Assembly (NCBI RefSeq): GCF_947503415.1
Contig: NZ_CANNDS010000001.1
Coordinates: forward strand, 1,708,501-1,772,500
Origin: an uncultured Tateyamaria sp.
GTDB taxonomy: Bacteria; Pseudomonadota; Alphaproteobacteria; Rhodobacterales; Rhodobacteraceae
Direction of reading: 5' to 3'
DNA length: 64,000 nucleotides
Part shown: one piece after another, positions 1 through 64,000 of the stretch
How the letters are laid out: each line of letters starts with the position of its first letter
How positions within the stretch are numbered: position 1 is the stretch's first letter
The notes under the pieces: generated by a model
Told to the model about the DNA's origin: nothing
Databases searched by the model: none
What the model saw: only the letters and a program-made list of their open reading frames with translations
Position numbers and translations under genes: made by a program

Positions 1-178
1 GCGCGGTCTTGGGCAGGATGCGCAATACGGACCGGCAGGTCAGCGTTTTGCCGGACCCGCTCTCGCCCACAAGCGCAAGCGTTTCCCCGTTCGCGACCGA
101 AAAGTTGACACCGGCCACAACCGGCGGGGCCGAGCCAAAGCCGATCGACAGGTTCTTCACTTCCAGAAGCGGGGCCAT
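1..178 (-). CDS. ABC transporter ATP-binding protein, N-terminal part (peptide/nickel type)
   Basis: Only the first 59 codons lie in the window; the gene runs off the left edge. The start is the ATG whose complement is at 176-178. The product begins MAPLLEVKNLSIGFG and carries a Walker A motif GESGSGKT at about residues 38-45, followed by LTCRSVLRILP, which is typical of DppD/OppD-like ATPases of oligopeptide or nickel importers. It would energise solute uptake on the cytoplasmic side of a permease encoded further left. The substrate cannot be told from this fragment. It is divergent from the methyltransferase gene, with 142 bases between them. Confidence 0.85.
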   Translation of the reverse strand, partial: MAPLLEVKNLSIGFGSAPPVVAGVNFSVANGETLALVGESGSGKTLTCRSVLRILPKTA

Positions 179-320
179 TCAAGGTCCTTTGTTAGCGCGC
201 ACATGCACGTGCCAGTCAAACCGATTCCGACGACCACGTCCATACACGGGAAACTCGCGCAATTGTGCTACCGTTCCATCACTTTTTGCCCCATCTAGGG
301 GCAAAGCGAAGGAATACACG

Positions 321-818
321 ATGACGCAAAGCCGCCTTGACCTGTTTGTGGACCGTATGGTGTCCCAACGCGCCTGTCTGGATCATGCCGCCAAGACCAT
401 CGCTGATCTGGATGGGCCGGTGTTCGAACTGGGGTTGGGGAACGGTCGAACCTATCACCATATGCGTCACATCATGCCGTCGCGGGACATCTATGTCTTT
501 GAACGGGCCGTCGCCTCGCATCCCGACAGCACGCCCCCCGATGACATGGTTCTGCTTGGCGATGTGTTCGACACCCTGCCGCAGGCACAGGCGCGCTTTG
601 GACCGACGGCTGTGCTGATCCACGCTGATCTGGGCGGGCACAATCGAAAGAAAAACGATATCTTTGCGCAAAAAGTGTCCCCCTTGATCGAACCGCTGCT
701 GGCCATGGGCGGTTTGATGGTGTCATCGGACAAGATGTATTTCGATGCTCTGGTCGAACAGCCCTTGCCCGAAGGGGCGGTGCCGGGGCGGTGTTTCATC
801 TACCGGCGCGAGAGCTGA
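321..818 (+). CDS. Small class I SAM-dependent methyltransferase (Methyltransf_17-like)
   Basis: The 165-residue product starts MTQSRLDLFVDRM; the ATG at 321 follows a GAAGGA ribosome site at about 309-314. The glycine-rich SAM-binding motif is seen as FELGLGNGRT at residues 35-44, followed by an acidic end of strand 2 (YVFERA) and a later LIHADLGGH segment. Length and motif order fit the compact Methyltransf_17 family (about 160 residues, mostly alphaproteobacterial). The methylated substrate is unknown. It stands alone between a divergent ABC gene and the acyl-CoA module, so context does not help. An upstream in-frame extension to position 9 overlaps the divergent ABC gene and is rejected. 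Confidence 0.8.
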   Translation: MTQSRLDLFVDRMVSQRACLDHAAKTIADLDGPVFELGLGNGRTYHHMRHIMPSRDIYVFERAVASHPDSTPPDDMVLLGDVFDTLPQAQARFGPTAVLIHADLGGHNRKKNDIFAQKVSPLIEPLLAMGGLMVSSDKMYFDALVEQPLPEGAVPGRCFIYRRES

Positions 819-843
819 TCGGCACCACGACCTGGTTGAGATC

Positions 844-880
844 GGCCCTTCGGGGAAAGTTTATCTGGCAAGATGAAGAG
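844..880 (+). repeat. GGCCCTTCGGGG-type intergenic element (copy 1)
   Basis: GGCCCTTCGGGG at 844-855 can fold as a small CCC-TTCG-GGG hairpin and is followed by a T-rich stretch and AGATGAAGAG. The same 12-mer recurs at 8003-8014, again followed by a T-rich segment. Lying 25 bases after the methyltransferase stop, it may act as a weak terminator; its stem is short. Confidence 0.45.
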
Positions 881-1005
881 CGGATCAGCGCCCAAGTGAC
901 GTTGCGGCGCGTGTTGAAGTGCTTGCCCTTTTTTCGTGCACGCCTAGGCTGAACCTTGCGCCGGGTGGAAGACCCCGTGCGCTTTTCAACACCGGCGGAG
1001 GGACC

Positions 1006-3096
1006 ATGAGCGACAAGATTGCCTATTCAAGAGAGGGTGATATCGCCGTTCTGACGGTGCAAAACCCACCCGTAAACGCCTTGTCCCATGCCGTGCGGCA
1101 GGGCCTGTGGGACCGTATGGATCAGGCCGAAGCCGACGCGGGCGTGCGCGCCGTTCTGATCGTGGGTGAGGGGCGCGCGTTCTTTGCCGGTGCCGACATC
1201 ACCGAATTTGGCAAACCACCGCTTGAGCCGCACTTGCCCGACCTGATCAACCGGATCGAGGCGTCACCCTTGCTGGTGGTGGCGTCGATGCACGGCGTGT
1301 CGCTGGGCGGGGGCCTCGAGGTGGCGCTTGGCTGTCACTACCGCATCGCGGTGCCGTCTGCCAAAGTGGGCCTGCCCGAGGTGCATCTGGGTCTGATCCC
1401 CGGCGCTGGCGGCACCCAACGTCTGCCGCGTTTGACGGGGGGTGAGGCGGCGCTGGACGTGATGACCACGGGCCGCCACATCGGTGCGGGCAAGGCGCAT
1501 GATCTGGGGATCATCGATGTCGTCAAGGACGGCGACCAGATGCACAACGGCCTCGCCTATGCTCAGAAGCTTTTGGATCAGGGGGCCACGCGCCGCCCTG
1601 TGTCCGAGATGGACCCACCTGCGGCCATTGACTGGGACGCCGCATTCGAGGCGACGCTTGCCCGCGGACGGGGCCAGATTTCGCCCGCATGGTGTGTGCG
1701 TGCGGTGCAGGCATCGGTTGAGAAACCCTTTGCCGACGGGCTGAAAGCCGAACGCCAGATCTTCTATGACCTGATGCAGACCGACCAGCGGCAGGGCATG
1801 ATCCACGCCTTCTTCTCTGAACGCGCTGTCAGCAATCTGCCCGAGTTGAAGGACGTGAAACCGCGTGCCGTGCAACATATCGGCGTCATCGGCGGCGGCA
1901 CCATGGGGGCTGGCATTGCCACTGCCGCCTTGCTTGCTGGCCTCGAAGTCACGCTCTTGGAAATGAGTGCCGAGGCCGGTCAAGCCGCCCGCGACCGCAT
2001 CGAGCGCAACCTGTCGGGGGCCGTCAAACGGGGCAAGATCACGCCCAAACAGCATGACCAGATCCTGACCCACACCCTCCTGGTTGTGACCAACTACAGC
2101 AAGCTGAGCGATGTGGACCTCGTGATCGAAGCCGTGTTCGAGGACATGGAGGTCAAGAAACAGGTCTTTGCCGAGCTCGACCGCGTCTGCAAACCGGGCG
2201 CGATCCTTGCCTCCAACACCTCTTACCTCGACATCGACGAGATTGCAGCGACCACCTCGCGGCCCGGCGATGTGCTCGGCCTGCACTTCTTTTCCCCCGC
2301 CCATGTGATGAAGCTGCTGGAAGTCGTCGTGGGCGACAAAACCGCGCCCGACGTCACGGCGACAGGCTTTGCGCTGGGCAAGATGCTGAGCAAGATCAGC
2401 GTTCGCGCGGGCGTCTGCGACGGCTTCATCGGCAACCGCATCCTAGCGACCTATCGGCAAGCCGCCGACCAGATGATCCTTGACGGCGCCTCACCCTATG
2501 ACATCGACGCAGCGCTCGAAGAGTTCGGTTTTGCCATGGGGCCGTTCGCCGTCGCAGACCTCGCGGGCCTCGACATCGGCTGGGCCGTGCGCAAACGCAA
2601 ACGGGCCGAAGGGCACGCGCCTAAGCGCGACGCGACCTATGCCGACACGCTCTGCGAACAGGGGCATTTCGGCCAGAAAACGGGCAAAGGGTATTACGAC
2701 TACGCCGCAGGCAACAAAGCCCGCGTGCCCAACCCTGACGTCCTGCCTATGATCGAAGCCGATCGCGCCAGGCTGGGCATCACGCCCCGCACCTTCACCC
2801 ACGAAGAAATCGTGCGCCGCTATATGGCGGCCATGGTCAACGAGAGCGCCAAGGTCGTCGGCGAAGGCATCGCCCGCCGCCCGCTCGACGTCGATATGAC
2901 GCTGCTCTTCGGCTACGGCTTCCCCCGCTACCGGGGCGGCCCGCTGAAATGGGCCGACATCGTCGGGCTCGCACCCCTGCTGCAAGACATCAAATCCTAC
3001 GCCGCCGAAGACCCCGACTTCTGGGCCTCCGCGCCCCTGCTCGAAGAACTGGTGGCAGACAACAAAACCTTCGATGACCTGAACAAAAAGGGCTGA
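1006..3096 (+). CDS. fadJ: 3-hydroxyacyl-CoA dehydrogenase / enoyl-CoA hydratase (FadJ/FadB-like)
   Basis: A 696-residue bifunctional beta-oxidation enzyme. The ATG at 1006 sits behind a GGAGGGA ribosome site. Residues 1 to about 190 form the crotonase domain, with the oxyanion-hole segment GVSLGGGLEVALGC and PEVHLGLIPGAGGTQR. From about residue 288 comes the NAD-binding dehydrogenase domain (IGVIGGGTMGAGIA), followed by NTSYL, LHFFSPAHVMKLLEVV and two C-terminal helical domains with GDGFIGNR-like text (CDGFIGNR). It would hydrate enoyl-CoA and oxidise 3-hydroxyacyl-CoA. It heads a run of acyl-CoA genes (3 bases to the next), but no thiolase follows. The substrate chain is unknown. Confidence 0.95.
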   Translation: MSDKIAYSREGDIAVLTVQNPPVNALSHAVRQGLWDRMDQAEADAGVRAVLIVGEGRAFFAGADITEFGKPPLEPHLPDLINRIEASPLLVVASMHGVSLGGGLEVALGCHYRIAVPSAKVGLPEVHLGLIPGAGGTQRLPRLTGGEAALDVMTTGRHIGAGKAHDLGIIDVVKDGDQMHNGLAYAQKLLDQGATRRPVSEMDPPAAIDWDAAFEATLARGRGQISPAWCVRAVQASVEKPFADGLKAERQIFYDLMQTDQRQGMIHAFFSERAVSNLPELKDVKPRAVQHIGVIGGGTMGAGIATAALLAGLEVTLLEMSAEAGQAARDRIERNLSGAVKRGKITPKQHDQILTHTLLVVTNYSKLSDVDLVIEAVFEDMEVKKQVFAELDRVCKPGAILASNTSYLDIDEIAATTSRPGDVLGLHFFSPAHVMKLLEVVVGDKTAPDVTATGFALGKMLSKISVRAGVCDGFIGNRILATYRQAADQMILDGASPYDIDAALEEFGFAMGPFAVADLAGLDIGWAVRKRKRAEGHAPKRDATYADTLCEQGHFGQKTGKGYYDYAAGNKARVPNPDVLPMIEADRARLGITPRTFTHEEIVRRYMAAMVNESAKVVGEGIARRPLDVDMTLLFGYGFPRYRGGPLKWADIVGLAPLLQDIKSYAAEDPDFWASAPLLEELVADNKTFDDLNKKG

Positions 3097-3099
3097 GAT

Positions 3100-4302
3100 A
3101 TGGACCTGAGCTATTCCCCCGACGAACAAGCCTTCCAAGCCGAGGTACGGCAGTTCCTGCAAGAAGAACTGCCCGCAGACATCGCCGAAAAGGTCCGCCT
3201 GGACACCGATCTGACCAAGGACGACATGGAACGCTGGCACGCGATCCTCAACAACCGCGGCTGGCTGGCGCAAAACTGGCCAAAGGCATTTGGCGGGGCC
3301 GAATGGTCCGCCGTCCAGCGCCATATCTACGACACCGAAGCGGCTGACGCCAACGCCCCCCGCATCGTACCCTTTGGCCTCTCGATGCTCGGCCCCGTCC
3401 TGCAAAAATTCGGCTCGAAAGAGCAGCAGGACCACTGGCTGCCCCGCATCCTCGACGGCACCGACTGGTGGTGCCAAGGCTATTCCGAACCGGGCGCAGG
3501 CTCCGACCTTGCCTCGCTGAAAACCAAGGCTGTGCGCGACGGCGACCACTACATCGTCAACGGGCAAAAGACGTGGACGACGCTGGGCCAGTTCGCCAAC
3601 ATGATCTTCTGCCTCGTCCGTACGGATGCGGATGCCAAGCAACAGGAAGGCATCAGCTTCCTGCTGATCGAAATGGACACACCCGGCGTCGAAGTGCGCC
3701 CGATCATCCTGCTGGATGGCTGCCATGAGGTAAACGAGGTCTGGTTCACGGATGTCAAAGTGCCCGTGGAAAACCTCGTGGGCGAGGAAAACAAGGGCTG
3801 GACCTACGCCAAATACCTGCTCACCCACGAACGCACCGGCTTGGGCGGCGTCGGCTTCTCCCAGGCGGGGCTCAAGACCGTCAAACGCATCGCCAAGGCG
3901 GCCAACCACAACGGCAAACCGCTGATCGAAAACCCGCACTTTGCCGCGCGCGTGGCGCAGGTGGAGATTGACCTGCACGCCATGGCCACCACGAACCTGC
4001 GCATCATCTCGCAGGCTGCAGCAGGCGAGGCCCCGGGTTTGGAAGCGTCCATGCTCAAGGTTAAAGGGTCGATTATCCGTCAGGAAATCAACGACTTGGC
4101 GCGCCGCGCCGTTGGCCCCTACGCCATGCCCTTCGCCTCCGAAGCGGTCGAAGGAGCGAACGACCGCATCCCCGATCCACTGGATGCAGGCCCCGTCGCG
4201 GGCCAGTATTTCAACAACCGCAAGCTCTCGATCTTCGGCGGCTCCAACGAAATCCAGCGCGGCATCATCGCCAAAGTCACCATGAGCGGAGGCGGCCAAT
4301 GA
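3100..4302 (+). CDS. Acyl-CoA dehydrogenase, larger partner
   Basis: A 400-residue FAD-dependent acyl-CoA dehydrogenase. The N-terminal helical domain (LSYSPDEQAFQAEVRQFLQ), the mid beta-domain with WCQGYSEPGAGSDLAS and VNGQKTWTT, and the C-terminal GGSNEIQRGIIAK signature are all present. It starts three bases after the fadJ stop and overlaps the next gene by four bases (ATGA), so the two dehydrogenases are translationally coupled. A full-length and a short acyl-CoA dehydrogenase side by side resemble the heteromeric alpha2beta2 enzymes known from side-chain degradation of bulky CoA thioesters. That quaternary structure is inference. Confidence 0.93.
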   Translation: MDLSYSPDEQAFQAEVRQFLQEELPADIAEKVRLDTDLTKDDMERWHAILNNRGWLAQNWPKAFGGAEWSAVQRHIYDTEAADANAPRIVPFGLSMLGPVLQKFGSKEQQDHWLPRILDGTDWWCQGYSEPGAGSDLASLKTKAVRDGDHYIVNGQKTWTTLGQFANMIFCLVRTDADAKQQEGISFLLIEMDTPGVEVRPIILLDGCHEVNEVWFTDVKVPVENLVGEENKGWTYAKYLLTHERTGLGGVGFSQAGLKTVKRIAKAANHNGKPLIENPHFAARVAQVEIDLHAMATTNLRIISQAAAGEAPGLEASMLKVKGSIIRQEINDLARRAVGPYAMPFASEAVEGANDRIPDPLDAGPVAGQYFNNRKLSIFGGSNEIQRGIIAKVTMSGGGQ

Positions 4303-5369
4303 ACTTTGACCTGACCGAAGAACGGCAAATGCTGCAGGACACGTTGCGGCGCTACCTGCGGGAACAGTACGGCACCGCACGGCGCAACGATATCCTTGCC
4401 TCTGACACCGGCTTTTCCGCCGATATCTGGAACGAACTCGCAGAGCTTGGGGTGCTTGGCGCGCTGTTCACCGAAGACCAGGGCGGCTTTGGCGGCGCAG
4501 GTTTTGACATCGCTGTGGTGTTCGAAGAACTGGGCCGCGCAGGCGTGGTCGAACCGATCCTCGACAGCGCGCTTATAGGCGGTCGCCTCCTCGCCGCGGC
4601 GGGCAAAACGGACCTCGTGGAACAGGTGATCGGCGGTGCGCTGCACCTTGCCGTGGCCCACGGCGAACCCGACAGCCGCTATGACCTCGACCACGTCAAC
4701 ACCACCGCAAGCGACGACAAACTCACAGGCCGCAAGGCGGTTGTGATGAACGCCGAAGCCGCCGACCACCTTATCGTCTCGGCCAAGGACGGCGACGGCA
4801 TCGCGCTCTACCTCGTGGACAAGGGCGCAGCCGGTCTCGACATTCAGGGATACCCGCTCCTCGCAGGCGGCCGCGCCGCCGAAGTCACGCTCGACAACAC
4901 CCCCGGCGACCCCCTCGGCCTCACGCTCGCAGATTACGAGGCTGCCAATCGCCTCGCCCTCATCGCCCAATGCGCCGAAGCGCTGGGGGCCATGGAAACC
5001 GCCACCGCGCTCACCAAGGACTACCTGATGACGCGCAAGCAATTCGGGCGACCCATCGGCACGTTTCAGGCGCTGGCGCACCGCATGTCCGACCTGCTGA
5101 TCGAATTGGAACAGGCCCGCTCCGCCGTCATCAACGCCGCGGGCTACGCGGATGACAAGGACGCCGACCTGCACCTGTCGGCCTCCAAAAACCTGATTGG
5201 TCGCATCGGTCGCCTCGTGGCCGAAGAAGCGATCCAGATGCACGGCGGCATCGCCATGACGCAGGAATACGAACTGGCCCACATCGCCAAGCGCATCGTC
5301 ATGGCCGACCACCGCTTCGGCGACACGGACTACCACTTGGAGCGGTTCATTGCCCTCTCTGCCGCCTGA
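4299..5369 (+). CDS. Acyl-CoA dehydrogenase, shorter partner
   Basis: A 356-residue protein of the acyl-CoA dehydrogenase fold (NFDLTEERQMLQDTLRRYL start; LGVLGALFTEDQGGFGG; MTRKQFGRPIGTFQALAHRM; IQMHGGIAMTQEYELAHIAKR). It is shorter than its neighbour and lacks the GGSNEIQR-type C-terminal signature, ending instead HRFGDTDYHLERF, so it may not carry a full active site by itself. The four-base overlap with the upstream dehydrogenase suggests a two-subunit enzyme. Its own end overlaps the downstream thioesterase gene by 20 bases. Confidence 0.92.
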   Translation: MNFDLTEERQMLQDTLRRYLREQYGTARRNDILASDTGFSADIWNELAELGVLGALFTEDQGGFGGAGFDIAVVFEELGRAGVVEPILDSALIGGRLLAAAGKTDLVEQVIGGALHLAVAHGEPDSRYDLDHVNTTASDDKLTGRKAVVMNAEAADHLIVSAKDGDGIALYLVDKGAAGLDIQGYPLLAGGRAAEVTLDNTPGDPLGLTLADYEAANRLALIAQCAEALGAMETATALTKDYLMTRKQFGRPIGTFQALAHRMSDLLIELEQARSAVINAAGYADDKDADLHLSASKNLIGRIGRLVAEEAIQMHGGIAMTQEYELAHIAKRIVMADHRFGDTDYHLERFIALSAA

Positions 5370-5772
5370 CGGGCCAGGGATCATCCGCGACGAGACGGGC
5401 GCGCAAACGCTGCTCGGCTATGTCGTGGACATCCGGCAATCGGACGGCGTGTCGCGCTGCTGGCTCGACATCGGTGCGCAGCACGGCAACCGCCACGGCG
5501 GCCTGCACGGCGGCATCATGTCCGCCATGCTCGACAACGCGATGGGCTTCGCGGCAGCCCGCACCGTCGACGACAAGGGCGACACCAAAGTGGCAACACT
5601 GACCATGACGACCAACTACCTCGCCCCCGCACGCGACGGCGTGGTGGTGGCAACCGGCGAAGTGGCAGGCGGAGGTCGCAGCACAATCTTCACCGAAGGG
5701 CGTCTGGAAGACGAAAACGGCACCGTACTTGCCACCTCCACAGGCGTCTACAAACGGGTCAAAGGTGCCTAG
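5350..5772 (+). CDS. PaaI-family hotdog thioesterase
   Basis: A 140-residue single hotdog-domain protein with NRHGGLHGGIMSAMLDNAMG at about residues 47-66, the helix-start motif of PaaI/YdiI thioesterases. It would hydrolyse an acyl-CoA made by the module or protect against CoA trapping. The start is TTG at 5350, preceded by GGAG at 5339-5342 inside the upstream dehydrogenase gene, so translation is coupled. The annotated start gives 20 bases of overlap. Its end overlaps the start of the ligase gene by eight bases. Confidence 0.87.
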   Translation: MPSLPPDGPGIIRDETGAQTLLGYVVDIRQSDGVSRCWLDIGAQHGNRHGGLHGGIMSAMLDNAMGFAAARTVDDKGDTKVATLTMTTNYLAPARDGVVVATGEVAGGGRSTIFTEGRLEDENGTVLATSTGVYKRVKGA

Positions 5773-7261
5773 CGTCTACGACCTCCTCGCCCATCAGGTC
5801 GCCACGCGGCCCGATGCGCTGGCCTTGGAAGATGTCACCGGCGCGCAACTCAACTACGCGCAGCTCAGCGCCGCCGTAGACGAGATCGCCGAGGTGCTGA
5901 AGGCCAAAGGCATCGCCTCCGGCGACCGCGTCATGATCGTCTCCGAAAACTGCGCCGCCAAGGTCGCCGCCCTCTTCGCCACATGGCGCATCGGGGCCAT
6001 CGCGGTCCCGATCAACGCCCGCCAAACCGAGGCCGAAATCGCCCGCGTCGATGCCCATGCCGAGCCGAAAGCAGTGTTCTTCACCACACAAGTCTCGGCA
6101 GATGCGAAAAAGCACAGCATCACCGCACAGCAAAATATCGCAGATATAGACGCCAGCACCATATCCGGCGGATGGGGCAAACTGTGTCTACACTGTCCCC
6201 GCGGGGACAGTTTCGCCGGGGACAGCGACGTCGCCGTCCTCCTCTACACCACCGGCACCACTGGCGATCCCAAAGGCGTCATGCTCACCCACGACAACGT
6301 CCGCTTCGGCGGCAAAACCAGCGCCGAACTCCGCAGCATGACCACAGATGACCTCATCTACGGCGTCCTGCCCACCACCCACGTCTTCGGGTTGTGTTCG
6401 GTGGTCGTCGCCGCCATCCACGCGGGCGCCCCCGTCCGCCTGATCCCCCGCTTCGTCGTGGCCGACGTCTTCGACGCCCTGCGTGACGGCATCACCCTCT
6501 TCTCTGCCGTCCCGCAAATGCACGCGCTGCTCATGGCCCACGCCAAGGCGCTCGGGCAGACGGCGCTTGGGTCCAGAACCCTCCGCTACGTCTCGTCCGG
6601 CGCGGCCCCGCTTGACCCCACATGGAAACGCGAGGCCGAGGCGTTCTACGGCGTCGCGATCCAGAACGGCTACGGCATGACCGAAAGCACGGCGGGGACG
6701 GCGGCGACATTGAACAAGATCGGTAACCCGGATACCTCCGTCGGTCCGGCGCTGCCGGGGATCGAGATTGCGATTGATGAAGAGGTGCCGGGCGGGGAGG
6801 TGCTGACCCGTGGACCACATGTGATGAAAGGATATTTCCGCAATCCGGGCGAGACTGCGAAGGTTTTGAGTGACGACGGCTGGTTGCGTACCGGGGACCT
6901 TGGGCAGATCGATGCGGACGGCAAGCTGCACATTCTGGGACGGGCGAAGGAGCTGATCATCCACGGTGGGTTCAACGTGTTTCCGCCGGAGGTTGAGGCC
7001 GCTTTGAATGATCATCCTGAGGTCGTTCAGGCGGCTGTTGTGGGCCGCACCAAGGACGGCGACGAAGAGGTGCTGGCCTTTGTTCAAGTTCCAGACGCAA
7101 CCGTATTGTCAGAGGCTGATCTGCGTGCATTCGTGAAGGACAGGTTGGCCGGCTACAAGCGGCCCGCGCGCTATGTTCTGGCGCAGAGCCTGCCTGCGGC
7201 CCCGACCGGGAAAATCCTCAAGCACAAGTTGATCGAGACGTTCTCGGACCTGTTGGACTAG
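5765..7261 (+). CDS. Acyl-CoA synthetase (AMP-forming fatty acid-CoA ligase)
   Basis: A 498-residue ANL-superfamily ligase. The P-loop YTTGTTGDPKGV lies near residue 160, GYGMTEST near 301, the WLRTGDLG hinge region follows, and the catalytic lysine segment APTGKILKHK is near the C terminus. It activates a carboxylic acid as its CoA thioester for the dehydrogenases upstream. GTG at 5765 is chosen because it begins VPSVYDLLAHQ at the usual family start; a GTG or ATG further upstream would overlap the thioesterase more. A short segment just before the P-loop (HCPRGDSFAGDSD) is encoded by a perfect 20-base palindrome and looks like an insertion. The end overlaps rpe by four bases, tail to tail. 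Confidence 0.93.
   Translation: MPSVYDLLAHQVATRPDALALEDVTGAQLNYAQLSAAVDEIAEVLKAKGIASGDRVMIVSENCAAKVAALFATWRIGAIAVPINARQTEAEIARVDAHAEPKAVFFTTQVSADAKKHSITAQQNIADIDASTISGGWGKLCLHCPRGDSFAGDSDVAVLLYTTGTTGDPKGVMLTHDNVRFGGKTSAELRSMTTDDLIYGVLPTTHVFGLCSVVVAAIHAGAPVRLIPRFVVADVFDALRDGITLFSAVPQMHALLMAHAKALGQTALGSRTLRYVSSGAAPLDPTWKREAEAFYGVAIQNGYGMTESTAGTAATLNKIGNPDTSVGPALPGIEIAIDEEVPGGEVLTRGPHVMKGYFRNPGETAKVLSDDGWLRTGDLGQIDADGKLHILGRAKELIIHGGFNVFPPEVEAALNDHPEVVQAAVVGRTKDGDEEVLAFVQVPDATVLSEADLRAFVKDRLAGYKRPARYVLAQSLPAAPTGKILKHKLIETFSDLLD
6192..6211. repeat. 20-base perfect palindrome inside the acyl-CoA ligase gene
   Basis: ACTGTCCCCGCGGGGACAGT reads the same on both strands. A further partial copy (CGGGGACAG) follows at 6217-6225. 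The same 16-base core, TGTCCCCGCGGGGACA, recurs at 38925-38940 inside another gene. It encodes a loop of the ligase just ahead of the P-loop. Confidence 0.8.
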
Positions 7262-7947
7262 GTCCAGACCCCTTCGGCGGCCGCGCGGATGTTGCGGATG
7301 TTCTCGCCGTAAGGGGCGGGGTCACTGACGGAACCGCCCCGGAACACGGCCGAGCCTGCGACCAACACGTCCGCCCCAGCCTTCGCAACCAGAGGTGCCG
7401 TGGTGGGATCAACGCCGCCGTCGATTTCGACGTGGATGGGACGGTCGCCGATCATGTCGCGCAGGACGCTGATCTTGGACGTCATGTCGATGAACTTCTG
7501 ACCACCAAAGCCCGGGTTCACGGTCATCACGCAGATCAGGTCGACCATGTCCATCAGGTCCGCAACCGCTGCGGCGGGGGTGCCGGGGTTGACGGCGACA
7601 CCCGCTTTCATGCCTGCTCCGCGGATGGCTTGCAGGGTGCGGTGGATGTGGGGGCCTGCCTCTACATGCGCGGTCAGCACGTCGGCTCCGGCATCAGCGA
7701 AAGCGTCGATATAGGGATCAACCGGGGCAATCATCAGGTGCACGTCCATTACCCCCTTGATGTGCGGGCGGATCGCGGCGCAGGTGGCGGGGCCGAAGGT
7801 GATGTTGGGGACGAAATGGCCGTCCATGACATCCACGTGAATCCAGTCGGCGCCTTGCGCTTCGACAGCGGCGCATTCCGCGCCGAAATTGGCGAAGTCG
7901 GCGGCAAGGATGGAGGGGGCGATCTTGATCGAGCGGTCGAAGGTCAT
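7258..7947 (-). CDS. rpe: Ribulose-phosphate 3-epimerase
   Basis: A 229-residue TIM-barrel epimerase that interconverts D-ribulose 5-phosphate and D-xylulose 5-phosphate. Recognisable are IAPSILAADF (residues 9-18), HVDVMDGHFVPN with H37 and D39, DVHLMI with H70, MTVNPGFGGQKF, and EIDGGV with the second catalytic Asp. Length is normal for Rpe. It is divergent from xylB, whose kinase product is xylulose 5-phosphate, so the two enzymes meet at the same metabolite, though the gene is widespread and need not be co-regulated. It converges with the acyl-CoA ligase by four bases. Confidence 0.97.
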   Translation of the reverse strand: MTFDRSIKIAPSILAADFANFGAECAAVEAQGADWIHVDVMDGHFVPNITFGPATCAAIRPHIKGVMDVHLMIAPVDPYIDAFADAGADVLTAHVEAGPHIHRTLQAIRGAGMKAGVAVNPGTPAAAVADLMDMVDLICVMTVNPGFGGQKFIDMTSKISVLRDMIGDRPIHVEIDGGVDPTTAPLVAKAGADVLVAGSAVFRGGSVSDPAPYGENIRNIRAAAEGVWT

Positions 7948-8002
7948 GGCAGCCTCTTGTATGGTGGGTGCGATATATCTGGCGGACAGCCCGGTGGAAA
8001 GG

Positions 8003-8036
8003 GGCCCTTCGGGGAGGATTTTTCTGAAACAGGGAA
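8003..8036 (+). repeat. GGCCCTTCGGGG-type intergenic element (copy 2)
   Basis: The 12-mer GGCCCTTCGGGG at 8003-8014 is identical to 844-855 and is followed by GGATTTTTCTGAAACAGGGAAG. It lies in the rpe/xylB divergent gap. Confidence 0.45.
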
Positions 8037-8080
8037 GTGGTGGCCGCTCGCCCTGGATTTCTGAGGGGCGTACATCATAA

Positions 8081-8101
8081 TTAGTTTGACAAGTGAATTA
8101 A
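8081..8101. promoter_or_regulatory. Probable XylR (ROK) operator in front of xylBA
   Basis: An imperfect inverted repeat, TTAGTTTG-N6-GAATTAA, overlaps a TTGACA -35-like hexamer (8086-8091) about 34 bases before xylB. It closely matches the site at 15094-15115 between xylR and xylF: left half TTARTTTG, six-base spacer, right half GAATT(T)AA. Shared sites at both xylose promoters point to one repressor, XylR. Confidence 0.7.
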
Positions 8102-8134
8102 TGGGCGCGAATGTGAAGCCAAGGGAGGATGTCG

Positions 8135-9583
8135 ATGTATCTTGGGCTTGATCTGGGCACGTCGGGTGTGAAGGCGTTGCTGGTCGATGAAGACGGGCAC
8201 GCGGTGGGCAGTGCCGACGCCACCTATGACGTGTCGAACCCGGCTGCGGGGTGGAGCGAGCAGGACCCGGCCGATTGGGTGGTCGGGGTCACTGCGGCGT
8301 TGGCTGCTTTGCGCGACGCGCATGCGCAAGCGTATGGCGCGATCCGGGCGTTGTCTTTTTCGGGCCACATGCATGGGGCCGTTATGGTGGATGCTGCGGG
8401 CGTTGTGCTGCGCCCGTGTATTCTGTGGAACGATACGCGCAGCCATGCGGAGGCGGCGGCGATGGATGCTGACCCGGTCGCGCGTGCGGTTAGTGGCAAC
8501 ATCGTTTTCCCCGGGTTCACTGCGCCCAAGCTGGCGTGGGTTGCCAGGAATGAACCCGACGTCTTTGCCCGGGTCGCCCGCGTCATGCTGCCCAAGGATT
8601 ACCTGCTGTGGTGGCTGACAGGGCGCTATGCCACCGAGATGTCGGATGCCGCGGGGACTTCGTGGCTGGATGTAGGTGCGCGGGGCTGGTCGGATGACCT
8701 GTTGGCCCTTGGCGGCATGCGCCGTGATCAGATGCCGGACCTGTTGGAAGGCACGGACGTGGTGGGCGAGGTGCAGGCCGCGCGCTCTGATCTGGGGCTG
8801 CCTGCGGGCTGCAAGGTTGTGGCGGGCGGCGCGGACAATGCCGTGGCCGCCTGCGGTGTCGGGGCCTTGGGCGAGGGGGACGGGTTCGTGTCCCTTGGCA
8901 CCTCTGGCGTCGTGTTGGCGGGCCGGGGCAGCTATGCGCCCGATGCGGGCCGCGCGGTACATACGTTTTGTCACGCGGTGCCCGGCCGCTGGTATCAAAT
9001 GGGCGTGGTGCTGGCCGCGACCGACAGTCTGAACTGGTTGAGCCGGATCACGGGGCACAGTGCCGGGGCCCTGTCCGGTGCGTTGGGGGATGTCCTGGCC
9101 GCGCCCGGTGAGGTGAAGTTCTATCCCTATCTGTCCGGCGAACGGACGCCACACAATGATGCGCAGGTGCGCGGTGGGTTCACAGGGCTTGGCATCGCCA
9201 GCGGACCCACAGACCTGACCCACGCTGTCATGGCTGGCGTCAGCTTTGCCCTGCGCGACAGCTTCGAGGCGCTCAAAGCCACGGGCGCGCACCTCCCGTC
9301 TGCCCTTGCCATCGGCGGCGGCAGCCAGTCCGACTACTGGACCCGTATGCTGGCCACGACCCTCAATATCCCGCTGGAACGCCCGGACGAGGGCGCTTTT
9401 GGAGCCGCTTTGGGGGCGGCCCGGATTGCCATGTGCGGTGACACGGGCGCGGACCCCAAGGACGTGATGACCAAACCGCCCATCGCTGACGTGATAGACC
9501 CGCAGGCGGACCTGATTGCTGCCTACGATGATGCTTATTCCGCCTTCGCAGGCGCTTACCCCAAACTGAAGGCCATGCCATGA
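8135..9583 (+). CDS. xylB: Xylulokinase
   Basis: A 482-residue FGGY-family kinase that phosphorylates D-xylulose to D-xylulose 5-phosphate. The N-terminal phosphate-binding text [15 protein letters not shown], the FSGHMHGAV substrate loop, LWNDTR, and the C-terminal [11 protein letters not shown] segment identify it. Two ATGs are possible, 8129 and 8135; the strong AAGGGAGG at 8121-8128 abuts the first, so the second is better spaced. Its last four bases overlap the start of xylA (ATGA), so xylBA form one transcript behind the operator at 8081-8101. Confidence 0.96.
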
Positions 9584-10887
9584 CCACAGGATTCTTTGAC
9601 GCCGTACCACCTGCCACATTCGAAGGCCCGGACAGCACCAACCCGATGGCCTTCCGCCACTACAACCCAGACGAAGTGGTGATGGGCAAGCGGATGGAGG
9701 ATCACCTGCGCTTTGCCGTCGCCTATTGGCATTCCTTTGCGTGGGAAGGGGGCGACCCATTTGGGGGGCAGACGTTCATTCGCCCGTGGCATCCGCAGGA
9801 CGATATGGGCCGCGCCAAGATGAAAGCCGACGTGGCGTTCGAGATGTTTGCGCGTCTCGGTGTCCCCTATTTCTGCTGGCACGACGCCGATATCCGTCCC
9901 GAAGGCGCGACGTTCTCGGAAAGCCTCGACCGGTTGAACGAGATCACGGACTATTTCGGCCCCAAGATGGAAGAGACAGGTGTGGGCTGCCTTTGGGGCA
10001 CGGCCAACATGTTCAGCCATCGCCGCTGGATGTCGGGTGCTTCGACCAACCCGGACCCGGATGTGTTCGCCTACGCCGCCGCGACGGTCAAAGGGTGCAT
10101 GGACGCGACCCAAAAGCTGGGCGGTCAGAACTATGTCCTGTGGGGTGGGCGCGAAGGGTACGAAACCCTGCTCAACACCGATATGGGGCAAGAGCTGGAC
10201 CATATGGGCCGCTTTCTGTCGATGGTCGTCGAGTACAAGCACAAGATCGGCTTCAAGGGTCAGATTCTGGTAGAACCGAAGCCGCAGGAGCCATCGAAGC
10301 ATCAGTACGACTATGATGCGGCAACTTGTATCGGGTTCCTGCGCAAGTATGGGCTGGAAGATGAGGTGAAGCTGAACCTCGAACAAGGGCATGCCATTCT
10401 GGCGGGGCATTCGTTCGAGCATGAGATTGCGGTGGCGGCCTCCGAAGGGCTGCTGGGCTCCATCGATATGAACCGCAACGACTACCAGTCGGGCTGGGAC
10501 ACGGATCAATTCCCCAACAACGTGCCCGAGGTGGCGCTGTGTTACTACCATATCCTGAAGGCGGGCGGCCTTGATCTGGGCGGCACGAACTTCGACGCCA
10601 AACTGCGTCGTCAGTCTCTGGATGCCGAGGATTTGATTGCCGCGCATGTGGGGGCCATGGACATCTGCGCGCGCGGGCTCAAAGCTGCGGCAGCAATGAT
10701 CGAGGATGGCGGTTTGGAAGACGCTTTGAGCGCCCGCTATGCCGGGTGGGAGACAGCCGAGGCGCAGGCGATGCTGGGCAGTGATCTGGCGTCGATTTCC
10801 GACCGTGTGCTGTCCGAAGGGATCGAGCCGCAGCCGCATTCGGGTCGGCAGGAGATACTGGAGAACTATGTTTCGCGTTTCGTTTAA
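9580..10887 (+). CDS. xylA: Xylose isomerase
   Basis: A 435-residue metal-dependent isomerase converting D-xylose to D-xylulose. Signature segments are [12 protein letters not shown] (catalytic His), [18 protein letters not shown] (metal ligand Glu) and [17 protein letters not shown], with GSIDMNRND and GWDTDQFP near the C-terminal metal sites. Length matches the class II isomerases of about 440 residues. It is coupled to xylB by a four-base overlap and its own stop lies 20 bases inside the following peroxidase gene, which ties that gene to the xylose transcript. Confidence 0.97.
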
Positions 10888-12172
10888 GGCGCTTGGTTTA
10901 GCCCTGATGGCGGCCCCGGTCTGGGCCGCCGATCTGCCGTTCGAGGAACCTGTGTTTCCCGCCGTCGATGCCGCACAGGTCGAACTTGGCCAGTTGTTGT
11001 TCTACGACCCGATCCTGTCCGGCTCAAAGACAGTCAGTTGCGCCACGTGCCACCACCCCAAATTCGCCACGGGCGACGGGGTGTCGCTGGGCCTTGGCGA
11101 CGGGGCAAATGGCTTGGGACCGGACCGGGTGGCCGATCCCAAGAACCTGCCGGAACAACGCATCCCCCGCAATGCGCCGCCACTGTTCAACCTTGGGGCC
11201 ACAGAATTCACGGTGTTCTTCCACGATGGCCGGTTGGAGGAGGACGCAACCCGCCCTTCCGGCATCCGCACGCCACTGGGGTCGGAGATGGAGATGGGTT
11301 TTGCCTCTGCATTGTCAGCGCAATCCATGTTCCCGGTGCTGTCGGCGGACGAGATGGCGGGGCATTACAGCGAGAACGACATTTCCCAGGCCGTGCGGCA
11401 GGGCCTGATCACCGGACCCGGTGGCGCGTGGGACAGGCTTTCGCAACGGATCGAGGCGATCCCGGAATATCGCACCCGCTTTGACGACGTGATCGGGGAC
11501 AAACCCATCCACTTCACCGACATTTCCGATGCGGTCGCGGCCTTTCTCGATTTCGAATGGCGCGGCGTGGCCAGCCCCTTTGACCTCTACCTGCGCAACG
11601 GGACTGAAATGGAGCCCGCCGCCATGCGCGGCATGGACCTGTTCTATGGCAAGGCAGGGTGCGCAGACTGCCATGCGGGCCGCTTCCAGACGGATCACGA
11701 CTTCCATGCCATCGCCATGCCGCAGATCGGGCCGGGCAAGGCCGCGCGGTTTGAAAGCCATGCGCAGGATACGGGCCGCATGCGGGTGACGGGCGACGTG
11801 CAGGATGCCTATGCCTTCCGCACTCCGCCCTTGCGCAATGTGGCGCAAACGGCTCCGTACGGACACGGTGGGGCCTATGCCTCGCTCGAAGCGGTGGTGC
11901 GGCATCACCTTGATCCGGTTGCCAGCCTGCGCAGCTACAACATCGGCCAAGCGATCATGCCTGGGTTTGACGCCGCCGACATGCGCGTGCTGAACGATCC
12001 GGCCGAAGTGGACCGCATAGCAGCCGCCAATGACCTTGCGCCGGTCAACCTGAACGACGCCGAAGTGGACGATATCCTCGCCTTTCTGCACGCGCTCACT
12101 GACCCACAAAGCATCCGCGGCGCGCTCGGCATCCCTGCGACCGTGCCAAGTGGATTGCCCGTCGATCAATAA
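10868..12172 (+). CDS. Di-haem cytochrome c peroxidase / MauG-like protein, exported
   Basis: A 434-residue periplasmic protein. A signal peptide (hydrophobic residues about 7-20, cleavage after VWAA) precedes two c-type haem sites: CATCH at 58-62 and CADCH at 265-269. The [16 protein letters not shown] segment and the overall layout fit the CcpA/MauG family, which reduces peroxide or oxidises a protein or small substrate. ATG at 10868 has GGAG at 10860-10863. It overlaps xylA by 20 bases, so it belongs to the xylBA transcript, which is unexpected for a cytosolic isomerase pathway. It converges with the CRTAC1 gene, also coupled to a xylose gene. The substrate is unknown. Confidence 0.88.
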
Positions 12173-12190
12173 GACAATACGCCCTTCAAC

Positions 12191-12265
12191 TTCTTCTGAC
12201 TGAAAATACCACGGGGGTTTGGGGGCAGAGCCCCCATTCGATGAAACGAATCGCGTCGCGCAGCG
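12191..12265 (-). repeat. Complex G/C-rich repeat between convergent genes (copy 1)
   Basis: Read on the minus strand, this contains CGCTGCGCG, ACGCGATTC, an inverted repeat around GAATG, then GGGGGCTCTGCCCCC, AAACCCCC, and an A/T-rich tail GTGGTATTTTC followed by AGAAGAAG. The same order of blocks occurs at 31228-31333 on the plus strand. It fills nearly the whole gap between the convergent peroxidase and CRTAC1 genes. The GGGGG-CTCTG-CCCCC stem followed by T-rich sequence suggests a terminator role. Confidence 0.75.
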
Positions 12266-12274
12266 TCTATTGGA

Positions 12275-13810
12275 TTACCGCTCGATGGACAGAGCCGTGT
12301 TCACATCGACCTTTTGCCAGTCGCCCCACGATCCATGTGGCCCGCGCACGCGAACCGAAACCTTGTCTGTCGCACCTACACCAAAGTGCTGCGGCCCTGC
12401 GACACCCCCTGCATGCCCGCCGCCCACGACGATCTCGCGCGCCTGCACCGTCCGGCCATCATCCACCTCTATCCAATCGCCCACGGCTTGCGTGTTCACG
12501 CCCTGCTGCGTCACGGATACAGAGACCCAATTGCCGGTGGCCTCAGATGCGTTCTGCCACACCTCCAAGGGCGCGCGCCGGTTCACAACGGCCAGATCCA
12601 GCAGCCCATCATTGTTGAAGTCAACCAAGGCCGCCCCTCGGCTGCGGTGCATCGAAGCGACACCAGCCACATCGCCCATTTCGGCAAAGCTGCCGTCAGG
12701 CTGGCCCATCAGCAGGTTGTTGGGGTCTTCCATCGCGTTGCCGGGCATCTGCTGCACATTGCCCTTTGCGATGAAGGCATCGTCGAAGCCGTTGTTGTTC
12801 ACATCCCCAAAGGCGATGTGCCATCCGGTCGAGGGGCGTCCGTCGCCGCCCACATAGGGGCGTTGCGCGGTTGTGCCCATCTCAAACGGCACATCAACAA
12901 AGCCCGGCCCGTCACCCACTTGCTTCATCAAACGCTGATCGCCCATGGAGGACAGGTACACCTCGTCCCGCCCATCCCGGTCCAGATCACGTGCGGCGAT
13001 GCCCATGCCCCAGAGCATGTGGCGTTCCCATCCGTCCTCTTCTGTAAATAGGCGTGGGGTCGGGTCCATGGCCCAAAGCTGTTCCTGACCCTCGCGCACA
13101 TAGTAGTGCCGGTCGTTCGACACCCGCAGATCCGCGCGGCCCATCCGGGACCAGTCCGTAAACAGCATCGACAAGGCGCAATGACCCGGGGCCAGATCGC
13201 TGACGGTATAGATCGCTCCATCCGGCCGCCACAGATGGTTCACATCGCACGCCTCGAACGGGCCTTCGGGATCGCTGCGGTCGACGTAGTGCCCGAAGGC
13301 GAGGGTCGGCGCGGTCTGCCCGGCCTCCCACGTGGCCGAGAATGCGGTGGACCAGTGATCACCGAATTGAAAGGGCATGGCGGTGAAGCCGCAATCGCCA
13401 TCGCCACGCAGGATCACGTCGGGGCCCACGCGCAGCATGACCAGATCAAGCAGGCCATCGTTGTCGATGTCGATCGGGTAGGCACCGGTTGTGCCTGTCA
13501 TGATCAAAGCCTCTGGCGTTACATCGACAAAGGCAACCGTGCCGCCGGGGGCCGAGGTATTCTGCAACAGCATTGCCGGATTGGTGCCGCCTGCGGCCAC
13601 AAGGTCCGTCAGCCCATCGCCATTGCAATCCAACGCGGCCAACCCACCGCCCACAAAATGCTCCCACCCGCCGTCATAAACGTGGGACGGCACGTCCACA
13701 GGAACGAAACGAGGATCGGCGGCAGCGGCCGGGTGCGCCAGACCGAGGAGCACCGCGACGAGGCCCCGCCCTACGTCAGATTTTTGGAAAAATCTGCCAC
13801 GCTCAGGCAT
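12275..13810 (-). CDS. Exported CRTAC1-family FG-GAP/VCBS repeat protein
   Basis: A 511-residue exported protein with a signal peptide (GLVAVLLGLAHPAAAA) and at least five calcium-binding FG-GAP/VCBS-type blades: DCNGDGLTDLV, DIDNDGLLDLV, DLDRDGRDEVY, DVNNNGFDDAF and DFNNDGLLDLAV. The end (LEVWQN...GNWVSVSV...GDWIEVDDGR) resembles the ASPIC/UnbV domain. Beta-propellers of this kind usually mediate binding or assist secreted redox proteins; no enzymatic motif is visible. The ATG at 13810 overlaps the 3' end of xylR by eight bases, so it is co-transcribed with the xylose repressor. An upstream in-frame extension into xylR is rejected because the signal peptide starts at this Met. Confidence 0.85.
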   Translation of the reverse strand: MPERGRFFQKSDVGRGLVAVLLGLAHPAAAADPRFVPVDVPSHVYDGGWEHFVGGGLAALDCNGDGLTDLVAAGGTNPAMLLQNTSAPGGTVAFVDVTPEALIMTGTTGAYPIDIDNDGLLDLVMLRVGPDVILRGDGDCGFTAMPFQFGDHWSTAFSATWEAGQTAPTLAFGHYVDRSDPEGPFEACDVNHLWRPDGAIYTVSDLAPGHCALSMLFTDWSRMGRADLRVSNDRHYYVREGQEQLWAMDPTPRLFTEEDGWERHMLWGMGIAARDLDRDGRDEVYLSSMGDQRLMKQVGDGPGFVDVPFEMGTTAQRPYVGGDGRPSTGWHIAFGDVNNNGFDDAFIAKGNVQQMPGNAMEDPNNLLMGQPDGSFAEMGDVAGVASMHRSRGAALVDFNNDGLLDLAVVNRRAPLEVWQNASEATGNWVSVSVTQQGVNTQAVGDWIEVDDGRTVQAREIVVGGGHAGGVAGPQHFGVGATDKVSVRVRGPHGSWGDWQKVDVNTALSIER

Positions 13811-15005
13811 CTTCCAGTGCCTCCACTGCGGTGTCCTGCACAAACTCCAGCGCATAGGCGGCGGCACCGCGCGCCCACATCAGGTTGTCCCACTTGTGCA
13901 CGACAACATCCGGCGCGGGCTTGTCGATCTCCACGATGCTCTTGCGCATCTCTTCGATCACCGTGTCGGCATAGAGATGGTCGAACTGCATTTGTTCGCC
14001 TGCCAGAATGACCAGTTCGGGGTCGAAGATGTTGACGAGGTTGGCAAGCCCCATGGCAAACATCTTGCCGGCGCGCTCCACCACCGTGCGGGCGGTTGGG
14101 TCACCTGCCTTTGCGGCGGTCAGGACGGTCGAAACCGCTTGATTGGTGGGCGTGGTCAGGCTCATGCCGCCGACGCTCGATGCCTCTCGCACGAGTGCAT
14201 AGTCGGCCACATAGGCTTCAAGACACCCCCGTTGCCCGCAGCGGCACAGGGCACCGTCCAGATGGACCTTGGTGTGCCCGAACTCCGCCCCGCATCCCCG
14301 CGTGCCGCGATAAAGCTGACCGCCCAGCACCATCCCCATGCCCACACCACTTTCAATCGTGATCACGATGAAATCCGAGTGATCCTTGCCCAGCCCGAAT
14401 GCGAGCTCGGCCATCGCCACAAGGTTTGCATCATTGTCGAGGTAGACATCGACGCCCAGTACGTCCCGCAATATTTCGCTGAATGGCACGTTGCGTTGAT
14501 CCAGCGACGGGGACCAGTAGACCAGCCCATGTTCCGCATCGACCACACCGGCCAATCCAACGCCGACGCCCGAGATGTCAGAGGTCACGCGCCCCGCCCT
14601 TGCAGCGAGCGCGTCCAATCCGTCGCGGATATGTGCAGCGAGCGCGTCAGGCGTCAATCGGCCCGTAGGGATCGGGCATTCGTGATCGGCCACGTGCACC
14701 CCCTCGAAATCCATCAGCACCAGCGAAATGGACGTGCCCGACACTTTCAATCCGGCGATCAGATGCGCGCATCCTGCCACCTTCAGATCGACCCGCGGGC
14801 GGCCTCGGGCCGATTCGTCGCTGCGTGATTCGCGGGGCACTTCCTCGATCAATCCGCCGCGCAAAAGGTCGGCTGTCACGGACGTCACCGTGGCCCTGCT
14901 GATGCCTGTATGCTCTGCCAGATCAATGCGCGGCACGGGTCCGCGTTGCGATATTTCGCGCAAAAGCAGCCGCCTGCTTTCGACCTTATGATGACCGAAT
15001 GCCAT
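13803..15005 (-). CDS. xylR: ROK-family transcriptional repressor of xylose genes
   Basis: A 400-residue ROK regulator: an N-terminal winged helix (LLREISQRGPVPRIDLAEHTGISRATVTSVTADLL) and a sugar-kinase-like domain with GVGVGLAGVVD, VYLDNDANLVAM, and the ROK zinc motif CRCGQRGCLEAY. D-xylose most likely relieves repression, as known for XylR ROK proteins. The ATG at 15005 is preferred; a longer reading would run through the operator at 15094-15115. It is divergent from xylF and its product probably binds the two matching sites at 8081-8101 and 15094-15115. Its end overlaps the CRTAC1 gene. Confidence 0.93.
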   Translation of the reverse strand: MAFGHHKVESRRLLLREISQRGPVPRIDLAEHTGISRATVTSVTADLLRGGLIEEVPRESRSDESARGRPRVDLKVAGCAHLIAGLKVSGTSISLVLMDFEGVHVADHECPIPTGRLTPDALAAHIRDGLDALAARAGRVTSDISGVGVGLAGVVDAEHGLVYWSPSLDQRNVPFSEILRDVLGVDVYLDNDANLVAMAELAFGLGKDHSDFIVITIESGVGMGMVLGGQLYRGTRGCGAEFGHTKVHLDGALCRCGQRGCLEAYVADYALVREASSVGGMSLTTPTNQAVSTVLTAAKAGDPTARTVVERAGKMFAMGLANLVNIFDPELVILAGEQMQFDHLYADTVIEEMRKSIVEIDKPAPDVVVHKWDNLMWARGAAAYALEFVQDTAVEALEDA

Positions 15006-15093
15006 GATATTATTCTCTTTTTTCCTCCCGCTGCACGGCGCGGCCTGCAGCCTGTATATGGGATGATGACTGTTTTTTTGAAAGCTGTCCAAT

Positions 15094-15115
15094 TTAATTT
15101 GCTTTTCGAATTTAA
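15094..15115. promoter_or_regulatory. Probable XylR (ROK) operator between xylR and xylF
   Basis: A 22-base inverted repeat with halves TTAATTTG and GAATTTAA separated by six bases. It is the counterpart of 8081-8101 and lies 88 bases upstream of the xylR start and about 65 upstream of xylF, suited to control both genes. Confidence 0.72.
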
Positions 15116-15180
15116 GTCGCTAACAATGAGTCACCCGCCGCAAAACCATGACGGCTGGCCATGTCTTTGGGAGGACACCT

Positions 15181-16212
15181 ATGAAACGACGCACGCTACT
15201 TGGCGCCCTGGCGGCTGCCACCATGATTTCTTCGCCGATGCTGGCTCAGGCACAGGATCTGACGGTCGGTGTAAGCTGGTCGAACTTCCAGGAAGAACGC
15301 TGGAAAACAGACGAAGCCGCGATCAAGGCAAAGCTGGAAGAGCTGGGCGCAAACTACATTTCGGCTGACGCGCAGGCCTCTGCCGCCAAACAGCTTACGG
15401 ATGTTGAAGCGCTGATCGCGCAAGGCGCCGACGCGCTGATCATCCTTGCGATGGACAAGGACGCCATTGGCCCGGCCATCGATCAGGCCGACAACGAAGG
15501 CATTCCGGTTGTGGGTTACGACCGTCTGATCGAAGACGACCGCACCTTTTACCTGACCTTTGACAACAAGGGCGTGGGCCGCATCATCGCCGAAACCGTG
15601 ATGGCTGCTCAGCCCACAGGCAACTACGCCATCATCAAGGGCGACAAGGGTGACCCGAACGCTGGCTTCCTGCTGGAAGGCATGATGGAAGTCATCGGCG
15701 ACAAGGTCGAAGCGGGCGAGATCACCATCGCGGGCGAAGCGTTCTCGGACGGTTGGAAGCCTGACAATGCGCAGAAGAACATGGAACAGATCCTGACCGC
15801 CGCAAACAACAACGTCGACGCGGTTCTGTCCCAGAATGACGGCATGGCCGGTGGTGCAATCGCCGCTCTGCAAGCGCAGGGTCTGGATGTGCCGGTCGGC
15901 GGCCAAGACGGCGACCACGCCGCTCTGAACCGTGTGGCCCGTGGTGAGCAGACCGTGTCGGTCTGGAAGAACTCGCTGGATCTGGGTGCCAAGGCGGCTG
16001 AGATTGCCGTGGCTCTGGCGGGTGGTACATCGCTGTCGGATGTTGACGGTGCCGTACAGTGGTCCGGTGGTGCAAATGGTGTTGAGATGAACGCCATCTT
16101 CCTCGATCCCACGCCGATCACCAAAGACAACATCAGCGCCGTGATCGACGCAGGCCACATTGCCAAAGACAAGGTCTGTGCCGGTGCCATCGACGGTGTT
16201 GACGGCTGCTAA
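15181..16212 (+). CDS. xylF: D-xylose ABC transporter, periplasmic substrate-binding protein
   Basis: A 343-residue periplasmic sugar-binding protein of the RbsB/XylF type. The ATG at 15181 follows GGGAGGACACC and starts MKRRTLLGALAAATM, a signal peptide cleaved after AQAQ. The mature part opens DLTVGVSWSNFQEERW and contains DALIILAMDKDAIGPAI, VVGYDRLI and GKVxVGGQDGD-like text (VPVGGQDGDHAA), all typical of XylF. It captures D-xylose for XylHG. A strong hairpin separates it from xylH, probably giving more binding protein than permease. Expression is likely controlled by XylR at 15094-15115. Confidence 0.95.
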   Translation: MKRRTLLGALAAATMISSPMLAQAQDLTVGVSWSNFQEERWKTDEAAIKAKLEELGANYISADAQASAAKQLTDVEALIAQGADALIILAMDKDAIGPAIDQADNEGIPVVGYDRLIEDDRTFYLTFDNKGVGRIIAETVMAAQPTGNYAIIKGDKGDPNAGFLLEGMMEVIGDKVEAGEITIAGEAFSDGWKPDNAQKNMEQILTAANNNVDAVLSQNDGMAGGAIAALQAQGLDVPVGGQDGDHAALNRVARGEQTVSVWKNSLDLGAKAAEIAVALAGGTSLSDVDGAVQWSGGANGVEMNAIFLDPTPITKDNISAVIDAGHIAKDKVCAGAIDGVDGC

Positions 16213-16230
16213 GCCCTTAACTGACTATTC

Positions 16231-16259
16231 GGGTCCGGCGGCGTTGCGTCGCCGGACCC
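16231..16259 (+). promoter_or_regulatory. Intra-operon hairpin after xylF
   Basis: GGGTCCGGCG (16231-16240) pairs perfectly with CGCCGGACCC (16250-16259) around a nine-base loop, 18 bases after the xylF stop. There is no T-run, so it more likely stabilises the xylF message or partly attenuates read-through into xylH than stops transcription. Confidence 0.7.
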
Positions 16260-16353
16260 ACCCCCAAACCCCACTTTCACAACATCATCAGCGTGCGCGC
16301 ACTGCGAAGGTTTGCCTTTGTGGTCACAGGCGCCCTTTATCCGGGACAACGTG

Positions 16354-17679
16354 ATGACGGACACATCAAACGACACGGGCGTACAAACGCCCCCTGCCGC
16401 GAAAGGGCCGGTTGCGCGCTTTCTTCAGGCAACTGAACTCGACACCCGCCTTCTGGGCATGATCGGCGCCTTGGCCCTGATCTGGGTCGGCTTTCACATG
16501 TATGGCGCGCTGGTCAACGGCTTCGGCGCGTTTCTGACACCTCGGAACCTCTGGAACCTGAGTGTTCAGACCTCCTCCATCGGGATTATGGCGTGCGGGA
16601 TGGTGCTGGTCATCGTGACCCGCCACATCGACCTGTCGGTCGGCTCGCTGCTGGGCTTTTGTGCCATTGTCATGGGCGTCACGCAGGTCTGGTTCTTGCC
16701 GCAGATCGTAGGGCTGGAACATTGGTCGATCTGGATCATCGCGGTCATCGTCGGCCTGATCACCGGAACAATCGTGGGTGCCTTCCACGGCTACCTGATC
16801 GCCTACATGCAAATCCCAGCCTTCATCGTGACGCTGGGCGGTTTGCTGGTCTGGCGCGGGGCTGCCTTCCTCGTGGCGCGGGGCGAGACGATCTCTCCGG
16901 TCGACAGCACCTTCCGTCTGCTGGGCGGCACGCCCGAGGGCGCGGTGGGCGCGACGGGGTCGTGGATCATCGGGATCATCGCGGCAGCCATCGTGGTCGG
17001 TCTGGTCTTTGCAGGCCGTACGCAGCGCAAGAAGCATGGCTTTGCCCAACGCCCGATGTGGGCGGACACGTTCATCGCCGCCATTGGAGCGGGTGCCGTG
17101 ATTGGTGCCGTCCTGTTGGTCAACGCCTATCCATGGCCGCGCGGCGTTGTCCGTCGCTATGCCGCTGCCGAAGGGATCGAAATTCCCGAAGGCGGGCTGT
17201 TCATCAGCCACGGCTTTGCCATTCCGGTTCTGATCCTGCTGGCCGTTGCCATCGTGATGACACTGGTGATGAGCCGCACGCGCTTTGGTCGCTATGTCTA
17301 TGCCATCGGCGGCAACCCCGAAGCGGCATCGTTGGCGGGCATCAATACCAAGTGGATGACGGTCAAGATCTTTGCCCTCATGGGCTTCCTGACCGGCCTT
17401 TCGGCTTCCGTCGCCTCGGCCCGACTTGGCTCGGCCACCAACGCGCTTGGCACGCTGGACGAACTGTACGTCATTGCAGCGGCTGTCATCGGCGGCACAT
17501 CGCTCGCTGGTGGGGTCGGCACGATCTATGGTGCCATCCTGGGTGCCTTCGTGATGCAATCGCTGCAAACGGGTATGGTCTTGATCGGCTTTGACGCCGC
17601 CATTCAACAGGTCGTCGTGGGCTCTGTCCTCGTGCTGGCCGTGTATCTCGACAACCTCTACCGGAGGGCTTCGAAATGA
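16354..17679 (+). CDS. xylH: D-xylose ABC transporter, permease
   Basis: A 441-residue inner-membrane permease with about 10-12 hydrophobic segments. The family signature [17 protein letters not shown], the [20 protein letters not shown] stretch and the C-terminal [19 protein letters not shown] and [13 protein letters not shown] segments are those of XylH/RbsC. GTG at 16351 directly precedes ATG at 16354; the ATG is taken as start. It overlaps xylG by four bases. Together with XylF and XylG it imports D-xylose. Confidence 0.95.
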
Positions 17680-18470
17680 GTATCGATCACACCACTGATC
17701 GTGAATCCAAAATCGATCGGACTGGAACACCCCTTGTCGATATGCGGGACATCTGCATCTCGTTCGGCGGGGTCCACGCTGTGGATCACGTGTCGGTCGA
17801 CCTGTATCCCGGCGAAGTTGTGGGCCTGCTGGGCCACAACGGGGCGGGCAAGTCGACCCTGATCAAGATCCTGTCGGGTGCCTACGGAATGGACTCGGGC
17901 GAGATCTATGTGAACGGGGAAAAGGCGACCATCACCAACCCTCGCGATGCACGGTCCTACAACATCGAGACGATCTACCAGACGCTTGCGCTGGCCGATA
18001 ACCTTGATGCTGCGTCGAACCTGTTTCTGGGACGCGAATTGGTGTCGAGTGTCGGGTTTGTCGATGACGACGCGATGGAGGCCGAGACGCGCAAGATCAT
18101 GGCGCGGCTCAACCCGAACTTCAAAAAGTTCAAGGACCCGGTGAGCGCCCTGTCGGGTGGTCAACGTCAATCCGTCGCCATTGCCCGCGCGGTCTATTTC
18201 AACGCCCGCATCCTGATCATGGACGAACCCACGGCGGCCCTGGGTCCGCACGAGACGCAGATGGTGTCGGAACTGATCCAGCAGCTCAAGGCCGATGGTA
18301 TCGGCATTTTCCTGATCAGCCACGATATCCATGATGTGATGGAATTGTGTGACCGGGCCTCTGTGATGAAGAACGGAAAGCTGGTGGGCACGGTTGACGT
18401 GGCCGACGTAACCGACGATGACCTGCTCGGAATGATCATTTTGGGCAAGAAACCGGGCGAGTCGGAATGA
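17676..18470 (+). CDS. xylG: D-xylose ABC transporter, ATP-binding protein (single-domain)
   Basis: A 264-residue ATPase with Walker [10 protein letters not shown] at 53-61, signature [14 protein letters not shown], Walker [12 protein letters not shown] and the switch His in LISHDIHD. Enteric XylG has two ATPase domains in about 510 residues; this one has a single domain, so it must dimerise, as do the short forms common in alphaproteobacteria. It overlaps xylH and glk by four bases on either side, giving tight coupling through xylH-xylG-glk. Confidence 0.94.
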
Positions 18471-19429
18471 GCAACGCAGGAAAGCAGGATCAGGCCATTG
18501 GCCTGGTCGCCGATGTTGGCGGAACGAACACGCGCATGGCGTTTGTGGATCGCAACGGTGTGATTGCAGACACGGTTGTGCGGTGTCCGAACGCCAGTTT
18601 CGGCAGCTTTCTTGATCTGGCCACGCACTACCTGGATGGCCGTCCCGTGCCGTCCCATGTCGTGATTGCGGTTGCCGGTCCCGTGGCCGGCGACCACGCG
18701 CGCCTGACCAACCGCAATTGGGACTTCAATGCCAATGCACTCTCAGCCGCCTTTGGCGCAGAACGGGTGGTCTTGATGAACGATCTTGAGGCTTTGGGGC
18801 AGGCTGTGCCTACAGTGCCAATGGATGCGGTTGAGCCATTGCATGACGGTGCCGAATTGGGCGGTGCGGGCCAAGCGCTTGTTGTCGGTCTTGGCACCGG
18901 GTTCAACGTATCGGCCGTCAACATGGAAAGCGGCACGGTCTTCACGGCCGAGCAGGGGCATGCCAGCTTGCCGTCCAGTGTGATGTCGATCTTGCAGTCG
19001 CATATGCCCGATACATCCCGCTTTGACAGTGTGGAGAACCTGTTTTCCGGCGTGGGTCTGTTGCGTCTGGCCCATGTCATTGGGGTGGATGTCGACAGTG
19101 CCGAAGGTCTGGCTAAGTCGGATGACCCCCGTGCCCGTGAAGCGCTTGAGGTGTGCACCGAAGCCTTTGGCCTGATGGTGCGCGAGCTGGCGTACTCCTA
19201 TTTCCCGCGGGCGGGGCTGTATTTCAACGGCTCGTTGGCGAAGTTCCTGTTGGCGCCTGAGCGGCGGGAACGCGTTCTGGCCCCGTTGCGTGCCGATGGC
19301 AGTTTTGACGGGCAGTTCGCCCGTATCCCGGCGTTCCTGTTTGTGTCCGACACCGTTGCATTGGGTGGCTGCACGGCCCGGTTGCTGGCACAAGTGGGCG
19401 CCGAGGCCCGCGCGCCTGCGCACGCTTAG
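18467..19429 (+). CDS. glk: Glucokinase (Glk family)
   Basis: A 320-residue kinase of the bacterial Glk (not ROK) family. Visible are the ATP-phosphate loop [43 protein letters not shown] and the EQGHASLP segment that carries sugar-contacting residues. It would make glucose 6-phosphate. Its coupling to xylG by ATGA puts it in the xylose uptake operon, suggesting the transporter also serves glucose, or that glucose released by the alpha- and beta-glucosidases of this window is phosphorylated here. The 3' end overlaps the convergent decarboxylase by four bases. Confidence 0.9.
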
Positions 19430-20823
19430 AGCTGTCGCGCGATCCCGGTGATCGTATCGAATGCCGTATCAAAGTCCCGTTCTTCGCAGTCGAATTGTCC
19501 GGCCTGAAAGCGGATCACCTTCTGCCCGTCGACCAATGTTTGCGTCAGGTATATGCGCCCGTCATCGTTGATCGCATCGACCAGCCGTTGCGTATCATCA
19601 TCCGATGCACCCGTGACCTTGAAGGTCCAAAGTGACAGGATCGGCTCGGTCACGATCTCGAAATCACCCTCTGCCCGCAGCCGTTCGCACAGCGCCTGAG
19701 ACCATTTCACGTGGTTGCGGATACGCGCCCGCAGCCCCTCCATCCCGTAGTGCCGCATCAGGAACCACAGTTTGAGCGCGCGAAAGCGGCGGCCCAGCGG
19801 GATCGACCATTCGGAATAGTCGGTGACGTCCTCAGCCCCGTGGGTTTTCAGGTATTCGGGCCGGATGGCGAGGGTTTGGCGCAGCTGGTCCGGGTCGCGC
19901 AGGAAGTGTGCGGCGCAGTCGAACTGTGCGCCCAGCCATTTGTGAGGGTTGAACACGATGCTGTCGAACCGGTGGGCCCCGGTCCAGAGCGTGCGGAACT
20001 CGGGGCAGATCATCGCCGTCCCGGCCCAAGCCGCGTCGAGGTGAGTGTAGATGCCATGTTCTTCGGCCACAGCCGCGACCGCCTCCAGATCGTCGCAGGC
20101 GCCCATGCCCGTGGCCCCGGTCGCGGCGATGATCCCTGCGGGGATGCGGCCCGCTTGCTTATCCTCGGCAATGGCGGCCTCAAGGTCCAGCGGGTCCATG
20201 TGGCGCAGATCGCCTGTGGTGCGGATCTTGACCAGATTGTCCTGCCCGATACCCGCAACCCAGATGGCCCGGTCGATGGAGGAATGCACCTGATCGGAGC
20301 AGTAGATGCGCAAGTGCGGTTGCCCGTGCAGCCCTTCAATGTTGCCACGGAAGTTTAGCGCCCGTTCCCGCATCGTCAACACGGCTGCAAGGGTGGCGGA
20401 TGACGCACTGTCCTGAATAACGCCCTGATAACTGTCCGGCAGGCCAAGCCCTTGCCGCAGCCAATCCATCATCCGCGTTTCCATTTCGGTCGCCGCCGGA
20501 GAGGTCTGCCAGAGCATGCATTGCGGCGCGATGATCGAGACGAGGAACTCGGCCAACACGCTTGCCGGGGCGGCGTTGGAGTTGAAATAGGCAAAGAAGC
20601 GGGGGTGCTGCCAGTGGGTGATGCCGGGCATCACGATGTCCTCGAAATCCTGCATGATGGCGGCGAGATCGGTGCCGTCCTCGGGCGGACTGGCCTCCAG
20701 TTGCGCCGCAATGTCACCCGGTTTGGTCTGCGCACGCACGGGCCGGTCGCGGATCGTCTTGTGGTAGTTGGCACCCCAATCGGCGGCATCCTTGGCGTGT
20801 TTTGCGAAATCGTCCCAGCTCAT
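19426..20823 (-). CDS. PLP-dependent decarboxylase (aromatic-L-amino-acid / glutamate decarboxylase family)
   Basis: A 465-residue group II decarboxylase. The PLP-stacking and substrate text HPRFFAYFNSNAAPASVL, QDSASSATLAAVLTMRE, the Asp of THLDAAWAG (D263) and the PLP lysine in FNPHKW (K295) are all in place. Members decarboxylate aromatic amino acids to amines, though some act as aldehyde-forming synthases; the substrate cannot be fixed by eye. It follows the aldehyde dehydrogenase gene on the same strand, after a hairpin. An amine product would suit the gamma-glutamylation genes at 27.9-31.1 kb. Confidence 0.88.
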   Translation of the reverse strand: MSWDDFAKHAKDAADWGANYHKTIRDRPVRAQTKPGDIAAQLEASPPEDGTDLAAIMQDFEDIVMPGITHWQHPRFFAYFNSNAAPASVLAEFLVSIIAPQCMLWQTSPAATEMETRMMDWLRQGLGLPDSYQGVIQDSASSATLAAVLTMRERALNFRGNIEGLHGQPHLRIYCSDQVHSSIDRAIWVAGIGQDNLVKIRTTGDLRHMDPLDLEAAIAEDKQAGRIPAGIIAATGATGMGACDDLEAVAAVAEEHGIYTHLDAAWAGTAMICPEFRTLWTGAHRFDSIVFNPHKWLGAQFDCAAHFLRDPDQLRQTLAIRPEYLKTHGAEDVTDYSEWSIPLGRRFRALKLWFLMRHYGMEGLRARIRNHVKWSQALCERLRAEGDFEIVTEPILSLWTFKVTGASDDDTQRLVDAINDDGRIYLTQTLVDGQKVIRFQAGQFDCEERDFDTAFDTITGIARQL

Positions 20824-20845
20824 GGTCGTATCCTTTGAGGTGTAA

Positions 20846-20864
20846 GGCGGAGGTTTCCTCCGCC
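20846..20864. promoter_or_regulatory. Intergenic hairpin between aldehyde dehydrogenase and decarboxylase genes
   Basis: GGCGGAGG-TTT-CCTCCGCC forms a perfect eight-base-pair stem with a three-base loop in the 56-base gap. With no clear T-run in the gene direction, it is more likely an mRNA processing or attenuation element than a full terminator. Confidence 0.65.
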
Positions 20865-20879
20865 AGTCATAGCGTGAAT

Positions 20880-22391
20880 TCAGACCCCGAGGCGCGGAAT
20901 TTGCGCGGGGCCTGTGCCGATCCCGATGTGTTTCTGTTCCATGTAGAACTCGAACGACCAGTCCCCGCCATCGCGCCCGATGCCGCTTGCCTTCATGCCG
21001 CCAAAGGGTGTGGGCAGGTGGCGCACATTGGCGGAGTTGACCCAGATCATGCCTGCCTCCAACCCATCGCTGAAACGCATGGCACGCGTGATGTCATTGG
21101 TCCAGATGTAGCCCGTCAGCCCATAGGGCGTGTCGTTTGCGAGTGCGAGAGCTTCGTCCTCGGTGCTGAACCGGATAGCCGTCAGGACCGGACCAAAGAT
21201 TTCTTTCTGCGCGATGACCATATCGTTGGTTGCGTTGGTGAACAGGGTCGGGGCAACGAACTGGCCTGTATCGCCCACGCGGCACCCACCAGCCGCGATG
21301 GCCGCGCCCTCCGTGACTGCCGTTTCAAAGCTTGCCATGACCTTGGCCCTATGCGCCTCGTGGATCAGCGGGCCAACTTCGGTGGCAGGATCAAGCGGAT
21401 GACCCACCGTGATGGCTTTGGCACGGGCTGCCAGCTTTACCTCAAAGTCGTCCGCAATTGTGTCCTGCACCAACAGGCGCGACGAGGATGTGCACCGCTC
21501 TCCGTTCAGAGAGTAGATCATGAAGATCGTCGCATCGAGTGCTGCCTCCAGATCGGCATCGTCAAAGACAATGATCGGGTTCTTTCCACCCAGTTCGAAA
21601 TGTACGCGCTTCAAGGTCGCGGCACCCTGCGCCATGATCGCGGACCCCGTGCTGCTGTCCCCGACAAAGGCGATGGCCTTGATCTCTGGATGCTCCGTCA
21701 AAGCGCGCCCGGCCTCTTCTCCCATCCCGTTCACAAGGTTCCAGACGCCGGGGGGCAACCCGGCCTCTTCCGCGATGTCCATCAGGATGCGAGCGGTCCA
21801 CGGGCTCAATTCTGCCGGTTTGTGGACCACCGTGCAGCCCGCAGCGAGCGCCGGGGCGATCTTCCATGTGGACAGCATGAATGGGGTGTTCCACGGCGTG
21901 ATGATCCCCACGGGGCCGATGGGCACACGGGTCGTGATGTTCATCAGGCTGGGCGAGGGCAGTGATTGACCGTCGCGGGCCGAGGGCGCGCGATCCGCAA
22001 AGAAACGGAAGTTTTCAGCCCCGCGCAGCGCCGCTTTGGACATGTAGCGCAGCGCCTGGCCTGTGTCCCAGCATTCGCACAGCGCAATTTCTTCGGCGCG
22101 CGCTTCGATCCCGTCTGCGATGGCGTGCAGGATGCGCTTGCGCGTCGTCGCAGGTGTATCGCGCCATGCAGGAAACGCCGCTTTGGCAGCTTGTGCCGCC
22201 GCATCCACATCGTGCGCGTCACCGCGGGCCACATGCGCGATCACGCTGTCATCGGTGGGAGAGGTCGTCTCGAACCATGCACCGGATACGGCTGGCTGTG
22301 CGACGCCACCGATGTGATTGAGGAATCCGGTCTCACCAATCCGGGCCAGATGCGGCGCCAGTTTCGCGATGTTGTCGTCAAGCGCAGACAT
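20880..22391 (-). CDS. Aldehyde dehydrogenase (HpaE/betaine-aldehyde-like)
   Basis: A 503-residue NAD(P)-dependent aldehyde dehydrogenase. Catalytic residues are visible: N168 in ITPWNTPF, E266 in FELGGKNP and C300 in NGERCTSSS, plus the C-terminal PFGGMKASGIGRDGG. The sequence style is close to 5-carboxymethyl-2-hydroxymuconate semialdehyde dehydrogenase (HpaE), but fine specificity is not readable. It would oxidise the aldehyde formed from an amine in this module. It is divergent from the IclR gene, with a palindromic operator at 22410-22426 between them. Confidence 0.9.
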   Translation of the reverse strand: MSALDDNIAKLAPHLARIGETGFLNHIGGVAQPAVSGAWFETTSPTDDSVIAHVARGDAHDVDAAAQAAKAAFPAWRDTPATTRKRILHAIADGIEARAEEIALCECWDTGQALRYMSKAALRGAENFRFFADRAPSARDGQSLPSPSLMNITTRVPIGPVGIITPWNTPFMLSTWKIAPALAAGCTVVHKPAELSPWTARILMDIAEEAGLPPGVWNLVNGMGEEAGRALTEHPEIKAIAFVGDSSTGSAIMAQGAATLKRVHFELGGKNPIIVFDDADLEAALDATIFMIYSLNGERCTSSSRLLVQDTIADDFEVKLAARAKAITVGHPLDPATEVGPLIHEAHRAKVMASFETAVTEGAAIAAGGCRVGDTGQFVAPTLFTNATNDMVIAQKEIFGPVLTAIRFSTEDEALALANDTPYGLTGYIWTNDITRAMRFSDGLEAGMIWVNSANVRHLPTPFGGMKASGIGRDGGDWSFEFYMEQKHIGIGTGPAQIPRLGV

Positions 22392-22409
22392 GAGGCAGGT
22401 TCCTTGATT

Positions 22410-22426
22410 GGTTCATTATATGAACC
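22410..22426. promoter_or_regulatory. Probable IclR-family operator
   Basis: GGTTCAT-TAT-ATGAACC is a perfect inverted repeat with seven-base arms, 19 bases before the aldehyde dehydrogenase start and 54 before the IclR start. A short perfect palindrome with an A/T centre is the usual form of IclR-family sites. Confidence 0.65.
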
Positions 22427-22480
22427 GATAGACGCAAAAATATATTGCAAGGGGATTTAAACCGGGTCAAGCTGCCTTCC

Positions 22481-23281
22481 ATGTCAACGATCGCCAAGGC
22501 TTTGGGTCTGTTGGACCTGTTCTCGGATGCGCAGCCCAGTTTGGGTCTGTCAGATGCGCAGCGCCTGACCGGGCGCGACAAGGCCACGGTGCATCGGCAT
22601 CTGGTCGCCCTCGAACAGGCCGGGTTTCTGGAGCAGGATATGTATACACGCGCCTACCGCCTTGGTCCTGCGATCACGCGGCTGGCCGGGATGCGCGCCC
22701 GAACCGTGCCCGAGGTCGAGATGGTGCGCAGTGTTGTTGGCGCCCTCAGCCGCGAGGCCGGGGAGTTGGTGCATATCAGCCGCCTGCAGGGCTTTGATCT
22801 GGTCCATGTGCATCACGCCGAAGACCACGACCATCCGGTGCGCGTCAGCTTTGACGCGTATGGTCTGCCGCCCCTGTTCGCGACGGCGTCGGGCAAGGCC
22901 TATCTGGCCTTTGCCCCTGGTGGACTGCTCGATCTGGCGTTGGCCGATCCGCGTACCCGACTGCCCGGAACGCCGCCGCCAGACCGGATGGAGATTGAGG
23001 CGGAGCTGAAACTGATCGGCCGCCGCGGTTTTGCCAGCAACCGCGATGCTTTGCGCTTGGGCGTGTCATCGGTCGCCATCCCCGTATTCGACGGCGCATC
23101 GCGCGCCTTTGCCACCTGTTCCATCGCCTATCCCACCGGGCGCGGCGGCAAAGCGACCGAAGCGCATCTGGCGCGCCTTCTGATGCAGCATGGGCAAGAC
23201 ATCAGCGAGGCAATGGGGGGTGTGGTGCCACCCCAGATCCTCGACCTCTGGACCCCAAGCCGTGAAAGGGCCGCGTCATGA
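22481..23281 (+). CDS. IclR-family transcriptional regulator
   Basis: A 266-residue regulator starting MSTIAKALGLLDLFSD. An N-terminal winged helix (LGLSDAQRLTGRDKATVHRHLVALEQAGFLEQ) precedes the IclR effector domain (PLFATASGKAYLAF; LKLIGRRGFASNRDALRLGVSSVAIPVFD). It is coupled to the aminotransferase gene by a four-base overlap, so it is the first gene of a long rightward operon, and it is divergent from the aldehyde dehydrogenase. It probably controls both directions from the operator at 22410-22426, responding to an unknown small molecule. The ATG at 22481 is chosen over an upstream TTG. Confidence 0.92.
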   Translation: MSTIAKALGLLDLFSDAQPSLGLSDAQRLTGRDKATVHRHLVALEQAGFLEQDMYTRAYRLGPAITRLAGMRARTVPEVEMVRSVVGALSREAGELVHISRLQGFDLVHVHHAEDHDHPVRVSFDAYGLPPLFATASGKAYLAFAPGGLLDLALADPRTRLPGTPPPDRMEIEAELKLIGRRGFASNRDALRLGVSSVAIPVFDGASRAFATCSIAYPTGRGGKATEAHLARLLMQHGQDISEAMGGVVPPQILDLWTPSRERAAS

Positions 23282-24639
23282 AGGACAGCAATTTCCTGAA
23301 GGAACACAATGCACGCCAGTTCTGGCACCCCATGGCGCATCCTGCAGACAGCATGGCGAACCCGCCGACCATCCTGACCGGGGGCGAAGGGGTTTTTATC
23401 ACTGACGTGGATGGGCACCGCAGCATTGATGCGGTGGGCGGGCTTTGGAACGTCAACCTTGGCTATTCCTGCCAGCCCGTGAAGGATGCCATTGCCGCAC
23501 AGTTGGAGGCGCTGCCCTACTACTCGACCTTCCGGGGCACATCGAACGACAAGGCCATCGAATTGGCCTATCTGCTGGCCGAGTTCTTTGGCCCCGATGG
23601 GATGAGCCGCAGCTTTTTCACCAGCGGCGGGTCCGACAGTATTGAGATCGCATTGAAGCTGGCGCGCCAGTATCACCGCATCCGGGGTGAGGGCGCGCGG
23701 ACGAAGTTCATCAGCCTCGACAAGGGCTACCACGGAACGCATTTCGGTGGCGCGTCGGTCAACGGCAACGCCAAGTTCCGCAACACGTACGAGCCGCTGA
23801 TGGCCGGGTGTTTTCACATCCCCGGCCCGTATCTCTATCGCAATCCGTTTGGCACGGATGACCCCGCCGAACTGGCGCGGCTGAGTGCCGGCATGCTGGA
23901 GCGCGAAATCGCGTTTCAGGGCGCCAACACGATCGCCGCCTTTGTGATGGAGCCAGTGCAGGGGGCAGGTGGTGTGATCCCGCCGCATCCCTCGTTCATG
24001 CCGATGGTGCGCGACATTTGCGACAAGCACGGCGTGCTGCTGATCGCGGATGAGGTGATTACGGCGTTTGGGCGGGCTGGGACCGAGACGGGGTCGCGCC
24101 ACTGGGGCGTGCAGCCGGACCTGATGTGCACGGCCAAGGCTATCACGAACGGGTACTTCCCCTTTGGCGCGGTGATGATCGCTGACCATGTGGCAGCGGT
24201 TTTCGAGGATGATGAAAGCGGCGTGGGGTCGGTCGACTCCGGCTACACCTATTCCGGTCATCCGGTTGGCGCTGCGGCGGCTGTGGCTGCGGTTGAAGAA
24301 ACCATGCGGATCAAACCTTGGGACAATGCCCGCGCCCGTGGGCCGGAGTTGAAGGCGGGGCTTGAGGCACTGGCCGAGCGCTTTGATGTCATTGGTGATG
24401 TGCGCGGTGAAGGGCTGATGTGCGCCATCGAGTTGGTCAGCGACCGGGGCAAGAAGACACCCGTGGGCAAGGCCCTGCCACTGGAGTTTCAGAAGGCGGC
24501 TTACGCGGACGGGGTGATGATCCGGGTGTCGGGCAACAACGCCATCTTCTCTCCGCCCTTGGTTGTCGATGCGGGGCATGTGCAGAAAATCCTCTCCGCC
24601 ACCGAAACCGGCCTGAAGGCCATGGCCGAGGTGGCGTGA
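23278..24639 (+). CDS. Class III aminotransferase
   Basis: A 453-residue PLP aminotransferase of the omega-amino-acid/pyruvate type. It shows FFTSGGSDSIEIALKLARQY, YHGTHFGG, MEPVQGAGGV, the PLP-contacting Asp in LLIADEVITAFGR (D258) and the Schiff-base lysine in CTAKAITNGYFP (K287). It probably transfers the terminal amino group of an amine or omega-amino acid to pyruvate or 2-oxoglutarate, yielding an aldehyde for the dehydrogenase at 20880-22391. It overlaps the IclR gene by four bases. Confidence 0.92.
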   Translation: MKDSNFLKEHNARQFWHPMAHPADSMANPPTILTGGEGVFITDVDGHRSIDAVGGLWNVNLGYSCQPVKDAIAAQLEALPYYSTFRGTSNDKAIELAYLLAEFFGPDGMSRSFFTSGGSDSIEIALKLARQYHRIRGEGARTKFISLDKGYHGTHFGGASVNGNAKFRNTYEPLMAGCFHIPGPYLYRNPFGTDDPAELARLSAGMLEREIAFQGANTIAAFVMEPVQGAGGVIPPHPSFMPMVRDICDKHGVLLIADEVITAFGRAGTETGSRHWGVQPDLMCTAKAITNGYFPFGAVMIADHVAAVFEDDESGVGSVDSGYTYSGHPVGAAAAVAAVEETMRIKPWDNARARGPELKAGLEALAERFDVIGDVRGEGLMCAIELVSDRGKKTPVGKALPLEFQKAAYADGVMIRVSGNNAIFSPPLVVDAGHVQKILSATETGLKAMAEVA

Positions 24640-24752
24640 CCTCTCGCGCCGCATCCTCCGCACTGAAAAGTGCGACAGCGGTGCGGCCCCTGCGGTCCCG
24701 CGCGACAGGGCAGGGTTTCAAAAGCGCCTGCGCACCAGACAAGAAGATCAAC

Positions 24753-25376
24753 GTGACGGATATCACGGACTTCCGCCGGGGCCGGGGGGATCTGGTGTTC
24801 TCTCTGTTCATGGCCGCTTTGGCGCTGTTTTTCCTCGTGTTTTTCTTCACTCAGACAGGGTGGGAAGACCGCAAGCTGCCGCAGAACATGGCGCGGTATT
24901 GGATGGACCAGTTCGGGGTGACAGAGCCCGAGGGGCGGACCTCGCGGTTGGGTCGTATTCTCAAGCAAAGCTGGGTCGCGCCGTTGATGTGTCTGACGGT
25001 GCTGGTACCTGCGGCGCTGTGGAACCTGCGCGGCGCGTGGAAGGCGCACGCATGGCGCAAGCGGTTCCGCCAGCCCACGGCCATGGGCCATGAGGTGATG
25101 CAATGGCTGCGTGCGCTGGAATACGTGGCGTGGTTTGTGGCCTACACATTGCTGGTGCCGGTGCTGGGCTATCTGGTGTCCACGCTGATGCTGGGGACGC
25201 TGCTGCCTTGGCGTTTGGGCTACCGTGGGGCGCGTTGGATGGGCATTTGCCTTGGCGCAAGTTTTGCCATCGTTTTGGTGTTTCGCACGGGCCTGCAAAT
25301 CCGCACGCCGGTGAACATCTGGCTCTATAACCAACTGCCGCAACGCGCAGAGACCTTCATGCAGGTGTGGTTCTGA
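24753..25376 (+). CDS. tctB: Tripartite tricarboxylate transporter, small membrane subunit (TctB)
   Basis: A roughly 207-residue membrane protein beginning, from the GTG at 24753, VTDITDFRRGRGDLVFSLF, which is the usual TctB opening. Four hydrophobic segments follow (FMAALALFFLVFFF; PLMCLTVLVPAAL; VAWFVAYTLLVPVLGYLV; MGICLGASFAIVLVF). A GTG at 24636, overlapping the aminotransferase stop, is an alternative that would add 39 polar residues unlike the family. Its stop shares one base with the tctA start. It is the small partner of TctA in a three-part secondary importer. Confidence 0.85.
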   Translation: MTDITDFRRGRGDLVFSLFMAALALFFLVFFFTQTGWEDRKLPQNMARYWMDQFGVTEPEGRTSRLGRILKQSWVAPLMCLTVLVPAALWNLRGAWKAHAWRKRFRQPTAMGHEVMQWLRALEYVAWFVAYTLLVPVLGYLVSTLMLGTLLPWRLGYRGARWMGICLGASFAIVLVFRTGLQIRTPVNIWLYNQLPQRAETFMQVWF

Positions 25377-26866
25377 TGGAGGCGTTCTGGACCGGCCTTG
25401 ATAACCTTGCCAGCCTGCCGGTGCTGGTGGCCATTCTGATCGGGTCAGTGGGCGGCTTGGCGATTGGGGCCGTGCCCGGGATTGGACCCGCGATTGCCAT
25501 TGCGATCCTGTTGCCCGCGACGGTGTTTCTGGATGATCTGGTGTCGCTGGTCTTGCTGCTGGGTGTCTACGGATCAAGCATGTATGGCGGCGCGATCCCG
25601 GCCATTCTGATCAACACGCCCGGCACACCGGTCAACGCGCTGACGACCTATGACGGCTACGCGATGACGCGGCGGGGCGAGGCGGCGCGCGGGCTGTCAC
25701 TGGCCTATTCCGCATCGTTCTTCGGGGGGTGTTTTTCGATCCTGCTGGGGCTGTCGGCGCTGATGCTGTTCGGCCCGTACCTGCGCGATCTGGGAGCACT
25801 CTTCGGCCAACGCGATATCTTCATGGCCGCCGCCTTGGGTGCGGTCCTGCTGATCGCCGCGCATCGCAAGACGATGGGGATTGCGGCCCTGCTTTTCGGG
25901 TTTGGCTGCCTCATTTCGCTGGTCGGACGGCAATCCTTGAAACAGATTGACCGTTATACATTCGAGATCGAATACCTCTATCCCGGATTCAACCTGATCG
26001 TGGTAATCGTGGGCATCTTCGCGATTTCACAGGCGCTGTTCCTGCTGACGGGCAAGGATGCCGACCCGCCTGAGGCGCGATTGCACGGCGGCCTGTTGCG
26101 CGGCTTCGGAGAATTGCGCAAGCACCCTGCCGTCGCCACCATCAGCGCAGGCTACGGCACGATCATGGGCATCATTCCAGGCGTGGGTGAGTTTGTGGCG
26201 CAGTTCTTCAGCTACTCTACCGCGCGGGCCATGTCCAAGGAACCGGGCCAGTTCGGGCGTGGCGCGCCCGACGGATTGATCGCGTCAGAGGCAAGCAACA
26301 ATGCCGTGCCCGCCGCCGCCATGGTGCCGCTGCTGGCGCTGGGCGTGCCGGGCGAGGCGCTGACGGCCATGATGATGGTTGTGTTCTTTGACGCAGGCAT
26401 CAAACCGGGGCCGGACATCTTCGAGAACAATCCGGACTTCCTGTTCTCGCTCTTCATCGCGCTTCTGATCATCAATGTGCTGGTGATCCTTACGCTGCTG
26501 ATAAGCACCAAATGGATCGCAAAGATCATCTATGTGCCCAACCGCCTGCTCGGTGCATTCATCCTGATCCTCGCCTTTGTCGGCGTGTTTTCGATCCGCA
26601 ATTCCTTTGCCGACTGCATGTTCGCTGCGGGGTTCGGGTTCGTTGGTTTTGTCCTGCGCCGCCTCGACTGGCCGCTGGTGCCCATCGTGCTGGGGCTCGT
26701 TCTTGGCTCCATCATGATCGAGAAGCTGACAGCGGGTTCGGGCCAGATCAAAACCGTCTTTGATCTGGTCAACCGGCCCGTGGCGGGCACACTTTTTGTT
26801 GTCATCCTGATCGTGATTGGTGTCACGATCATCCAAAGCCTCCGCACGAAGAGGTTTGAACACTAA
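25376..26866 (+). CDS. tctA: Tripartite tricarboxylate transporter, large membrane subunit (TctA)
   Basis: A 496-residue permease with about 11-12 hydrophobic segments. The family motifs GAVPGIGPAIAIAILLPATVF, YGSSMYGGAIPAILINTPGTP near the N terminus and a second related GIIPGVGEFVAQFFSY motif in the middle are plain. It forms the ion-driven channel for a carboxylate or related solute bound by TctC. ATG at 25376 overlaps the tctB stop by one base (TGATG). Confidence 0.95.
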   Translation: MEAFWTGLDNLASLPVLVAILIGSVGGLAIGAVPGIGPAIAIAILLPATVFLDDLVSLVLLLGVYGSSMYGGAIPAILINTPGTPVNALTTYDGYAMTRRGEAARGLSLAYSASFFGGCFSILLGLSALMLFGPYLRDLGALFGQRDIFMAAALGAVLLIAAHRKTMGIAALLFGFGCLISLVGRQSLKQIDRYTFEIEYLYPGFNLIVVIVGIFAISQALFLLTGKDADPPEARLHGGLLRGFGELRKHPAVATISAGYGTIMGIIPGVGEFVAQFFSYSTARAMSKEPGQFGRGAPDGLIASEASNNAVPAAAMVPLLALGVPGEALTAMMMVVFFDAGIKPGPDIFENNPDFLFSLFIALLIINVLVILTLLISTKWIAKIIYVPNRLLGAFILILAFVGVFSIRNSFADCMFAAGFGFVGFVLRRLDWPLVPIVLGLVLGSIMIEKLTAGSGQIKTVFDLVNRPVAGTLFVVILIVIGVTIIQSLRTKRFEH

Positions 26867-26899
26867 CCAAAAGCCAAAAACAAACTCAGGGAGAGTAAC

Positions 26900-27832
26900 A
26901 TGAAAAAGCTTTTGACCTCGGCAGCCTTCGCGCTTGCCGCCATTACCGGCCCCGCGTTGGCCGAGTACCCCACCGGACCGGTGCAGTTCATCGTGCCGTG
27001 GCCCCCCGGTGATTTCGAGGACATCCTGACACGCATGATTGCCGCCGACATGGCCGAAGCGACGGGACAGCCCGCGTCTGTGGTCAACCGCCCCGGTGGC
27101 GGTGACGGGCCATTTCCGGGCGCGCTTGAGGTGCTGAACGGCCCCAATGACGGGTCGGTCATTGGGTCCTTCGTGATCGGCGTGCCCATCGTCGGGCCAA
27201 AGATCGACATCGGGATCGAAGAGGACAGTTTCGTACCCGTGGGCATCTTTCTGACCTATCCGTTTGTGCTGGCCGCATCAGGCGACGCGCCCTATTCCAA
27301 CATGGCGGAACTGGCTGATTATGCGAAGGAAAACGACGTTGTACTGGGCCACTTCGGCGCGGGTCTGACCCCCACGGCAGTGTCCATGGCGGCGGCGGCT
27401 AAGATGGGGTTTGAGTTCGCGGATGACAGCGCCTTTGATGCGCTGGATTGCAACACGTTGTCCTCGGGCGATGCGGATGTGATCAACACGACGCTGGCGC
27501 TGATCGAACCCTGCCTGAGCGAGATCAACGTGCTGGGCAACATTGGCGCGAACCCTATTGCGAAACTGGACGGGGTGGAAACGATCTCTGCCCAGTCGGG
27601 TGTCAATGATGTGGAATTGTGGAACGGTCTGTTCGTGACCAAGGGCACGCCGCAAGAGGTGATCGACACCATTGCTGCCGTGGCTGCCGAAACCATGGCG
27701 TCCGAGGAAGCGCAGCAGTTGATGGCTGAAACCGGGGCTGCCGTTTACTGGCAAGGTCAGGATGAGGCGCAGGCGCGTATTGAAGCGGACCGTGCCAAAT
27801 CGGCTGAGATCAACGAGATCCTGGGCCGCTGA
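26900..27832 (+). CDS. tctC: Tripartite tricarboxylate transporter, periplasmic binding protein (TctC)
   Basis: A 310-residue exported binding protein. The signal peptide MKKLLTSAAFALAAITGPALA is followed by EYPTGPVQFIVPWPPGDFEDILTRMIA, the standard mature start of the family (usually VPWPPGGxxD). The ligand site is formed by two lobes; ligand identity is not readable. A ribosome site AGGGAGAG precedes ATG 26900. The DNA that follows has a strong hairpin (27840-27861). The gene lies between tctA and the amidotransferase-like gene, so the imported compound is probably the substrate of the amine module. Confidence 0.93.
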   Translation: MKKLLTSAAFALAAITGPALAEYPTGPVQFIVPWPPGDFEDILTRMIAADMAEATGQPASVVNRPGGGDGPFPGALEVLNGPNDGSVIGSFVIGVPIVGPKIDIGIEEDSFVPVGIFLTYPFVLAASGDAPYSNMAELADYAKENDVVLGHFGAGLTPTAVSMAAAAKMGFEFADDSAFDALDCNTLSSGDADVINTTLALIEPCLSEINVLGNIGANPIAKLDGVETISAQSGVNDVELWNGLFVTKGTPQEVIDTIAAVAAETMASEEAQQLMAETGAAVYWQGQDEAQARIEADRAKSAEINEILGR

Positions 27833-27839
27833 GCCAATC

Positions 27840-27861
27840 GGGGGCGGCTGCGGTCGCCCCC
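27840..27861 (+). promoter_or_regulatory. Intra-operon hairpin after tctC
   Basis: GGGGGCG (27840-27846) pairs perfectly with CGCCCCC (27855-27861) around an eight-base loop, eight bases after the tctC stop and 18 before the next start codon. Only a short T-stretch follows, so partial termination or message protection is more likely than a full stop. Confidence 0.65.
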
Positions 27862-27879
27862 TTCTCCAAAGGATAAGCC

Positions 27880-28593
27880 ATGTCCCGTCTGAACCTCGGC
27901 ATTCTGCAAGTGAACCACGACAGGTCGGTCGAGGTGGGCGATGCCTTTCCCGACGACGCGCACCGCTTTCGCGACTTGTTTGATGCGCAGGAGCAGCGGT
28001 TCAACTACCGGGTCTACATGACCATCGGGGGTGAGGTTCCGCGTGATCTGGATGAGCAGGACGCCTATCTTATCACCGGCTCGCCGCTGAGTGTGCTGGA
28101 TGATTTGTCTTTTCTGCCAGCGCTTTATGACTTCATCCGCGCCTGCGATGCGGCAGGCAAACCGCTCTTTGGCGCGTGCTTTGGGCATCAGGCCATTGCC
28201 ATGGCCTTGGGTGGTCAGGTGGCGCGGCAGGAGTGGAATATCGGGATTGATTATGTGGAGGTGACGCAAGCCTTGCCGTGGATGCAGCCACCTGCGTCGA
28301 CCATCGGGCTTTATCAGTTCCACCACGATGCGGTGACGGTGCTGCCCGAGGGGTGCACCGCCTATGCCACTTCGCCCAAATGCGCCATCGCCGGGTTTGC
28401 CAAGGGGGATCACATCTTTACCACGCAGGCGCATCCGGAGTTTTCCGATCCGTTCATGCGCTGTGTGCTGGACTACACCAGACCACACCTGAGCGCCGAG
28501 GAGGTGGCGGAGGCCGAAGCCACGTTGAACCGCGCCAATGACGGCCAGCTTTTTGCCGATTGGGTCACGCGGTTTTTCGGGGGCACGCCATGA
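27880..28593 (+). CDS. Class I glutamine-amidotransferase-like hydrolase
   Basis: A 237-residue stand-alone class I amidotransferase domain. The nucleophile elbow GACFGHQ gives C100, and QAHPEF gives H185 and E187, completing the triad. No synthase or ATP pyrophosphatase domain is attached, so it is not GuaA. Stand-alone members next to glutamine-synthetase-like ligases hydrolyse or process gamma-glutamyl compounds (for example in putrescine or aniline pathways, where PuuD is a functional analogue). It overlaps the P450 gene by four bases and sits two genes from the glutamine-synthetase-like gene, supporting that role by context. Confidence 0.88.
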   Translation: MSRLNLGILQVNHDRSVEVGDAFPDDAHRFRDLFDAQEQRFNYRVYMTIGGEVPRDLDEQDAYLITGSPLSVLDDLSFLPALYDFIRACDAAGKPLFGACFGHQAIAMALGGQVARQEWNIGIDYVEVTQALPWMQPPASTIGLYQFHHDAVTVLPEGCTAYATSPKCAIAGFAKGDHIFTTQAHPEFSDPFMRCVLDYTRPHLSAEEVAEAEATLNRANDGQLFADWVTRFFGGTP

Positions 28594-29810
28594 AGAACCT
28601 TGCTGACCACGACAGCTTTGTGGATGGCGTGCCGCATGACACGTTTGCGCAGATGCGCGCGGATCACCCGGTGCACTGGACGGAGGCGCATGGGGGTCAG
28701 AAGGGGTTTTGGTCCCTGACCCGCTATGCCGACATCATGGCGGCGCAGAAGGAACCGACGGTGTTTTCGAGTGCCCAGGGAATCCGGATCGAGGATCAGA
28801 GCCGCGAGGAATACCTCGCGCGCCGGACCTTTCAGGAGACCGATCCGCCCGAGCATACAGTGACCCGCCGCGCGGTGAACCCGGTCTTTGCCAAGCCGGT
28901 TGTCGCGCAGTTCGAGCCGCTGATCCGGGACCTGGCCTGTGACATTGTGGCCGAGGCGTTGAGGCAGCCTGAGTTCGACGCCGTGGACAAGATCGCCAAG
29001 CGTCTGCCCATGTTGATGCTGGGCCGCATTCTGGGCGTGCCGGACGCCGATCTGGACTGGCTGGTGGACCGGGGCGATGCGCTGATTGGCAACACTGATC
29101 CGGACTTTACCAACACCGTGATCGACAAGGTCGATACGCAGGCGTACCGAATGATGCCCTTTCGCTCTCCGGCGGGTGTGGAATTATATGACTATGCTGA
29201 AGAGATACTTAACGGCGCGCGCGGCATTGATGAGACGGGCATTCTGGCGCGGGTGTTGCGGGCTGAGGATGGGGCGATCACCGGGCAGGAGTTCAAGAAT
29301 TTCTTCTGCCTACTGGTGGCTGCGGGTAATGACACGACCCGTTATTCCATCGCGATGGCGCTGCATCTTTTGACGCAGCAAAATGGGCTGCTCGAGACCC
29401 TGCAAAGTGGTGAGGTTTGGGAGACGTGCGCGGATGAATTCATTCGCCTTGCATCGCCCACTTTGCACTTTCGGCGCACGGCCACGCGGGATGTGGAGAT
29501 GCATGGGCAAACCATTCGGACAGGCGACAAGGTGCTGATGTGGTTTGTGTCGGGCAGCCGGGATGAGGCGGTGTTTGACGACCCGCACCTCGCTCGACTG
29601 GATCGCAGCCCGAACCGGCATCTGGCCTTTGGGCAGGGCGGTCCGCATGTCTGTCTGGGCATGTGGTTGGCCAAGCTGGAACTGAAATGCGTGTTGCAGG
29701 AACTGGCCGCCCGCATCACGCGGTTGGAGGTTGTGGACAGCCCCACCTGGACCCGTTCGAACTTTATCTGCGGGGTCAAATCACTGACCGCCCGCCCCAG
29801 CCTCAAGTGA
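28590..29810 (+). CDS. Cytochrome P450
   Basis: A 406-residue soluble bacterial P450. The oxygen-activating I-helix motif AGNDTT is at 245-250, the K-helix ExxR at E283-R286, and the haem loop FGQGGPHVCLG at 347-357 with the proximal ligand C355. The loop has one residue more than the textbook FGxGxHxCxG, as in several class I P450s. No reductase or ferredoxin gene lies near, so electrons must come from elsewhere. It is coupled by ATGA to the amidotransferase-like gene and touches the ligase gene, so it probably oxidises the gamma-glutamylated or free amine, the role a dioxygenase plays in aniline operons. Confidence 0.94.
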   Translation: MKNLADHDSFVDGVPHDTFAQMRADHPVHWTEAHGGQKGFWSLTRYADIMAAQKEPTVFSSAQGIRIEDQSREEYLARRTFQETDPPEHTVTRRAVNPVFAKPVVAQFEPLIRDLACDIVAEALRQPEFDAVDKIAKRLPMLMLGRILGVPDADLDWLVDRGDALIGNTDPDFTNTVIDKVDTQAYRMMPFRSPAGVELYDYAEEILNGARGIDETGILARVLRAEDGAITGQEFKNFFCLLVAAGNDTTRYSIAMALHLLTQQNGLLETLQSGEVWETCADEFIRLASPTLHFRRTATRDVEMHGQTIRTGDKVLMWFVSGSRDEAVFDDPHLARLDRSPNRHLAFGQGGPHVCLGMWLAKLELKCVLQELAARITRLEVVDSPTWTRSNFICGVKSLTARPSLK

Positions 29811-29815
29811 CCGAC

Positions 29816-31084
29816 ATGACGACACGCACACGTACCCTGTTTTGCGATCTGCTCAATCTGCCGCGGGGCAAATTTGTGCCGCCAGATGTGGCGGCGGGGG
29901 GCAAGATCGGCTTTGCCCGTGGGGTTTTTGGCACCACTTTTGATCGCGATCTGATCCCCGTGCCGGGGGCGGGCGTGTTTGACGGTATCCCGGATATGGA
30001 GTTGGTGCTGGACGGCGACCGCCGTCCCGATTGGCTGGGTGACAGCGAGATCGCGTTGGGCACGCTGCATGCAGACGGAGGCCCTTTTGGCCTGTGCGCG
30101 CGGGGGCGTTTGCAGGCGGCCATCGCGGCGTGGGAGGCGAAGGGGCTGAGCCCGATGGTCGGGATTGAGATGGAAGCCTATGTTTTTCAACAGGATTCCG
30201 ACGGCGTCTGGGTGCCTTATGACACGCCGGGGGCTTTTGTGTATGGGACGGGGCCGCAGAATGATCCCGCCGGGTTGATGGATGCGCTGTGGTCCACGGC
30301 CACGACCTGTGGTCTGCCGATTGAGTCCATGAATGGGGAATATGACAGCGGGCAGTTCGAGCTGACGTTGAAGTTTGAAGGCGCCTTGGCGGCCTGTGAC
30401 AACGCGTTTCTGTTCCGGACCATGGCGCGGGAGGTGGCGGCCGGGATGGGGCTGTTGCTGACCTTTCTGCCGAAACCAATTCCGGACCGGGGCGGGTCGG
30501 GCCTGCACGTGAATTTCAGCTTTGCGGATGCGCAGGGGGCCAACGTGATTGCGCCGAATGGGGAGTTGTCGGATGTCGCCAAGGGCTGCCTGGCGGGGCT
30601 GATCCATCACCACGAAGGGTTGGCCGGGCTGCTTGCGATGACGGTGAACAGCTATGATCGCTTGGGGCCTGCGTCTATGGCGGGGTACTGGGCGAATTGG
30701 GCGGATGATCATCGGTTGGTGACAACGCGGTCTTGTGTGACCTCGCCCCGGTCCGCGCGGTTGGAGCACCGGACGGCGGACTGCGCGACGAACCCGTATC
30801 TGGCGGTGGCGGCAGTGTTGCAGGCGGCGCTTTTGGGGGTTGAGCAGGGCTATGGGCTGGAGCCTGCGGAAGATCTGGACGGGTTGGAGAATGTGCGCGC
30901 GACCCGGCACGTGCCGTCGGCGCTGGACAAGGCGTTGGATGCCCTTGATGCCGACAAACCCCTGCGTCGGGCTGTGGGGGAGGAGATCTGTGATGCGGTG
31001 ATCTTCCTCAAGCAGGATGAGTGGAAGCGGTTAAAGGACAAATCGGTGGATGAGGTGCGGGACTATTATCTGCCCTTTGTCTGA
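29816..31084 (+). CDS. Glutamine-synthetase-like gamma-glutamyl-amine ligase
   Basis: A 422-residue protein with glutamine synthetase catalytic-domain residues: GIEMEAYVF (E118, E120), GQFELTLKFE (E182), GSGLHVNFS (H231), ARLEHR (E317) and NPYLA at 326-330. It is shorter than housekeeping GlnA (about 470) and lies in a catabolic operon, which fits the GlnA-like/PuuA-type enzymes that join glutamate to amines using ATP. ATG 29816 is taken as start; a GTG at 29807 overlapping the P450 stop is an alternative. It is the last gene of the rightward operon that begins with the IclR gene. Confidence 0.88.
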   Translation: MTTRTRTLFCDLLNLPRGKFVPPDVAAGGKIGFARGVFGTTFDRDLIPVPGAGVFDGIPDMELVLDGDRRPDWLGDSEIALGTLHADGGPFGLCARGRLQAAIAAWEAKGLSPMVGIEMEAYVFQQDSDGVWVPYDTPGAFVYGTGPQNDPAGLMDALWSTATTCGLPIESMNGEYDSGQFELTLKFEGALAACDNAFLFRTMAREVAAGMGLLLTFLPKPIPDRGGSGLHVNFSFADAQGANVIAPNGELSDVAKGCLAGLIHHHEGLAGLLAMTVNSYDRLGPASMAGYWANWADDHRLVTTRSCVTSPRSARLEHRTADCATNPYLAVAAVLQAALLGVEQGYGLEPAEDLDGLENVRATRHVPSALDKALDALDADKPLRRAVGEEICDAVIFLKQDEWKRLKDKSVDEVRDYYLPFV

Positions 31085-31139
31085 GTCGCGCCCTGCATTT
31101 ACCTTGTTTTCATAGAGATTGACGGCGGTGGCAGGGTGT

Positions 31140-31176
31140 CACCCCCTGTGCACCCTGCGTACACCCCCTGTGCACC
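31140..31176 (+). repeat. Two tandem copies of a 15-base G/C-rich motif
   Basis: CACCCCCTGTGCACC occurs at 31140-31154 and 31162-31176, a period of 22 bases, in the gap after the glutamine-synthetase-like gene. Two copies only; function unknown. Confidence 0.7.
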
Positions 31177-31227
31177 GCCAACGCACGGTGCGGCACGGGT
31201 TAACGCAACGTGCGGTGACCGGGAGGA

Positions 31228-31333
31228 CGCGCTGCGCGCGACGCGATTCATATATGAATGGGGGCTCTGCCCCCAAACCCCCTTTCTTGGGGTCCAGCCC
31301 CCAAACCCCCGGGATATTTTTGGCCGAAAGAAG
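31228..31333 (+). repeat. Complex G/C-rich repeat between convergent genes (copy 2)
   Basis: It begins CGCGCTGCGCGCGACGCG, then an A/T-centred inverted repeat (ATTCATATATGAAT), then GGGGGCTCTGCCCCC, AAACCCCC, a second GGGGTCCAGCCCCC block, and a tail CCCCCGGGATATTTTTGGCC. It matches 12191-12265 (opposite strand) block for block, with the second stem as an extra. It lies between two convergent genes and probably works as a bidirectional terminator. Confidence 0.78.
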
Positions 31334-31341
31334 GTGAAGGG

Positions 31342-32088
31342 TCAGGTCGGGAGTGACGGCAGACCGGCGATGGTTCTTCCCTGATTGCTTTTGAGCGAGA
31401 AGTCCTGGCCGCGCCAGTTTTGGCCTTCGGGCCCGATGAGGACCGCGATGGTCTGGCCAACCCATTCGGGCGGGATGTGCGCGTCCCATGCCAATTGGCT
31501 GACCGGGTTGATGCCGGAGGCCGCGATGTCGCGCTGCATGTCGGTGGCGACGGTGCCGGGGGAGAGGCCCATGACGCGGACACCTGCGGCGCGTGCTTCC
31601 TTGTCCGCCACGCGGGTGAGCGACAGAACGGCGGCTTTGGTGGCGCAATAGTGGCTCCATCCTTCGAGGGCAGAGGTGGCCGCCCCTGAAGAGATGTTGA
31701 TGATCGTGCCGGAGCCGCGTTTGATCATGCCGGGCAGGGCGGCGCGCAGACCGTGGTAGACGCCTTTGATGTTTACATCGACCACATTGCCCCATGCGGT
31801 GGAGTCGCTGTCCGCGAGACGCGCGATGGGGTCGATCAGGCCCGCATTGTTGATCAGCACATCGACATCGCCTGCCGTGTCCATCAGCGCCTGCACCTGC
31901 GCGAAGTCCCTCACGTCGCAGGGAATGGCCGTGCCACCCGTGTCCTTGGCCAGTTCCTTGAGGGCGTGGGTGGAGCGCGCGGCCAGCACCACATGTGCGC
32001 CCATGGCCGAGAGGACCCGGGCGGTGGCCGCACCGATCCCCTTGCTGGCGCCGGTGATGACAATTGTTTTGCCTGTCACATGGCCCAT
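31342..32088 (-). CDS. Short-chain dehydrogenase/reductase
   Basis: A 248-residue SDR. The cofactor motif TGASKGIGAATARVL (TGxxxGIG) is near residues 12-26, NNAG follows in VLINNAGLID, and the catalytic Ser-Tyr-Lys are in NISSGAAT and WSHYCATKAAV. It oxidises or reduces an alcohol or ketone with NAD(P); substrate unknown. ATG at 32088 starts two bases after the yceI stop, so the two genes are co-transcribed. It converges on the amine module, separated by the repeat at 31228-31333. Confidence 0.92.
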   Translation of the reverse strand: MGHVTGKTIVITGASKGIGAATARVLSAMGAHVVLAARSTHALKELAKDTGGTAIPCDVRDFAQVQALMDTAGDVDVLINNAGLIDPIARLADSDSTAWGNVVDVNIKGVYHGLRAALPGMIKRGSGTIINISSGAATSALEGWSHYCATKAAVLSLTRVADKEARAAGVRVMGLSPGTVATDMQRDIAASGINPVSQLAWDAHIPPEWVGQTIAVLIGPEGQNWRGQDFSLKSNQGRTIAGLPSLPT

Positions 32089-32090
32089 TT

Positions 32091-32726
32091 TCAGCGCCCC
32101 CATGTGCAGGGGACGTTCGTGTCCGGTGTGCCCGCGCATTGCACCAGATCGAAATGCAGATCGACATCGACGCTGAGGCCTGTGGGGCTGTCGAGAAAGG
32201 CGATGAAATCCATGCCGTGATCAAGGCGCAGGATCTCGCCCGTGGCCTCGAACCCGACCACGCGCACTTCGTCGTAATTGGGGATGAAATCGGGGTAGGT
32301 GCGGTCGCGGATCATGGTGAAGTCGAGCGTGACCGGCGCGGTCTGGCCGCGCATTGTCAGGTCGCCCGTCAGTTTGCCGGACGTGGGCGTCAGCATCAGG
32401 ACGTCAGTTGAGGTGAAGGTGATCTGGCCGTGGTTCTCTGCGTCCAGATAGTCGGCATGGCGCAGATGTGTGTCGCGCGGGCCGTGGTTGCTGTCGATGC
32501 TGCCAGTGTCGATGGTGAAGGTGATTTGCGAGTTTGCCGGGTCCGCTTCGTCAATGAGGAAGGTACCGTCATAGCTGTTGAAGCGACCGACCGTGCGGCT
32601 GAGGCCCATGTGGTTGATTTCCCAGCCGATATGCGCGTGGCCAAGGTCCAGCGTCCATTCTGTCGGGGCCGCATGGACAGGGGCTGTGCCCAGCAAGAGG
32701 GCGGCGAGGGGGAGTGTGCGGATCAT
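32091..32726 (-). CDS. YceI-family periplasmic protein
   Basis: A 211-residue exported lipocalin-like protein: signal peptide MIRTLPLAALLLGTAPVHA, then WTLDLGHAHIGWEINHMGLS, VGRFNSYDGTF, FTSTDVLMLTPTSGKLTGDLTMRG and ATGEILRLDHGMDF, the usual YceI core. Family members bind polyisoprenoid-like lipids, but their physiological role is unsettled. It is divergent from a LysR gene, with an inverted repeat between them, and is the first gene of a pair with the SDR. Confidence 0.92.
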   Translation of the reverse strand: MIRTLPLAALLLGTAPVHAAPTEWTLDLGHAHIGWEINHMGLSRTVGRFNSYDGTFLIDEADPANSQITFTIDTGSIDSNHGPRDTHLRHADYLDAENHGQITFTSTDVLMLTPTSGKLTGDLTMRGQTAPVTLDFTMIRDRTYPDFIPNYDEVRVVGFEATGEILRLDHGMDFIAFLDSPTGLSVDVDLHFDLVQCAGTPDTNVPCTWGR

Positions 32727-32777
32727 GTGACGTTCCTGTGTGTGGTGGTGTGGGAACGGGTCTATTTCGTGCGGGAC

Positions 32778-32824
32778 ATGCAAAAAATACGGTTGTGCGC
32801 ATCGTATCCGTGCGTATTTTGCAT
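32778..32824. promoter_or_regulatory. Inverted repeat in the yceI/lysR divergent promoter
   Basis: ATGCAAAAAATACG (32778-32791) faces CGTATTTTGCAT (32813-32824); the arms agree apart from two extra A residues. The right arm ends three bases before the lysR start and the left arm is 52 bases from yceI, the usual place for a LysR-family site. Confidence 0.55.
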
Positions 32825-32826
32825 GA

Positions 32827-33717
32827 ATGGATATTGATGCCCTTCGCACCGTGCAGCTTGTTGCGCATCATCGGAGTTTTGCTGCCGTGGCGCGGGTTCT
32901 GGACATGGACCCAAGCTCCGTCAGTCGCACTGTGGCGGGGATGGAGGCGCAGTTGGGTTTGCGCCTGTTTCAACGTTCGACGCGGCAGCTGACATTGACC
33001 GAAAGCGGCGCGCTGTATCTTGGCCGGATCGGGCCGCTGCTGGATGATCTTGAGATGGCGCGCGATGCCGCTGCGGATGTCGGGACCCAGCCGTCCGGCC
33101 GGGTGCGTTTGACGGCATCGGTGGCCTTTGGACATGAGATGATCGTGCCGCATCTTGCCGCCTTGCGGACCGCCTTGCCCGAGATTGAGCTGGAGCTGAT
33201 CCTGAGCGACCAGACCATGGACCTTGTTGCCGGGCAGATTGATTTGGCCATTCGGCTGGCCCCTGCGCCCAAGGGCGATCTGATCAGTGCGCGTTTGCGT
33301 GATACGCGGTACCGCGTGGTGGCGTCACAGGATTACGTCGACAGGCATGGTGTGCCTGCGTCACCCGAAGCTCTGGTTGATCACGACTGTTTGCGGATGA
33401 CCTTGCCCGACTATCGCACCGAGTGGCGCTTTCGCCGGGATGGAGAGGAGCGTGTGGTGGGGGTGTCCGGCCCTATCCTGATTTCGAACGCTTTGGCCTT
33501 GCGGCAGGCTGCCCGAAATGGGCTTGGTCCTGCGTTGCTGGCTGATTGGATGACGGATGCGGATGTGGCACGCGGGGATTTGGTGCACCTGTTCCCGGAC
33601 CATGACGTGACGGCGACCACGTTTGATACGGGTGCCTGGCTGCTTTATCCAAGCCGCGCGTATCTGCCTGTCAAAGTCCGTGCCGTCATTGATTTTCTAC
33701 GCGCCCATCTGCGTTAG
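32827..33717 (+). CDS. LysR-family transcriptional regulator
   Basis: A 296-residue LysR regulator: N-terminal helix-turn-helix (FAAVARVLDMDPSSVSRTVAGMEAQLGLRLFQRSTRQLTLTESG) and a C-terminal substrate-binding fold (VRLTASVAFGHEMIVPHLAAL...DLAIRLAPAPKGDLISARL). Its style is that of the CrgA/AaeR-like subgroup. It is divergent from yceI and probably regulates yceI-SDR through the inverted repeat that lies between them. The inducer is unknown. Its end overlaps the convergent Lrp gene by four bases. Confidence 0.93.
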   Translation: MDIDALRTVQLVAHHRSFAAVARVLDMDPSSVSRTVAGMEAQLGLRLFQRSTRQLTLTESGALYLGRIGPLLDDLEMARDAAADVGTQPSGRVRLTASVAFGHEMIVPHLAALRTALPEIELELILSDQTMDLVAGQIDLAIRLAPAPKGDLISARLRDTRYRVVASQDYVDRHGVPASPEALVDHDCLRMTLPDYRTEWRFRRDGEERVVGVSGPILISNALALRQAARNGLGPALLADWMTDADVARGDLVHLFPDHDVTATTFDTGAWLLYPSRAYLPVKVRAVIDFLRAHLR

Positions 33718-34172
33718 AACCCGATGCCGGTGTTCTTCTTGATCTCGCGCAGGACCACGTTGGTCTGTGCGCTGGCCACTGCGGGCAGGCGGAACAGGAA
33801 CGTCTCAAGAAACGCGTTGTAGGCGTCGAGATCGCGGCACAACACGCGCATCTGGTAGTCGGATTGCCCGGTGGTGGCGTAGCATTCCACGACCTCGTGC
33901 CGCGTTTCGACACCGCGGATGAAGGCGGTAAGGTCGTCTTCGGAATGGCGGGCGAGTTGGACGTGCACGATGGCCTGAAAGTGCAGACCCGCGGCTTGGG
34001 GGTTCAGGATGGCGCCGTATCGGTCGATGATGCCTGCATCTTCAAACGCCTTGATACGTCGCCAGCAGGCTGAGGCTGACATGCCGACCCGCTCTGCGAG
34101 GTCCGCGTTTGAGATACGGCTGTCCACTTGGAGGAGTTTCAGGAGGGCGTGGTCGCGGTGATCAAGGTTCAT
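33714..34172 (-). CDS. Lrp/AsnC-family transcriptional regulator
   Basis: A 152-residue regulator: the helix-turn-helix LLQVDSRISNADLAERVGMSASACWRRIKAFEDAGII and the effector-binding RAM domain (VHVQLARHSEDDLTAFIRGV; YATTGQSDYQMRVLCRDLDAYNAFLETFLF). It is divergent from the indolepyruvate oxidoreductase gene, 124 bases apart. Such pairs are common, and the regulator probably controls that gene in response to an amino acid. Confidence 0.94.
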   Translation of the reverse strand: MNLDHRDHALLKLLQVDSRISNADLAERVGMSASACWRRIKAFEDAGIIDRYGAILNPQAAGLHFQAIVHVQLARHSEDDLTAFIRGVETRHEVVECYATTGQSDYQMRVLCRDLDAYNAFLETFLFRLPAVASAQTNVVLREIKKNTGIGF

Positions 34173-34296
34173 TTGGGTAATCTATCCGATTTTTGGGCAA
34201 AACGGGAAACGGAATTCCAATGTGGGCGCAACACCCCGAGAAATTGAAATCCTTGGTCGCCGTTCCGGCTCCATACTGGAGCCAAGGAGACCGCCC

Positions 34297-37200
34297 ATGT
34301 CTGACCCGCGCCATCGCTTTGACACCTATGCCCTGAAGGATCGCTATGACCGGACCGAGGGGCGCGTGTTTCTGACGGGCACGCAGGCGCTGGTGCGCAT
34401 TATGCTGGATCAGGCGCGGCGGGACCGGGCGGCTGGGCGGAACACGGGCGGGTTTGTGTCGGGTTATCGCGGGTCGCCGTTGGGCGGTCTTGATCTGGAA
34501 TTGTGGCGGGCGCGGGAGCGGACAGACAAGGCCGGCATCACCTTCATGCCTGCCGTGAATGAGGACTTGGGGGCCACTGCCGTGTTGGGCGCGCAGCAGG
34601 CGGTGCTGGACCCGGATTGCGCCCACGAGGGCATCTTTTCCATGTGGTATGGCAAGGGCCCGGGCGTGGACCGGTCGGGCGACGCGCTGAAGCATGGCAA
34701 TGCCTATGGGTCGTCGCCTTTGGGCGGTGTGCTGGTCGTGGCCGGGGACGATCATGGCTGTGTGTCGTCGTCCATGCCGCATCAGTCTGACGTCGCTTTC
34801 ATGGCGTGGTTCATGCCGACGTTGAACCCGGCGTCGGTGGCCGAATATCTGGAGTTCGGCGCGTGGGGCATTGCGCTGAGCCGGTTTTCCGGAGCTTGGG
34901 TGGGCTTCAAGGCGATTTCCGAAACAGTGGAGAGTGGCGCGTCGGTGGTTTTGCCGACCGATCCAATATTTGCCCAACCCGACTACATCGCGCCGCCGGG
35001 TGGGCTGCATATCCGGCCTTCGGACCTGCCCAGCCCCGAGATCGAGATGCGCATCGGGCACAAGCTGGAGGCGGTACAGGCCTTTGCCCAAGCCAACGCG
35101 ATTGATCGGCGTGTGTATGACGTGGCGGATGCGCGGTTTGGGTTTGTGAGCACGGGCAAGGCGCATCTGGACCTGATGGAGGCACTGCGGCTGTTGGGGC
35201 TGGATGAGGCGACCTGCCGGGCGCGGGGGATCGACATTTACAAGGTTGGGATGGTGTGGCCCTTGGCCTTGCGCGATGCCCGGGCCTTTGTGCGCGGCAA
35301 GCGCGAGGTCATGGTGATCGAGGAAAAACGCGGGATCATCGAGAGCCAGTTCAAGGAGGCGTTCTATGATCTGCCGCGCGACATACCAGAGCGTATGGTG
35401 GGCAAGCATGACGAGACCGGTGCGCCGCTGGTGCCGTGGACAGGGGAGTTGTCACCGAAGCTGCTGGCGCCGTTGATTGCCGCACGGTTGCATGCCTTTG
35501 TGCCCGATCTTGATCTGCCCGCGCGCGCTGAGGCGCTGCAAACCCCGCCCAGGCTGCTGACCGTCCAAGGGGCCACGCGTACGCCCTATTTCTGCTCGGG
35601 CTGTCCGCACAACACGTCGACCAAGGTGCCGGATGGGTCGCGCGCGGCGTCAGGCATTGGCTGCCATGTCATGGCGTCCTGGATGGATCGTGAGACGGGC
35701 GGCTATGCCCAGATGGGCGGTGAAGGGGTGCCTTGGGTCGCGGCCTCCAAGTTCAATGGGGGCAAGCATATTTTCCAGAATTTGGGCGAGGGGACGTGGT
35801 ATCATTCCGGTTCACTCGCCATCCGTCAGGCCGTCGCTGCAGGGACAAACATCACCTACAAGGTGCTGTTCAATGATGCGGTTGCCATGACGGGCGGGCA
35901 GCCTGTGGATGGACCGGTGAGCGTTGAAGCGATTGCGTGGTCGGCCCGTGCCGAGGGCGTCGACCGGGTCGCGCTTGTGTCAGATGATGTGGGCAAGTTT
36001 GAGCGGGGTGGTTTTCCTCCGGGCACCAGCTTTCACGACCGGGATGACTTGGACGCGGTGCAACGCGAATTGCGCGACATCCCGGGCCTGACCGTTCTGA
36101 TCTATGAACAGACCTGCGCCACCGAGAAGCGTCGACGCCGCAAGCGGGGGACCCTGCCGCCGGTGCAAAGTTTTGCCGTGATCAACCCGGATGTGTGCGA
36201 GGGATGTGGCGATTGTTCGGTCGAGAGTAATTGTCTGAGCGTCGAGCCGCTGGAGACGCCATTGGGGCGCAAGCGCAAGATCAACCAATCGACCTGTAAT
36301 GCGGATATGTCGTGCCTCAAGGGGTTCTGTCCCAGTTTCGTCACGGTCGAGGGGGCGGTGCGGAAAGCGCCTGAGGCGCAGGCCTTTGATATGGCAAAGC
36401 ATCTTGCCAGCGTACCTGTGCGCAAGGTGCCGACCCTCGACACTCCGTTCGACCTGCTGGTGACGGGCGTTGGCGGCACGGGCGTGGTCACTGTGGGCGC
36501 GCTGATCACCATGGCAGCACATCTGGAAGGGCGGGGGGCGTCGGTGCTCGATTTCACCGGGTTTGCCCAGAAATTTGGGACGGTGCTGAGCTATATCCGT
36601 CTTGGCGCGTCACAGGACGCGCTGCATCAGGTGCGGATTGAAGAGGCTGCGGCGGATGCGGTGATTGGGTGCGATGTGGTTGTGTCCTCGGCCCCCAAGG
36701 CCTCTGCCCACTACCATTCCGGCACGCGCATGGTGCTGAACAGGGCCGAGATGCCGACGGGTGATCTGGTCCTGCACCGCGACGCCAGCTTGCGTGTGAA
36801 TGAACGTGAGGCGGCGATTGCAGAGGTGATCGGGGCGGAGAACTTATGGGCTTTGGACGCCAATGCGCTGGCCGAGCGCATGTTGGGGGACAGTGTGTTT
36901 GCCAATGTGATGCTGTTGGGGGCTGCTTGGCAAAAGGGGCTGGTGCCGGTCAGCGAAGCGACGTTGAAGCAGGCCATCGCGTTGAACGGTGTGGCGGTTG
37001 AGAAGAACGCGCGGGCCTTTGATATCGGGCGGATCTGGGCGCATGATCCGGGCGCTGTCGCGGCACCGCAAGGTGCAAAGATGCCTGAAACCGCGGATGA
37101 GATCATCGCCCATCGGGCTTGGCTGCTGACGGACTATCAGGATGCAGCCTATGCCGCGCGGTATCGCGAGGCCTTGGATCGAAATGCGAGCGGTTTCGAC

Positions 37201-37701
37201 GAAGAGATGCGCGTTTCGGCTGCCAAGGCGCTCTATAAGCTGATGGCTTACAAGGACGAGTACGAGGTTGCGCGGCTGCATACGCAGACCGGGTTTTACG
37301 ACCACTTATCAGAGCAGTTCGACGGTGATTTCACGGTGCGTCATCACCTTGCACCGCCGCTGCTGTCGCGAAAATTGGATGCGCGCGGACGGCCTGTGAA
37401 GCGCGCCTTTGGGCCGTGGATGCAGCGGGCCATGCGCGTGCTGGCCAAAGGCAAGCGCCTGCGCGGCACGTGGGCTGATCCGTTTGGATACATGGCGGAA
37501 CGGCGCGAGGAGCGGGCGTTGATCGACTGGTATGTCGCGGGATTGGAGCGGTTGAGCCACGGCATTGCGGACCTGGATGCGGCTCATCGGTTTCTTGCTG
37601 CCCCTCTGGAATTTCGCGGGTACGGTCCGGTCAAGGCCGAGGCCGTTGCACGTTCCAAACCCGAAGCAGATGCCGCTTTGGCACAGGCTAGTAGTCGCTG
37701 A
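34297..37701 (+). CDS. Indolepyruvate ferredoxin oxidoreductase, fused alpha-beta form
   Basis: A 1134-residue fused IorA-IorB-type enzyme that converts aryl pyruvates from aromatic amino acids to aryl-acetyl-CoA. The N-terminal part has GFVSGYRGSPLGGLD; the TPP-binding half has GEGTWYHSGSLAIRQA and VLFNDAVAMTGGQP (about 497-540); an iron-sulfur cluster site CEGCGDCSVESNC lies near 631-643 with further cysteines in CNADMSCLKGFC. The gamma-type domain with VTGVGGTGVVTVG and FTGFAQKFGTV follows. ATG 34297 has AAGGAGA at 34284-34290. It is transcribed divergently from an Lrp regulator. Confidence 0.95.
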   Translation: MSDPRHRFDTYALKDRYDRTEGRVFLTGTQALVRIMLDQARRDRAAGRNTGGFVSGYRGSPLGGLDLELWRARERTDKAGITFMPAVNEDLGATAVLGAQQAVLDPDCAHEGIFSMWYGKGPGVDRSGDALKHGNAYGSSPLGGVLVVAGDDHGCVSSSMPHQSDVAFMAWFMPTLNPASVAEYLEFGAWGIALSRFSGAWVGFKAISETVESGASVVLPTDPIFAQPDYIAPPGGLHIRPSDLPSPEIEMRIGHKLEAVQAFAQANAIDRRVYDVADARFGFVSTGKAHLDLMEALRLLGLDEATCRARGIDIYKVGMVWPLALRDARAFVRGKREVMVIEEKRGIIESQFKEAFYDLPRDIPERMVGKHDETGAPLVPWTGELSPKLLAPLIAARLHAFVPDLDLPARAEALQTPPRLLTVQGATRTPYFCSGCPHNTSTKVPDGSRAASGIGCHVMASWMDRETGGYAQMGGEGVPWVAASKFNGGKHIFQNLGEGTWYHSGSLAIRQAVAAGTNITYKVLFNDAVAMTGGQPVDGPVSVEAIAWSARAEGVDRVALVSDDVGKFERGGFPPGTSFHDRDDLDAVQRELRDIPGLTVLIYEQTCATEKRRRRKRGTLPPVQSFAVINPDVCEGCGDCSVESNCLSVEPLETPLGRKRKINQSTCNADMSCLKGFCPSFVTVEGAVRKAPEAQAFDMAKHLASVPVRKVPTLDTPFDLLVTGVGGTGVVTVGALITMAAHLEGRGASVLDFTGFAQKFGTVLSYIRLGASQDALHQVRIEEAAADAVIGCDVVVSSAPKASAHYHSGTRMVLNRAEMPTGDLVLHRDASLRVNEREAAIAEVIGAENLWALDANALAERMLGDSVFANVMLLGAAWQKGLVPVSEATLKQAIALNGVAVEKNARAFDIGRIWAHDPGAVAAPQGAKMPETADEIIAHRAWLLTDYQDAAYAARYREALDRNASGFDEEMRVSAAKALYKLMAYKDEYEVARLHTQTGFYDHLSEQFDGDFTVRHHLAPPLLSRKLDARGRPVKRAFGPWMQRAMRVLAKGKRLRGTWADPFGYMAERREERALIDWYVAGLERLSHGIADLDAAHRFLAAPLEFRGYGPVKAEAVARSKPEADAALAQASSR

Positions 37702-38353
37702 CCAGAAGGTGCGTTGGGGCGGCGTCTTCCTCAATCTCTGAAAAGCGCCCAATCGGTTCGGCAAAGATGTTGTCGGTCAGGTCGTCGTTCACGGTCGACA
37801 CTTCATGGATCAGGCAATCGCCGCCCTCACCCCAAAAGGCATGCCACGTCATCGGTGTCAGAGTGACTGACGCGCCCACGGGCAGTTTGAGGTGCCCACC
37901 GGCGGGCAACGTAACCGGCACACCATCCGTCAAGACGTTCACGTCGGCTTTGCGATCGATCTGGCCTTCGGCATCGCAGGTGAACAACTCCAGCACCAGC
38001 GTGGCGCCGCCACGGTTGATGATATCCTCGGTCTTGAGCACGTGGCGGTGCATCGGCGACAGCTGGTCCCGCCGTGAGATCATCAGCTTTTCGGCATAGA
38101 GCATGGCCCCCTGTTGCCCCATCTCGGTCAGGTCGCCATTGCGCATGGTGAAGAGGAACAGGCCCATGTCGTCAAACTTGCCCTGCCCGTAATCCGTAAT
38201 GTCCCAGCCAAGGCCCCGGTCGCGAATATGGGCGGCCTTGTCGCTGCGCATCTCTTCGGGCGTCCAGGTGCCGAAAGGGGGCACCGTCCAGCCGTGTTTG
38301 GCAAAGAAGTCGGCGCCATTGGCGAGGATGTCATTCACGCGGGAACGTTTCAT
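37688..38353 (-). CDS. D-lyxose / D-mannose ketol-isomerase (cupin)
   Basis: A 221-residue cupin isomerase of the D-lyxose isomerase family. Metal ligands are read as H102 and H104 in SPMHRHVLKTED, E109, and H171 in MTWHAFWGEGG. Known members isomerise D-lyxose to D-xylulose and D-mannose to D-fructose. It is the last gene of the frc-type operon, four bases after the PfkB kinase gene, so the relevant reaction here is probably mannose to fructose, feeding the kinase. It overlaps the indolepyruvate oxidoreductase gene by 14 bases, tail to tail. Confidence 0.88.
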   Translation of the reverse strand: MKRSRVNDILANGADFFAKHGWTVPPFGTWTPEEMRSDKAAHIRDRGLGWDITDYGQGKFDDMGLFLFTMRNGDLTEMGQQGAMLYAEKLMISRRDQLSPMHRHVLKTEDIINRGGATLVLELFTCDAEGQIDRKADVNVLTDGVPVTLPAGGHLKLPVGASVTLTPMTWHAFWGEGGDCLIHEVSTVNDDLTDNIFAEPIGRFSEIEEDAAPTHLLVSDY

Positions 38354-38357
38354 GGGG

Positions 38358-39272
38358 TCACTCCAGTTCGTTGGCCCAAGGCGGATTGGCCCCGGCGCGG
38401 GAGACGGTGACAGCCGCCGCACGGGCAGCGAGGGAGAGCATGTCGGTGATGGTGCTTTCATCCAGCGTTTCGATGGCGGCGGGTGATAGAGCGCCTGCGC
38501 GTTGCAGGGCCGCAAGGCAGCCCGCGTTGAATGTGTCGCCTGCACCGACGGTGTCGACTACCTGGGCTTTTTCGGCGGCCACGCGGACTCGTGTGCCGTT
38601 TGCAAGATACGAGGTTGCGCCATCGCCGCCTTCGGTCAGGAGCAGCATCTTGGTGCCCATGTCGAGGATGGCTTGCGCTTTGGTCGCGAGGTCCCCGTCG
38701 GGTATCAGCCATTCGATGTCGTCATCGGACAGTTTCACGATGTCGGCGCGTCCAATCAGCTTGGTCAAACGGGTGCGATATCCGTCTTGGTCCGACACGA
38801 AGCCGGGGCGGATATTGGGGTCTGCCATGACCAAACGGTCGGCAGGTTGCGACAAGGCCAGATCAAGCAGTGAGTCCGCCACGGGCGGGTTGCAGAGTGA
38901 GATCCCGCCGAAGAACACTGCCTTTGTCCCCGCGGGGACATCAGCAATATCAGCGGGTTGGATGTTTCGCGTCGCCGTGTCCGCGTCGTAGAAGGTGTAA
39001 GTGGCATTGCCTTGATCCAAGTGCACAAAGGCCAATGTCGTGTTGCGATCACTGCGCACGGCGTGGTCGGTGGACACATGGCTGGCTGTCATGTGATCCG
39101 CGATCATCGTGCCGAACGGGTCAGAGCTAAGGCCGGTAATCAGACCCACATCTTCGCCCAGACGCCCCAGCGCAACGGCGGTGTTCAAAACCGCGCCGCC
39201 CACATGCGGGACGTATGCGTCGTCGGCATTCGGGATCATGTCGATCAGGGCTTCGCCTGCGCAAAGGATCAT
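38358..39272 (-). CDS. PfkB-family carbohydrate kinase (probable fructokinase)
   Basis: A 304-residue ribokinase-superfamily sugar kinase. The N-terminal GEALIDMIP and GGAVLNTAVALGRLG, the middle NIRPGF and the C-terminal signature VDTVGAGDTFNAG with catalytic D246 define it. Neighbours (fructose-type ABC transporter, FrcK-like kinase, mannose/lyxose isomerase) point to fructose as substrate, giving fructose 6-phosphate. It overlaps the frcK-like gene by four bases. A 16-base palindrome (38925-38940) encodes DVPAGT at 111-116. Confidence 0.9.
   Translation of the reverse strand: MILCAGEALIDMIPNADDAYVPHVGGAVLNTAVALGRLGEDVGLITGLSSDPFGTMIADHMTASHVSTDHAVRSDRNTTLAFVHLDQGNATYTFYDADTATRNIQPADIADVPAGTKAVFFGGISLCNPPVADSLLDLALSQPADRLVMADPNIRPGFVSDQDGYRTRLTKLIGRADIVKLSDDDIEWLIPDGDLATKAQAILDMGTKMLLLTEGGDGATSYLANGTRVRVAAEKAQVVDTVGAGDTFNAGCLAALQRAGALSPAAIETLDESTITDMLSLAARAAAVTVSRAGANPPWANELE
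38925..38940. repeat. 16-base palindrome inside the PfkB kinase gene
   Basis: TGTCCCCGCGGGGACA is a perfect palindrome and identical to the core of the 20-base palindrome at 6192-6211 in the acyl-CoA ligase gene. Confidence 0.8.
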
Positions 39273-39886
39273 GTGGGTGTCTCCGTCCAGATGATGTCGG
39301 CCGGAGCCGATTTTGTAAGTACCGTGGTGATATTCGGCACGTCGTTGGTGTCAATCCATGCCTGCGCATCCGCTTTGCCGTGTTCGATCCAGCGGTCCTT
39401 GAGGCGGCTGATCAGCAGATCCATCGGTGGGTGCAGCGCAACAGAATATGTCCAAAGCGCGTGCAGTCTGGACCATGGTGCGGATTGGAGCAGCAGGTAA
39501 TTACCTTCGACAACCACCGTCTTGCAAGTGGCGGGCACGCGCCCTGCGCCCGCGATGGCAATCTCGTGGCTGCGGTCGAAGATGGGGTAGACCACCGGAT
39601 CGGTGGATTGCAGCGCCTCGATCATTCGGACGAAGCCGTCCGCGTCGAACGTGTGCGGCGCGCCTTTGCGGTCCTGCGTGCGGTCTGCATAGAGCAAGCG
39701 GTCGTCGAGGTGGAAGCCGTCCATGGGCACCACGGCTGCTTCTTCGCCCTGCTCGGTCAGACGGGCTGCTAGCGCTGCGGCGAGTGTGCTCTTGCCGCTG
39801 GCCGGAGGGCCGACAATGGCCACCAATCGCCTGTGCGGAGTCGCAGGTCGGTCAAGGATCTGCGCGCAGATCTGGTCGAGGGTCAT
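39269..39886 (-). CDS. frcK: FrcK-like P-loop kinase
   Basis: A 205-residue P-loop kinase of the uridine-kinase/pantothenate-kinase-like fold: Walker A GPPASGKST, MDGFHLDD, and VVVEGNYLLL. Proteins of this type accompany the fructose transporter of Sinorhizobium (frcBCAK), where FrcK is a required but poorly defined partner; the name is given on that basis. ATG 39886 starts one base after the frcA stop. It overlaps the PfkB gene by four bases. Confidence 0.82.
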   Translation of the reverse strand: MTLDQICAQILDRPATPHRRLVAIVGPPASGKSTLAAALAARLTEQGEEAAVVPMDGFHLDDRLLYADRTQDRKGAPHTFDADGFVRMIEALQSTDPVVYPIFDRSHEIAIAGAGRVPATCKTVVVEGNYLLLQSAPWSRLHALWTYSVALHPPMDLLISRLKDRWIEHGKADAQAWIDTNDVPNITTVLTKSAPADIIWTETPT

Positions 39887-39887
39887 G

Positions 39888-40658
39888 CTACGCCGCCATC
39901 TCCGGAACCGCGGCACCGGTCATGTAGGCAACGGCGTCGGACATCGAATGATCCTTCGGGTCAATGACACACAGGCGTTTGCCCAGACGATGGACGTGGA
40001 TGCGGTCGGCCACTTCGAAGACGTGGGGCATGTTGTGGCTGATCAGGATGATCGGGATGCCGCGTGACCGGACATCAAGGATCAGTTCCAGCACCTTGCG
40101 GCTTTCCTTGACCCCGAGGGCGGCGGTGGGTTCATCAAGGATCACCACCTTCGACCCGAAGGCCGCAGCACGGGCCACGGCGACGCCTTGGCGTTGGCCG
40201 CCCGACAGGCTTTCGACCGCCTGATTGATGTTCTGAATCGTGGCGAGGCCCAGCTCGCTCAACTTTTCGCGGGCGAATTTCTCCATCGCTTGTTTGTCGA
40301 GGCGACGGAACACCTTGCCCATGACCCCGGGTTTTCGCAGCTCGCGTCCCATGAACATGTTGTCCGCAATGGACAGGGCGGGGGACATCGCAAGCTGTTG
40401 GTAGACGGTTTCGATGCCTTCCTCACGCGCCTCGATAGGTGAGCGGAATTTGACCTCGCGCCCTTCGAGCCACACTTGCCCCTGATCGGGGACGACGGCC
40501 CCCGACACGGCCTTTATCATCGATGATTTGCCTGCGCCGTTGTCGCCGATCACGGCCAGAATTTCACCGGGCATCAGATCAAAATCAGCGTGGTCCAAAG
40601 CTGTGACCTTGCCATAGCGTTTGACCAGATTGCGGGCTTTGAGGATGGGTTCGGTCAT
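39888..40658 (-). CDS. frcA: Sugar ABC transporter, ATP-binding protein (FrcA type)
   Basis: A 256-residue single-domain ATPase: Walker A GDNGAGKSS, signature LSGGQRQGVAVARA, Walker B VVILDEPTAAL and the switch His in LISHNMPH. It powers the permease FrcC. Gene order binding protein-permease-ATPase-FrcK is that of the fructose/mannose/ribose importer frcBCAK. A 24-base repeat (40653-40676 and 40772-40795) surrounds its start. Confidence 0.93.
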   Translation of the reverse strand: MTEPILKARNLVKRYGKVTALDHADFDLMPGEILAVIGDNGAGKSSMIKAVSGAVVPDQGQVWLEGREVKFRSPIEAREEGIETVYQQLAMSPALSIADNMFMGRELRKPGVMGKVFRRLDKQAMEKFAREKLSELGLATIQNINQAVESLSGGQRQGVAVARAAAFGSKVVILDEPTAALGVKESRKVLELILDVRSRGIPIILISHNMPHVFEVADRIHVHRLGKRLCVIDPKDHSMSDAVAYMTGAAVPEMAA

Positions 40659-40795
40659 GCGCTTACCTTTCTGATCTCAGCGGCTTTGCCGCGAACCCGG
40701 CAGGCGATGCTTGCATCGTCGAGAGGGCATTGGGCCAAACGTGCTGTTTGCGCCGGCTCGAGGTGCGTTCGGGTCATGCGCTTACCTTTCTGATC
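40653..40795 (-). repeat. 24-base direct repeat flanking the frcC-frcA gap
   Basis: GGTCATGCGCTTACCTTTCTGATC occurs at 40653-40676, across the frcA start, and at 40772-40795, across the frcC stop. The 95 bases between are a spacer not found in a compact operon. A short in-frame peptide across the spacer ends IRKVSA, the same as FrcC, as a result of the duplication; it is not called as a gene. Confidence 0.8.
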
Positions 40796-41841
40796 CACTG
40801 GTCCACGGCCACGGCTGCAATGATCAGCAGGCCGATCAGCATGAAGGTCCATTGTGGGTCCGCCCCGGCCATGCGCAGGCCCAGTTCGAACACACCCACG
40901 ATGAGCGCACCGAACAGGGCGCCGGCGATGGAGCCGCGTCCACCAAAGAGCGATATGCCTCCGATCACCACAGCGGTGATGGACTGGATGTTACCGATCA
41001 CCCCCGTCGTGGCGGAGGGGGAGATCGAGCCGAAACGCCCGATCATCACCCAACCTGCAAGCGCGCAGATGAATCCGGCGGCCATGTAGACGGACATGTA
41101 GGTCTTGTGCACGTCGACGCCGGAAAGCTCTGCCGCTTCGGGGTCGTCGCCCACGGCGTAGACATGCCTGCCCCACGCAGTGGAGCGAAGCGCGTAGGCG
41201 AGGATCACGAACAGCGCGATCATACCCAGTACTCCAAGCGTGAACGTGGCCCCCCCGAACTGGATTTTGGTGCCGAGGAACTGGAGGAAGGATGCCTCCG
41301 CCTCGATATCCTGCGAGCGGATCGTTTCATTCGCGGAATAGAGATAGTTGGCGGCCAACACGATCTGCCACATGCCCAGCGTCACGATGAAGGGGGGCAG
41401 CTTCATCCGGCTGACAAGCCAGCCGCTGATGGCTCCGAGGGCGGTGCCGACCGTCAGGCCAATGGCGACGGATACGGCCGGAGGCACGCCATAGGTGAAA
41501 GATGCCTTACCCATGACCACGGTGCACAGGACAGCGATGGCACCCACGCTCAGGTCAATGCCTGCGGTCAGGATGATGAGGGTTTGGGCGGCAGCCAGCA
41601 CGCCCACGATCTGCACTTGTTGCAGGATCAGTGTGAGCGCGAAGGGTGAGAAGAAGCGCGATCCCAGCAAGATGCCGAATAGCGCAACCGAAAAAAGCAG
41701 CACGATGAGCGGCACCAGCGATGGTGTCTGGTGCAACGTGTGCTGCAAACGTCCGACAAGGCCGCGGCGGTGGTCTTCAAACTCTGCGACTGTGGCGTCG
41801 GCAGAGGAGACGGCGGCTTCGTAATTGTCCGATTGGGTCAT
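40774..41841 (-). CDS. frcC: Sugar ABC transporter, permease (FrcC type)
   Basis: A 355-residue membrane protein with about nine or ten hydrophobic segments and RbsC-family text: LIILTAGIDLSVGAIAVL, MKLPPFIVTLGMWQIVLAANYL, HVYAVGDDPEAAELSGVDV and ITAVVIGGISLFGGRGSIAG. ATG at 41841 begins MTQSDNYEA. It forms the membrane channel of the frcBCA importer, a fructose/mannose/ribose type by context. A strong hairpin lies between frcB and this gene. Confidence 0.93.
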   Translation of the reverse strand: MTQSDNYEAAVSSADATVAEFEDHRRGLVGRLQHTLHQTPSLVPLIVLLFSVALFGILLGSRFFSPFALTLILQQVQIVGVLAAAQTLIILTAGIDLSVGAIAVLCTVVMGKASFTYGVPPAVSVAIGLTVGTALGAISGWLVSRMKLPPFIVTLGMWQIVLAANYLYSANETIRSQDIEAEASFLQFLGTKIQFGGATFTLGVLGMIALFVILAYALRSTAWGRHVYAVGDDPEAAELSGVDVHKTYMSVYMAAGFICALAGWVMIGRFGSISPSATTGVIGNIQSITAVVIGGISLFGGRGSIAGALFGALIVGVFELGLRMAGADPQWTFMLIGLLIIAAVAVDQWIRKVSA

Positions 41842-41914
41842 GGGGTCCCATCCTTGGGGTTGGGAAAGGGGCAGGCGCATGGCCCGCCCCCAAGATGTGG
41901 AGTGTGGACGAGAC

Positions 41915-41933
41915 GGGAGCCGCAAAGGCTCCC
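41915..41933 (-). promoter_or_regulatory. Intra-operon hairpin after frcB
   Basis: GGGAGCC-GCAAA-GGCTCCC is a perfect seven-base-pair stem with a five-base loop, 23 bases after the frcB stop. Its position matches the hairpins following xylF, aglE and tctC. Confidence 0.7.
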
Positions 41934-41956
41934 ATCAAGGGATCATCGTCAGACGA

Positions 41957-42970
41957 TCAGCCCCAGCAGAGGTCCTTGCCTTCGGCAACCGAGATGCTGT
42001 CGACACCGTCCGCGGGCTTGTCCGTGACCAGTGCAACGCCGGTGTCAAAGAACGCCTTGCCGTCGGTGGCCTCTGGCTTGGTGCCGTCAGCGGCCCAGGC
42101 GGCAATCGCCTCGATCCCGAGCGATGCCATCAGCAGCGGGTATTGCTGCGATGTGGCGCCGATCACGCCGTCGGCTACGTTCTGCACTCCGGGGCAGCCG
42201 CCATCGACGGACACTATCAGCACGTCGTTTTCACGGCCAATCGCCTTGAGCGCCTCATAGGCACCGGCTGCGGCGGGTTCGTTGATGGTGTAGACCACGT
42301 TGATCTCGGGGTCAGTCGCCAGCAGGTTTTCCATGGCGCGGCGGCCACCTTCTTCGTTGCCAGCGGTGACATCGTTGCCGATGATCCGGGCGTCATCCTC
42401 GTCACCCCATTTGTTGGGGTCTTTGACGTCGATGCCAAAGCCGGTCAGGAAGCCCTGATCGCGCAGCACGCCCACGGTGGGTTGACTGATGGCCAGATCA
42501 AGCATGCCGATTTTGGCGTTTGCGGCATCATCGCCCAAGGTCGCGGCGGCCCATGCGCCGATCAACTCACCCGCCAAGAAGTTGTCCGTGGCGAAGGTCA
42601 TGTCGGCGGCATCAATGGGTTCCAGTGGCGTATCGAGCGCGATGACCAGAAGGCCCGCATCGCGTGCCTGTTGAACCACAGGTACGATGCTGGCCGTGTC
42701 CGATGCGGTCAGCAGAATGCCCTTGGCGCCGTTGGCGATGCAGGTCTCGATCGCCTGCACTTGGGTTTCGTGATCGCCATCGACCTTACCCGCGAAAGAA
42801 CTGAGGTTGATGCCAAGCTCTTCCGCCTTGGCTGTCGCACCTTCGCGCATCTTTACGAAAAAGGGGTTTGTGTCGGTTTTGGTGATGAGGCAGGCCGATA
42901 CGTCTTCGGCGAATGCGGCGCCGGCCATGGTGGTCATGGCAGCGGCTGTGCCCAAAAGCAGTTTCTTCAT
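41957..42970 (-). CDS. frcB: Sugar ABC transporter, periplasmic binding protein (FrcB type)
   Basis: A 337-residue exported sugar-binding protein: signal peptide [21 protein letters not shown], then [16 protein letters not shown] and the two-lobe periplasmic-binding fold with [29 protein letters not shown] and [13 protein letters not shown] 42970 is preceded by GGGAGGACACC, the same ribosome-site context as xylF. It is the first gene of the leftward operon and divergent from a ROK regulator with a large palindrome between them. Confidence 0.93.
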
Positions 42971-43052
42971 GGTGTCCTCCCAATATTATGCCAGGCCGGT
43001 AAATCCCCCGACCCGAACTGCCCTAAGGGAAACGCGATTCTGCAGGACTGTC

Positions 43053-43081
43053 AATTAATAATTCAACTTGATTTATTAATT
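43053..43081. promoter_or_regulatory. Probable ROK-regulator operator between frcB and its regulator
   Basis: AATTAATAA (43053-43061) and TTATTAATT (43073-43081) are exact inverted repeats around an 11-base centre that itself contains TTCAA-C-TTGA. The site is 82 bases from frcB and 38 from the regulator start, so it can serve both. Confidence 0.65.
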
Positions 43082-43119
43082 TACGCGCGCAAAGATTGGT
43101 CGAGGGAGGTACCAGTCAG

Positions 43120-44322
43120 ATGACACTGGACCACGTGCGCACCCTGTCTGCTGGCATCAACCAGACGGGCGTGCGGGCTTATAATGAACGGCTGTTGCTT
43201 TCGATTCTGCAGCGCAATGGTGGCCTGCCGGGCAGTGACCTTGCCCGCCGGACGGGTCTGTCGCCGCAGACAGCGTCGGTCATTCTGCGCAAGCTGGAAC
43301 AGGATGGGCTGCTGCTGAAAGGTGAGCCGGTCAAGGGCAAGGTGGGCAAGCCGTCCGTGCCCTATCTGCTCAATCCCGACGGCGTGTTTTCGGTTGGCCT
43401 CAAGATCGGGCGGCGCAGTGCGGATCTGCTGGTGTTGGACCCGATGGGGAATGTACGCCATCAGCTGCGCGATACCTATGACTATCCTCTGCCCAAAACC
43501 GTGTTCACGTTCCTGCGTGAAGGTTTCGCGCAATTGATGGATGAGATGCCGGGCGAGATGCGTGAGCGCCTGTGCGGGGTGGGCATTGCCGCGCCGTTCG
43601 AGCTGTGGAACTGGCACGAAGTGTTGGACGCTCCGGCCGATGAATTTGCCGCCTGGAAAGAGGCGGATTTCGTGGCCGAGGTGGGCCGGATCACGGCCTT
43701 GCCTGTGCGCATGGTCAATGATGCGACAGCGGCCTGTCGCGCCGAGCATGTGTTTGGGATTGGCCGCGAATACCGCGATTACGTTTACTTCTTCATTGGC
43801 GCATTTATCGGGGGCGGCGTGGTGCTGGACCATGCCGTGTTCGAAGGCAACCAGAAGAATGCGGGCGCTTTTGGGACGCTGCCGGTGGCTGACCTGCGGG
43901 GCCAACCGGGGCACCTGATCGACCTCGCCTCGATCCGCACGCTGGAATTGCGGTTGATCAGGGCGAACGAAAACCCGCGCCAGCTGTGGCAACAACCGCA
44001 GGATTGGTCGCATCTGAGCGCACATGTTGAACCGTGGCTGGAACAGACGGCGGATGCATTGGCGATCGCCAGCGTCGCATCCTGTGCCGTCATCGATGTG
44101 GAGGCCATTGTGATCGACGGTGCAATGCCATCCGGTATACGCAGTCGTCTGGTGGATATGACGCGCACGGCACTGGCCGCCAAAGACATGCGGGGATTGA
44201 TCAGGCCAAAAACGGTTGAAGGTCAGATAGGGGCCAATGCACGTGGGATTGGCGCGGCTGCCGGACCGATCATCGGGCAATTGTTCCTCGACCGGTCCGC
44301 AGCGTTGTTTGATCAGGGCTGA
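43120..44322 (+). CDS. ROK-family transcriptional regulator of the frc operon
   Basis: A 400-residue ROK regulator. Its winged helix (LLLSILQRNGGLPGSDLARRTGLSPQTASVILRKLEQDGLL) is followed by the kinase-like domain (FSVGLKIGRRSADLLVLD; VGIAAPFELWN; VRMVNDATAACRAEHVFG; FIGAFIGGGVVLD). The CxCGxxGC zinc motif of XylR-type ROK proteins is not seen, so its effector fold may differ. ATG 43120 follows GAGGGAGG. It is divergent from frcB and most likely represses it in the absence of sugar. Confidence 0.9.
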   Translation: MTLDHVRTLSAGINQTGVRAYNERLLLSILQRNGGLPGSDLARRTGLSPQTASVILRKLEQDGLLLKGEPVKGKVGKPSVPYLLNPDGVFSVGLKIGRRSADLLVLDPMGNVRHQLRDTYDYPLPKTVFTFLREGFAQLMDEMPGEMRERLCGVGIAAPFELWNWHEVLDAPADEFAAWKEADFVAEVGRITALPVRMVNDATAACRAEHVFGIGREYRDYVYFFIGAFIGGGVVLDHAVFEGNQKNAGAFGTLPVADLRGQPGHLIDLASIRTLELRLIRANENPRQLWQQPQDWSHLSAHVEPWLEQTADALAIASVASCAVIDVEAIVIDGAMPSGIRSRLVDMTRTALAAKDMRGLIRPKTVEGQIGANARGIGAAAGPIIGQLFLDRSAALFDQG

Positions 44323-44328
44323 CGCCCC

Positions 44329-45417
44329 TTAGCGATAGTAGAGCGACTGGCCGTTGTGGAACAACTGCACTTTCTCGGGTGCGGCTGTCACCTTTACGGC
44401 ATTGCCACGCAGGTCCTTGTGGATTCCCGGCATCTTGGCCAGCACGGCGTCCTTGCCCTCTTCCGCTTCGAAATAGAGGATCGTCACTTCGCCCAGGGCT
44501 TCGGTGAAATCCACCTTGCCTTCAAAGATCGCGTCGCCGTCCGTGGCGACCATGTCTTCGGGGCGCACACCAACATTCACATGCATGCCTTTGTCGCCAT
44601 CCTGCGTTGGCACAGCAGAGGAGATGATGGACCCGTTTGCCATTTTCACCTTGGTTTGTGCGCCCGTCTCGACAATCTCTCCCGGCAGCAGGTTCATTGA
44701 GGGCGAGCCGATGAATTGGGCCACGAATTCGTTCTCGGGACGTTCATAGAGTTGCAGGGGCGAGCCGACCTGCGCGATCCCCTTGTTCGCCAGTACCACG
44801 ATGCGGGTGGCGAGTGTCATGGCTTCAACCTGGTCGTGCGTCACATAGATCATGGTGCTGTCGGGCATGGATTCCTTCAGCTGCGCGATCTCGATCCGGG
44901 TGGCGACGCGCAAGGCAGCATCAAGGTTCGAAAGCGGTTCGTCAAAGAGGTACACTTTGGGATCACGCACAATGGACCGGCCAATGGCGACACGCTGGCG
45001 TTGACCGCCGGACAGGGCCTTGGGCAGACGATCGAGATAGGGCTCAAGCTGCAGAATGCGTGCGGCGCGATTTACGGCCTCGTCAATCTCTTGCGGGGAT
45101 TTCTTGGCCAGCTTCAAGGCAAACGTCATGTTGTCCCGCACGGTCATGTGCGGATAGAGCGCGTAGGACTGGAACACCATCGCGATGCCGCGCTGGGCCG
45201 GAGGCACATCGTTCACGACCGTCCCGTCGATTTCGAGCGTGCCGCTGGTAATCTTTTCCAGCCCCGCGATCATGCGTAGAAGCGTGGACTTGCCGCAGCC
45301 CGACGGGCCAACAAAGACGATCAACTCGCCCTTTGAGATGTCGAGGTTGATGTTGTTGAGCACGTTGACCGTGCCGCCATATGTCTTTTCGACATCTGTC
45401 AGTTTGAGATCAGCCAT
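44329..45417 (-). CDS. aglK: Alpha-glucoside ABC transporter, ATP-binding protein
   Basis: A 362-residue MalK/UgpC-type ATPase: Walker A GPSGCGKST, LSGGQRQRVAIGRSIVRDP, Walker B KVYLFDEPLSNLD and YVTHDQVEAMTLATRI, with the C-terminal regulatory TOBE/OB region (LPGEIVETGAQTKV; VNVGVRPEDMV). It drives the AglFG permease for alpha-glucosides such as sucrose, trehalose or maltose. Gene order aglEFGAK is the same as in Sinorhizobium. Confidence 0.95.
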   Translation of the reverse strand: MADLKLTDVEKTYGGTVNVLNNINLDISKGELIVFVGPSGCGKSTLLRMIAGLEKITSGTLEIDGTVVNDVPPAQRGIAMVFQSYALYPHMTVRDNMTFALKLAKKSPQEIDEAVNRAARILQLEPYLDRLPKALSGGQRQRVAIGRSIVRDPKVYLFDEPLSNLDAALRVATRIEIAQLKESMPDSTMIYVTHDQVEAMTLATRIVVLANKGIAQVGSPLQLYERPENEFVAQFIGSPSMNLLPGEIVETGAQTKVKMANGSIISSAVPTQDGDKGMHVNVGVRPEDMVATDGDAIFEGKVDFTEALGEVTILYFEAEEGKDAVLAKMPGIHKDLRGNAVKVTAAPEKVQLFHNGQSLYYR

Positions 45418-45468
45418 GGTTAGTCCCTCCCTTCGGGAACCCGGCTGCCCGGGCCCCGCTTTCCTCGT

Positions 45469-47124
45469 TTATGTCTTCAAGGCGATGGCAACCTGCCACG
45501 GCCCCAAATGAGTGCGTCCATCTGGTCCGGGTGCAGTGCTGCCGAGTTCCGACCCGATGGGGACCCATGCCCCTGCGGGCAGGTCCAGCGTCGCCGGTTC
45601 GTCGCTCAGGTTCACAGCGCAGAAGATGACCTGATCCTCGTGCTGACGCGTGAAATGCACGACATCACCTGTTGCTTTGACCCCGTCATGCGTGCCCTTG
45701 GACAGGGCTTTGTGAGTTTGACGCAGGGCAATGGCCTTGCGGTAGTGATGCAGCAGCGCGCTTGGATCGTCTTCTTGTGTGGCGACCGCGTTGTGCAGGT
45801 GTTCGCGGCTGACAGGCAGCCACGGGTCACCGGCTGTAAAGCCGCCATGGCTGTTGGATGGCTCCCACACCATGGGGGTGCGGCAGCCGTCGCGGCCCTT
45901 GAACTCGGGCCAGAACTGGATGCCGTAGGGGTCTTGCAGGTCCTCGAAAGCGACATCGGCTTCGTGCAGCCCCAGCTCTTCGCCCTGGTAGAGGCAGACG
46001 GAGCCGCGCAGGCACAGGATCAGCGTCGCATAGGCGCGCATGGCCGCATCCGACAGGTCCCAGCGGCTGGCGTGGCGCATGACGTCGTGGTTGGAAAAGG
46101 CCCAGCAGGCCCAGCCGTCGCTTGCGACCTGGTCCACCTTGCCCAGCACTTCGGCGGCGCGGGTGGCGGTCAATTGATCCTTGGCCAGGAATTCGAAGGC
46201 ATAGCACATATGCGCGCGCTCATCTCCGGCGGTGTATTCGCCCATGATTTCGAGCCCACGCTGCGCATCGCCCACTTCGCCCACAGCGGCCGTGCCGGGG
46301 TATTCATCCAGCAGCGACCGAAAGCGGGCCAGGAATTCAAGATTCTCGGGCCGGTTCTTGGAATAGATGTGTTCCTGGTGGTTATAGGGGTTCACCGACG
46401 GCGCGATGTTGGCGTTGCGGCGCTCCGGCGGCAGGGCCGGATTGTCGCGCAGCTCCTTGTCGGCGTAATAGAAGTTGATGGTGTCCAGACGGAAGCCATC
46501 GACCCCACGGTCGAGCCAGAAGCGGGTGACGTCCAGCAGCGCATCCTGCACATCCGTGTTGTGGAAGTTCAGGTCTGGTTGCGTGGTGAGGAAGTTATGC
46601 AGGTAGTACTGCTCGCGGCGAGGCTCCCATGTCCAGGCGGGACCGCCGAATATCGACAGCCAGTTGTTGGGTGGCGTGCCGTCGGGTTTCGGGTCGGACC
46701 AGACGTACCAGTCAGCCTTGTCATTGTCGCGGCTGGGCGCGCTTTCCTGGAACCACGGGTGTTCGTCGCTGGTGTGGCTGAGGACCAGGTCGATCATCAC
46801 CCGCAGGCCAAGGGCATGAGCGGTTTCGACAAGCGCGTCGAAATCCGCCAGCGTACCGAACATCGGGTCCACGCCGCGATAGTCACTGACGTCGTAGCCG
46901 AAATCCTTCATCGGCGACGTGAAGAAAGGCGAAATCCAGATCGCATCCACCCCAAGCGACGCAACATAGGGCAGGCGGCTGGTGATCCCGTTCAGGTCAC
47001 CGATGCCGTCGCCGTTGCTGTCCTGGAAGCTGCGCGGATAGATCTGGTAGATCACCGCCCCGCGCCACCAGTCCTGATCCGCCACAAGAGTCCGAGCCAT
47101 GTCGAAGTCCGCTTTCTTATTCAT
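45469..47124 (-). CDS. aglA: Alpha-glucosidase (GH13)
   Basis: A 551-residue GH13 enzyme hydrolysing alpha-glucosides in the cytoplasm; there is no signal peptide. Region order is clear: YQIYPRSFQDSNGDGIGDLNG, AIWISPFFTSPMKDFGYDVSDY, DLVLSHTSDEHPWF, DGFRLDTINFYY with nucleophile D214, VGEVGD with acid/base E283, and FSNHDVMR with D347. It acts on disaccharides delivered by AglEFGK. ATG 47124 begins MNKKADFDMAR; a second ATG at 47100 is possible. Confidence 0.95.
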   Translation of the reverse strand: MNKKADFDMARTLVADQDWWRGAVIYQIYPRSFQDSNGDGIGDLNGITSRLPYVASLGVDAIWISPFFTSPMKDFGYDVSDYRGVDPMFGTLADFDALVETAHALGLRVMIDLVLSHTSDEHPWFQESAPSRDNDKADWYVWSDPKPDGTPPNNWLSIFGGPAWTWEPRREQYYLHNFLTTQPDLNFHNTDVQDALLDVTRFWLDRGVDGFRLDTINFYYADKELRDNPALPPERRNANIAPSVNPYNHQEHIYSKNRPENLEFLARFRSLLDEYPGTAAVGEVGDAQRGLEIMGEYTAGDERAHMCYAFEFLAKDQLTATRAAEVLGKVDQVASDGWACWAFSNHDVMRHASRWDLSDAAMRAYATLILCLRGSVCLYQGEELGLHEADVAFEDLQDPYGIQFWPEFKGRDGCRTPMVWEPSNSHGGFTAGDPWLPVSREHLHNAVATQEDDPSALLHHYRKAIALRQTHKALSKGTHDGVKATGDVVHFTRQHEDQVIFCAVNLSDEPATLDLPAGAWVPIGSELGSTAPGPDGRTHLGPWQVAIALKT

Positions 47125-47134
47125 TGAAGGGGTC

Positions 47135-48289
47135 CTATTTCACCGAGCCGGCCAGCAGACCGCGCACGAGGTATTTTTGCATTGCAAAGAACACGACCAG
47201 CGGCACCGCAATCGACACGAAGGCCGCTGTCGCAAGGATTTCCCAATTGCCACCCCGGGTGCCTAGCAGGTTCACGATCTGGTCGGTCATCACTGTGGTC
47301 TGCCCCGTTGAGTCGATCAGGAACACCTTGGCCACCAGCAGGTCGTTCCAGGTCCACAGGAACTGGAAGATCGCAAAGGACGCCAAGGCGGGGAACGACA
47401 GTGGGAGGATGATCTTGGTAAAGATCTGGAAGTCCGTCGCGCCGTCCACCTTGGCGTTTTCGATGATGTCTCGGGGCAAGCCAACCATGTAATTTCGCAA
47501 GAGGTATATCGCTAGTGGAAGTCCGAACCCCGTATGGGCCAGCCATGTGCCCAGATACCCTTTGCCGATGCCGATACCGACGTGCAGGGACAAGAGCGGG
47601 ATCAGCGCCAATTGCAATGGCACAACGAGCAAGCCCACGATAATGGCAATCAGCAGTGCCCGACCCGGGAAGTCCATCCATGCCAACGCATAGGCCGCAA
47701 ATGCAGCCACAACGATGGGAATGACGGTGGCGGGGATCGTGACCGTCAGCGTGTTGAAGAACGCTTTGGTCATGTTGTCGCCAGCCGTGCCCGAGAACAG
47801 GATGGTGTTGTAGTTGTCGGTCGTGAATTCCGGCGGTGACACGGCGGTCACGAACACACGCTGGCCACGGCCACTGATCTGCTCGTCGGTGCCGGACCAG
47901 ACATAGCTGCTGTCAGGATTGATGGTGATGGTTTCCCCATCGCCCAGATCGGCGACTTCACCAGCCTGATAGGCGTCGACTGCACGGGACGAGGTGCCCC
48001 AGCTTGTAATCTCGCCGCTGCTGTCGTTTTCTTCAAAGAAGTTGCCTTCGACCACGAACAGGTCGCCGCGGGCTGCGCGGTTGTCATCCGGGTCAGCGAC
48101 ACGGAACCGCTCGGTCTGCTCGGATGGGAACAAAGCCGCCCACCAGCCCGAGGTCGAGATCTGGTCCGCGGTACGGAACGACGACACCAACAGGCCTACC
48201 GTCGGGAAGATCCACAAAGCGACCAGAAGTATGGTCGAGATTTGGACGACCCAGCCAAGGGACGATTTGGAACCAGCGATATTGTCCAT
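47135..48289 (-). CDS. aglG: Alpha-glucoside ABC transporter, permease AglG
   Basis: A 384-residue MalG-type permease with a first transmembrane helix (QISTILLVALWIFPTVGLLVSSF), an extra region of about 100 residues on the outer side (SEQTERFRVADPDDNRAARG onward to FTTDNYNTIL), then five helices with the EAA loop NYMVGLPRDIIENAKVDGATDFQIFTKIILPLS. The long periplasmic insert is a feature of AglG. It overlaps aglF by one base. With AglF it forms the transmembrane channel. Confidence 0.93.
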   Translation of the reverse strand: MDNIAGSKSSLGWVVQISTILLVALWIFPTVGLLVSSFRTADQISTSGWWAALFPSEQTERFRVADPDDNRAARGDLFVVEGNFFEENDSSGEITSWGTSSRAVDAYQAGEVADLGDGETITINPDSSYVWSGTDEQISGRGQRVFVTAVSPPEFTTDNYNTILFSGTAGDNMTKAFFNTLTVTIPATVIPIVVAAFAAYALAWMDFPGRALLIAIIVGLLVVPLQLALIPLLSLHVGIGIGKGYLGTWLAHTGFGLPLAIYLLRNYMVGLPRDIIENAKVDGATDFQIFTKIILPLSFPALASFAIFQFLWTWNDLLVAKVFLIDSTGQTTVMTDQIVNLLGTRGGNWEILATAAFVSIAVPLVVFFAMQKYLVRGLLAGSVK

Positions 48290-49524
48290 TATTTCATCTC
48301 CTTGCGGGCGTTGTAGACGTTCCAGATCAGGATCGGGGACACGAGCAGCATGATGATGATGGCAGACGCCGATCCCACACCCCACTCGTCCGCGCGGAAC
48401 AGTTTGTCGTACATGTAGTTGGCCAGAACCTGCGTCTCCCATTGGCCGTTGGACATGGCAAACACGATGTCAAAGACCTTGAGAACGACGAGGGTAATGG
48501 TGGTCCATACCACCACAATGGTGCCCATGATTTGCGGCACCTTGATCTTGAAGAAGACCTGCAACGGGTTGGCGCCGTCCACGATGGCCGCCTCGATGGT
48601 TTCCTCGGGAATGCCGCGCAGGGCAGCCGATAGGATCACCATGGCGAACCCGGTCTGAATCCAGATCAGGACGATCATCAGGAAGAAGCTGTTCCAGAAC
48701 GGAATGGTCAGCCAGGTCTGCGGCTCTCCGTAGGGGAACTGGAATGCAAAGATGCCAAACAGCGACCCGATCGACAGATAGACCAGCCACAGCGATGCGG
48801 CGGCTACGAACAGGCGCAAAGGAACAAAGCCGGCACCGCCACCATTTGCACGGCTGTTGGCGATGGGGGCGACAAAGATCCAGCCGACATAGGCCACGAT
48901 GCCAGCAAAGCTGATCAGGATCAGGGCCGGAATGACCTTGAGGAACAGGAACGATCCCGCGCCACCCTCAAATTGCAGCCACACGGCGTTCAGGATGCCG
49001 ATCTGGTTCTGGTCCACTGGACGGGTGTCATAGACCAGTTTGAAGATCACGGCCGCGCCAACGAACGAGATGGCCATGGGCATGAAGATCAGAGACTTCG
49101 CGACGGAACCCCATTTGATGCGGTCGGTCAGTTGTGCGGCCAGCAGACCAAAGGCGGTCGCGGCAGCGGGCACAACGATAAGCCACAGCATGTTGTTGCT
49201 CAGCGCTTCCCAGAACTTGGGTTCTGCGAACATCTGCTGATAGTTGGAAAGACCGACAAAGGCGCCATCCAGATCACGGTCCGTCAGGGACAGGCGCAGT
49301 GTTTCGAACACAGGGTAGGCCAGATACAGACCCAAAGCGAACAACGCCGGAAACAGGAACAGCCACGGACGCACCAGATTGGCGCGGTTGATGTTCCGAC
49401 CCGCCTGCGGCCCCTTGGCCGGGAACAGGACCTTGTCCAGAAACTGGTTGGACAGATAAAAATATCCGATGCAACCGCCGACGCCGATGATGATGGTCAA
49501 CAGACCTTGCAGTGCAGGGTTCAT
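48289..49524 (-). CDS. aglF: Alpha-glucoside ABC transporter, permease AglF
   Basis: A 411-residue MalF-type permease with about eight hydrophobic segments, including an N-terminal helix (GLLTIIIGVGGCIGYFYLS) and the EAA loop LRGIPEETIEAAIVDGANPLQVFFKIKVPQIM. Partner of AglG. Its ribosome site reads GGGAGGAAGCC on the coding strand. A cluster of hairpins separates it from aglE. Confidence 0.94.
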   Translation of the reverse strand: MNPALQGLLTIIIGVGGCIGYFYLSNQFLDKVLFPAKGPQAGRNINRANLVRPWLFLFPALFALGLYLAYPVFETLRLSLTDRDLDGAFVGLSNYQQMFAEPKFWEALSNNMLWLIVVPAAATAFGLLAAQLTDRIKWGSVAKSLIFMPMAISFVGAAVIFKLVYDTRPVDQNQIGILNAVWLQFEGGAGSFLFLKVIPALILISFAGIVAYVGWIFVAPIANSRANGGGAGFVPLRLFVAAASLWLVYLSIGSLFGIFAFQFPYGEPQTWLTIPFWNSFFLMIVLIWIQTGFAMVILSAALRGIPEETIEAAIVDGANPLQVFFKIKVPQIMGTIVVVWTTITLVVLKVFDIVFAMSNGQWETQVLANYMYDKLFRADEWGVGSASAIIIMLLVSPILIWNVYNARKEMK

Positions 49525-49547
49525 GAGGCTTCCTCCCTATGGCGAGG

Positions 49548-49616
49548 CACGGTTATTCCCGTGTCTCTCGCGTCCGGCGCAGGGCCGGGTGGCTGACCAG
49601 CCCGCACAGCGTGCGG
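49548..49616 (-). promoter_or_regulatory. Three successive hairpins between aglE and aglF
   Basis: Perfect stems are CACGG/CCGTG (49548-49552 and 49559-49563), CCGGC/GCCGG (49574-49578 and 49584-49588) and CCGCAC/GTGCGG (49602-49607 and 49611-49616). They follow the aglE stop and probably protect its message or limit read-through to the permease genes. Confidence 0.65.
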
Positions 49617-49644
49617 ACCGGTCGATCTTGTGAGTGGTTGGGAC

Positions 49645-51003
49645 TTACTTCAGCGCGTCCCAGCTGGCCTGGATGTCGCTGGCCACAGCCGCTGCATCCT
49701 TGCCGCCAGTGTAATCCACCATGCCGGTCCAGAACGTGCCTGCTCCAACGCCACCGGGCATCAGGTCGGACCCGTCGAAGCGGAATGTGGTTGCACCCAG
49801 CAGAACGTCACCCAGCGCACGCAGCGTGTCGTCCTTGTAAGCTTCGGTGTTGACGCCTTTGTGCGGTGTCAGGAAGCCGGTCTGCGCCATCATGATCTCG
49901 TGGCTGATGGGCAGTTGGAAGAACGTCATCAGCTCGTTGGTGGCATCCGACGGTTCAGTGATCGCCATCAGTGTGCCGCCACCCAGAACCGGGTTGCCCA
50001 GGTCTTTGGATGCGTAGGAGGGGAAGTAGAAGAAGCCAGTGTCGACACCAAACTCTACGTCCTCAGGGAAGAAGGCCGGAACAAACGACGCCTGACGGTG
50101 CATGTAGCACTGCGGGGGCGACGAGAAGAGGCCTTTGGGGCTGTCGCGGAAGTCCGTCGAAGCAACGGCACCAGCACCGCCCGACACTTTCGCGTCGTCA
50201 CGTGCAAAATGGCCAAACTCTTCGATGGCGGCGACAACGCGCGGATCGTCGAACGGGATCTCGTTTGTTGTCCACTGGTCATAAACCTCAGGATCAACGG
50301 TGCGCAGCATCATGTCCTCGACCCAGTCAGTCGCGGGCCAGCCTGTTGCCGCACCTGAACCCAGACCGATGCACCACGGTGTTTCACCATCTGCAACGAT
50401 TTGGTCTGTCAGCGCCTTGAGGTCTTCCATGGTTTCGGGGATGTCATAACCTGCATCCTCGAAGTTCTCGGGGTTGTACCACACCAGCGACTTGACGTTC
50501 ACGTTGTAGAAAAAGCCGTACATCTGGTCGTTGCCATCGGCATCCGGATACGTGCCCAGATCAACCCACGACTGACCGGCAGCGTAGTTTTCGTTGACCC
50601 AGTCGGCACTGCCGTCGGGCAGCGGGTGCAGCTGGCCCTTGGAGGCCATAACAGCGGCAAGGCCGGGCTGCGGGAACACGGCGACGTTGGGGGCAGAGCC
50701 CGCTTCGGCGTCGATCACGATCTGCTGCTCGAAGCTGTCGGAACCGGTGTAAATCACGTCAGCGCCGGTTGCCGCTTCGAAATAGGCCAGAGCGTTGTTC
50801 AGGTAGCCATCTTCCGGTGTCAGCCAGGGGCCGAATACGGTGACGGTCTGACCGCTCAGGTCAGGGGCGTTTTCGGCCCATGCGTCGTAGCTGTCCCAGC
50901 TGAACGGGCCTTCGCCCGGTGCAAAGGCCAGGTGGCCGTCGGCCTGTGCTGTGGCAGCAGTGATAGCCAACGCCGCGGCGCTGGCCAAGAGTTTGTTGGT
51001 CAT
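49645..51003 (-). CDS. aglE: Alpha-glucoside ABC transporter, periplasmic binding protein
   Basis: A 452-residue exported binding protein of the MalE/UgpB type. ATG 51003 gives a signal peptide MTNKLLASAAALAITAATAQA followed by DGHLAFAPGEGPFSWDSYDAW, characteristic of AglE. Further family text includes GYLNNALAYFEAATGADVIYTGS, FFYNVNVKSLVWYNPENF and QCYMHRQASFV. It traps alpha-glucosides for AglFGK. It heads the operon, is divergent from aglR, and has a CAAAGCGCTTTG operator 72 bases upstream. Confidence 0.94.
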   Translation of the reverse strand: MTNKLLASAAALAITAATAQADGHLAFAPGEGPFSWDSYDAWAENAPDLSGQTVTVFGPWLTPEDGYLNNALAYFEAATGADVIYTGSDSFEQQIVIDAEAGSAPNVAVFPQPGLAAVMASKGQLHPLPDGSADWVNENYAAGQSWVDLGTYPDADGNDQMYGFFYNVNVKSLVWYNPENFEDAGYDIPETMEDLKALTDQIVADGETPWCIGLGSGAATGWPATDWVEDMMLRTVDPEVYDQWTTNEIPFDDPRVVAAIEEFGHFARDDAKVSGGAGAVASTDFRDSPKGLFSSPPQCYMHRQASFVPAFFPEDVEFGVDTGFFYFPSYASKDLGNPVLGGGTLMAITEPSDATNELMTFFQLPISHEIMMAQTGFLTPHKGVNTEAYKDDTLRALGDVLLGATTFRFDGSDLMPGGVGAGTFWTGMVDYTGGKDAAAVASDIQASWDALK

Positions 51004-51073
51004 TCTGGTCGTCCTCCCAATCGTGTCCAAATTCGCCCCACCCAAAGAGCAGGTCATGCGCGCTTTCAAAGTT

Positions 51074-51089
51074 GTCAAAGCGCTTTGGA
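51074..51089. promoter_or_regulatory. LacI-family (AglR) operator near aglE
   Basis: CAAAGCGCTTTG at 51076-51087 is a perfect palindrome with the central CG typical of LacI/GalR operators. It lies upstream of aglE. A near copy is at 51223-51239 next to aglR. Confidence 0.7.
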
Positions 51090-51222
51090 ATGTCGTGACC
51101 GTTGCTGAAATTTCACCGTCTGTCAAACGCTGACCGTCTGTCGATGCAAAATAGTTTAACACGTTTGACGGGAGTCATGAGAAGTTTTGACGTTAGCGCA
51201 ACCAGCCGTTAGCGTCTCCATA

Positions 51223-51239
51223 CTGCAAGCGCTTTGGAA
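51223..51239. promoter_or_regulatory. LacI-family (AglR) operator near aglR
   Basis: GCAAGCGCTTTGG contains the palindromic core AAGCGCTT at 51227-51234 and shares GCGCTTTGGAA with 51081-51090. It ends 11 bases before the aglR start, so binding would autorepress. The two sites are about 149 bases apart, which could allow looping. Confidence 0.65.
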
Positions 51240-51250
51240 CGGATCGCCCC

Positions 51251-52288
51251 GTGAATCTTAAGGAACTGTCATCTCTGCTTGGTCTTAGCCAGACCACCGT
51301 CAGCCGGGCGCTGAACGGCTATCCGGAGGTGTCGGAAAAGACGCGCGCGCGGGTGGTGAAAGCCGCTCAGGCGCATGCTTACAGCCCGAATACGCGGGCA
51401 CAGGGCCTCGCCACCGGCCATTCCAAGTGTATCGGACACGTGATTTCGGTCAGCGATTCGGCAGAAATGGTGAACCCGATCTTCGGGGATTTCATGGCGG
51501 GCGCGGGCGAAACATACGCGGCACACGGCTATGACATGATGGTCACACGTGTTGGCGCACAGGACGAAGCGGACACTTATCTCAGCCTCAAGGCGCGGGG
51601 CGCTGTCGACGGGGTCGTCGTGCACGCGCCGCGCCGCAACGATTCGCGGCTTGCCCTTTTGGACAAGATTGACCTGCCATACGTGGTGCACGGGCGGTCC
51701 ACCGGTATCAAACGGCCCTATACGTGGCTCGACGTGAACAACACCCGCGCCTTTTCCGAGGCGACCTCGTACCTTGCCAGCCTCGGCCATCGTCGCATCG
51801 CGCTGATCAACGGCCCAGAGACGATGGATTTCGCCATCCGCCGCCGGTCAGGGTACGAATCCTCTTTGCGCTTTGCGGGTCTGCCCATTGATCCGGCATT
51901 GATGAGCACGGGCGAAATGACCGAAGGATATGGCCACGCTCAAGCCAACGCGATGTTGGACATGGACAACCCGCCAACTGCCTTTCTGGCCGCATCGATC
52001 ATCTGTGCAGCCGGTATTCGTCGCGCGCTTGATGAACGGGGGCTGCGACCGGGCAAGGATGTGTCGATCGCGACCTTCGACGACTGCCTCAGCTATTTCG
52101 GCAACGGTGGTGATCAGCCCGTTTTCACGGCTTGGCAATCGTCTGTTCGCTTGGCTGGCGCCGCTGTCGCTCAGATGCTGATCGACCGCATCCAGGCACC
52201 CAATGCGCCGCATATCAATGAGTTGTGGGAGGCCGAGTTCGTCGCAGGCACGTCGACCGGCCCGGCGCCGGACCATTCCAAGGACTGA
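51251..52288 (+). CDS. aglR: LacI-family regulator of alpha-glucoside genes
   Basis: A 345-residue LacI/GalR repressor with a GTG start. The DNA-binding domain MNLKELSSLLGLSQTTVSRALNGYPEVSEKTRARVVKAA is followed by the sugar-binding core (SKCIGHVISVSDSAEMVNPIF; DGVVVHAPRRND; LDVNNTRAF; GHRRIALINGP). It is divergent from aglEFGAK and upstream of the beta-glucosidase gene by two bases, so it probably controls both. Its likely sites are at 51074-51089 and 51223-51239. Confidence 0.93.
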   Translation: MNLKELSSLLGLSQTTVSRALNGYPEVSEKTRARVVKAAQAHAYSPNTRAQGLATGHSKCIGHVISVSDSAEMVNPIFGDFMAGAGETYAAHGYDMMVTRVGAQDEADTYLSLKARGAVDGVVVHAPRRNDSRLALLDKIDLPYVVHGRSTGIKRPYTWLDVNNTRAFSEATSYLASLGHRRIALINGPETMDFAIRRRSGYESSLRFAGLPIDPALMSTGEMTEGYGHAQANAMLDMDNPPTAFLAASIICAAGIRRALDERGLRPGKDVSIATFDDCLSYFGNGGDQPVFTAWQSSVRLAGAAVAQMLIDRIQAPNAPHINELWEAEFVAGTSTGPAPDHSKD

Positions 52289-52290
52289 CC

Positions 52291-53613
52291 ATGTTCACGC
52301 ACAAACGCTCCGATTTCCCCGAAGGTTTCCTGTTCGGGGCAGCCACGTCTGCCTATCAGATCGAAGGCCACGCATATGGTGGCGCAGGCCGCGCCATGTG
52401 GGACGATTTCGCGGCGACACCCGGCAATGTGGTCCGCGCCGAGGATGGCGCGCGCGCCTGTGACCATTACCACCGCTACGAAGCGGACCTCGACCTGCTG
52501 CGTGACGGCGGGTTTGATGCCTACCGCTTTTCCACCAGTTGGGCGCGAGTGATGCCGGATGGGCGGACCGTGAACCCGGAAGGACTGGATTTCTACGACC
52601 GGCTTGTCGACGCAATGCTTGAACGTGGGCTGAAGACTTGCGCCACACTTTATCATTGGGAACTGCCCTCGGCCCTTGCGGATCTTGGCGGCTGGCGCAA
52701 TCGGGACATTGCGGGTTGGTTCGGGGATTTCACCGAAGCCATTATGGGCCGCATTGGTGACCGCACCTATTCCGTTGCCACGATCAATGAATTCTGGTGC
52801 GTGTCGTGGCTCTCCCACTTTTTGGGCCACCACGCGCCCGGCCTGCGCGACATCCGTGCCACAGCCCGCGCCATGCACCATGTCCTGCTGGCGCACGGCA
52901 CCTCCATCGACCGGATGCGTGCGATGGGGATCGACAACCTCGGTGCGGTGTTCAACATGGAATGGTCAACACCTGTTGATGACAGCGCCGAAGCGGCAGA
53001 GGCCGCCGCGTTGCATGACGACTACTACAACCATTTCTTTGTCTCGGGCGCGTTCAAAGGAACATATCCCGAACGTCTGGTCGCAGCCCTCGGGAATCAT
53101 TTCCCCGACGGCTGGCAAGATGACATGGATGCGATCAAAGCCCCACTGGATTGGGCTGGGATCAACTATTACACCCGTTCGATCCTTGCCCCGAATGACG
53201 GCCCGTGGCCGCATCACCATGCCGTCGAAGGACCGTTGGAAAAGACGCAAATGGGGTGGGAGATTTACCCCCAGGGCCTGCACGACTTCCTTGTGCGCAC
53301 AGCCAAGGAATATACTGGCGACCTGCCTCTGTTTGTCACCGAAAACGGCATGTCCAATGCCGATGTGATCGTGAACGGCGCGGTGCAGGACGATGCGCGC
53401 ATCGCCTACTTCCAAAGCCACCTGCAAGCGGTGCGTGACGCCATTGCAAAGGGCGTGCCGCTGAAGGGTTACATGGCCTGGTCGCTGATGGACAATTACG
53501 AATGGGCGCTGGGATATGAAAAACGCTTCGGCATGGTCCATGTCGATTTCGACACTTTGGAGCGGACGCCCAAAGGGTCGTGGCACGCGTTCAAAGAAAT
53601 GCTGACAGAATAA
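52291..53613 (+). CDS. bgl: GH1 beta-glucosidase
   Basis: A 440-residue GH1 enzyme: FPEGFLFGAATSAYQIEG opening, RFSTSWARVMPDG, LYHWELPSALADLGGW, acid/base E167 in TINEFW and nucleophile E351 in FVTENGM, with AWSLMDNYEWALGY near the end. The acid/base motif reads NEF where most GH1 members have NEP. With no signal peptide, it splits beta-glucosides in the cytoplasm. It starts two bases after aglR and shares its transcript. Confidence 0.95.
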   Translation: MFTHKRSDFPEGFLFGAATSAYQIEGHAYGGAGRAMWDDFAATPGNVVRAEDGARACDHYHRYEADLDLLRDGGFDAYRFSTSWARVMPDGRTVNPEGLDFYDRLVDAMLERGLKTCATLYHWELPSALADLGGWRNRDIAGWFGDFTEAIMGRIGDRTYSVATINEFWCVSWLSHFLGHHAPGLRDIRATARAMHHVLLAHGTSIDRMRAMGIDNLGAVFNMEWSTPVDDSAEAAEAAALHDDYYNHFFVSGAFKGTYPERLVAALGNHFPDGWQDDMDAIKAPLDWAGINYYTRSILAPNDGPWPHHHAVEGPLEKTQMGWEIYPQGLHDFLVRTAKEYTGDLPLFVTENGMSNADVIVNGAVQDDARIAYFQSHLQAVRDAIAKGVPLKGYMAWSLMDNYEWALGYEKRFGMVHVDFDTLERTPKGSWHAFKEMLTE

Positions 53614-53619
53614 CTCTGG

Positions 53620-53635
53620 CGCACCAATGGGTGTG
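53620..53635. terminator. Weak hairpin between convergent bgl and GNAT genes
   Basis: CGCACC and GGTGTG form a six-pair stem with one G-T pair around AATG, in the 31-base gap between the convergent bgl and GNAT genes. There is no T-run, so terminator activity is only possible. Confidence 0.35.
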
Positions 53636-53644
53636 CAAGGCGAC

Positions 53645-54121
53645 CTAGTCTTTGGTGCCGCCGAGTGTTCGCCGGTACACAACAAACCCGGTGTTGTCCG
53701 CGACTTCATCATACAGGCGCATGGCCGCGCTATTTGATTGATGCGTATGCCAGTAGACGCCGCGGGTGCCCGACCGCTCCGCCTGTTCCATGAAGGCAGT
53801 GATCAGCAGCTTTCCTATGCCTTGCCCCCGAACATCCGGGGCCGTGAACAGGTCCTGCAAATAGCAGGTGTTTTCGATTGTGATGGTGTTGCGGTGGAAT
53901 ACGAAATGCGCGAGGCCGACCAAGCGTTCGCCCTTTTCTGCGACAAGGCAATGTGTCGGCTCGTCGGCAGCTAGGAATCTGTGCCAACTTGTCAGAACAA
54001 CGTCATCGGACAACGCCGTCTCACCAGACCGGCCATAAAACGCGTTATAGCCCTCGAACAGTGTCCGCCACTGCGCATGATCGGCTGCCTCCGCACCACG
54101 TATGACAGTGTCTGTCGCCAT
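53645..54121 (-). CDS. GNAT-family N-acetyltransferase
   Basis: A 158-residue acetyltransferase with the acetyl-CoA pyrophosphate loop LFTAPDVRGQGIGKLLITAF (V/I-RGxGxG) and YWHTHQSNSAAMRLYDEV near the end. The acceptor is unknown. It lies six bases after the Gfo/Idh gene, so it is the last of a GntR-Gfo/Idh-GNAT operon. Confidence 0.9.
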   Translation of the reverse strand: MATDTVIRGAEAADHAQWRTLFEGYNAFYGRSGETALSDDVVLTSWHRFLAADEPTHCLVAEKGERLVGLAHFVFHRNTITIENTCYLQDLFTAPDVRGQGIGKLLITAFMEQAERSGTRGVYWHTHQSNSAAMRLYDEVADNTGFVVYRRTLGGTKD

Positions 54122-54127
54122 CGTCGC

Positions 54128-55243
54128 TTACATCCACCGGCGCGGATCAGTAGCCTGTCCAGTGCGCGCACTTTCCTGTGCTGCGATGCCCATCGCCACA
54201 GCTGCCCACCCATCTCCTAGCGTCACCTCGGGAGTGCCTTGACCGCGCACCACCGACACGAATTTCTGATGTTGGTAAAACGTCGAACCGTTATGATCGC
54301 CTGCTTCAAGCAGTGTCGGATCAACCGGGATGTTGTGCACCTCCGGTCCCTGAGGTTTGCGTGGGGAGGTTACCAGCTTGGCAATCGGAGCGGGCCCCAG
54401 ATGTTCCGGCCAGAAGCGACCGGGACCTGGCACAAAGGCTTCGATCTTGCCGGTAGGGCCGACGGCAGACAGTTCCTCCTGATAGGCTGAGCCTTCGGCG
54501 AACATGCACAGCTCCAGCATAGCCCGCGTGCCGTTGTCGAAGTCCACAAGTGCAAAGCCGCTGTCGATGATGTCAGGCACTTCGCCTGCGTAATTTTCGT
54601 TCAGGTGGTTCACGGCCTGCGAGGCCGACGCCATCACCCGCACAGGTTCCGCACCCATTGCAAGCCGCATCAGGTCGAAGAAATGGCAGCACTTTTCGAC
54701 GAATGTGCCGCCCGTGTAGCGGTTGAACCGGTTCCAGTCGCCCACCTTTTCGAGGAAGGGGAAGCGGTGTTCGCGGATGCTGAGTTGCTTGATGCCGCCC
54801 GTGGCCGCATTGGCCTTGGTCAGAAATTCAGAGATCACCGGCATGTACCGGTATTCCATCGCCACCCAAATGGGCGCCGGGTAGGTGTCGCGGAACGCCG
54901 CCAGCTTGGCTGCATCCTGCGGGTCGGTGAACAGCGGCTTTTCGACCAGTAGGGGCAGGGGGCGTATTGCTGCGATCTGCTCCATTTGTGCCGCGTGACA
55001 GAAATTCGGGCTGACGATCAGCAGGCAGTCCAACTCTTCCACCGCCAGCAACTCTGTCACCGATCCGACCCGTTTGGCCGTGGGGGCAATTGCGTTCGAC
55101 AAGGCGGCCATTCCGTCATCGGGTTCAAAGAACGCGGCCACGCTCGCCTGCGGCAAGAGCGCGATATTGCGCATGTGTTCCTGCCCCATCATCCCGCATC
55201 CGATGATGCCATAGCGTACCTGTTCCAAGCGGCTTTCCTTCAC
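54128..55243 (-). CDS. Gfo/Idh/MocA-family NAD(P)-dependent enzyme
   Basis: A 371-residue protein with an N-terminal Rossmann motif (YGIIGCGMMGQEHMRN), the family catalytic EKP at residues 101-103, and GGTFVEKCCHFFDLMRLAMG with H187 and D190. Family members oxidise sugars or, in GH109, GH179 and GH188, break glycosidic bonds with bound NAD. Next to an SmoC-like cluster, it is a candidate for the NAD-dependent sulfoquinovosidase (GH188) step or for a sugar dehydrogenase; no GH31 sulfoquinovosidase is seen. That reading is inference. It overlaps the GntR gene by four bases. Confidence 0.9.
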   Translation of the reverse strand: MKESRLEQVRYGIIGCGMMGQEHMRNIALLPQASVAAFFEPDDGMAALSNAIAPTAKRVGSVTELLAVEELDCLLIVSPNFCHAAQMEQIAAIRPLPLLVEKPLFTDPQDAAKLAAFRDTYPAPIWVAMEYRYMPVISEFLTKANAATGGIKQLSIREHRFPFLEKVGDWNRFNRYTGGTFVEKCCHFFDLMRLAMGAEPVRVMASASQAVNHLNENYAGEVPDIIDSGFALVDFDNGTRAMLELCMFAEGSAYQEELSAVGPTGKIEAFVPGPGRFWPEHLGPAPIAKLVTSPRKPQGPEVHNIPVDPTLLEAGDHNGSTFYQHQKFVSVVRGQGTPEVTLGDGWAAVAMGIAAQESARTGQATDPRRWM

Positions 55244-55950
55244 TTCATTCGTTGCACATAGACAGCCCGGTCGGGGTCATACCATGTGCGGGAAAATTCA
55301 ATGGGGGCCGCAGCATCGGCCCAGCTGAGGCGTTCGATATACCCAACAGTGTCGCCGGGGCGCGGGGCGTAGGCATCAGGCGCCCAGTCCGGTACGGCAC
55401 CAAGCGATACCCGGTCTTCGGCCCGCTGGATCCACAGGCCCAGTTCCTTGCGATAGGTGGCATAGAGGGATTCGGACATGGTTGTCTCAGAGACGATTCC
55501 CGCATCTGCATCCAGCCAAATCTCTTCCACACCGATGATTGTGTCATTCAGTGACCGCAACCGGCGGATGCGTGTGGCCTGTGCTGAAGTGCCGAATTCG
55601 GGCAGGTCAGCGGGCTTGTCCATGAGGTCCACAGACAGAACACGTGCCCGCGGCAACCCGCCTCCCTCCAGCAATTCTAGCCGGAACATCGCATAGACAG
55701 TGCCGGTATCGCCCCCGGCCCGGATATAGTTGCCGGAGCCTTGCACGCTCTCCACCAACCCCTTGTCGCCCATATCCCGCAGGGCCTTGCGCAACGTGCC
55801 GACGCTCACACCCAACTCTGTCGCCATGTCCCGCTCGGGCGGCAAGCGTTCCCCATCCATAAGCCGCCCCGACACGATGTCACGGGTCAGCAATTCGGCG
55901 ATCTGCACGTAGATGGGCAGCGCATGTGGGGAGTGTCGAGCGGTGGTCAC
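55240..55950 (-). CDS. GntR/HutC-family regulator (UTRA domain)
   Basis: A 236-residue regulator with a GTG start. N-terminal winged helix: IAELLTRDIVSGRLMDGERLPPERDMATELGVSVGTLRKALRDMGDKGLVESVQGSGNYI. The UTRA ligand domain follows (RIRRLRSLNDTIIGVEEIWLDADAGI; YATYRKELGLWIQRAEDRVSLG). It is divergent from the monooxygenase operon, 100 bases apart, and probably regulates both sides; the ligand is presumably a sugar or sulfo-sugar. Confidence 0.93.
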   Translation of the reverse strand: MTTARHSPHALPIYVQIAELLTRDIVSGRLMDGERLPPERDMATELGVSVGTLRKALRDMGDKGLVESVQGSGNYIRAGGDTGTVYAMFRLELLEGGGLPRARVLSVDLMDKPADLPEFGTSAQATRIRRLRSLNDTIIGVEEIWLDADAGIVSETTMSESLYATYRKELGLWIQRAEDRVSLGAVPDWAPDAYAPRPGDTVGYIERLSWADAAAPIEFSRTWYDPDRAVYVQRMK

Positions 55951-55989
55951 GTGACGTTAAAACGAGCGTATGTGGAAATTGATACACCA

Positions 55990-56003
55990 TTGATCTACAT
56001 CAA
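55990..56003. promoter_or_regulatory. Perfect FNR/FnrL-type box
   Basis: TTGATCTACATCAA fits TTGAT-N4-ATCAA exactly, within the longer repeat CATTGAT-CTAC-ATCAATG at 55988-56005. It is 47 bases from the monooxygenase start and 39 from the GntR start, suggesting oxygen-dependent control, or a GntR site that happens to match. Confidence 0.65.
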
Positions 56004-56050
56004 TGACAGTGTTACGCAAGTGCCAAGTTAAAGCCATTGAAAGACCAAAG

Positions 56051-57205
56051 ATGACCATCGTCCCCATCACATCCCCAGATCTCGATGCGGCCGAAGTGTC
56101 CTGGTTCTCGGCGTTGTGCTCGGATGACTACCAATTCCTCGGCGTGCCCGATGGCGATCTGCGGTCAAGCTGGGCGCACTGCTCCGACATCGTGAAAGAG
56201 GCTGAGGCACAGGGCTTTCGCAACATTCTCTGCCCCTCGTCCTATCAGGTTGGCCAAGACACATTGTCCTTTGTCGCGGGCTGCGCGCCCATCACGGACA
56301 AGATCAACCTGCTGGCCGCCGTGCGGTGTGGAGAGATGCAACCGATCATGCTCGCCCGCACCATCGCCACGCTGGATCATATGCTTGAGGGGCGGCTGAC
56401 GGTGAACATCATCTCGTCCGATTTCCCCGGAGAGAAAGCTGACAGCAACTACCGCTATCAACGCTCGCGTGAAGTGGTCGAAATCCTGAAACAGGCATGG
56501 ACGCGGGACGAGATCAATTACGAAGGCGAGGTCTACAACTTCAAAGGCCTCACCACCGATCCCGTTCGCCCTTACCAGACAGGCGGGCCGCTTCTGTATT
56601 TCGGTGGCTACAGCCCATCGGCACTGGAGTTGTGCGGCCAACACTGTGACGTTTACCTGATGTGGCCCGAACCGCAGGAAAATCTGGCAGGGCGCATGCG
56701 CGATGTGCACGCCGTGGCCGAGAAATACGACCGCACATTGGATTACGGGCTGCGCGTGCACACGATTGTGCGGGACACCGAGGCCGAAGCCCGCGAATAC
56801 GCCGACTACATCGTGTCGAAGCTCGACGACGAATACGGCCAACTCATCCGCGACCGGGCGCTCGACTCAACGTCGCTGGGCGTCGCCCATCAGGCGAAAG
56901 CCCGCGAACTGGCAGACAAGTTTGGCTATGTCGAACCGAACCTCTGGACGGGCGTAGGCCGGGCGCGGTCAGGCTGCGGTGCGGCGCTTGTCGGCTCCAC
57001 CGATCAGGTGATGAGCAAGATCGAAGAGTACCAGAAAATGGGCATCCGCGCCTTCATCTTCTCGGGCTACCCGCATCTGGACGAAGCAAAACATTTCGGC
57101 GCGCGCGTCATGCCGCACTTGAAAACCTGCTCACTGCCCCATGCTTATGGGCGGGTGCCCGCCGTGGCACCCGCAACCCCACTCGCCGCAGGAGAGCGCC
57201 GCTAA
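56051..57205 (+). CDS. smoC: FMNH2-dependent sulfonate monooxygenase (SsuD/SmoC-like)
   Basis: A 384-residue bacterial-luciferase-like monooxygenase. Segments GLRVHTIVR, NLWTGVGRARSGCGAALVG and FIFSGYPHLDEA align with SsuD; W205, R235, H237, R306, Y340 and H342 correspond to the SsuD sulfonate and oxygen-site residues W196, R226, H228, R297, Y331 and H333. It would desulfonate a sulfonated substrate with FMNH2 and O2, giving an aldehyde and sulfite. Coupled to an AKR and a flavin reductase, it looks like SmoC, the 6-deoxy-6-sulfoglucose (sulfoquinovose) monooxygenase; alkanesulfonates are the alternative. ATG 56051 is chosen; an extension to 56003 overlaps the FNR box. Confidence 0.85.
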   Translation: MTIVPITSPDLDAAEVSWFSALCSDDYQFLGVPDGDLRSSWAHCSDIVKEAEAQGFRNILCPSSYQVGQDTLSFVAGCAPITDKINLLAAVRCGEMQPIMLARTIATLDHMLEGRLTVNIISSDFPGEKADSNYRYQRSREVVEILKQAWTRDEINYEGEVYNFKGLTTDPVRPYQTGGPLLYFGGYSPSALELCGQHCDVYLMWPEPQENLAGRMRDVHAVAEKYDRTLDYGLRVHTIVRDTEAEAREYADYIVSKLDDEYGQLIRDRALDSTSLGVAHQAKARELADKFGYVEPNLWTGVGRARSGCGAALVGSTDQVMSKIEEYQKMGIRAFIFSGYPHLDEAKHFGARVMPHLKTCSLPHAYGRVPAVAPATPLAAGERR

Positions 57206-58095
57206 TGGACCGCGTCCAACTATCCGATACCCTGAACTTCTCGCGCATCGTCTATGGTATGTGGCGTCTGGCCGATGACGCAGACACATCCACCGCGCAT
57301 GTGCAGGCCAAGATCCACGCATGTCTGGACCAAGGCATCACCACCTTTGATCAGGCCGACATCTACGGCGGCTATGTCGCCGAGGCGGTGCTGGGCGAAG
57401 CGCTCAAGGCTGATACAGGCCTGCGCTCCAAGATGGAGATCGTGACCAAGTGCGATATCGTGGCCCCCGTTGGTCGTTACGAAAGCGCGCCAGTCAAGTA
57501 TTACGACACCAGCCGCGCCCACATCATGCAGAGCATCGAAAACTCGCTACGCGATATGGCGATTGATCATATCGACCTTTTGCTGATCCATCGCCCGGAC
57601 CCGTTCATGGATCACAATGAAACGGGGGCCGCACTGGACGAGGCCGTGCAGTCAGGAAAAGTCGGCGCCGTTGGTGTGTCCAACTTTCGGCCCTGGGACT
57701 GGAAACTGCTGCAATCCGGTATGAAAACGCAACTGGTCACCAATCAGATCGAAATCAGCCTCAGTGAAATCAGCCCTTTTACAAATGGCGATTTGGCCTT
57801 CCACCAGCAACACGGGCAGCCGCTCATGGCGTGGTCGCCTTTGGGTGGTGGCAACCTCATGTTTGGTGGTGGGCCTTTGCAGACCTTGATGGTTGAATTG
57901 GCAAATGAACACGGCGTGGACCGCGCCGCTATCGCGACTGCCTTTTTGTTGGCACATCCTGCGCGTATCATTCCGGTCATGGGAACAAACAATCTCGACC
58001 GTATCAAAAATATCGGGGATGCCACGAAGGTGTCGCTCGACCGACCCACATGGTTCCGTCTTTACGAGGCGGCGCTTGGACACGAGGTGGCTTGA
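57205..58095 (+). CDS. smoB: Aldo/keto reductase, SmoB-like
   Basis: A 296-residue aldo/keto reductase. The tetrad is read as D49 and Y54 in FDQADIYGGY, K82 in VTKCDI and H129 in LLLIHRPDP. The end has the usual cofactor stretch (IIPVMGTNNLDRIKN). In sulfo-SMO clusters the AKR SmoB reduces the 6-oxo-glucose left by desulfonation to glucose; this gene has the matching position. Its start shares a base with the monooxygenase stop (TAATG), and its stop shares one with the flavin reductase start. Confidence 0.87.
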   Translation: MDRVQLSDTLNFSRIVYGMWRLADDADTSTAHVQAKIHACLDQGITTFDQADIYGGYVAEAVLGEALKADTGLRSKMEIVTKCDIVAPVGRYESAPVKYYDTSRAHIMQSIENSLRDMAIDHIDLLLIHRPDPFMDHNETGAALDEAVQSGKVGAVGVSNFRPWDWKLLQSGMKTQLVTNQIEISLSEISPFTNGDLAFHQQHGQPLMAWSPLGGGNLMFGGGPLQTLMVELANEHGVDRAAIATAFLLAHPARIIPVMGTNNLDRIKNIGDATKVSLDRPTWFRLYEAALGHEVA

Positions 58096-58604
58096 TGATT
58101 ATGCAAAGCCCGAACCAACCTACAACATTTACCCCCGACGCAGACAGCAGCCGCCAATTGCGCGACGCGTTCGGAAAATTTGCCACCGGTGTCACGGTGA
58201 TCACAGCCCCCAGCGCTGACGGCCCTGTCGCCATCGTTGCAAACAGCTTTTCGTCGGTATCGCTCGACCCGGCCCTGGTGCTGTGGTCCGTCGACCGGGC
58301 CGCGCGGCGCTTTCCGTATTTTGAAATGGCCGATCACTACGCCATCCACGTGCTGGCCGCCGAACAGCACGACGTCTGCAAGCTGGCCGCACGTGACGCG
58401 CATATGCTGCACGACCACGCCCATCACCTTAACGCTGATGGAGTTCCTCTGATTGATCATTGCCTTGCGCGCTTCGAATGTCGCAGGGTGGCGGCACATG
58501 ACGCGGGTGACCACGTCATTGTCGTGGGCCAGGTCCAGCGCACCGAAATGCGTGATGGCCAGCCGCTGACCTTCTTCGCCGGCCAGTTCGGCAGCGTCGA
58601 CTAA
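58095..58604 (+). CDS. smoA: Flavin reductase-like domain protein, SmoA-like
   Basis: A 169-residue flavin reductase of the FMN-binding split-barrel type (LRDAFGKFATGVTVITAPSADG; ANSFSSVSLDPALVLWSVDR; FAVNVLA-like HYAIHVLAAEQ). It supplies FMNH2 to the monooxygenase two genes upstream. Start ATG 58095 overlaps the AKR stop by one base (TGATG). Confidence 0.88.
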   Translation: MIMQSPNQPTTFTPDADSSRQLRDAFGKFATGVTVITAPSADGPVAIVANSFSSVSLDPALVLWSVDRAARRFPYFEMADHYAIHVLAAEQHDVCKLAARDAHMLHDHAHHLNADGVPLIDHCLARFECRRVAAHDAGDHVIVVGQVQRTEMRDGQPLTFFAGQFGSVD

Positions 58605-58692
58605 CGACGTCAAGACCCGCCCGCGGGGTTAAAGCGGAAAATGGGCCACGGTGGGACGAACCGCCGGGCGACCGCAAAGGGAGGGCCCGTTC

Positions 58693-59277
58693 ATGGGTCT
58701 ATTACTGACGGTGCTTGCACCGCTCAGCTGGGTGAATGGCACCCTGCTCAAGATCGGGCGTGCCATCGGCATCGTGGCCATTGCCGCCATGGTCATTGCG
58801 ATCCTGATTCAGGTCGTCGCCCGATATCTGTTCAACAACGCTCTTCCCTGGCCGGACGAGGCTGCGCGGTTCTGCATGTTATGGATGACCGGTCTGATGG
58901 CCCCCACGGCGTTCCGGCGCGGCGGGTTTGTTGCCCTCGACATGATCTCTGGCGTGCTGCCCAAGGCAGTCGCTGCACTCCTGGGTCTGGTCCTTCTGCT
59001 CATTTCGATCTCGATCCTGTTGGTCGCCCTGCCCATTGGTATTTCCGAGGTGACTGGCTTCGGTGGCCGCTTTGCCACAGCGTCGCTTTACCTGCCCACA
59101 TTCGATGGTTGGTTCCGTGTGCCGCGCAGCTGGATGATGCTGTCGTTGCTGGTGGGTGTGGTCCTTCTGCTTATGGTCAATGTCGAACTGATCCTGCGCA
59201 AGCTGGTGGAGTTGATGGGCGGCGGTGACCAACTGCCGGACCTTGATCTTGGCGACATGGCTGCGGGGAGCGAATGA
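58693..59277 (+). CDS. dctQ: TRAP transporter small permease (DctQ)
   Basis: A 194-residue membrane protein with four hydrophobic helices; DctQ signatures include VVARYLFNNALPWPDEAARFCMLWM and RRGGFVALDMI. ATG 58693 follows AAAGGGAGG. It lies 88 bases after smoA on the same strand and is one base from dctM. In a TRAP system it joins the large subunit to drive sodium- or proton-coupled uptake of a carboxylate, sulfonate or similar acid. Confidence 0.9.
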   Translation: MGLLLTVLAPLSWVNGTLLKIGRAIGIVAIAAMVIAILIQVVARYLFNNALPWPDEAARFCMLWMTGLMAPTAFRRGGFVALDMISGVLPKAVAALLGLVLLLISISILLVALPIGISEVTGFGGRFATASLYLPTFDGWFRVPRSWMMLSLLVGVVLLLMVNVELILRKLVELMGGGDQLPDLDLGDMAAGSE

Positions 59278-59278
59278 T

Positions 59279-60751
59279 ATGCTGATCTGGTTCCTTCCGC
59301 TATTTCTGCTGTTCCTGATGATCGGCCTGCCGGTGTTCTTTGGCCTGCTCGCGGCGCCTGGCATTCTGCTGTACCTGAACGGGCAGGAGCGCGACATCAC
59401 GCTGCTTTATCGCAACGTCTACAACGGCATGGACAGCTTCCCATTGATGGCGATCCCGTTCTTCATGCTGGCAGGCGAATTGATGAACAAGGGCGGGATC
59501 ACGATCCGGCTTGTGCAATTCTCCCAAGCCCTCATGGGCCACCTGCGCGGTGGTCTGGCCCAAGTGAATGTCCTGTCATCGATCCTCTTCGCGGGCCTGT
59601 CTGGCTCTGCCGTGGCCGACACCTCCGCGCTGGGCTCCATGCTGGTCCCCGCGATGGAGAAAGAAGGCTACACACGCCGCTACGCCGCCGCGATCACCGC
59701 AGCCTCGTCGGTTATCGGCCCGATCATCCCGCCCTCGGGCATCATGATCATCTACGCCTATGTCATGGGCGAAAGCGTGGCCGCGCTGTTCCTTGCAGGT
59801 ATCGTACCAGGCATCCTTGTCGGCGTTGGCCTCATGGTGATGATCCGCGTGACTGCAGATCGCTACGACCTGCCCGCCGCAAAACGGGTCGAGTTCGATG
59901 GTGTGGAACTGGGCGCTTTGGAAAAATGGGTGAGCTTCGCGCTTGCCCGGCTGAACATTGGGCTCCTGTTCTGGGTCATCGCGCCCCTGCCAGAAACCAC
60001 GGGCTTGCTGACATGGGTCACATTCTTTGCCGCCATTCTCGTCGCCCACGCGCTGATGCTGGCCCTGCGCACGCAAGTCAGCAGTGAATTCCGCACAATC
60101 TGCAAACGCGCCATCGTGCCGCTGCAAACGCCCGTCCTGATCTTGGGCGGTATCTTGGGCGGTGTCTTTACACCAACCGAAGCCGCAGCAGTCGCCGTGG
60201 CCTACGCCGTGTTCGTCGCCTTCTTCGTCCTGCGCACCATGTCGCTTAAGGACCTGCCCGACATCCTCAGCCGCGCGGGCCTCACCTCTGCCGTGGTCCT
60301 GCTGCTGGTCGGCGCAGCGCTCGCGTTCAAAACGGTCGTCTCGCTCAGCTACGCCCCGCAAATCCTCGCGGACTTCATCCTGACACTGTCGGAAAACCCG
60401 CTGGTCCTGCTGTTCCTGATCAACCTGCTGCTGTTCATTGTCGGCATGTTCCTCGACGCAGGCCCGGCGATCATCATCCTCGGGCCCATCCTCGGTCCCA
60501 TCTTCGTCGACCTCGGCGTCGACCCGATTCACTTCGCGATCATCATGAGCGTGAACCTGACCGTGGGGTTGGCCACGCCGCCCATGGGCCTTGTGCTGTT
60601 CGTCGCCGCCGCCGTCAGCCGCGAGAAGGTGGAAACCATCGCCAAGGCAATCCTGCCCTTCCTCGCCATCGAGATCGCGGTGATCTTCCTGATCACCTAC
60701 GTGCCCGCCATTTCCATGACCATTCCCCGTCTCACGGGGTTTGCCAACTAA
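59279..60751 (+). CDS. dctM: TRAP transporter large permease (DctM)
   Basis: A 490-residue permease with about 12 hydrophobic segments. Family text includes GLPVFFGLLAAPGILLYL, DSFPLMAIPFFMLAGELMNKGG, LFAGLSGSAVADTSALGSML, GPIIPPSGIMIIYAY and LLFIVGMFLDAGPAIIILGPIL. It is longer than the usual 430 residues because of a middle segment (KRVEFDGVELGALEKW onward). It is one base from dctQ; dctP starts 32 bases further on. Confidence 0.94.
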   Translation: MLIWFLPLFLLFLMIGLPVFFGLLAAPGILLYLNGQERDITLLYRNVYNGMDSFPLMAIPFFMLAGELMNKGGITIRLVQFSQALMGHLRGGLAQVNVLSSILFAGLSGSAVADTSALGSMLVPAMEKEGYTRRYAAAITAASSVIGPIIPPSGIMIIYAYVMGESVAALFLAGIVPGILVGVGLMVMIRVTADRYDLPAAKRVEFDGVELGALEKWVSFALARLNIGLLFWVIAPLPETTGLLTWVTFFAAILVAHALMLALRTQVSSEFRTICKRAIVPLQTPVLILGGILGGVFTPTEAAAVAVAYAVFVAFFVLRTMSLKDLPDILSRAGLTSAVVLLLVGAALAFKTVVSLSYAPQILADFILTLSENPLVLLFLINLLLFIVGMFLDAGPAIIILGPILGPIFVDLGVDPIHFAIIMSVNLTVGLATPPMGLVLFVAAAVSREKVETIAKAILPFLAIEIAVIFLITYVPAISMTIPRLTGFAN

Positions 60752-60783
60752 CTCAGAGCTTTGAACCGGGAGGACCTACCATA

Positions 60784-61842
60784 ATGCTCAAAACAACCCT
60801 CAAAACCCTGACCGCCGCCGCGCTTGTCGCGGGCTCCGCGATAATGGCACAGGCGCAGGACTACACGATCCGCGCCACCGCCAACTCGAACACCAACGAC
60901 GAAGACTATGACGGCCTCGTCGTGTTCAAGAACTACGTCGAAGCGGCCTCCAACGGTGCCATTGAAGTGGAACTCTTCATCGGTACGCAGCTGTGCTCGA
61001 ACGGCGCGGAATGCCTGCAAGGCGTGGCCGACGGCTCAATCGACGTCTACATCTCCACCTCCGGCGGCGCCTCGGGCATCTTCCCCTACGTGCAGGTGCT
61101 CGATCTGCCGTACCTGATGGCCGATGACCGCATCGCGGAACACGTCCTGTCGGGCGACTTCACCCGCACCATGCGCGACATGGCGCTTGAGGATTCCGGT
61201 GGTGCCATCCGCCTGATGACCATCGGTAACACCGGCGGCTGGCGCAACTTTGCCAACACCCAGCGCCGCGTGGCCGAGCCTGCGGACATGGAAGGCCTGA
61301 AAATCCGCACCGTGGTCGCCGACCTGCCGCAGGAGCTTGTAAAAGCCCTGGGCGCGTCGCCCACCCCGATCCCGTGGCCGGAACTCTTCACCTCGTTCCA
61401 GACCGGCGTGGTTGAAGGATCGAAAAACGGTATCACCGACATCATGGGCATGAAATTCCCGGATGCGGGCCTGCAATACGTCACGCTGGACGGCCACGCC
61501 TACATGGGCGCGCTCTGGTGGATGTCGAACGAGAACTTCCTCGCGATGCCCGAAGATATGCGCCGCGTCGTCGTCGATGGCTTCTATGCGCTGCAACAAG
61601 CGACATTCGCCTCGCCCAAGCGCAAGTCGATCCAGGCTTACGAAGAGTTCGTCGCCGGGGGCGGGGATCTCTATGTGCCGACACCTGAGCAAAAGGCAGC
61701 CTTCGCCGAAGCGTCCACACCGGTCTATGACTGGTTCAAGGAGAACGTGGCCCGTGGTCCCGAAATCTTTGACGCGCTGACATCAGCTGTAGCCGCCGCC
61801 GAAGAAGACGTGAATGCGTCCCGCGCGGCTGATCTGAATTGA
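60784..61842 (+). CDS. dctP: TRAP transporter periplasmic binding protein (DctP)
   Basis: A 352-residue exported binding protein. The signal peptide ends AQAQ (MLKTTLKTLTAAALVAGSAI...), followed by DYTIRATANSNTNDEDYDGL and, in the middle, MEGLKIRTVVADLPQELVKALGASPTPIPWPELFTSFQTGVVEGSKNG, the classic DctP region with the ligand-binding Arg. The operon ends at the terminator 61883-61911. Substrate is unproven; position after the smoCBA-like genes suggests sulfoquinovose or its glyceride. Confidence 0.92.
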   Translation: MLKTTLKTLTAAALVAGSAIMAQAQDYTIRATANSNTNDEDYDGLVVFKNYVEAASNGAIEVELFIGTQLCSNGAECLQGVADGSIDVYISTSGGASGIFPYVQVLDLPYLMADDRIAEHVLSGDFTRTMRDMALEDSGGAIRLMTIGNTGGWRNFANTQRRVAEPADMEGLKIRTVVADLPQELVKALGASPTPIPWPELFTSFQTGVVEGSKNGITDIMGMKFPDAGLQYVTLDGHAYMGALWWMSNENFLAMPEDMRRVVVDGFYALQQATFASPKRKSIQAYEEFVAGGGDLYVPTPEQKAAFAEASTPVYDWFKENVARGPEIFDALTSAVAAAEEDVNASRAADLN

Positions 61843-61882
61843 CGTCGGGCGGGCCACAAGTGTCCGCTTGATCAAAATCAAA

Positions 61883-61911
61883 GGCCGCCCTGTGAGGGGC
61901 GGTCTTTTTTT
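61883..61911 (+). terminator. Rho-independent terminator of the TRAP operon
   Basis: A nine-pair stem (GGCCGCCCT with GGGGCGGTC, two G-T pairs) and a GTGA loop are followed by seven T residues at 61905-61911, 40 bases after the dctP stop. Confidence 0.92.
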
Positions 61912-62221
61912 GTATGACTTACGATAAGGCGAGAGTTCACGGGCAAAAAATCTCGGAAACCGCCGCCCGTAAATGCGGGCTTTACCCCATGTGTCGCCGT
62001 TTTCCGCCTAATCGCATATCGTTTTGCAGGGTGCAGAAACATGGAATCGCATTCCAAAGCGCTGTGAGACGATAGCCGTGCAAAGCCTTGATCGTGGCGA
62101 CAGTTCACGACCGAAGCGACAGTGGCGCAAAAGAGCGCGCCAGCCACTCACGGCGACGACTGCACGGGACGCAGTCGTTGGCGGAGGTTTGTGGTTTGTA
62201 CGCTCTGAACCGTAGGAACGA
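61912..62221. other. 310-base intergenic region upstream of araC-type gene
   Basis: No convincing gene. It holds a near-identical 14-base direct repeat GGCGASAGTTCACG (61928-61941 and 62096-62109), a small hairpin GCCCG/CGGGC (61965-61980), and TGGAAT-CGC-ATTCCA (62042-62056). Confidence 0.6.
62042..62057. promoter_or_regulatory. Candidate regulator site upstream of the AraC gene
   Basis: TGGAATCGCATTCCA is a perfect inverted repeat. The ten bases CGCATTCCAA (62048-62057) recur at 63165-63174, upstream of the next gene, which suggests a common binding protein, possibly the AraC regulator between them. Confidence 0.4.
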
Positions 62222-63124
62222 ATGCACGACGTTATCGCTCATAAGACGACGCCGCGGCACGTGTATATGTCGCGTGAACGAAACGGGGTGCCTCTTGTCG
62301 AATTCCGAAGCGGGGACTCGGAAAGGACCATCAAATTCGCCCATTGGCGTGGGCAACTGACAGACGTGCATACAACACCGCGCGATGACTACCATACGAT
62401 CTGCTATCACGAGTCCGGCGCCTCGACCCGTCGCGAAGGGTCAGATGCCGTCCTGACACCGGGCACCGCATTCCTGCAGCCTGCAGAGGATGAGGGCGTG
62501 TTTAACAGTGATGATCTGGTGGACTACATACATGTCTATCTTCCAATCGCGGCTGTAGAAAACCTCGCAGACGAAATCGACACGCGCACGGCCTTATACG
62601 CGGAGGTGCCGGTAGAATTCGGCTGTCGCGATCCTGAGTTGACCCGTACGCTCGCCCAGCACATTTCTGTTATCCGCGAAACACCGACACCTTCGGCAAT
62701 CGAATACGACGAATGGACCATCAACATCGGCATGGCGTTGCTGCGGTACGCGGTCCGGGCTGAAGATGATGCACTGGTCGGGGCTGCCAGATCATCGCTC
62801 ACGCCTCGGCAGATGCGCGATGTCGTCGATTACATAGAACAGTGCATCGCAACGCGGATCACGCTGGCAGACCTTGCGGGACTGAGCGGCATCAGCCAAT
62901 TCCGCTTCATGCGGGCATTCAAGGCCGAAACCGGGTTCAACCCACATCAATACGTCATCCAACGGCGCTTGGCGCGGGCCAAGAGCTATCTCAGGAACAG
63001 CGACCAGACGATTGCGGACATCGCGTATGATGTGGGCTTTTCCAGTCAAGCCCATATGACGGATGTGTTTCGCAAGAAGGTTGGGACCACACCTGCGAAG
63101 TTTCGGCAAATCATGCGCGAATAG
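62222..63124 (+). CDS. AraC-family transcriptional regulator
   Basis: A 300-residue regulator with an N-terminal cupin-like sensory part (HTTPRDDYHTICYHESG; VLTPGTAFLQPAEDE) and C-terminal double helix-turn-helix: VVDYIEQCIATRITLADLAGLSGISQFRFMRAFKAETGFNPHQYVIQRRLARAKSYL and IADIAYDVGFSSQAHMTDVFRKKVGTTPAKFR. ATG 62222 follows AGGA. It lies 97 bases before the ICL/PEPM-family gene on the same strand; its inducer is unknown. Confidence 0.93.
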   Translation: MHDVIAHKTTPRHVYMSRERNGVPLVEFRSGDSERTIKFAHWRGQLTDVHTTPRDDYHTICYHESGASTRREGSDAVLTPGTAFLQPAEDEGVFNSDDLVDYIHVYLPIAAVENLADEIDTRTALYAEVPVEFGCRDPELTRTLAQHISVIRETPTPSAIEYDEWTINIGMALLRYAVRAEDDALVGAARSSLTPRQMRDVVDYIEQCIATRITLADLAGLSGISQFRFMRAFKAETGFNPHQYVIQRRLARAKSYLRNSDQTIADIAYDVGFSSQAHMTDVFRKKVGTTPAKFRQIMRE

Positions 63125-63164
63125 GCTGTCCTTCGGCACGGCAATTCCAGACGAATCCTTGCAC

Positions 63165-63174
63165 CGCATTCCAA
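63165..63174 (+). promoter_or_regulatory. Second copy of CGCATTCCAA
   Basis: Ten bases identical to 62048-62057, found 47 bases upstream of the ICL/PEPM-family gene, in the same orientation. Confidence 0.35.
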
Positions 63175-63220
63175 CCGGCGCAAAGCTGCGGCGAATACTC
63201 CGCGTCCCAAAGGTTCTAAA

Positions 63221-63985
63221 ATGTCCCAAGCTGACAAAGCCGCCGCCTTCGCTGCCCTGCACGTGCCGGGTACACCATTGGTCATCTACAATATCTGGGA
63301 TGCAGGCACCGCCAAGGCCGTGTCGCAAGCCGGAGCCAAAGCCATCGCGACCGGAAGCTGGTCCGTGGCCGAAGCGCAAGGCTATCCGGACGGTGAACAT
63401 ATCCCGCTGGAAGTCCTGTTGCCTATTGCCAAGCGCATCGTGGCCAGTACAGACCTACCCGTCAGCATCGACTTTGAAGGAGGCTATGCCACCGAGCCCG
63501 ATCAGCTCGCCGGGAACATCACGGCCCTGATCGGCACTGGTGCCATCGGCCTCAACTTCGAAGACCAGGTTGTGGGCGGCGACGGTCTCTACCCGCTCGA
63601 CACCCAAGTGACGCGGATCAAGGCTGTGCGTGCCGCCGCCGATGCGGCTGGCGTGCCGCTCTTCATCAACGCACGCACCGACCTGTTTCTCAAATCCAAA
63701 CCGGACGCCCATGCCGACCATATGGCCGAAGCGCTCGACCGCGCCGCCGCCTATGCCGAGGCGGGGGGCAGCGGGTTCTTCATCCCGGGCCTAACCGACC
63801 ACGACATGATCACGCAGGTCTGCGAGGCTGCGTCGCTGCCCGTGAACGTGATGATGCGCGGCAAGCTGTCTTCGGTGTCTCAGGTCGCCGCCCTTGGCGT
63901 GGCCCGCACCAGCTATGGCCCCGGTCCGTTTGCCAACGCCATGACCCAAGCCGCCGAAGGCTTCACCGCAGCGGCCGCTAGTTAA
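63221..63985 (+). CDS. Isocitrate lyase / PEP mutase family protein
   Basis: A 254-residue TIM-barrel protein of the ICL/PEPM superfamily. It shows IYNIWDAGTAKAV, SVAEAQGYPDGE, SIDFEGGYA where classic members have D-A-D-T-G, GLNFEDQV and FINARTDLFL. It lacks the KKCGH motif of isocitrate lyase, so it is not AceA; 2-methylisocitrate-lyase-like, phosphonomutase-like or oxaloacetate-decarboxylase-like activity is possible. ATG 63221 is chosen, with AAAGG upstream. A possible role under the AraC regulator is inferred from position. Confidence 0.88.
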   Translation: MSQADKAAAFAALHVPGTPLVIYNIWDAGTAKAVSQAGAKAIATGSWSVAEAQGYPDGEHIPLEVLLPIAKRIVASTDLPVSIDFEGGYATEPDQLAGNITALIGTGAIGLNFEDQVVGGDGLYPLDTQVTRIKAVRAAADAAGVPLFINARTDLFLKSKPDAHADHMAEALDRAAAYAEAGGSGFFIPGLTDHDMITQVCEAASLPVNVMMRGKLSSVSQVAALGVARTSYGPGPFANAMTQAAEGFTAAAAS

Positions 63986-64000
63986 CCCGCTAGGGCGGGG

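Follow-up and report, generated by a model that had tools for sequence, protein, structure and literature searches.

The window, a 64,000-nucleotide stretch of DNA from an uncultured Tateyamaria sp., carries between positions 54128 and 61842 the genes and the candidate operator listed in Table 1. The smoC and smoB genes, and likewise smoB and smoA, overlap by one base (TAATG and TGATG, respectively). The Pfam profiles Bac_luciferase, Aldo_ket_red, Flavin_Reduct, DctQ, DctM and DctP all match window proteins above the cut-off. These families, along with SmoC and SmoB matches far beyond chance, bear out an earlier sequence-only reading, in which the overlapping genes at 56051-58604 were taken for a sulfo-SMO core; the TRAP system that it placed downstream is also there, with the P, Q and M subunits all found by Pfam (58693-61842). 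For sulfite disposal, PF00174 was matched five times across the genome, four times over the cut-off and never at the sulfo-SMO locus.

Table 1. Genes and candidate regulatory site of the locus, in window coordinates.
Feature	Position	Strand	Evidence
GH188 NAD+-dependent sulfoquinovosidase homologue (SqgA-like, Gfo/Idh/MocA fold)	54128..55243	-	phmmer and kept contact residues
GntR/UTRA transcriptional regulator	55240..55950	-	Pfam GntR and UTRA
Candidate regulator operator	55977..56003		AATTGATAC at 55977-55985 and inverted repeat TTGAT-N4-ATCAA at 55990-56003
smoC, FMNH2-dependent sulfoquinovose monooxygenase	56051..57205	+	PDB matches, tree, Pfam Bac_luciferase
smoB, 6-dehydroglucose (6-oxo-glucose) reductase, aldo/keto reductase	57205..58095	+	phmmer to 7BBY; Pfam Aldo_ket_red
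smoA, flavin reductase supplying FMNH2	58095..58604	+	Pfam Flavin_Reduct 3.1e-33; position after smoB
dctQ, TRAP small permease	58693..59277	+	Pfam DctQ 2e-22
dctM, TRAP large permease	59279..60751	+	Pfam DctM 3e-112; NCBIfam dctM over cut-off
dctP, TRAP solute-binding protein, proposed SQ/SQ-glycoside receptor	60784..61842	+	Pfam DctP 8.8e-50; linkage

Enzymes of the sulfo-SMO core

In the search against SmoC and SsuD and in the tree, both proposed with the sequence-only reading, the monooxygenase groups with SmoC. It matches PDB entry 7OLF with 720 bits (5e-216; 79% identity over 384 positions) and 7OH2 with 711 bits, compared with 184-196 bits for SsuD and MsuD. The two solved SmoCs, presumably from Agrobacterium and Rhizobium, are nested within the Rhodobacterales clade that holds the window protein, and SsuD and MsuD branch outside the SmoC clade. 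The NCBIfam alkanesulfonate monooxygenase model gives the window protein 245 bits, which is below its cut-off of 518. Six SsuD sulfonate/oxygen-site residues, which we take to be Trp196, Arg226, His228, Arg297, Tyr331 and His333, are kept in the window SmoC, as had been noted before, and in 80 of the 80 SmoC rows of the tree; a seventh SsuD site, Cys54, is Val in all 80 rows, the two solved SmoCs among them.

The six residues and the shared fold, together with the name methanesulfonate sulfonatase that the depositor gave to the molecule of 7OLF, the best PDB match, would suit an SsuD/MsuD-type alkanesulfonate or methanesulfonate enzyme in a cluster that scavenges sulfur from mixed sulfonates. 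Such a cluster is extremely unlikely, given the gap in bit scores, the branching of SsuD and MsuD outside the SmoC clade, the low NCBIfam score and the SmoB and GH188 partners, which point to a sulfo-sugar. Grouping with alkanesulfonate enzymes, named in advance as the outcome that would speak against SmoC, is seen neither in the tree nor in the bit scores; on these and the NCBIfam cut-off we reject an SsuD/MsuD or other luciferase-like identity. Judged by these comparisons, the window monooxygenase is a true SmoC.

The best phmmer match of SmoB is 7BBY, presumably SmoB itself (9.1e-123), followed by YdhF as the second-best protein (1.2e-60). SmoA was assigned by its Pfam family and its place in the cluster; its PDB matches include no structure named SmoA. 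SmoA would produce the FMNH2 with which SmoC, by orthology to the solved enzyme, would convert sulfoquinovose (SQ) to sulfite and 6-dehydroglucose, and SmoB, likewise by orthology, would reduce the latter to glucose. The SmoC/SmoB/SmoA core is common to the window and the Agrobacterium sulfo-SMO system (sulfo-ASMO, SmoA-I), and the predicted route, desulfonation to sulfite and 6-dehydroglucose and then glucose, is also shared. These data support the proposed sulfo-SMO desulfonation.

A predicted GH188 sulfoquinovosidase in a layout common among Rhodobacterales

The GH188 homologue was matched by phmmer to 8ZN9 (1.2e-160), FlSqgA (8QC2; 3.3e-101) and ArSqgA (8QC3; 3.5e-100). Its likeness to ArSqgA and FlSqgA extends over nearly the full chain at family level, and 46.8% of the residues are identical in the ArSqgA segment compared; the partner pathway differs. 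The residues reported to contact SQ in ArSqgA (Lys107, Tyr136, Arg166, Leu170, Lys172, Glu189, His193 and His321; available text of PMC10755693) are kept in the window protein (8/8 checked), and all eight are also present in 104/104 smo-linked copies that were readable, drawn from the 146 smo loci in which GH188 was matched, and in 18/18 sulfo-EMP-linked copies. Position 163, given as Glu163 in the same text, is by this numbering Val in the ArSqgA segment compared and Arg in the window; both proteins have Glu at the residue after it, within an EHR motif. This supports the presence of a GH188 sulfoquinovosidase in the cluster, which is predicted to cleave SQ glycosides; homology and the kept residues suggest that it would release SQ via transient NAD+ oxidation at C3.

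The substrate might instead be a related 6-sulfo-sugar or its glycosides, for example sulfofucose, the catabolism of which is known in a Paracoccus (available text of PMC12421959), and sugar stereochemistry is not fixed with certainty by sequence. We consider this very unlikely, since SmoC is so close in identity to the solved SmoC 7OLF, the GH188 residues contacting the SQ hydroxyls and sulfonate are all present, and the Paracoccus that degrades sulfofucose is described as relying on an ABC system and on a route of the ED type (PMC12421959).

The earlier statement that there is no GH31 gene holds for the whole genome, in which a profile search yielded zero matches to PF01055, ruling out a GH31 sulfoquinovosidase elsewhere; a predicted sulfoquinovosidase is nevertheless present, namely the GH188 protein. 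The GH188 and GntR/UTRA genes had gone unrecognised in the sequence-only reading of 54128-61842. The Agrobacterium sulfo-SMO sulfoquinovosidase is, we assume, a GH31 enzyme, in place of which the window has GH188, along with a GntR/UTRA regulator.

Roseobacter sulfo-SMO clusters were reportedly also treated by Liu et al. 2023 in ISME J. In the clusters of Kaur et al. 2023, which come from the same clade and have SmoCBA and GH188 like the window, GH188 is near-universal according to the available text (PMC10755693); the words TRAP, transporter, ABC, importer and permease do not occur in its main text, and a supplementary figure may draw these genes.

Among 390 genomes drawn evenly from Rhodobacterales, SmoC was found in 194 (half), absence being defined as no match at 1e-60, and 132 of the 194 also had the DctP orthologue; the genomes in these and the following genome and locus counts are related, so that the counts are not independent. 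Of the 80 nearest loci from named genomes, 61 had the complete arrangement GH188-GntR-SmoCBA-DctQMP, as did 42 of 61 genera, each represented by its best-matching genome (61 of 69 genera, leaving out the eight weakest-matching). The expectation that the TRAP version would be a new architecture has thus to be dropped: the TRAP layout is usual in the order, and the sulfo-SMO cluster of the window is an ordinary member of the roseobacter kind; Ruegeria sp. TM1040 (L196) is another roseobacter with the cluster. TRAP is dispensable in smo clusters, because 19 of the 61 genera lack a full adjacent TRAP set and three of these (L152, L159 and L169) have an ABC system at the TRAP position; in another of the 19 (L158) the contig ends shortly past smoC. 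The TRAP layout is no rarity and GH188 in such clusters has already been published; the evidence on the importer is less ordinary.

DctP orthologues beside two predicted SQ routes

Genes for SmoC and the DctP orthologue are 4.4-5.1 kb apart in 100/100 genomes where the distance was measurable (of 132 genomes with both genes; places were available for 150/194 SmoC and 150/155 DctP). Twenty-three genomes have the DctP orthologue without SmoC (at 1e-60), and loci of 20 of them were examined. In 18 of these 20, GH188 and genes for SQ-isomerase-like, PfkB-kinase and LacD-type aldolase proteins adjoin the TRAP genes, the families of the three proteins being checked for one locus (L204); in the remaining two (L212 and L219) no SQ route was found within about 9 kb. 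No counterparts of the isomerase, kinase and aldolase (>40% identity, 60% coverage) were found in 141 smo loci. This second route is putatively sulfo-EMP-type, as assigned by family only: the SQ-isomerase-like protein reaches 241 bits where the curated cut-off is 700, and the aldolase resembles tagatose-type aldolases more closely than it does the solved sulfofructose-phosphate aldolases.

The DctP tree, thinned to 75 of 129 rows, requires five switches between the smo and sulfo-EMP contexts, at least three of them on well-supported branches. Nowhere in DctP does one residue prevail at >80% in one context and a different one at >80% in the other (108 vs 18 proteins). The compounds common to the two routes are SQ and SQ glycosides. 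Because the DctP orthologue goes either with smoC or, mostly, with GH188 and the other SQ route, and its residues in the two contexts are inseparable, TRAP and GH188 probably form a unit for SQ intake to which either route can be joined.

Arg175 of DctP sits in a GLKIRT motif and is kept in 108/108 smo-linked and 20/20 other DctP orthologues. It aligns with 4P47 in a K-I-R motif and, by motif, presumably occupies the position of SiaP Arg147. The match to the isethionate-binding DctP 8T9T is at family level (1.6e-25); that receptor is a DctP-family protein with, by its title, a sulfonate ligand, as proposed for the window DctP, the difference being isethionate there and, as predicted here, a sulfo-sugar. 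A structure model built from 36 close homologues (mean pLDDT 61) gave no pocket. A search of viral contigs for further diverse DctP relatives returned none (69 pattern matches), and the fetched flanks yielded two distant paralogues.

In the uptake that we propose, periplasmic DctP would capture SQ or sulfoquinovosyl glycerol (SQGro) and DctQM would import it, as the linkage suggests; the sulfonate would pair with the conserved arginine, taking the place that a carboxylate has in other TRAP receptors. It is also conceivable that the enzymes are those of sulfo-SMO and that the TRAP system carries other cargo (for example a product, glycerol or some further organic acid), being merely co-regulated. 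TRAP receptors mostly take carboxylates (available text of PMC4646407), and the 19 of 61 smoC genera without a full adjacent TRAP set would also agree with this. We consider other cargo unlikely, since the same DctP orthologue accompanies GH188 and two chemically different SQ routes, DctP changed context at least three times, its residues do not diverge between the contexts, and pairing of a sulfonate with the conserved Arg is rare yet possible (PMC4646407). Import of glucose, glycerol or another sulfonate is still formally compatible with the data. SQ import remains the preferred reading: as judged from a comparison across hundreds of relatives, SQ would be imported by a type of transporter usual for organic acids, which supports the earlier suggestion that the TRAP system is involved in SQ uptake. 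The locus as a whole is very probably a sulfo-SMO SQ utilisation cluster of a Tateyamaria-like roseobacter, the TRAP genes and GH188 being an intake unit that is joined to SmoCBA or to the sulfo-EMP-type route.

The ABC importer of Agrobacterium, an archetypal and not a defining trait, is absent from the locus, where the TRAP genes are found. TRAP transport is ion-driven. If the TRAP system takes SQ or SQGro, a main marine entry of the sulfolipid sugar would be an ion-driven acid transporter, in contrast to the ABC importer described for Agrobacterium (available text of PMC9594981), and DctP would be a metagenome marker of SQ uptake covering two catabolic routes together. SQ is a very abundant sugar of plants and algae, with a production put at about ten billion tons per year (PMC10755693). 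Among the papers whose text was examined, to which supplements and most subscription papers did not belong, none names a TRAP importer for SQ. No such importer is named in the available text of PMC11659671 and PMC12421959, the word 'TRAP' was not found in that of PMC12890257, PMC13372026 and PMC9594981, and in that of PMC10507020 TRAP denotes a putative sulfolactate importer, with sulfoquinovose occurring in a reference title.

Companion genes and the candidate operator

The TRAP system of the DctP orthologue has two companions, a Sel1 protein and a di-haem protein of the CCP/MauG family. With the di-haem orthologue delimited at E values up to 4.4e-158, a cut chosen post hoc at the gap to 2.1e-140, the DctP orthologue is present in 123 of the 126 genomes that have it, and it occurs in none of the 62 smoC genomes without DctP. 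The di-haem gene was found in 76-77 of 101 TRAP loci (77 with a looser query). In the three genomes where the di-haem orthologue occurs without the DctP orthologue (L225-L227), no match to these TRAP, Sel1, SmoC, GH188 or sulfo-EMP-type genes lies near it, the sole exception being in L227, with an aldehyde dehydrogenase matched at 36%. Our literature search found no paper that mentions TRAP, cytochrome c peroxidase and MauG together. We tentatively suggest that Rhodobacterales may have a portable SQ intake unit, composed of TRAP DctQMP and, in most genomes, a secreted Sel1-repeat protein and a di-haem CCP/MauG-family protein, and joined several times to SmoCBA or to the sulfo-EMP-type route. 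The di-haem protein might act in the periplasmic step, for example by treating a substrate derived from sulfolipid or in maturation of the receptor. TRAP-mediated SQ uptake would then involve a redox enzyme of the periplasm that had not been connected with the use of sulfosugars before.

The gntR gene is divergent from smoC in 80/80 nearest loci and in 59 of the 61 genera. Its product is probably an SQ-responsive repressor, which would regulate the divergent promoter via TTGAT-N4-ATCAA. This exact repeat is present in 71 of 143 gntR-smoC spacers, compared with a mean of 0.02 in mononucleotide shuffles, which preserve base composition only, related spacers being counted many times; AATTGATA occurs on either strand in 120 of the 143.

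SmoCBA enzymes and a GH188 sulfoquinovosidase homologue

As stated in the sequence-only reading, smoC, smoB, smoA and the TRAP transporter genes (dctQMP) follow one another in the window (1708501-1772500 of contig C1; genome size 4.87 Mb), with neighbouring enzyme genes overlapping by one base, and each family claimed for the cluster is backed by Pfam.

Features of the cluster and its surroundings (window coordinates, except L224, the locus of the same genome that runs past the window end)
Feature	Coordinates	Strand	Remark
Gene with weak xylose-isomerase-like match, then second CCP/MauG-family gene	9580-12172
LacI and GH1 beta-glucosidase gene pair	51251-53613		upstream of smo cluster
GH188 gene	54128-55243	-	divergent
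GntR/UTRA gene	55240-55950	-
TTGAT-N4-ATCAA	55990-56003		inside gntR-smoC spacer
smoC	56051-57205	+
smoB	57205-58095	+
smoA	58095-58604	+
dctQMP	58693-61842	+
AraC-type regulator and PEP-mutase-family genes	62222-63985		between dctP and Sel1/di-haem pair
Sel1-repeat protein, signal-like start	L224 10648-11118	-	beyond dctP, just outside window end
Di-haem CCP/MauG-family protein	L224 about 11164-12426	+	opposite strand to Sel1
Sel1/di-haem pair	about 64648-66426

The window SmoC scores 720 bits against 7OLF (79% identity) and 711 bits against 7OH2, versus 184-196 bits against SsuD and MsuD. We take 7OLF and 7OH2 to be solved SmoC chains; their depositors name them methanesulfonate sulfonatase and alkanesulfonate monooxygenase. 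In a SmoC tree (85 rows, quick method) both fall within a clade of 80 SmoC rows (SH-aLRT 97), while SsuD and MsuD branch outside it, so that no grouping with alkanesulfonate enzymes is seen. The six SsuD sulfonate/oxygen-site residues are retained not only in the window protein, as read earlier, but in all 80 SmoC rows, and the position of SsuD Cys54 is Val in 80/80. By SmoC, the closest named relatives are Tateyamaria strains (among the best 80 of 540 relatives, named genomes). SmoB matches 7BBY with 412 bits, double the next-best protein; SmoA is a flavin reductase by Pfam family, and among solved structures it comes closest to 4XHY, a flavin reductase entry that gives no pathway.

The divergent gene, overlooked in the sequence-only reading, matches 8ZN9 at 1.2e-160 and two GH188 structures, 8QC2 and 8QC3, at about 1e-100; the latter two are the SqgA entries described by Kaur et al. 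(PMC10755693). Eight sulfoquinovose (SQ) contact residues drawn from that paper are all identical in the window copy, in 104/104 smo-linked copies that were read out from the 146 loci with a GH188 match, and in 18/18 copies from smoC-free, sulfo-EMP-linked loci. The same paper describes GH188 as near-universal among roseobacter sulfo-SMO clusters. The absence of GH31 noted earlier extends to the whole genome; the lack of a sulfoquinovosidase that it implied does not stand, given the GH188 gene.

The exact TTGAT-N4-ATCAA motif occurs in 71 of 143 gntR-smoC spacers (shuffled mean 0.02). The LacI/GH1 pair, upstream of smo in Tateyamaria, lies on the downstream side in inverted orientation at six further loci (L048, L060, L066, L070, L075, L076); LacI/GH1 and smo are thus recurrent neighbours, and both clusters may yield glucose. 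The PEP-mutase-family gene has a homologue in L006, L008 and L009, and the AraC gene a match in 0 of 80 loci.

Distribution of the TRAP layout

Among the loci of named genomes (best 80 of 540 relatives), 61 of 80 carry the complete set of GH188, GntR, SmoCBA and DctQMP, and 79 carry GH188. In an even draw of the order, SmoC was found in 194/390 genomes and 69/139 genera; with one genome taken from each of 61 of these 69 genera, the set was complete in 42/61 and GH188 present in 60/61. At such frequencies the TRAP version is not the new architecture that had been suggested. The cluster in the window is an unexceptional example of the roseobacter sulfo-SMO family already described in print.

In a class-wide sample SmoC was present in 9/385 genomes, five of them outside the family: the TRAP set is complete in two of these loci (L190 and L192, SmoA not being found at the latter), two others are truncated where their contigs stop (L189, L191), and L188 has no TRAP set. 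The same layout occurs on a Rhizobium plasmid, whose SmoC groups with 7OLF and 7OH2 in the tree. Because TRAP genes are present in most sampled loci and an ABC system stands in their place in L152, L159 and L169 (families checked in L169), the importer is an interchangeable part of the sulfo-SMO cluster, TRAP being the common one in this order.

In L142, L171 and L188 smoC lacks one or more of its usual nearby partners (SmoB, SmoA, GH188, GntR); the L188 SmoC is 85% identical to that of the window. On a Spirosoma oryzicola plasmid (L199), a gene for a SmoC-like monooxygenase (about 53% identity) has neighbours encoding SusC/SusD, an amidohydrolase, an amino acid permease, a cytochrome c and a sulfite dehydrogenase; this locus may serve another sulfonate route. 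Near the smo cluster of L152, L159, L169, L193 and L196 lies a member of a putative sulfate exporter family (PF03601 in L169), a candidate sulfite or sulfate exporter.

DctP orthologues in two catabolic contexts

With an E limit of 1e-90, a DctP orthologue was found in 155/390 genomes, every match being 1e-157 or better; 132 of these genomes have SmoC and 23 do not. The dctP-smoC distance is 4.4-5.1 kb in all 100 genomes with both places printed (132 have both genes). Among 20 smoC-free loci retrieved (of 23), 18 have TRAP genes that adjoin genes for a GH188 homologue (50-54% identity to the window GH188), a PfkB kinase, a LacD-type aldolase and an isomerase; 12 of the stretches also hold a mutarotase and nine an aldehyde dehydrogenase (at least 70% identity). 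Family assignments come from a single locus, L204: the sole NCBIfam match of its isomerase is sulfoquinovose isomerase (241 bits, cut-off 700 not reached), and for its aldolase the E-value is 6.8e-98 against 8TNF, about 1e-41 against tagatose-type aldolases and 3e-15 against sulfofructose-phosphate aldolase. From these sequence matches the gene set of the 18 loci is read as a sulfo-EMP-type route; hybrid EMP1/2 sets are reported in Proteobacteria in a 2026 review (PMC12890257). The sulfo-EMP-type kinase, aldolase and isomerase were found in none of 141 smo loci. Two smoC-free loci, L212 and L219, show no GH188, kinase, aldolase or isomerase genes within about 9 kb; in L212 an orthologous TRAP set stands with SmoC, GH188, sulfo-EMP-type genes and the di-haem pair all absent within about 9 kb.

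On a DctP tree of 75 rows (thinned from 129), smo and sulfo-EMP contexts switch five times, at least three on well-supported branches (bootstrap not settled), compared with 16.2 switches for shuffled contexts. When 108 DctP proteins from smo loci are compared with 18 from sulfo-EMP-type loci, no position has different residues at >80%, and Arg175 never varies; TRAP receptors hold a carboxylate by such an arginine, and rarely a sulfonate or phosphate (PMC4646407). The parsimonious ligand would be what both routes have in common, SQ or an SQ glycoside. TRAP would then probably be an SQ intake unit common to two routes, evidence for which we did not meet among the papers listed in the literature search. 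Liu et al. 2023 (ISME J) reportedly observed that roseobacters grow on SQ and that such clusters are induced, and may already depict the TRAP genes.

Sel1/di-haem companion pair

The aligned core of the di-haem protein has two CxxCH motifs in 97/98 loci, and the Sel1 and di-haem genes, where both occur, lie on opposite strands (94/94). In two samples of smo loci the di-haem gene is present in 48/59 and 28/42 loci with TRAP genes and in 0/21 and 1/19 without them; it is also present in 18/20 smoC-free TRAP loci. At the genome level, 126 of 390 genomes have a di-haem orthologue, 123 of them together with a DctP orthologue, while none of 62 SmoC genomes without DctP has one; the di-haem orthologue is missing from 32 of the 155 genomes with DctP. 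The dctP and di-haem genes are at most 10 kb apart in 113 of 121 genomes with both places printed, and in the remaining eight they are apart and still co-occur. The pair therefore goes with TRAP, not with the catabolic route. We did not meet such a companion of an SQ-linked TRAP among the papers listed in the literature search.

The closest solved relatives of the di-haem protein (query: L070 homologue) are bacterial cytochrome c peroxidases and other di-haem enzymes including MauG. Candidate roles of the pair are peroxide protection, periplasmic substrate processing or partner-protein maturation. A second CCP/MauG-family member of the window, about 45% identical to the L204 di-haem protein, comes after a gene whose product weakly resembles a xylose-isomerase-like TIM barrel (28.5 bits, under the cut-off), so that such proteins may occur beside further sugar loci as well.
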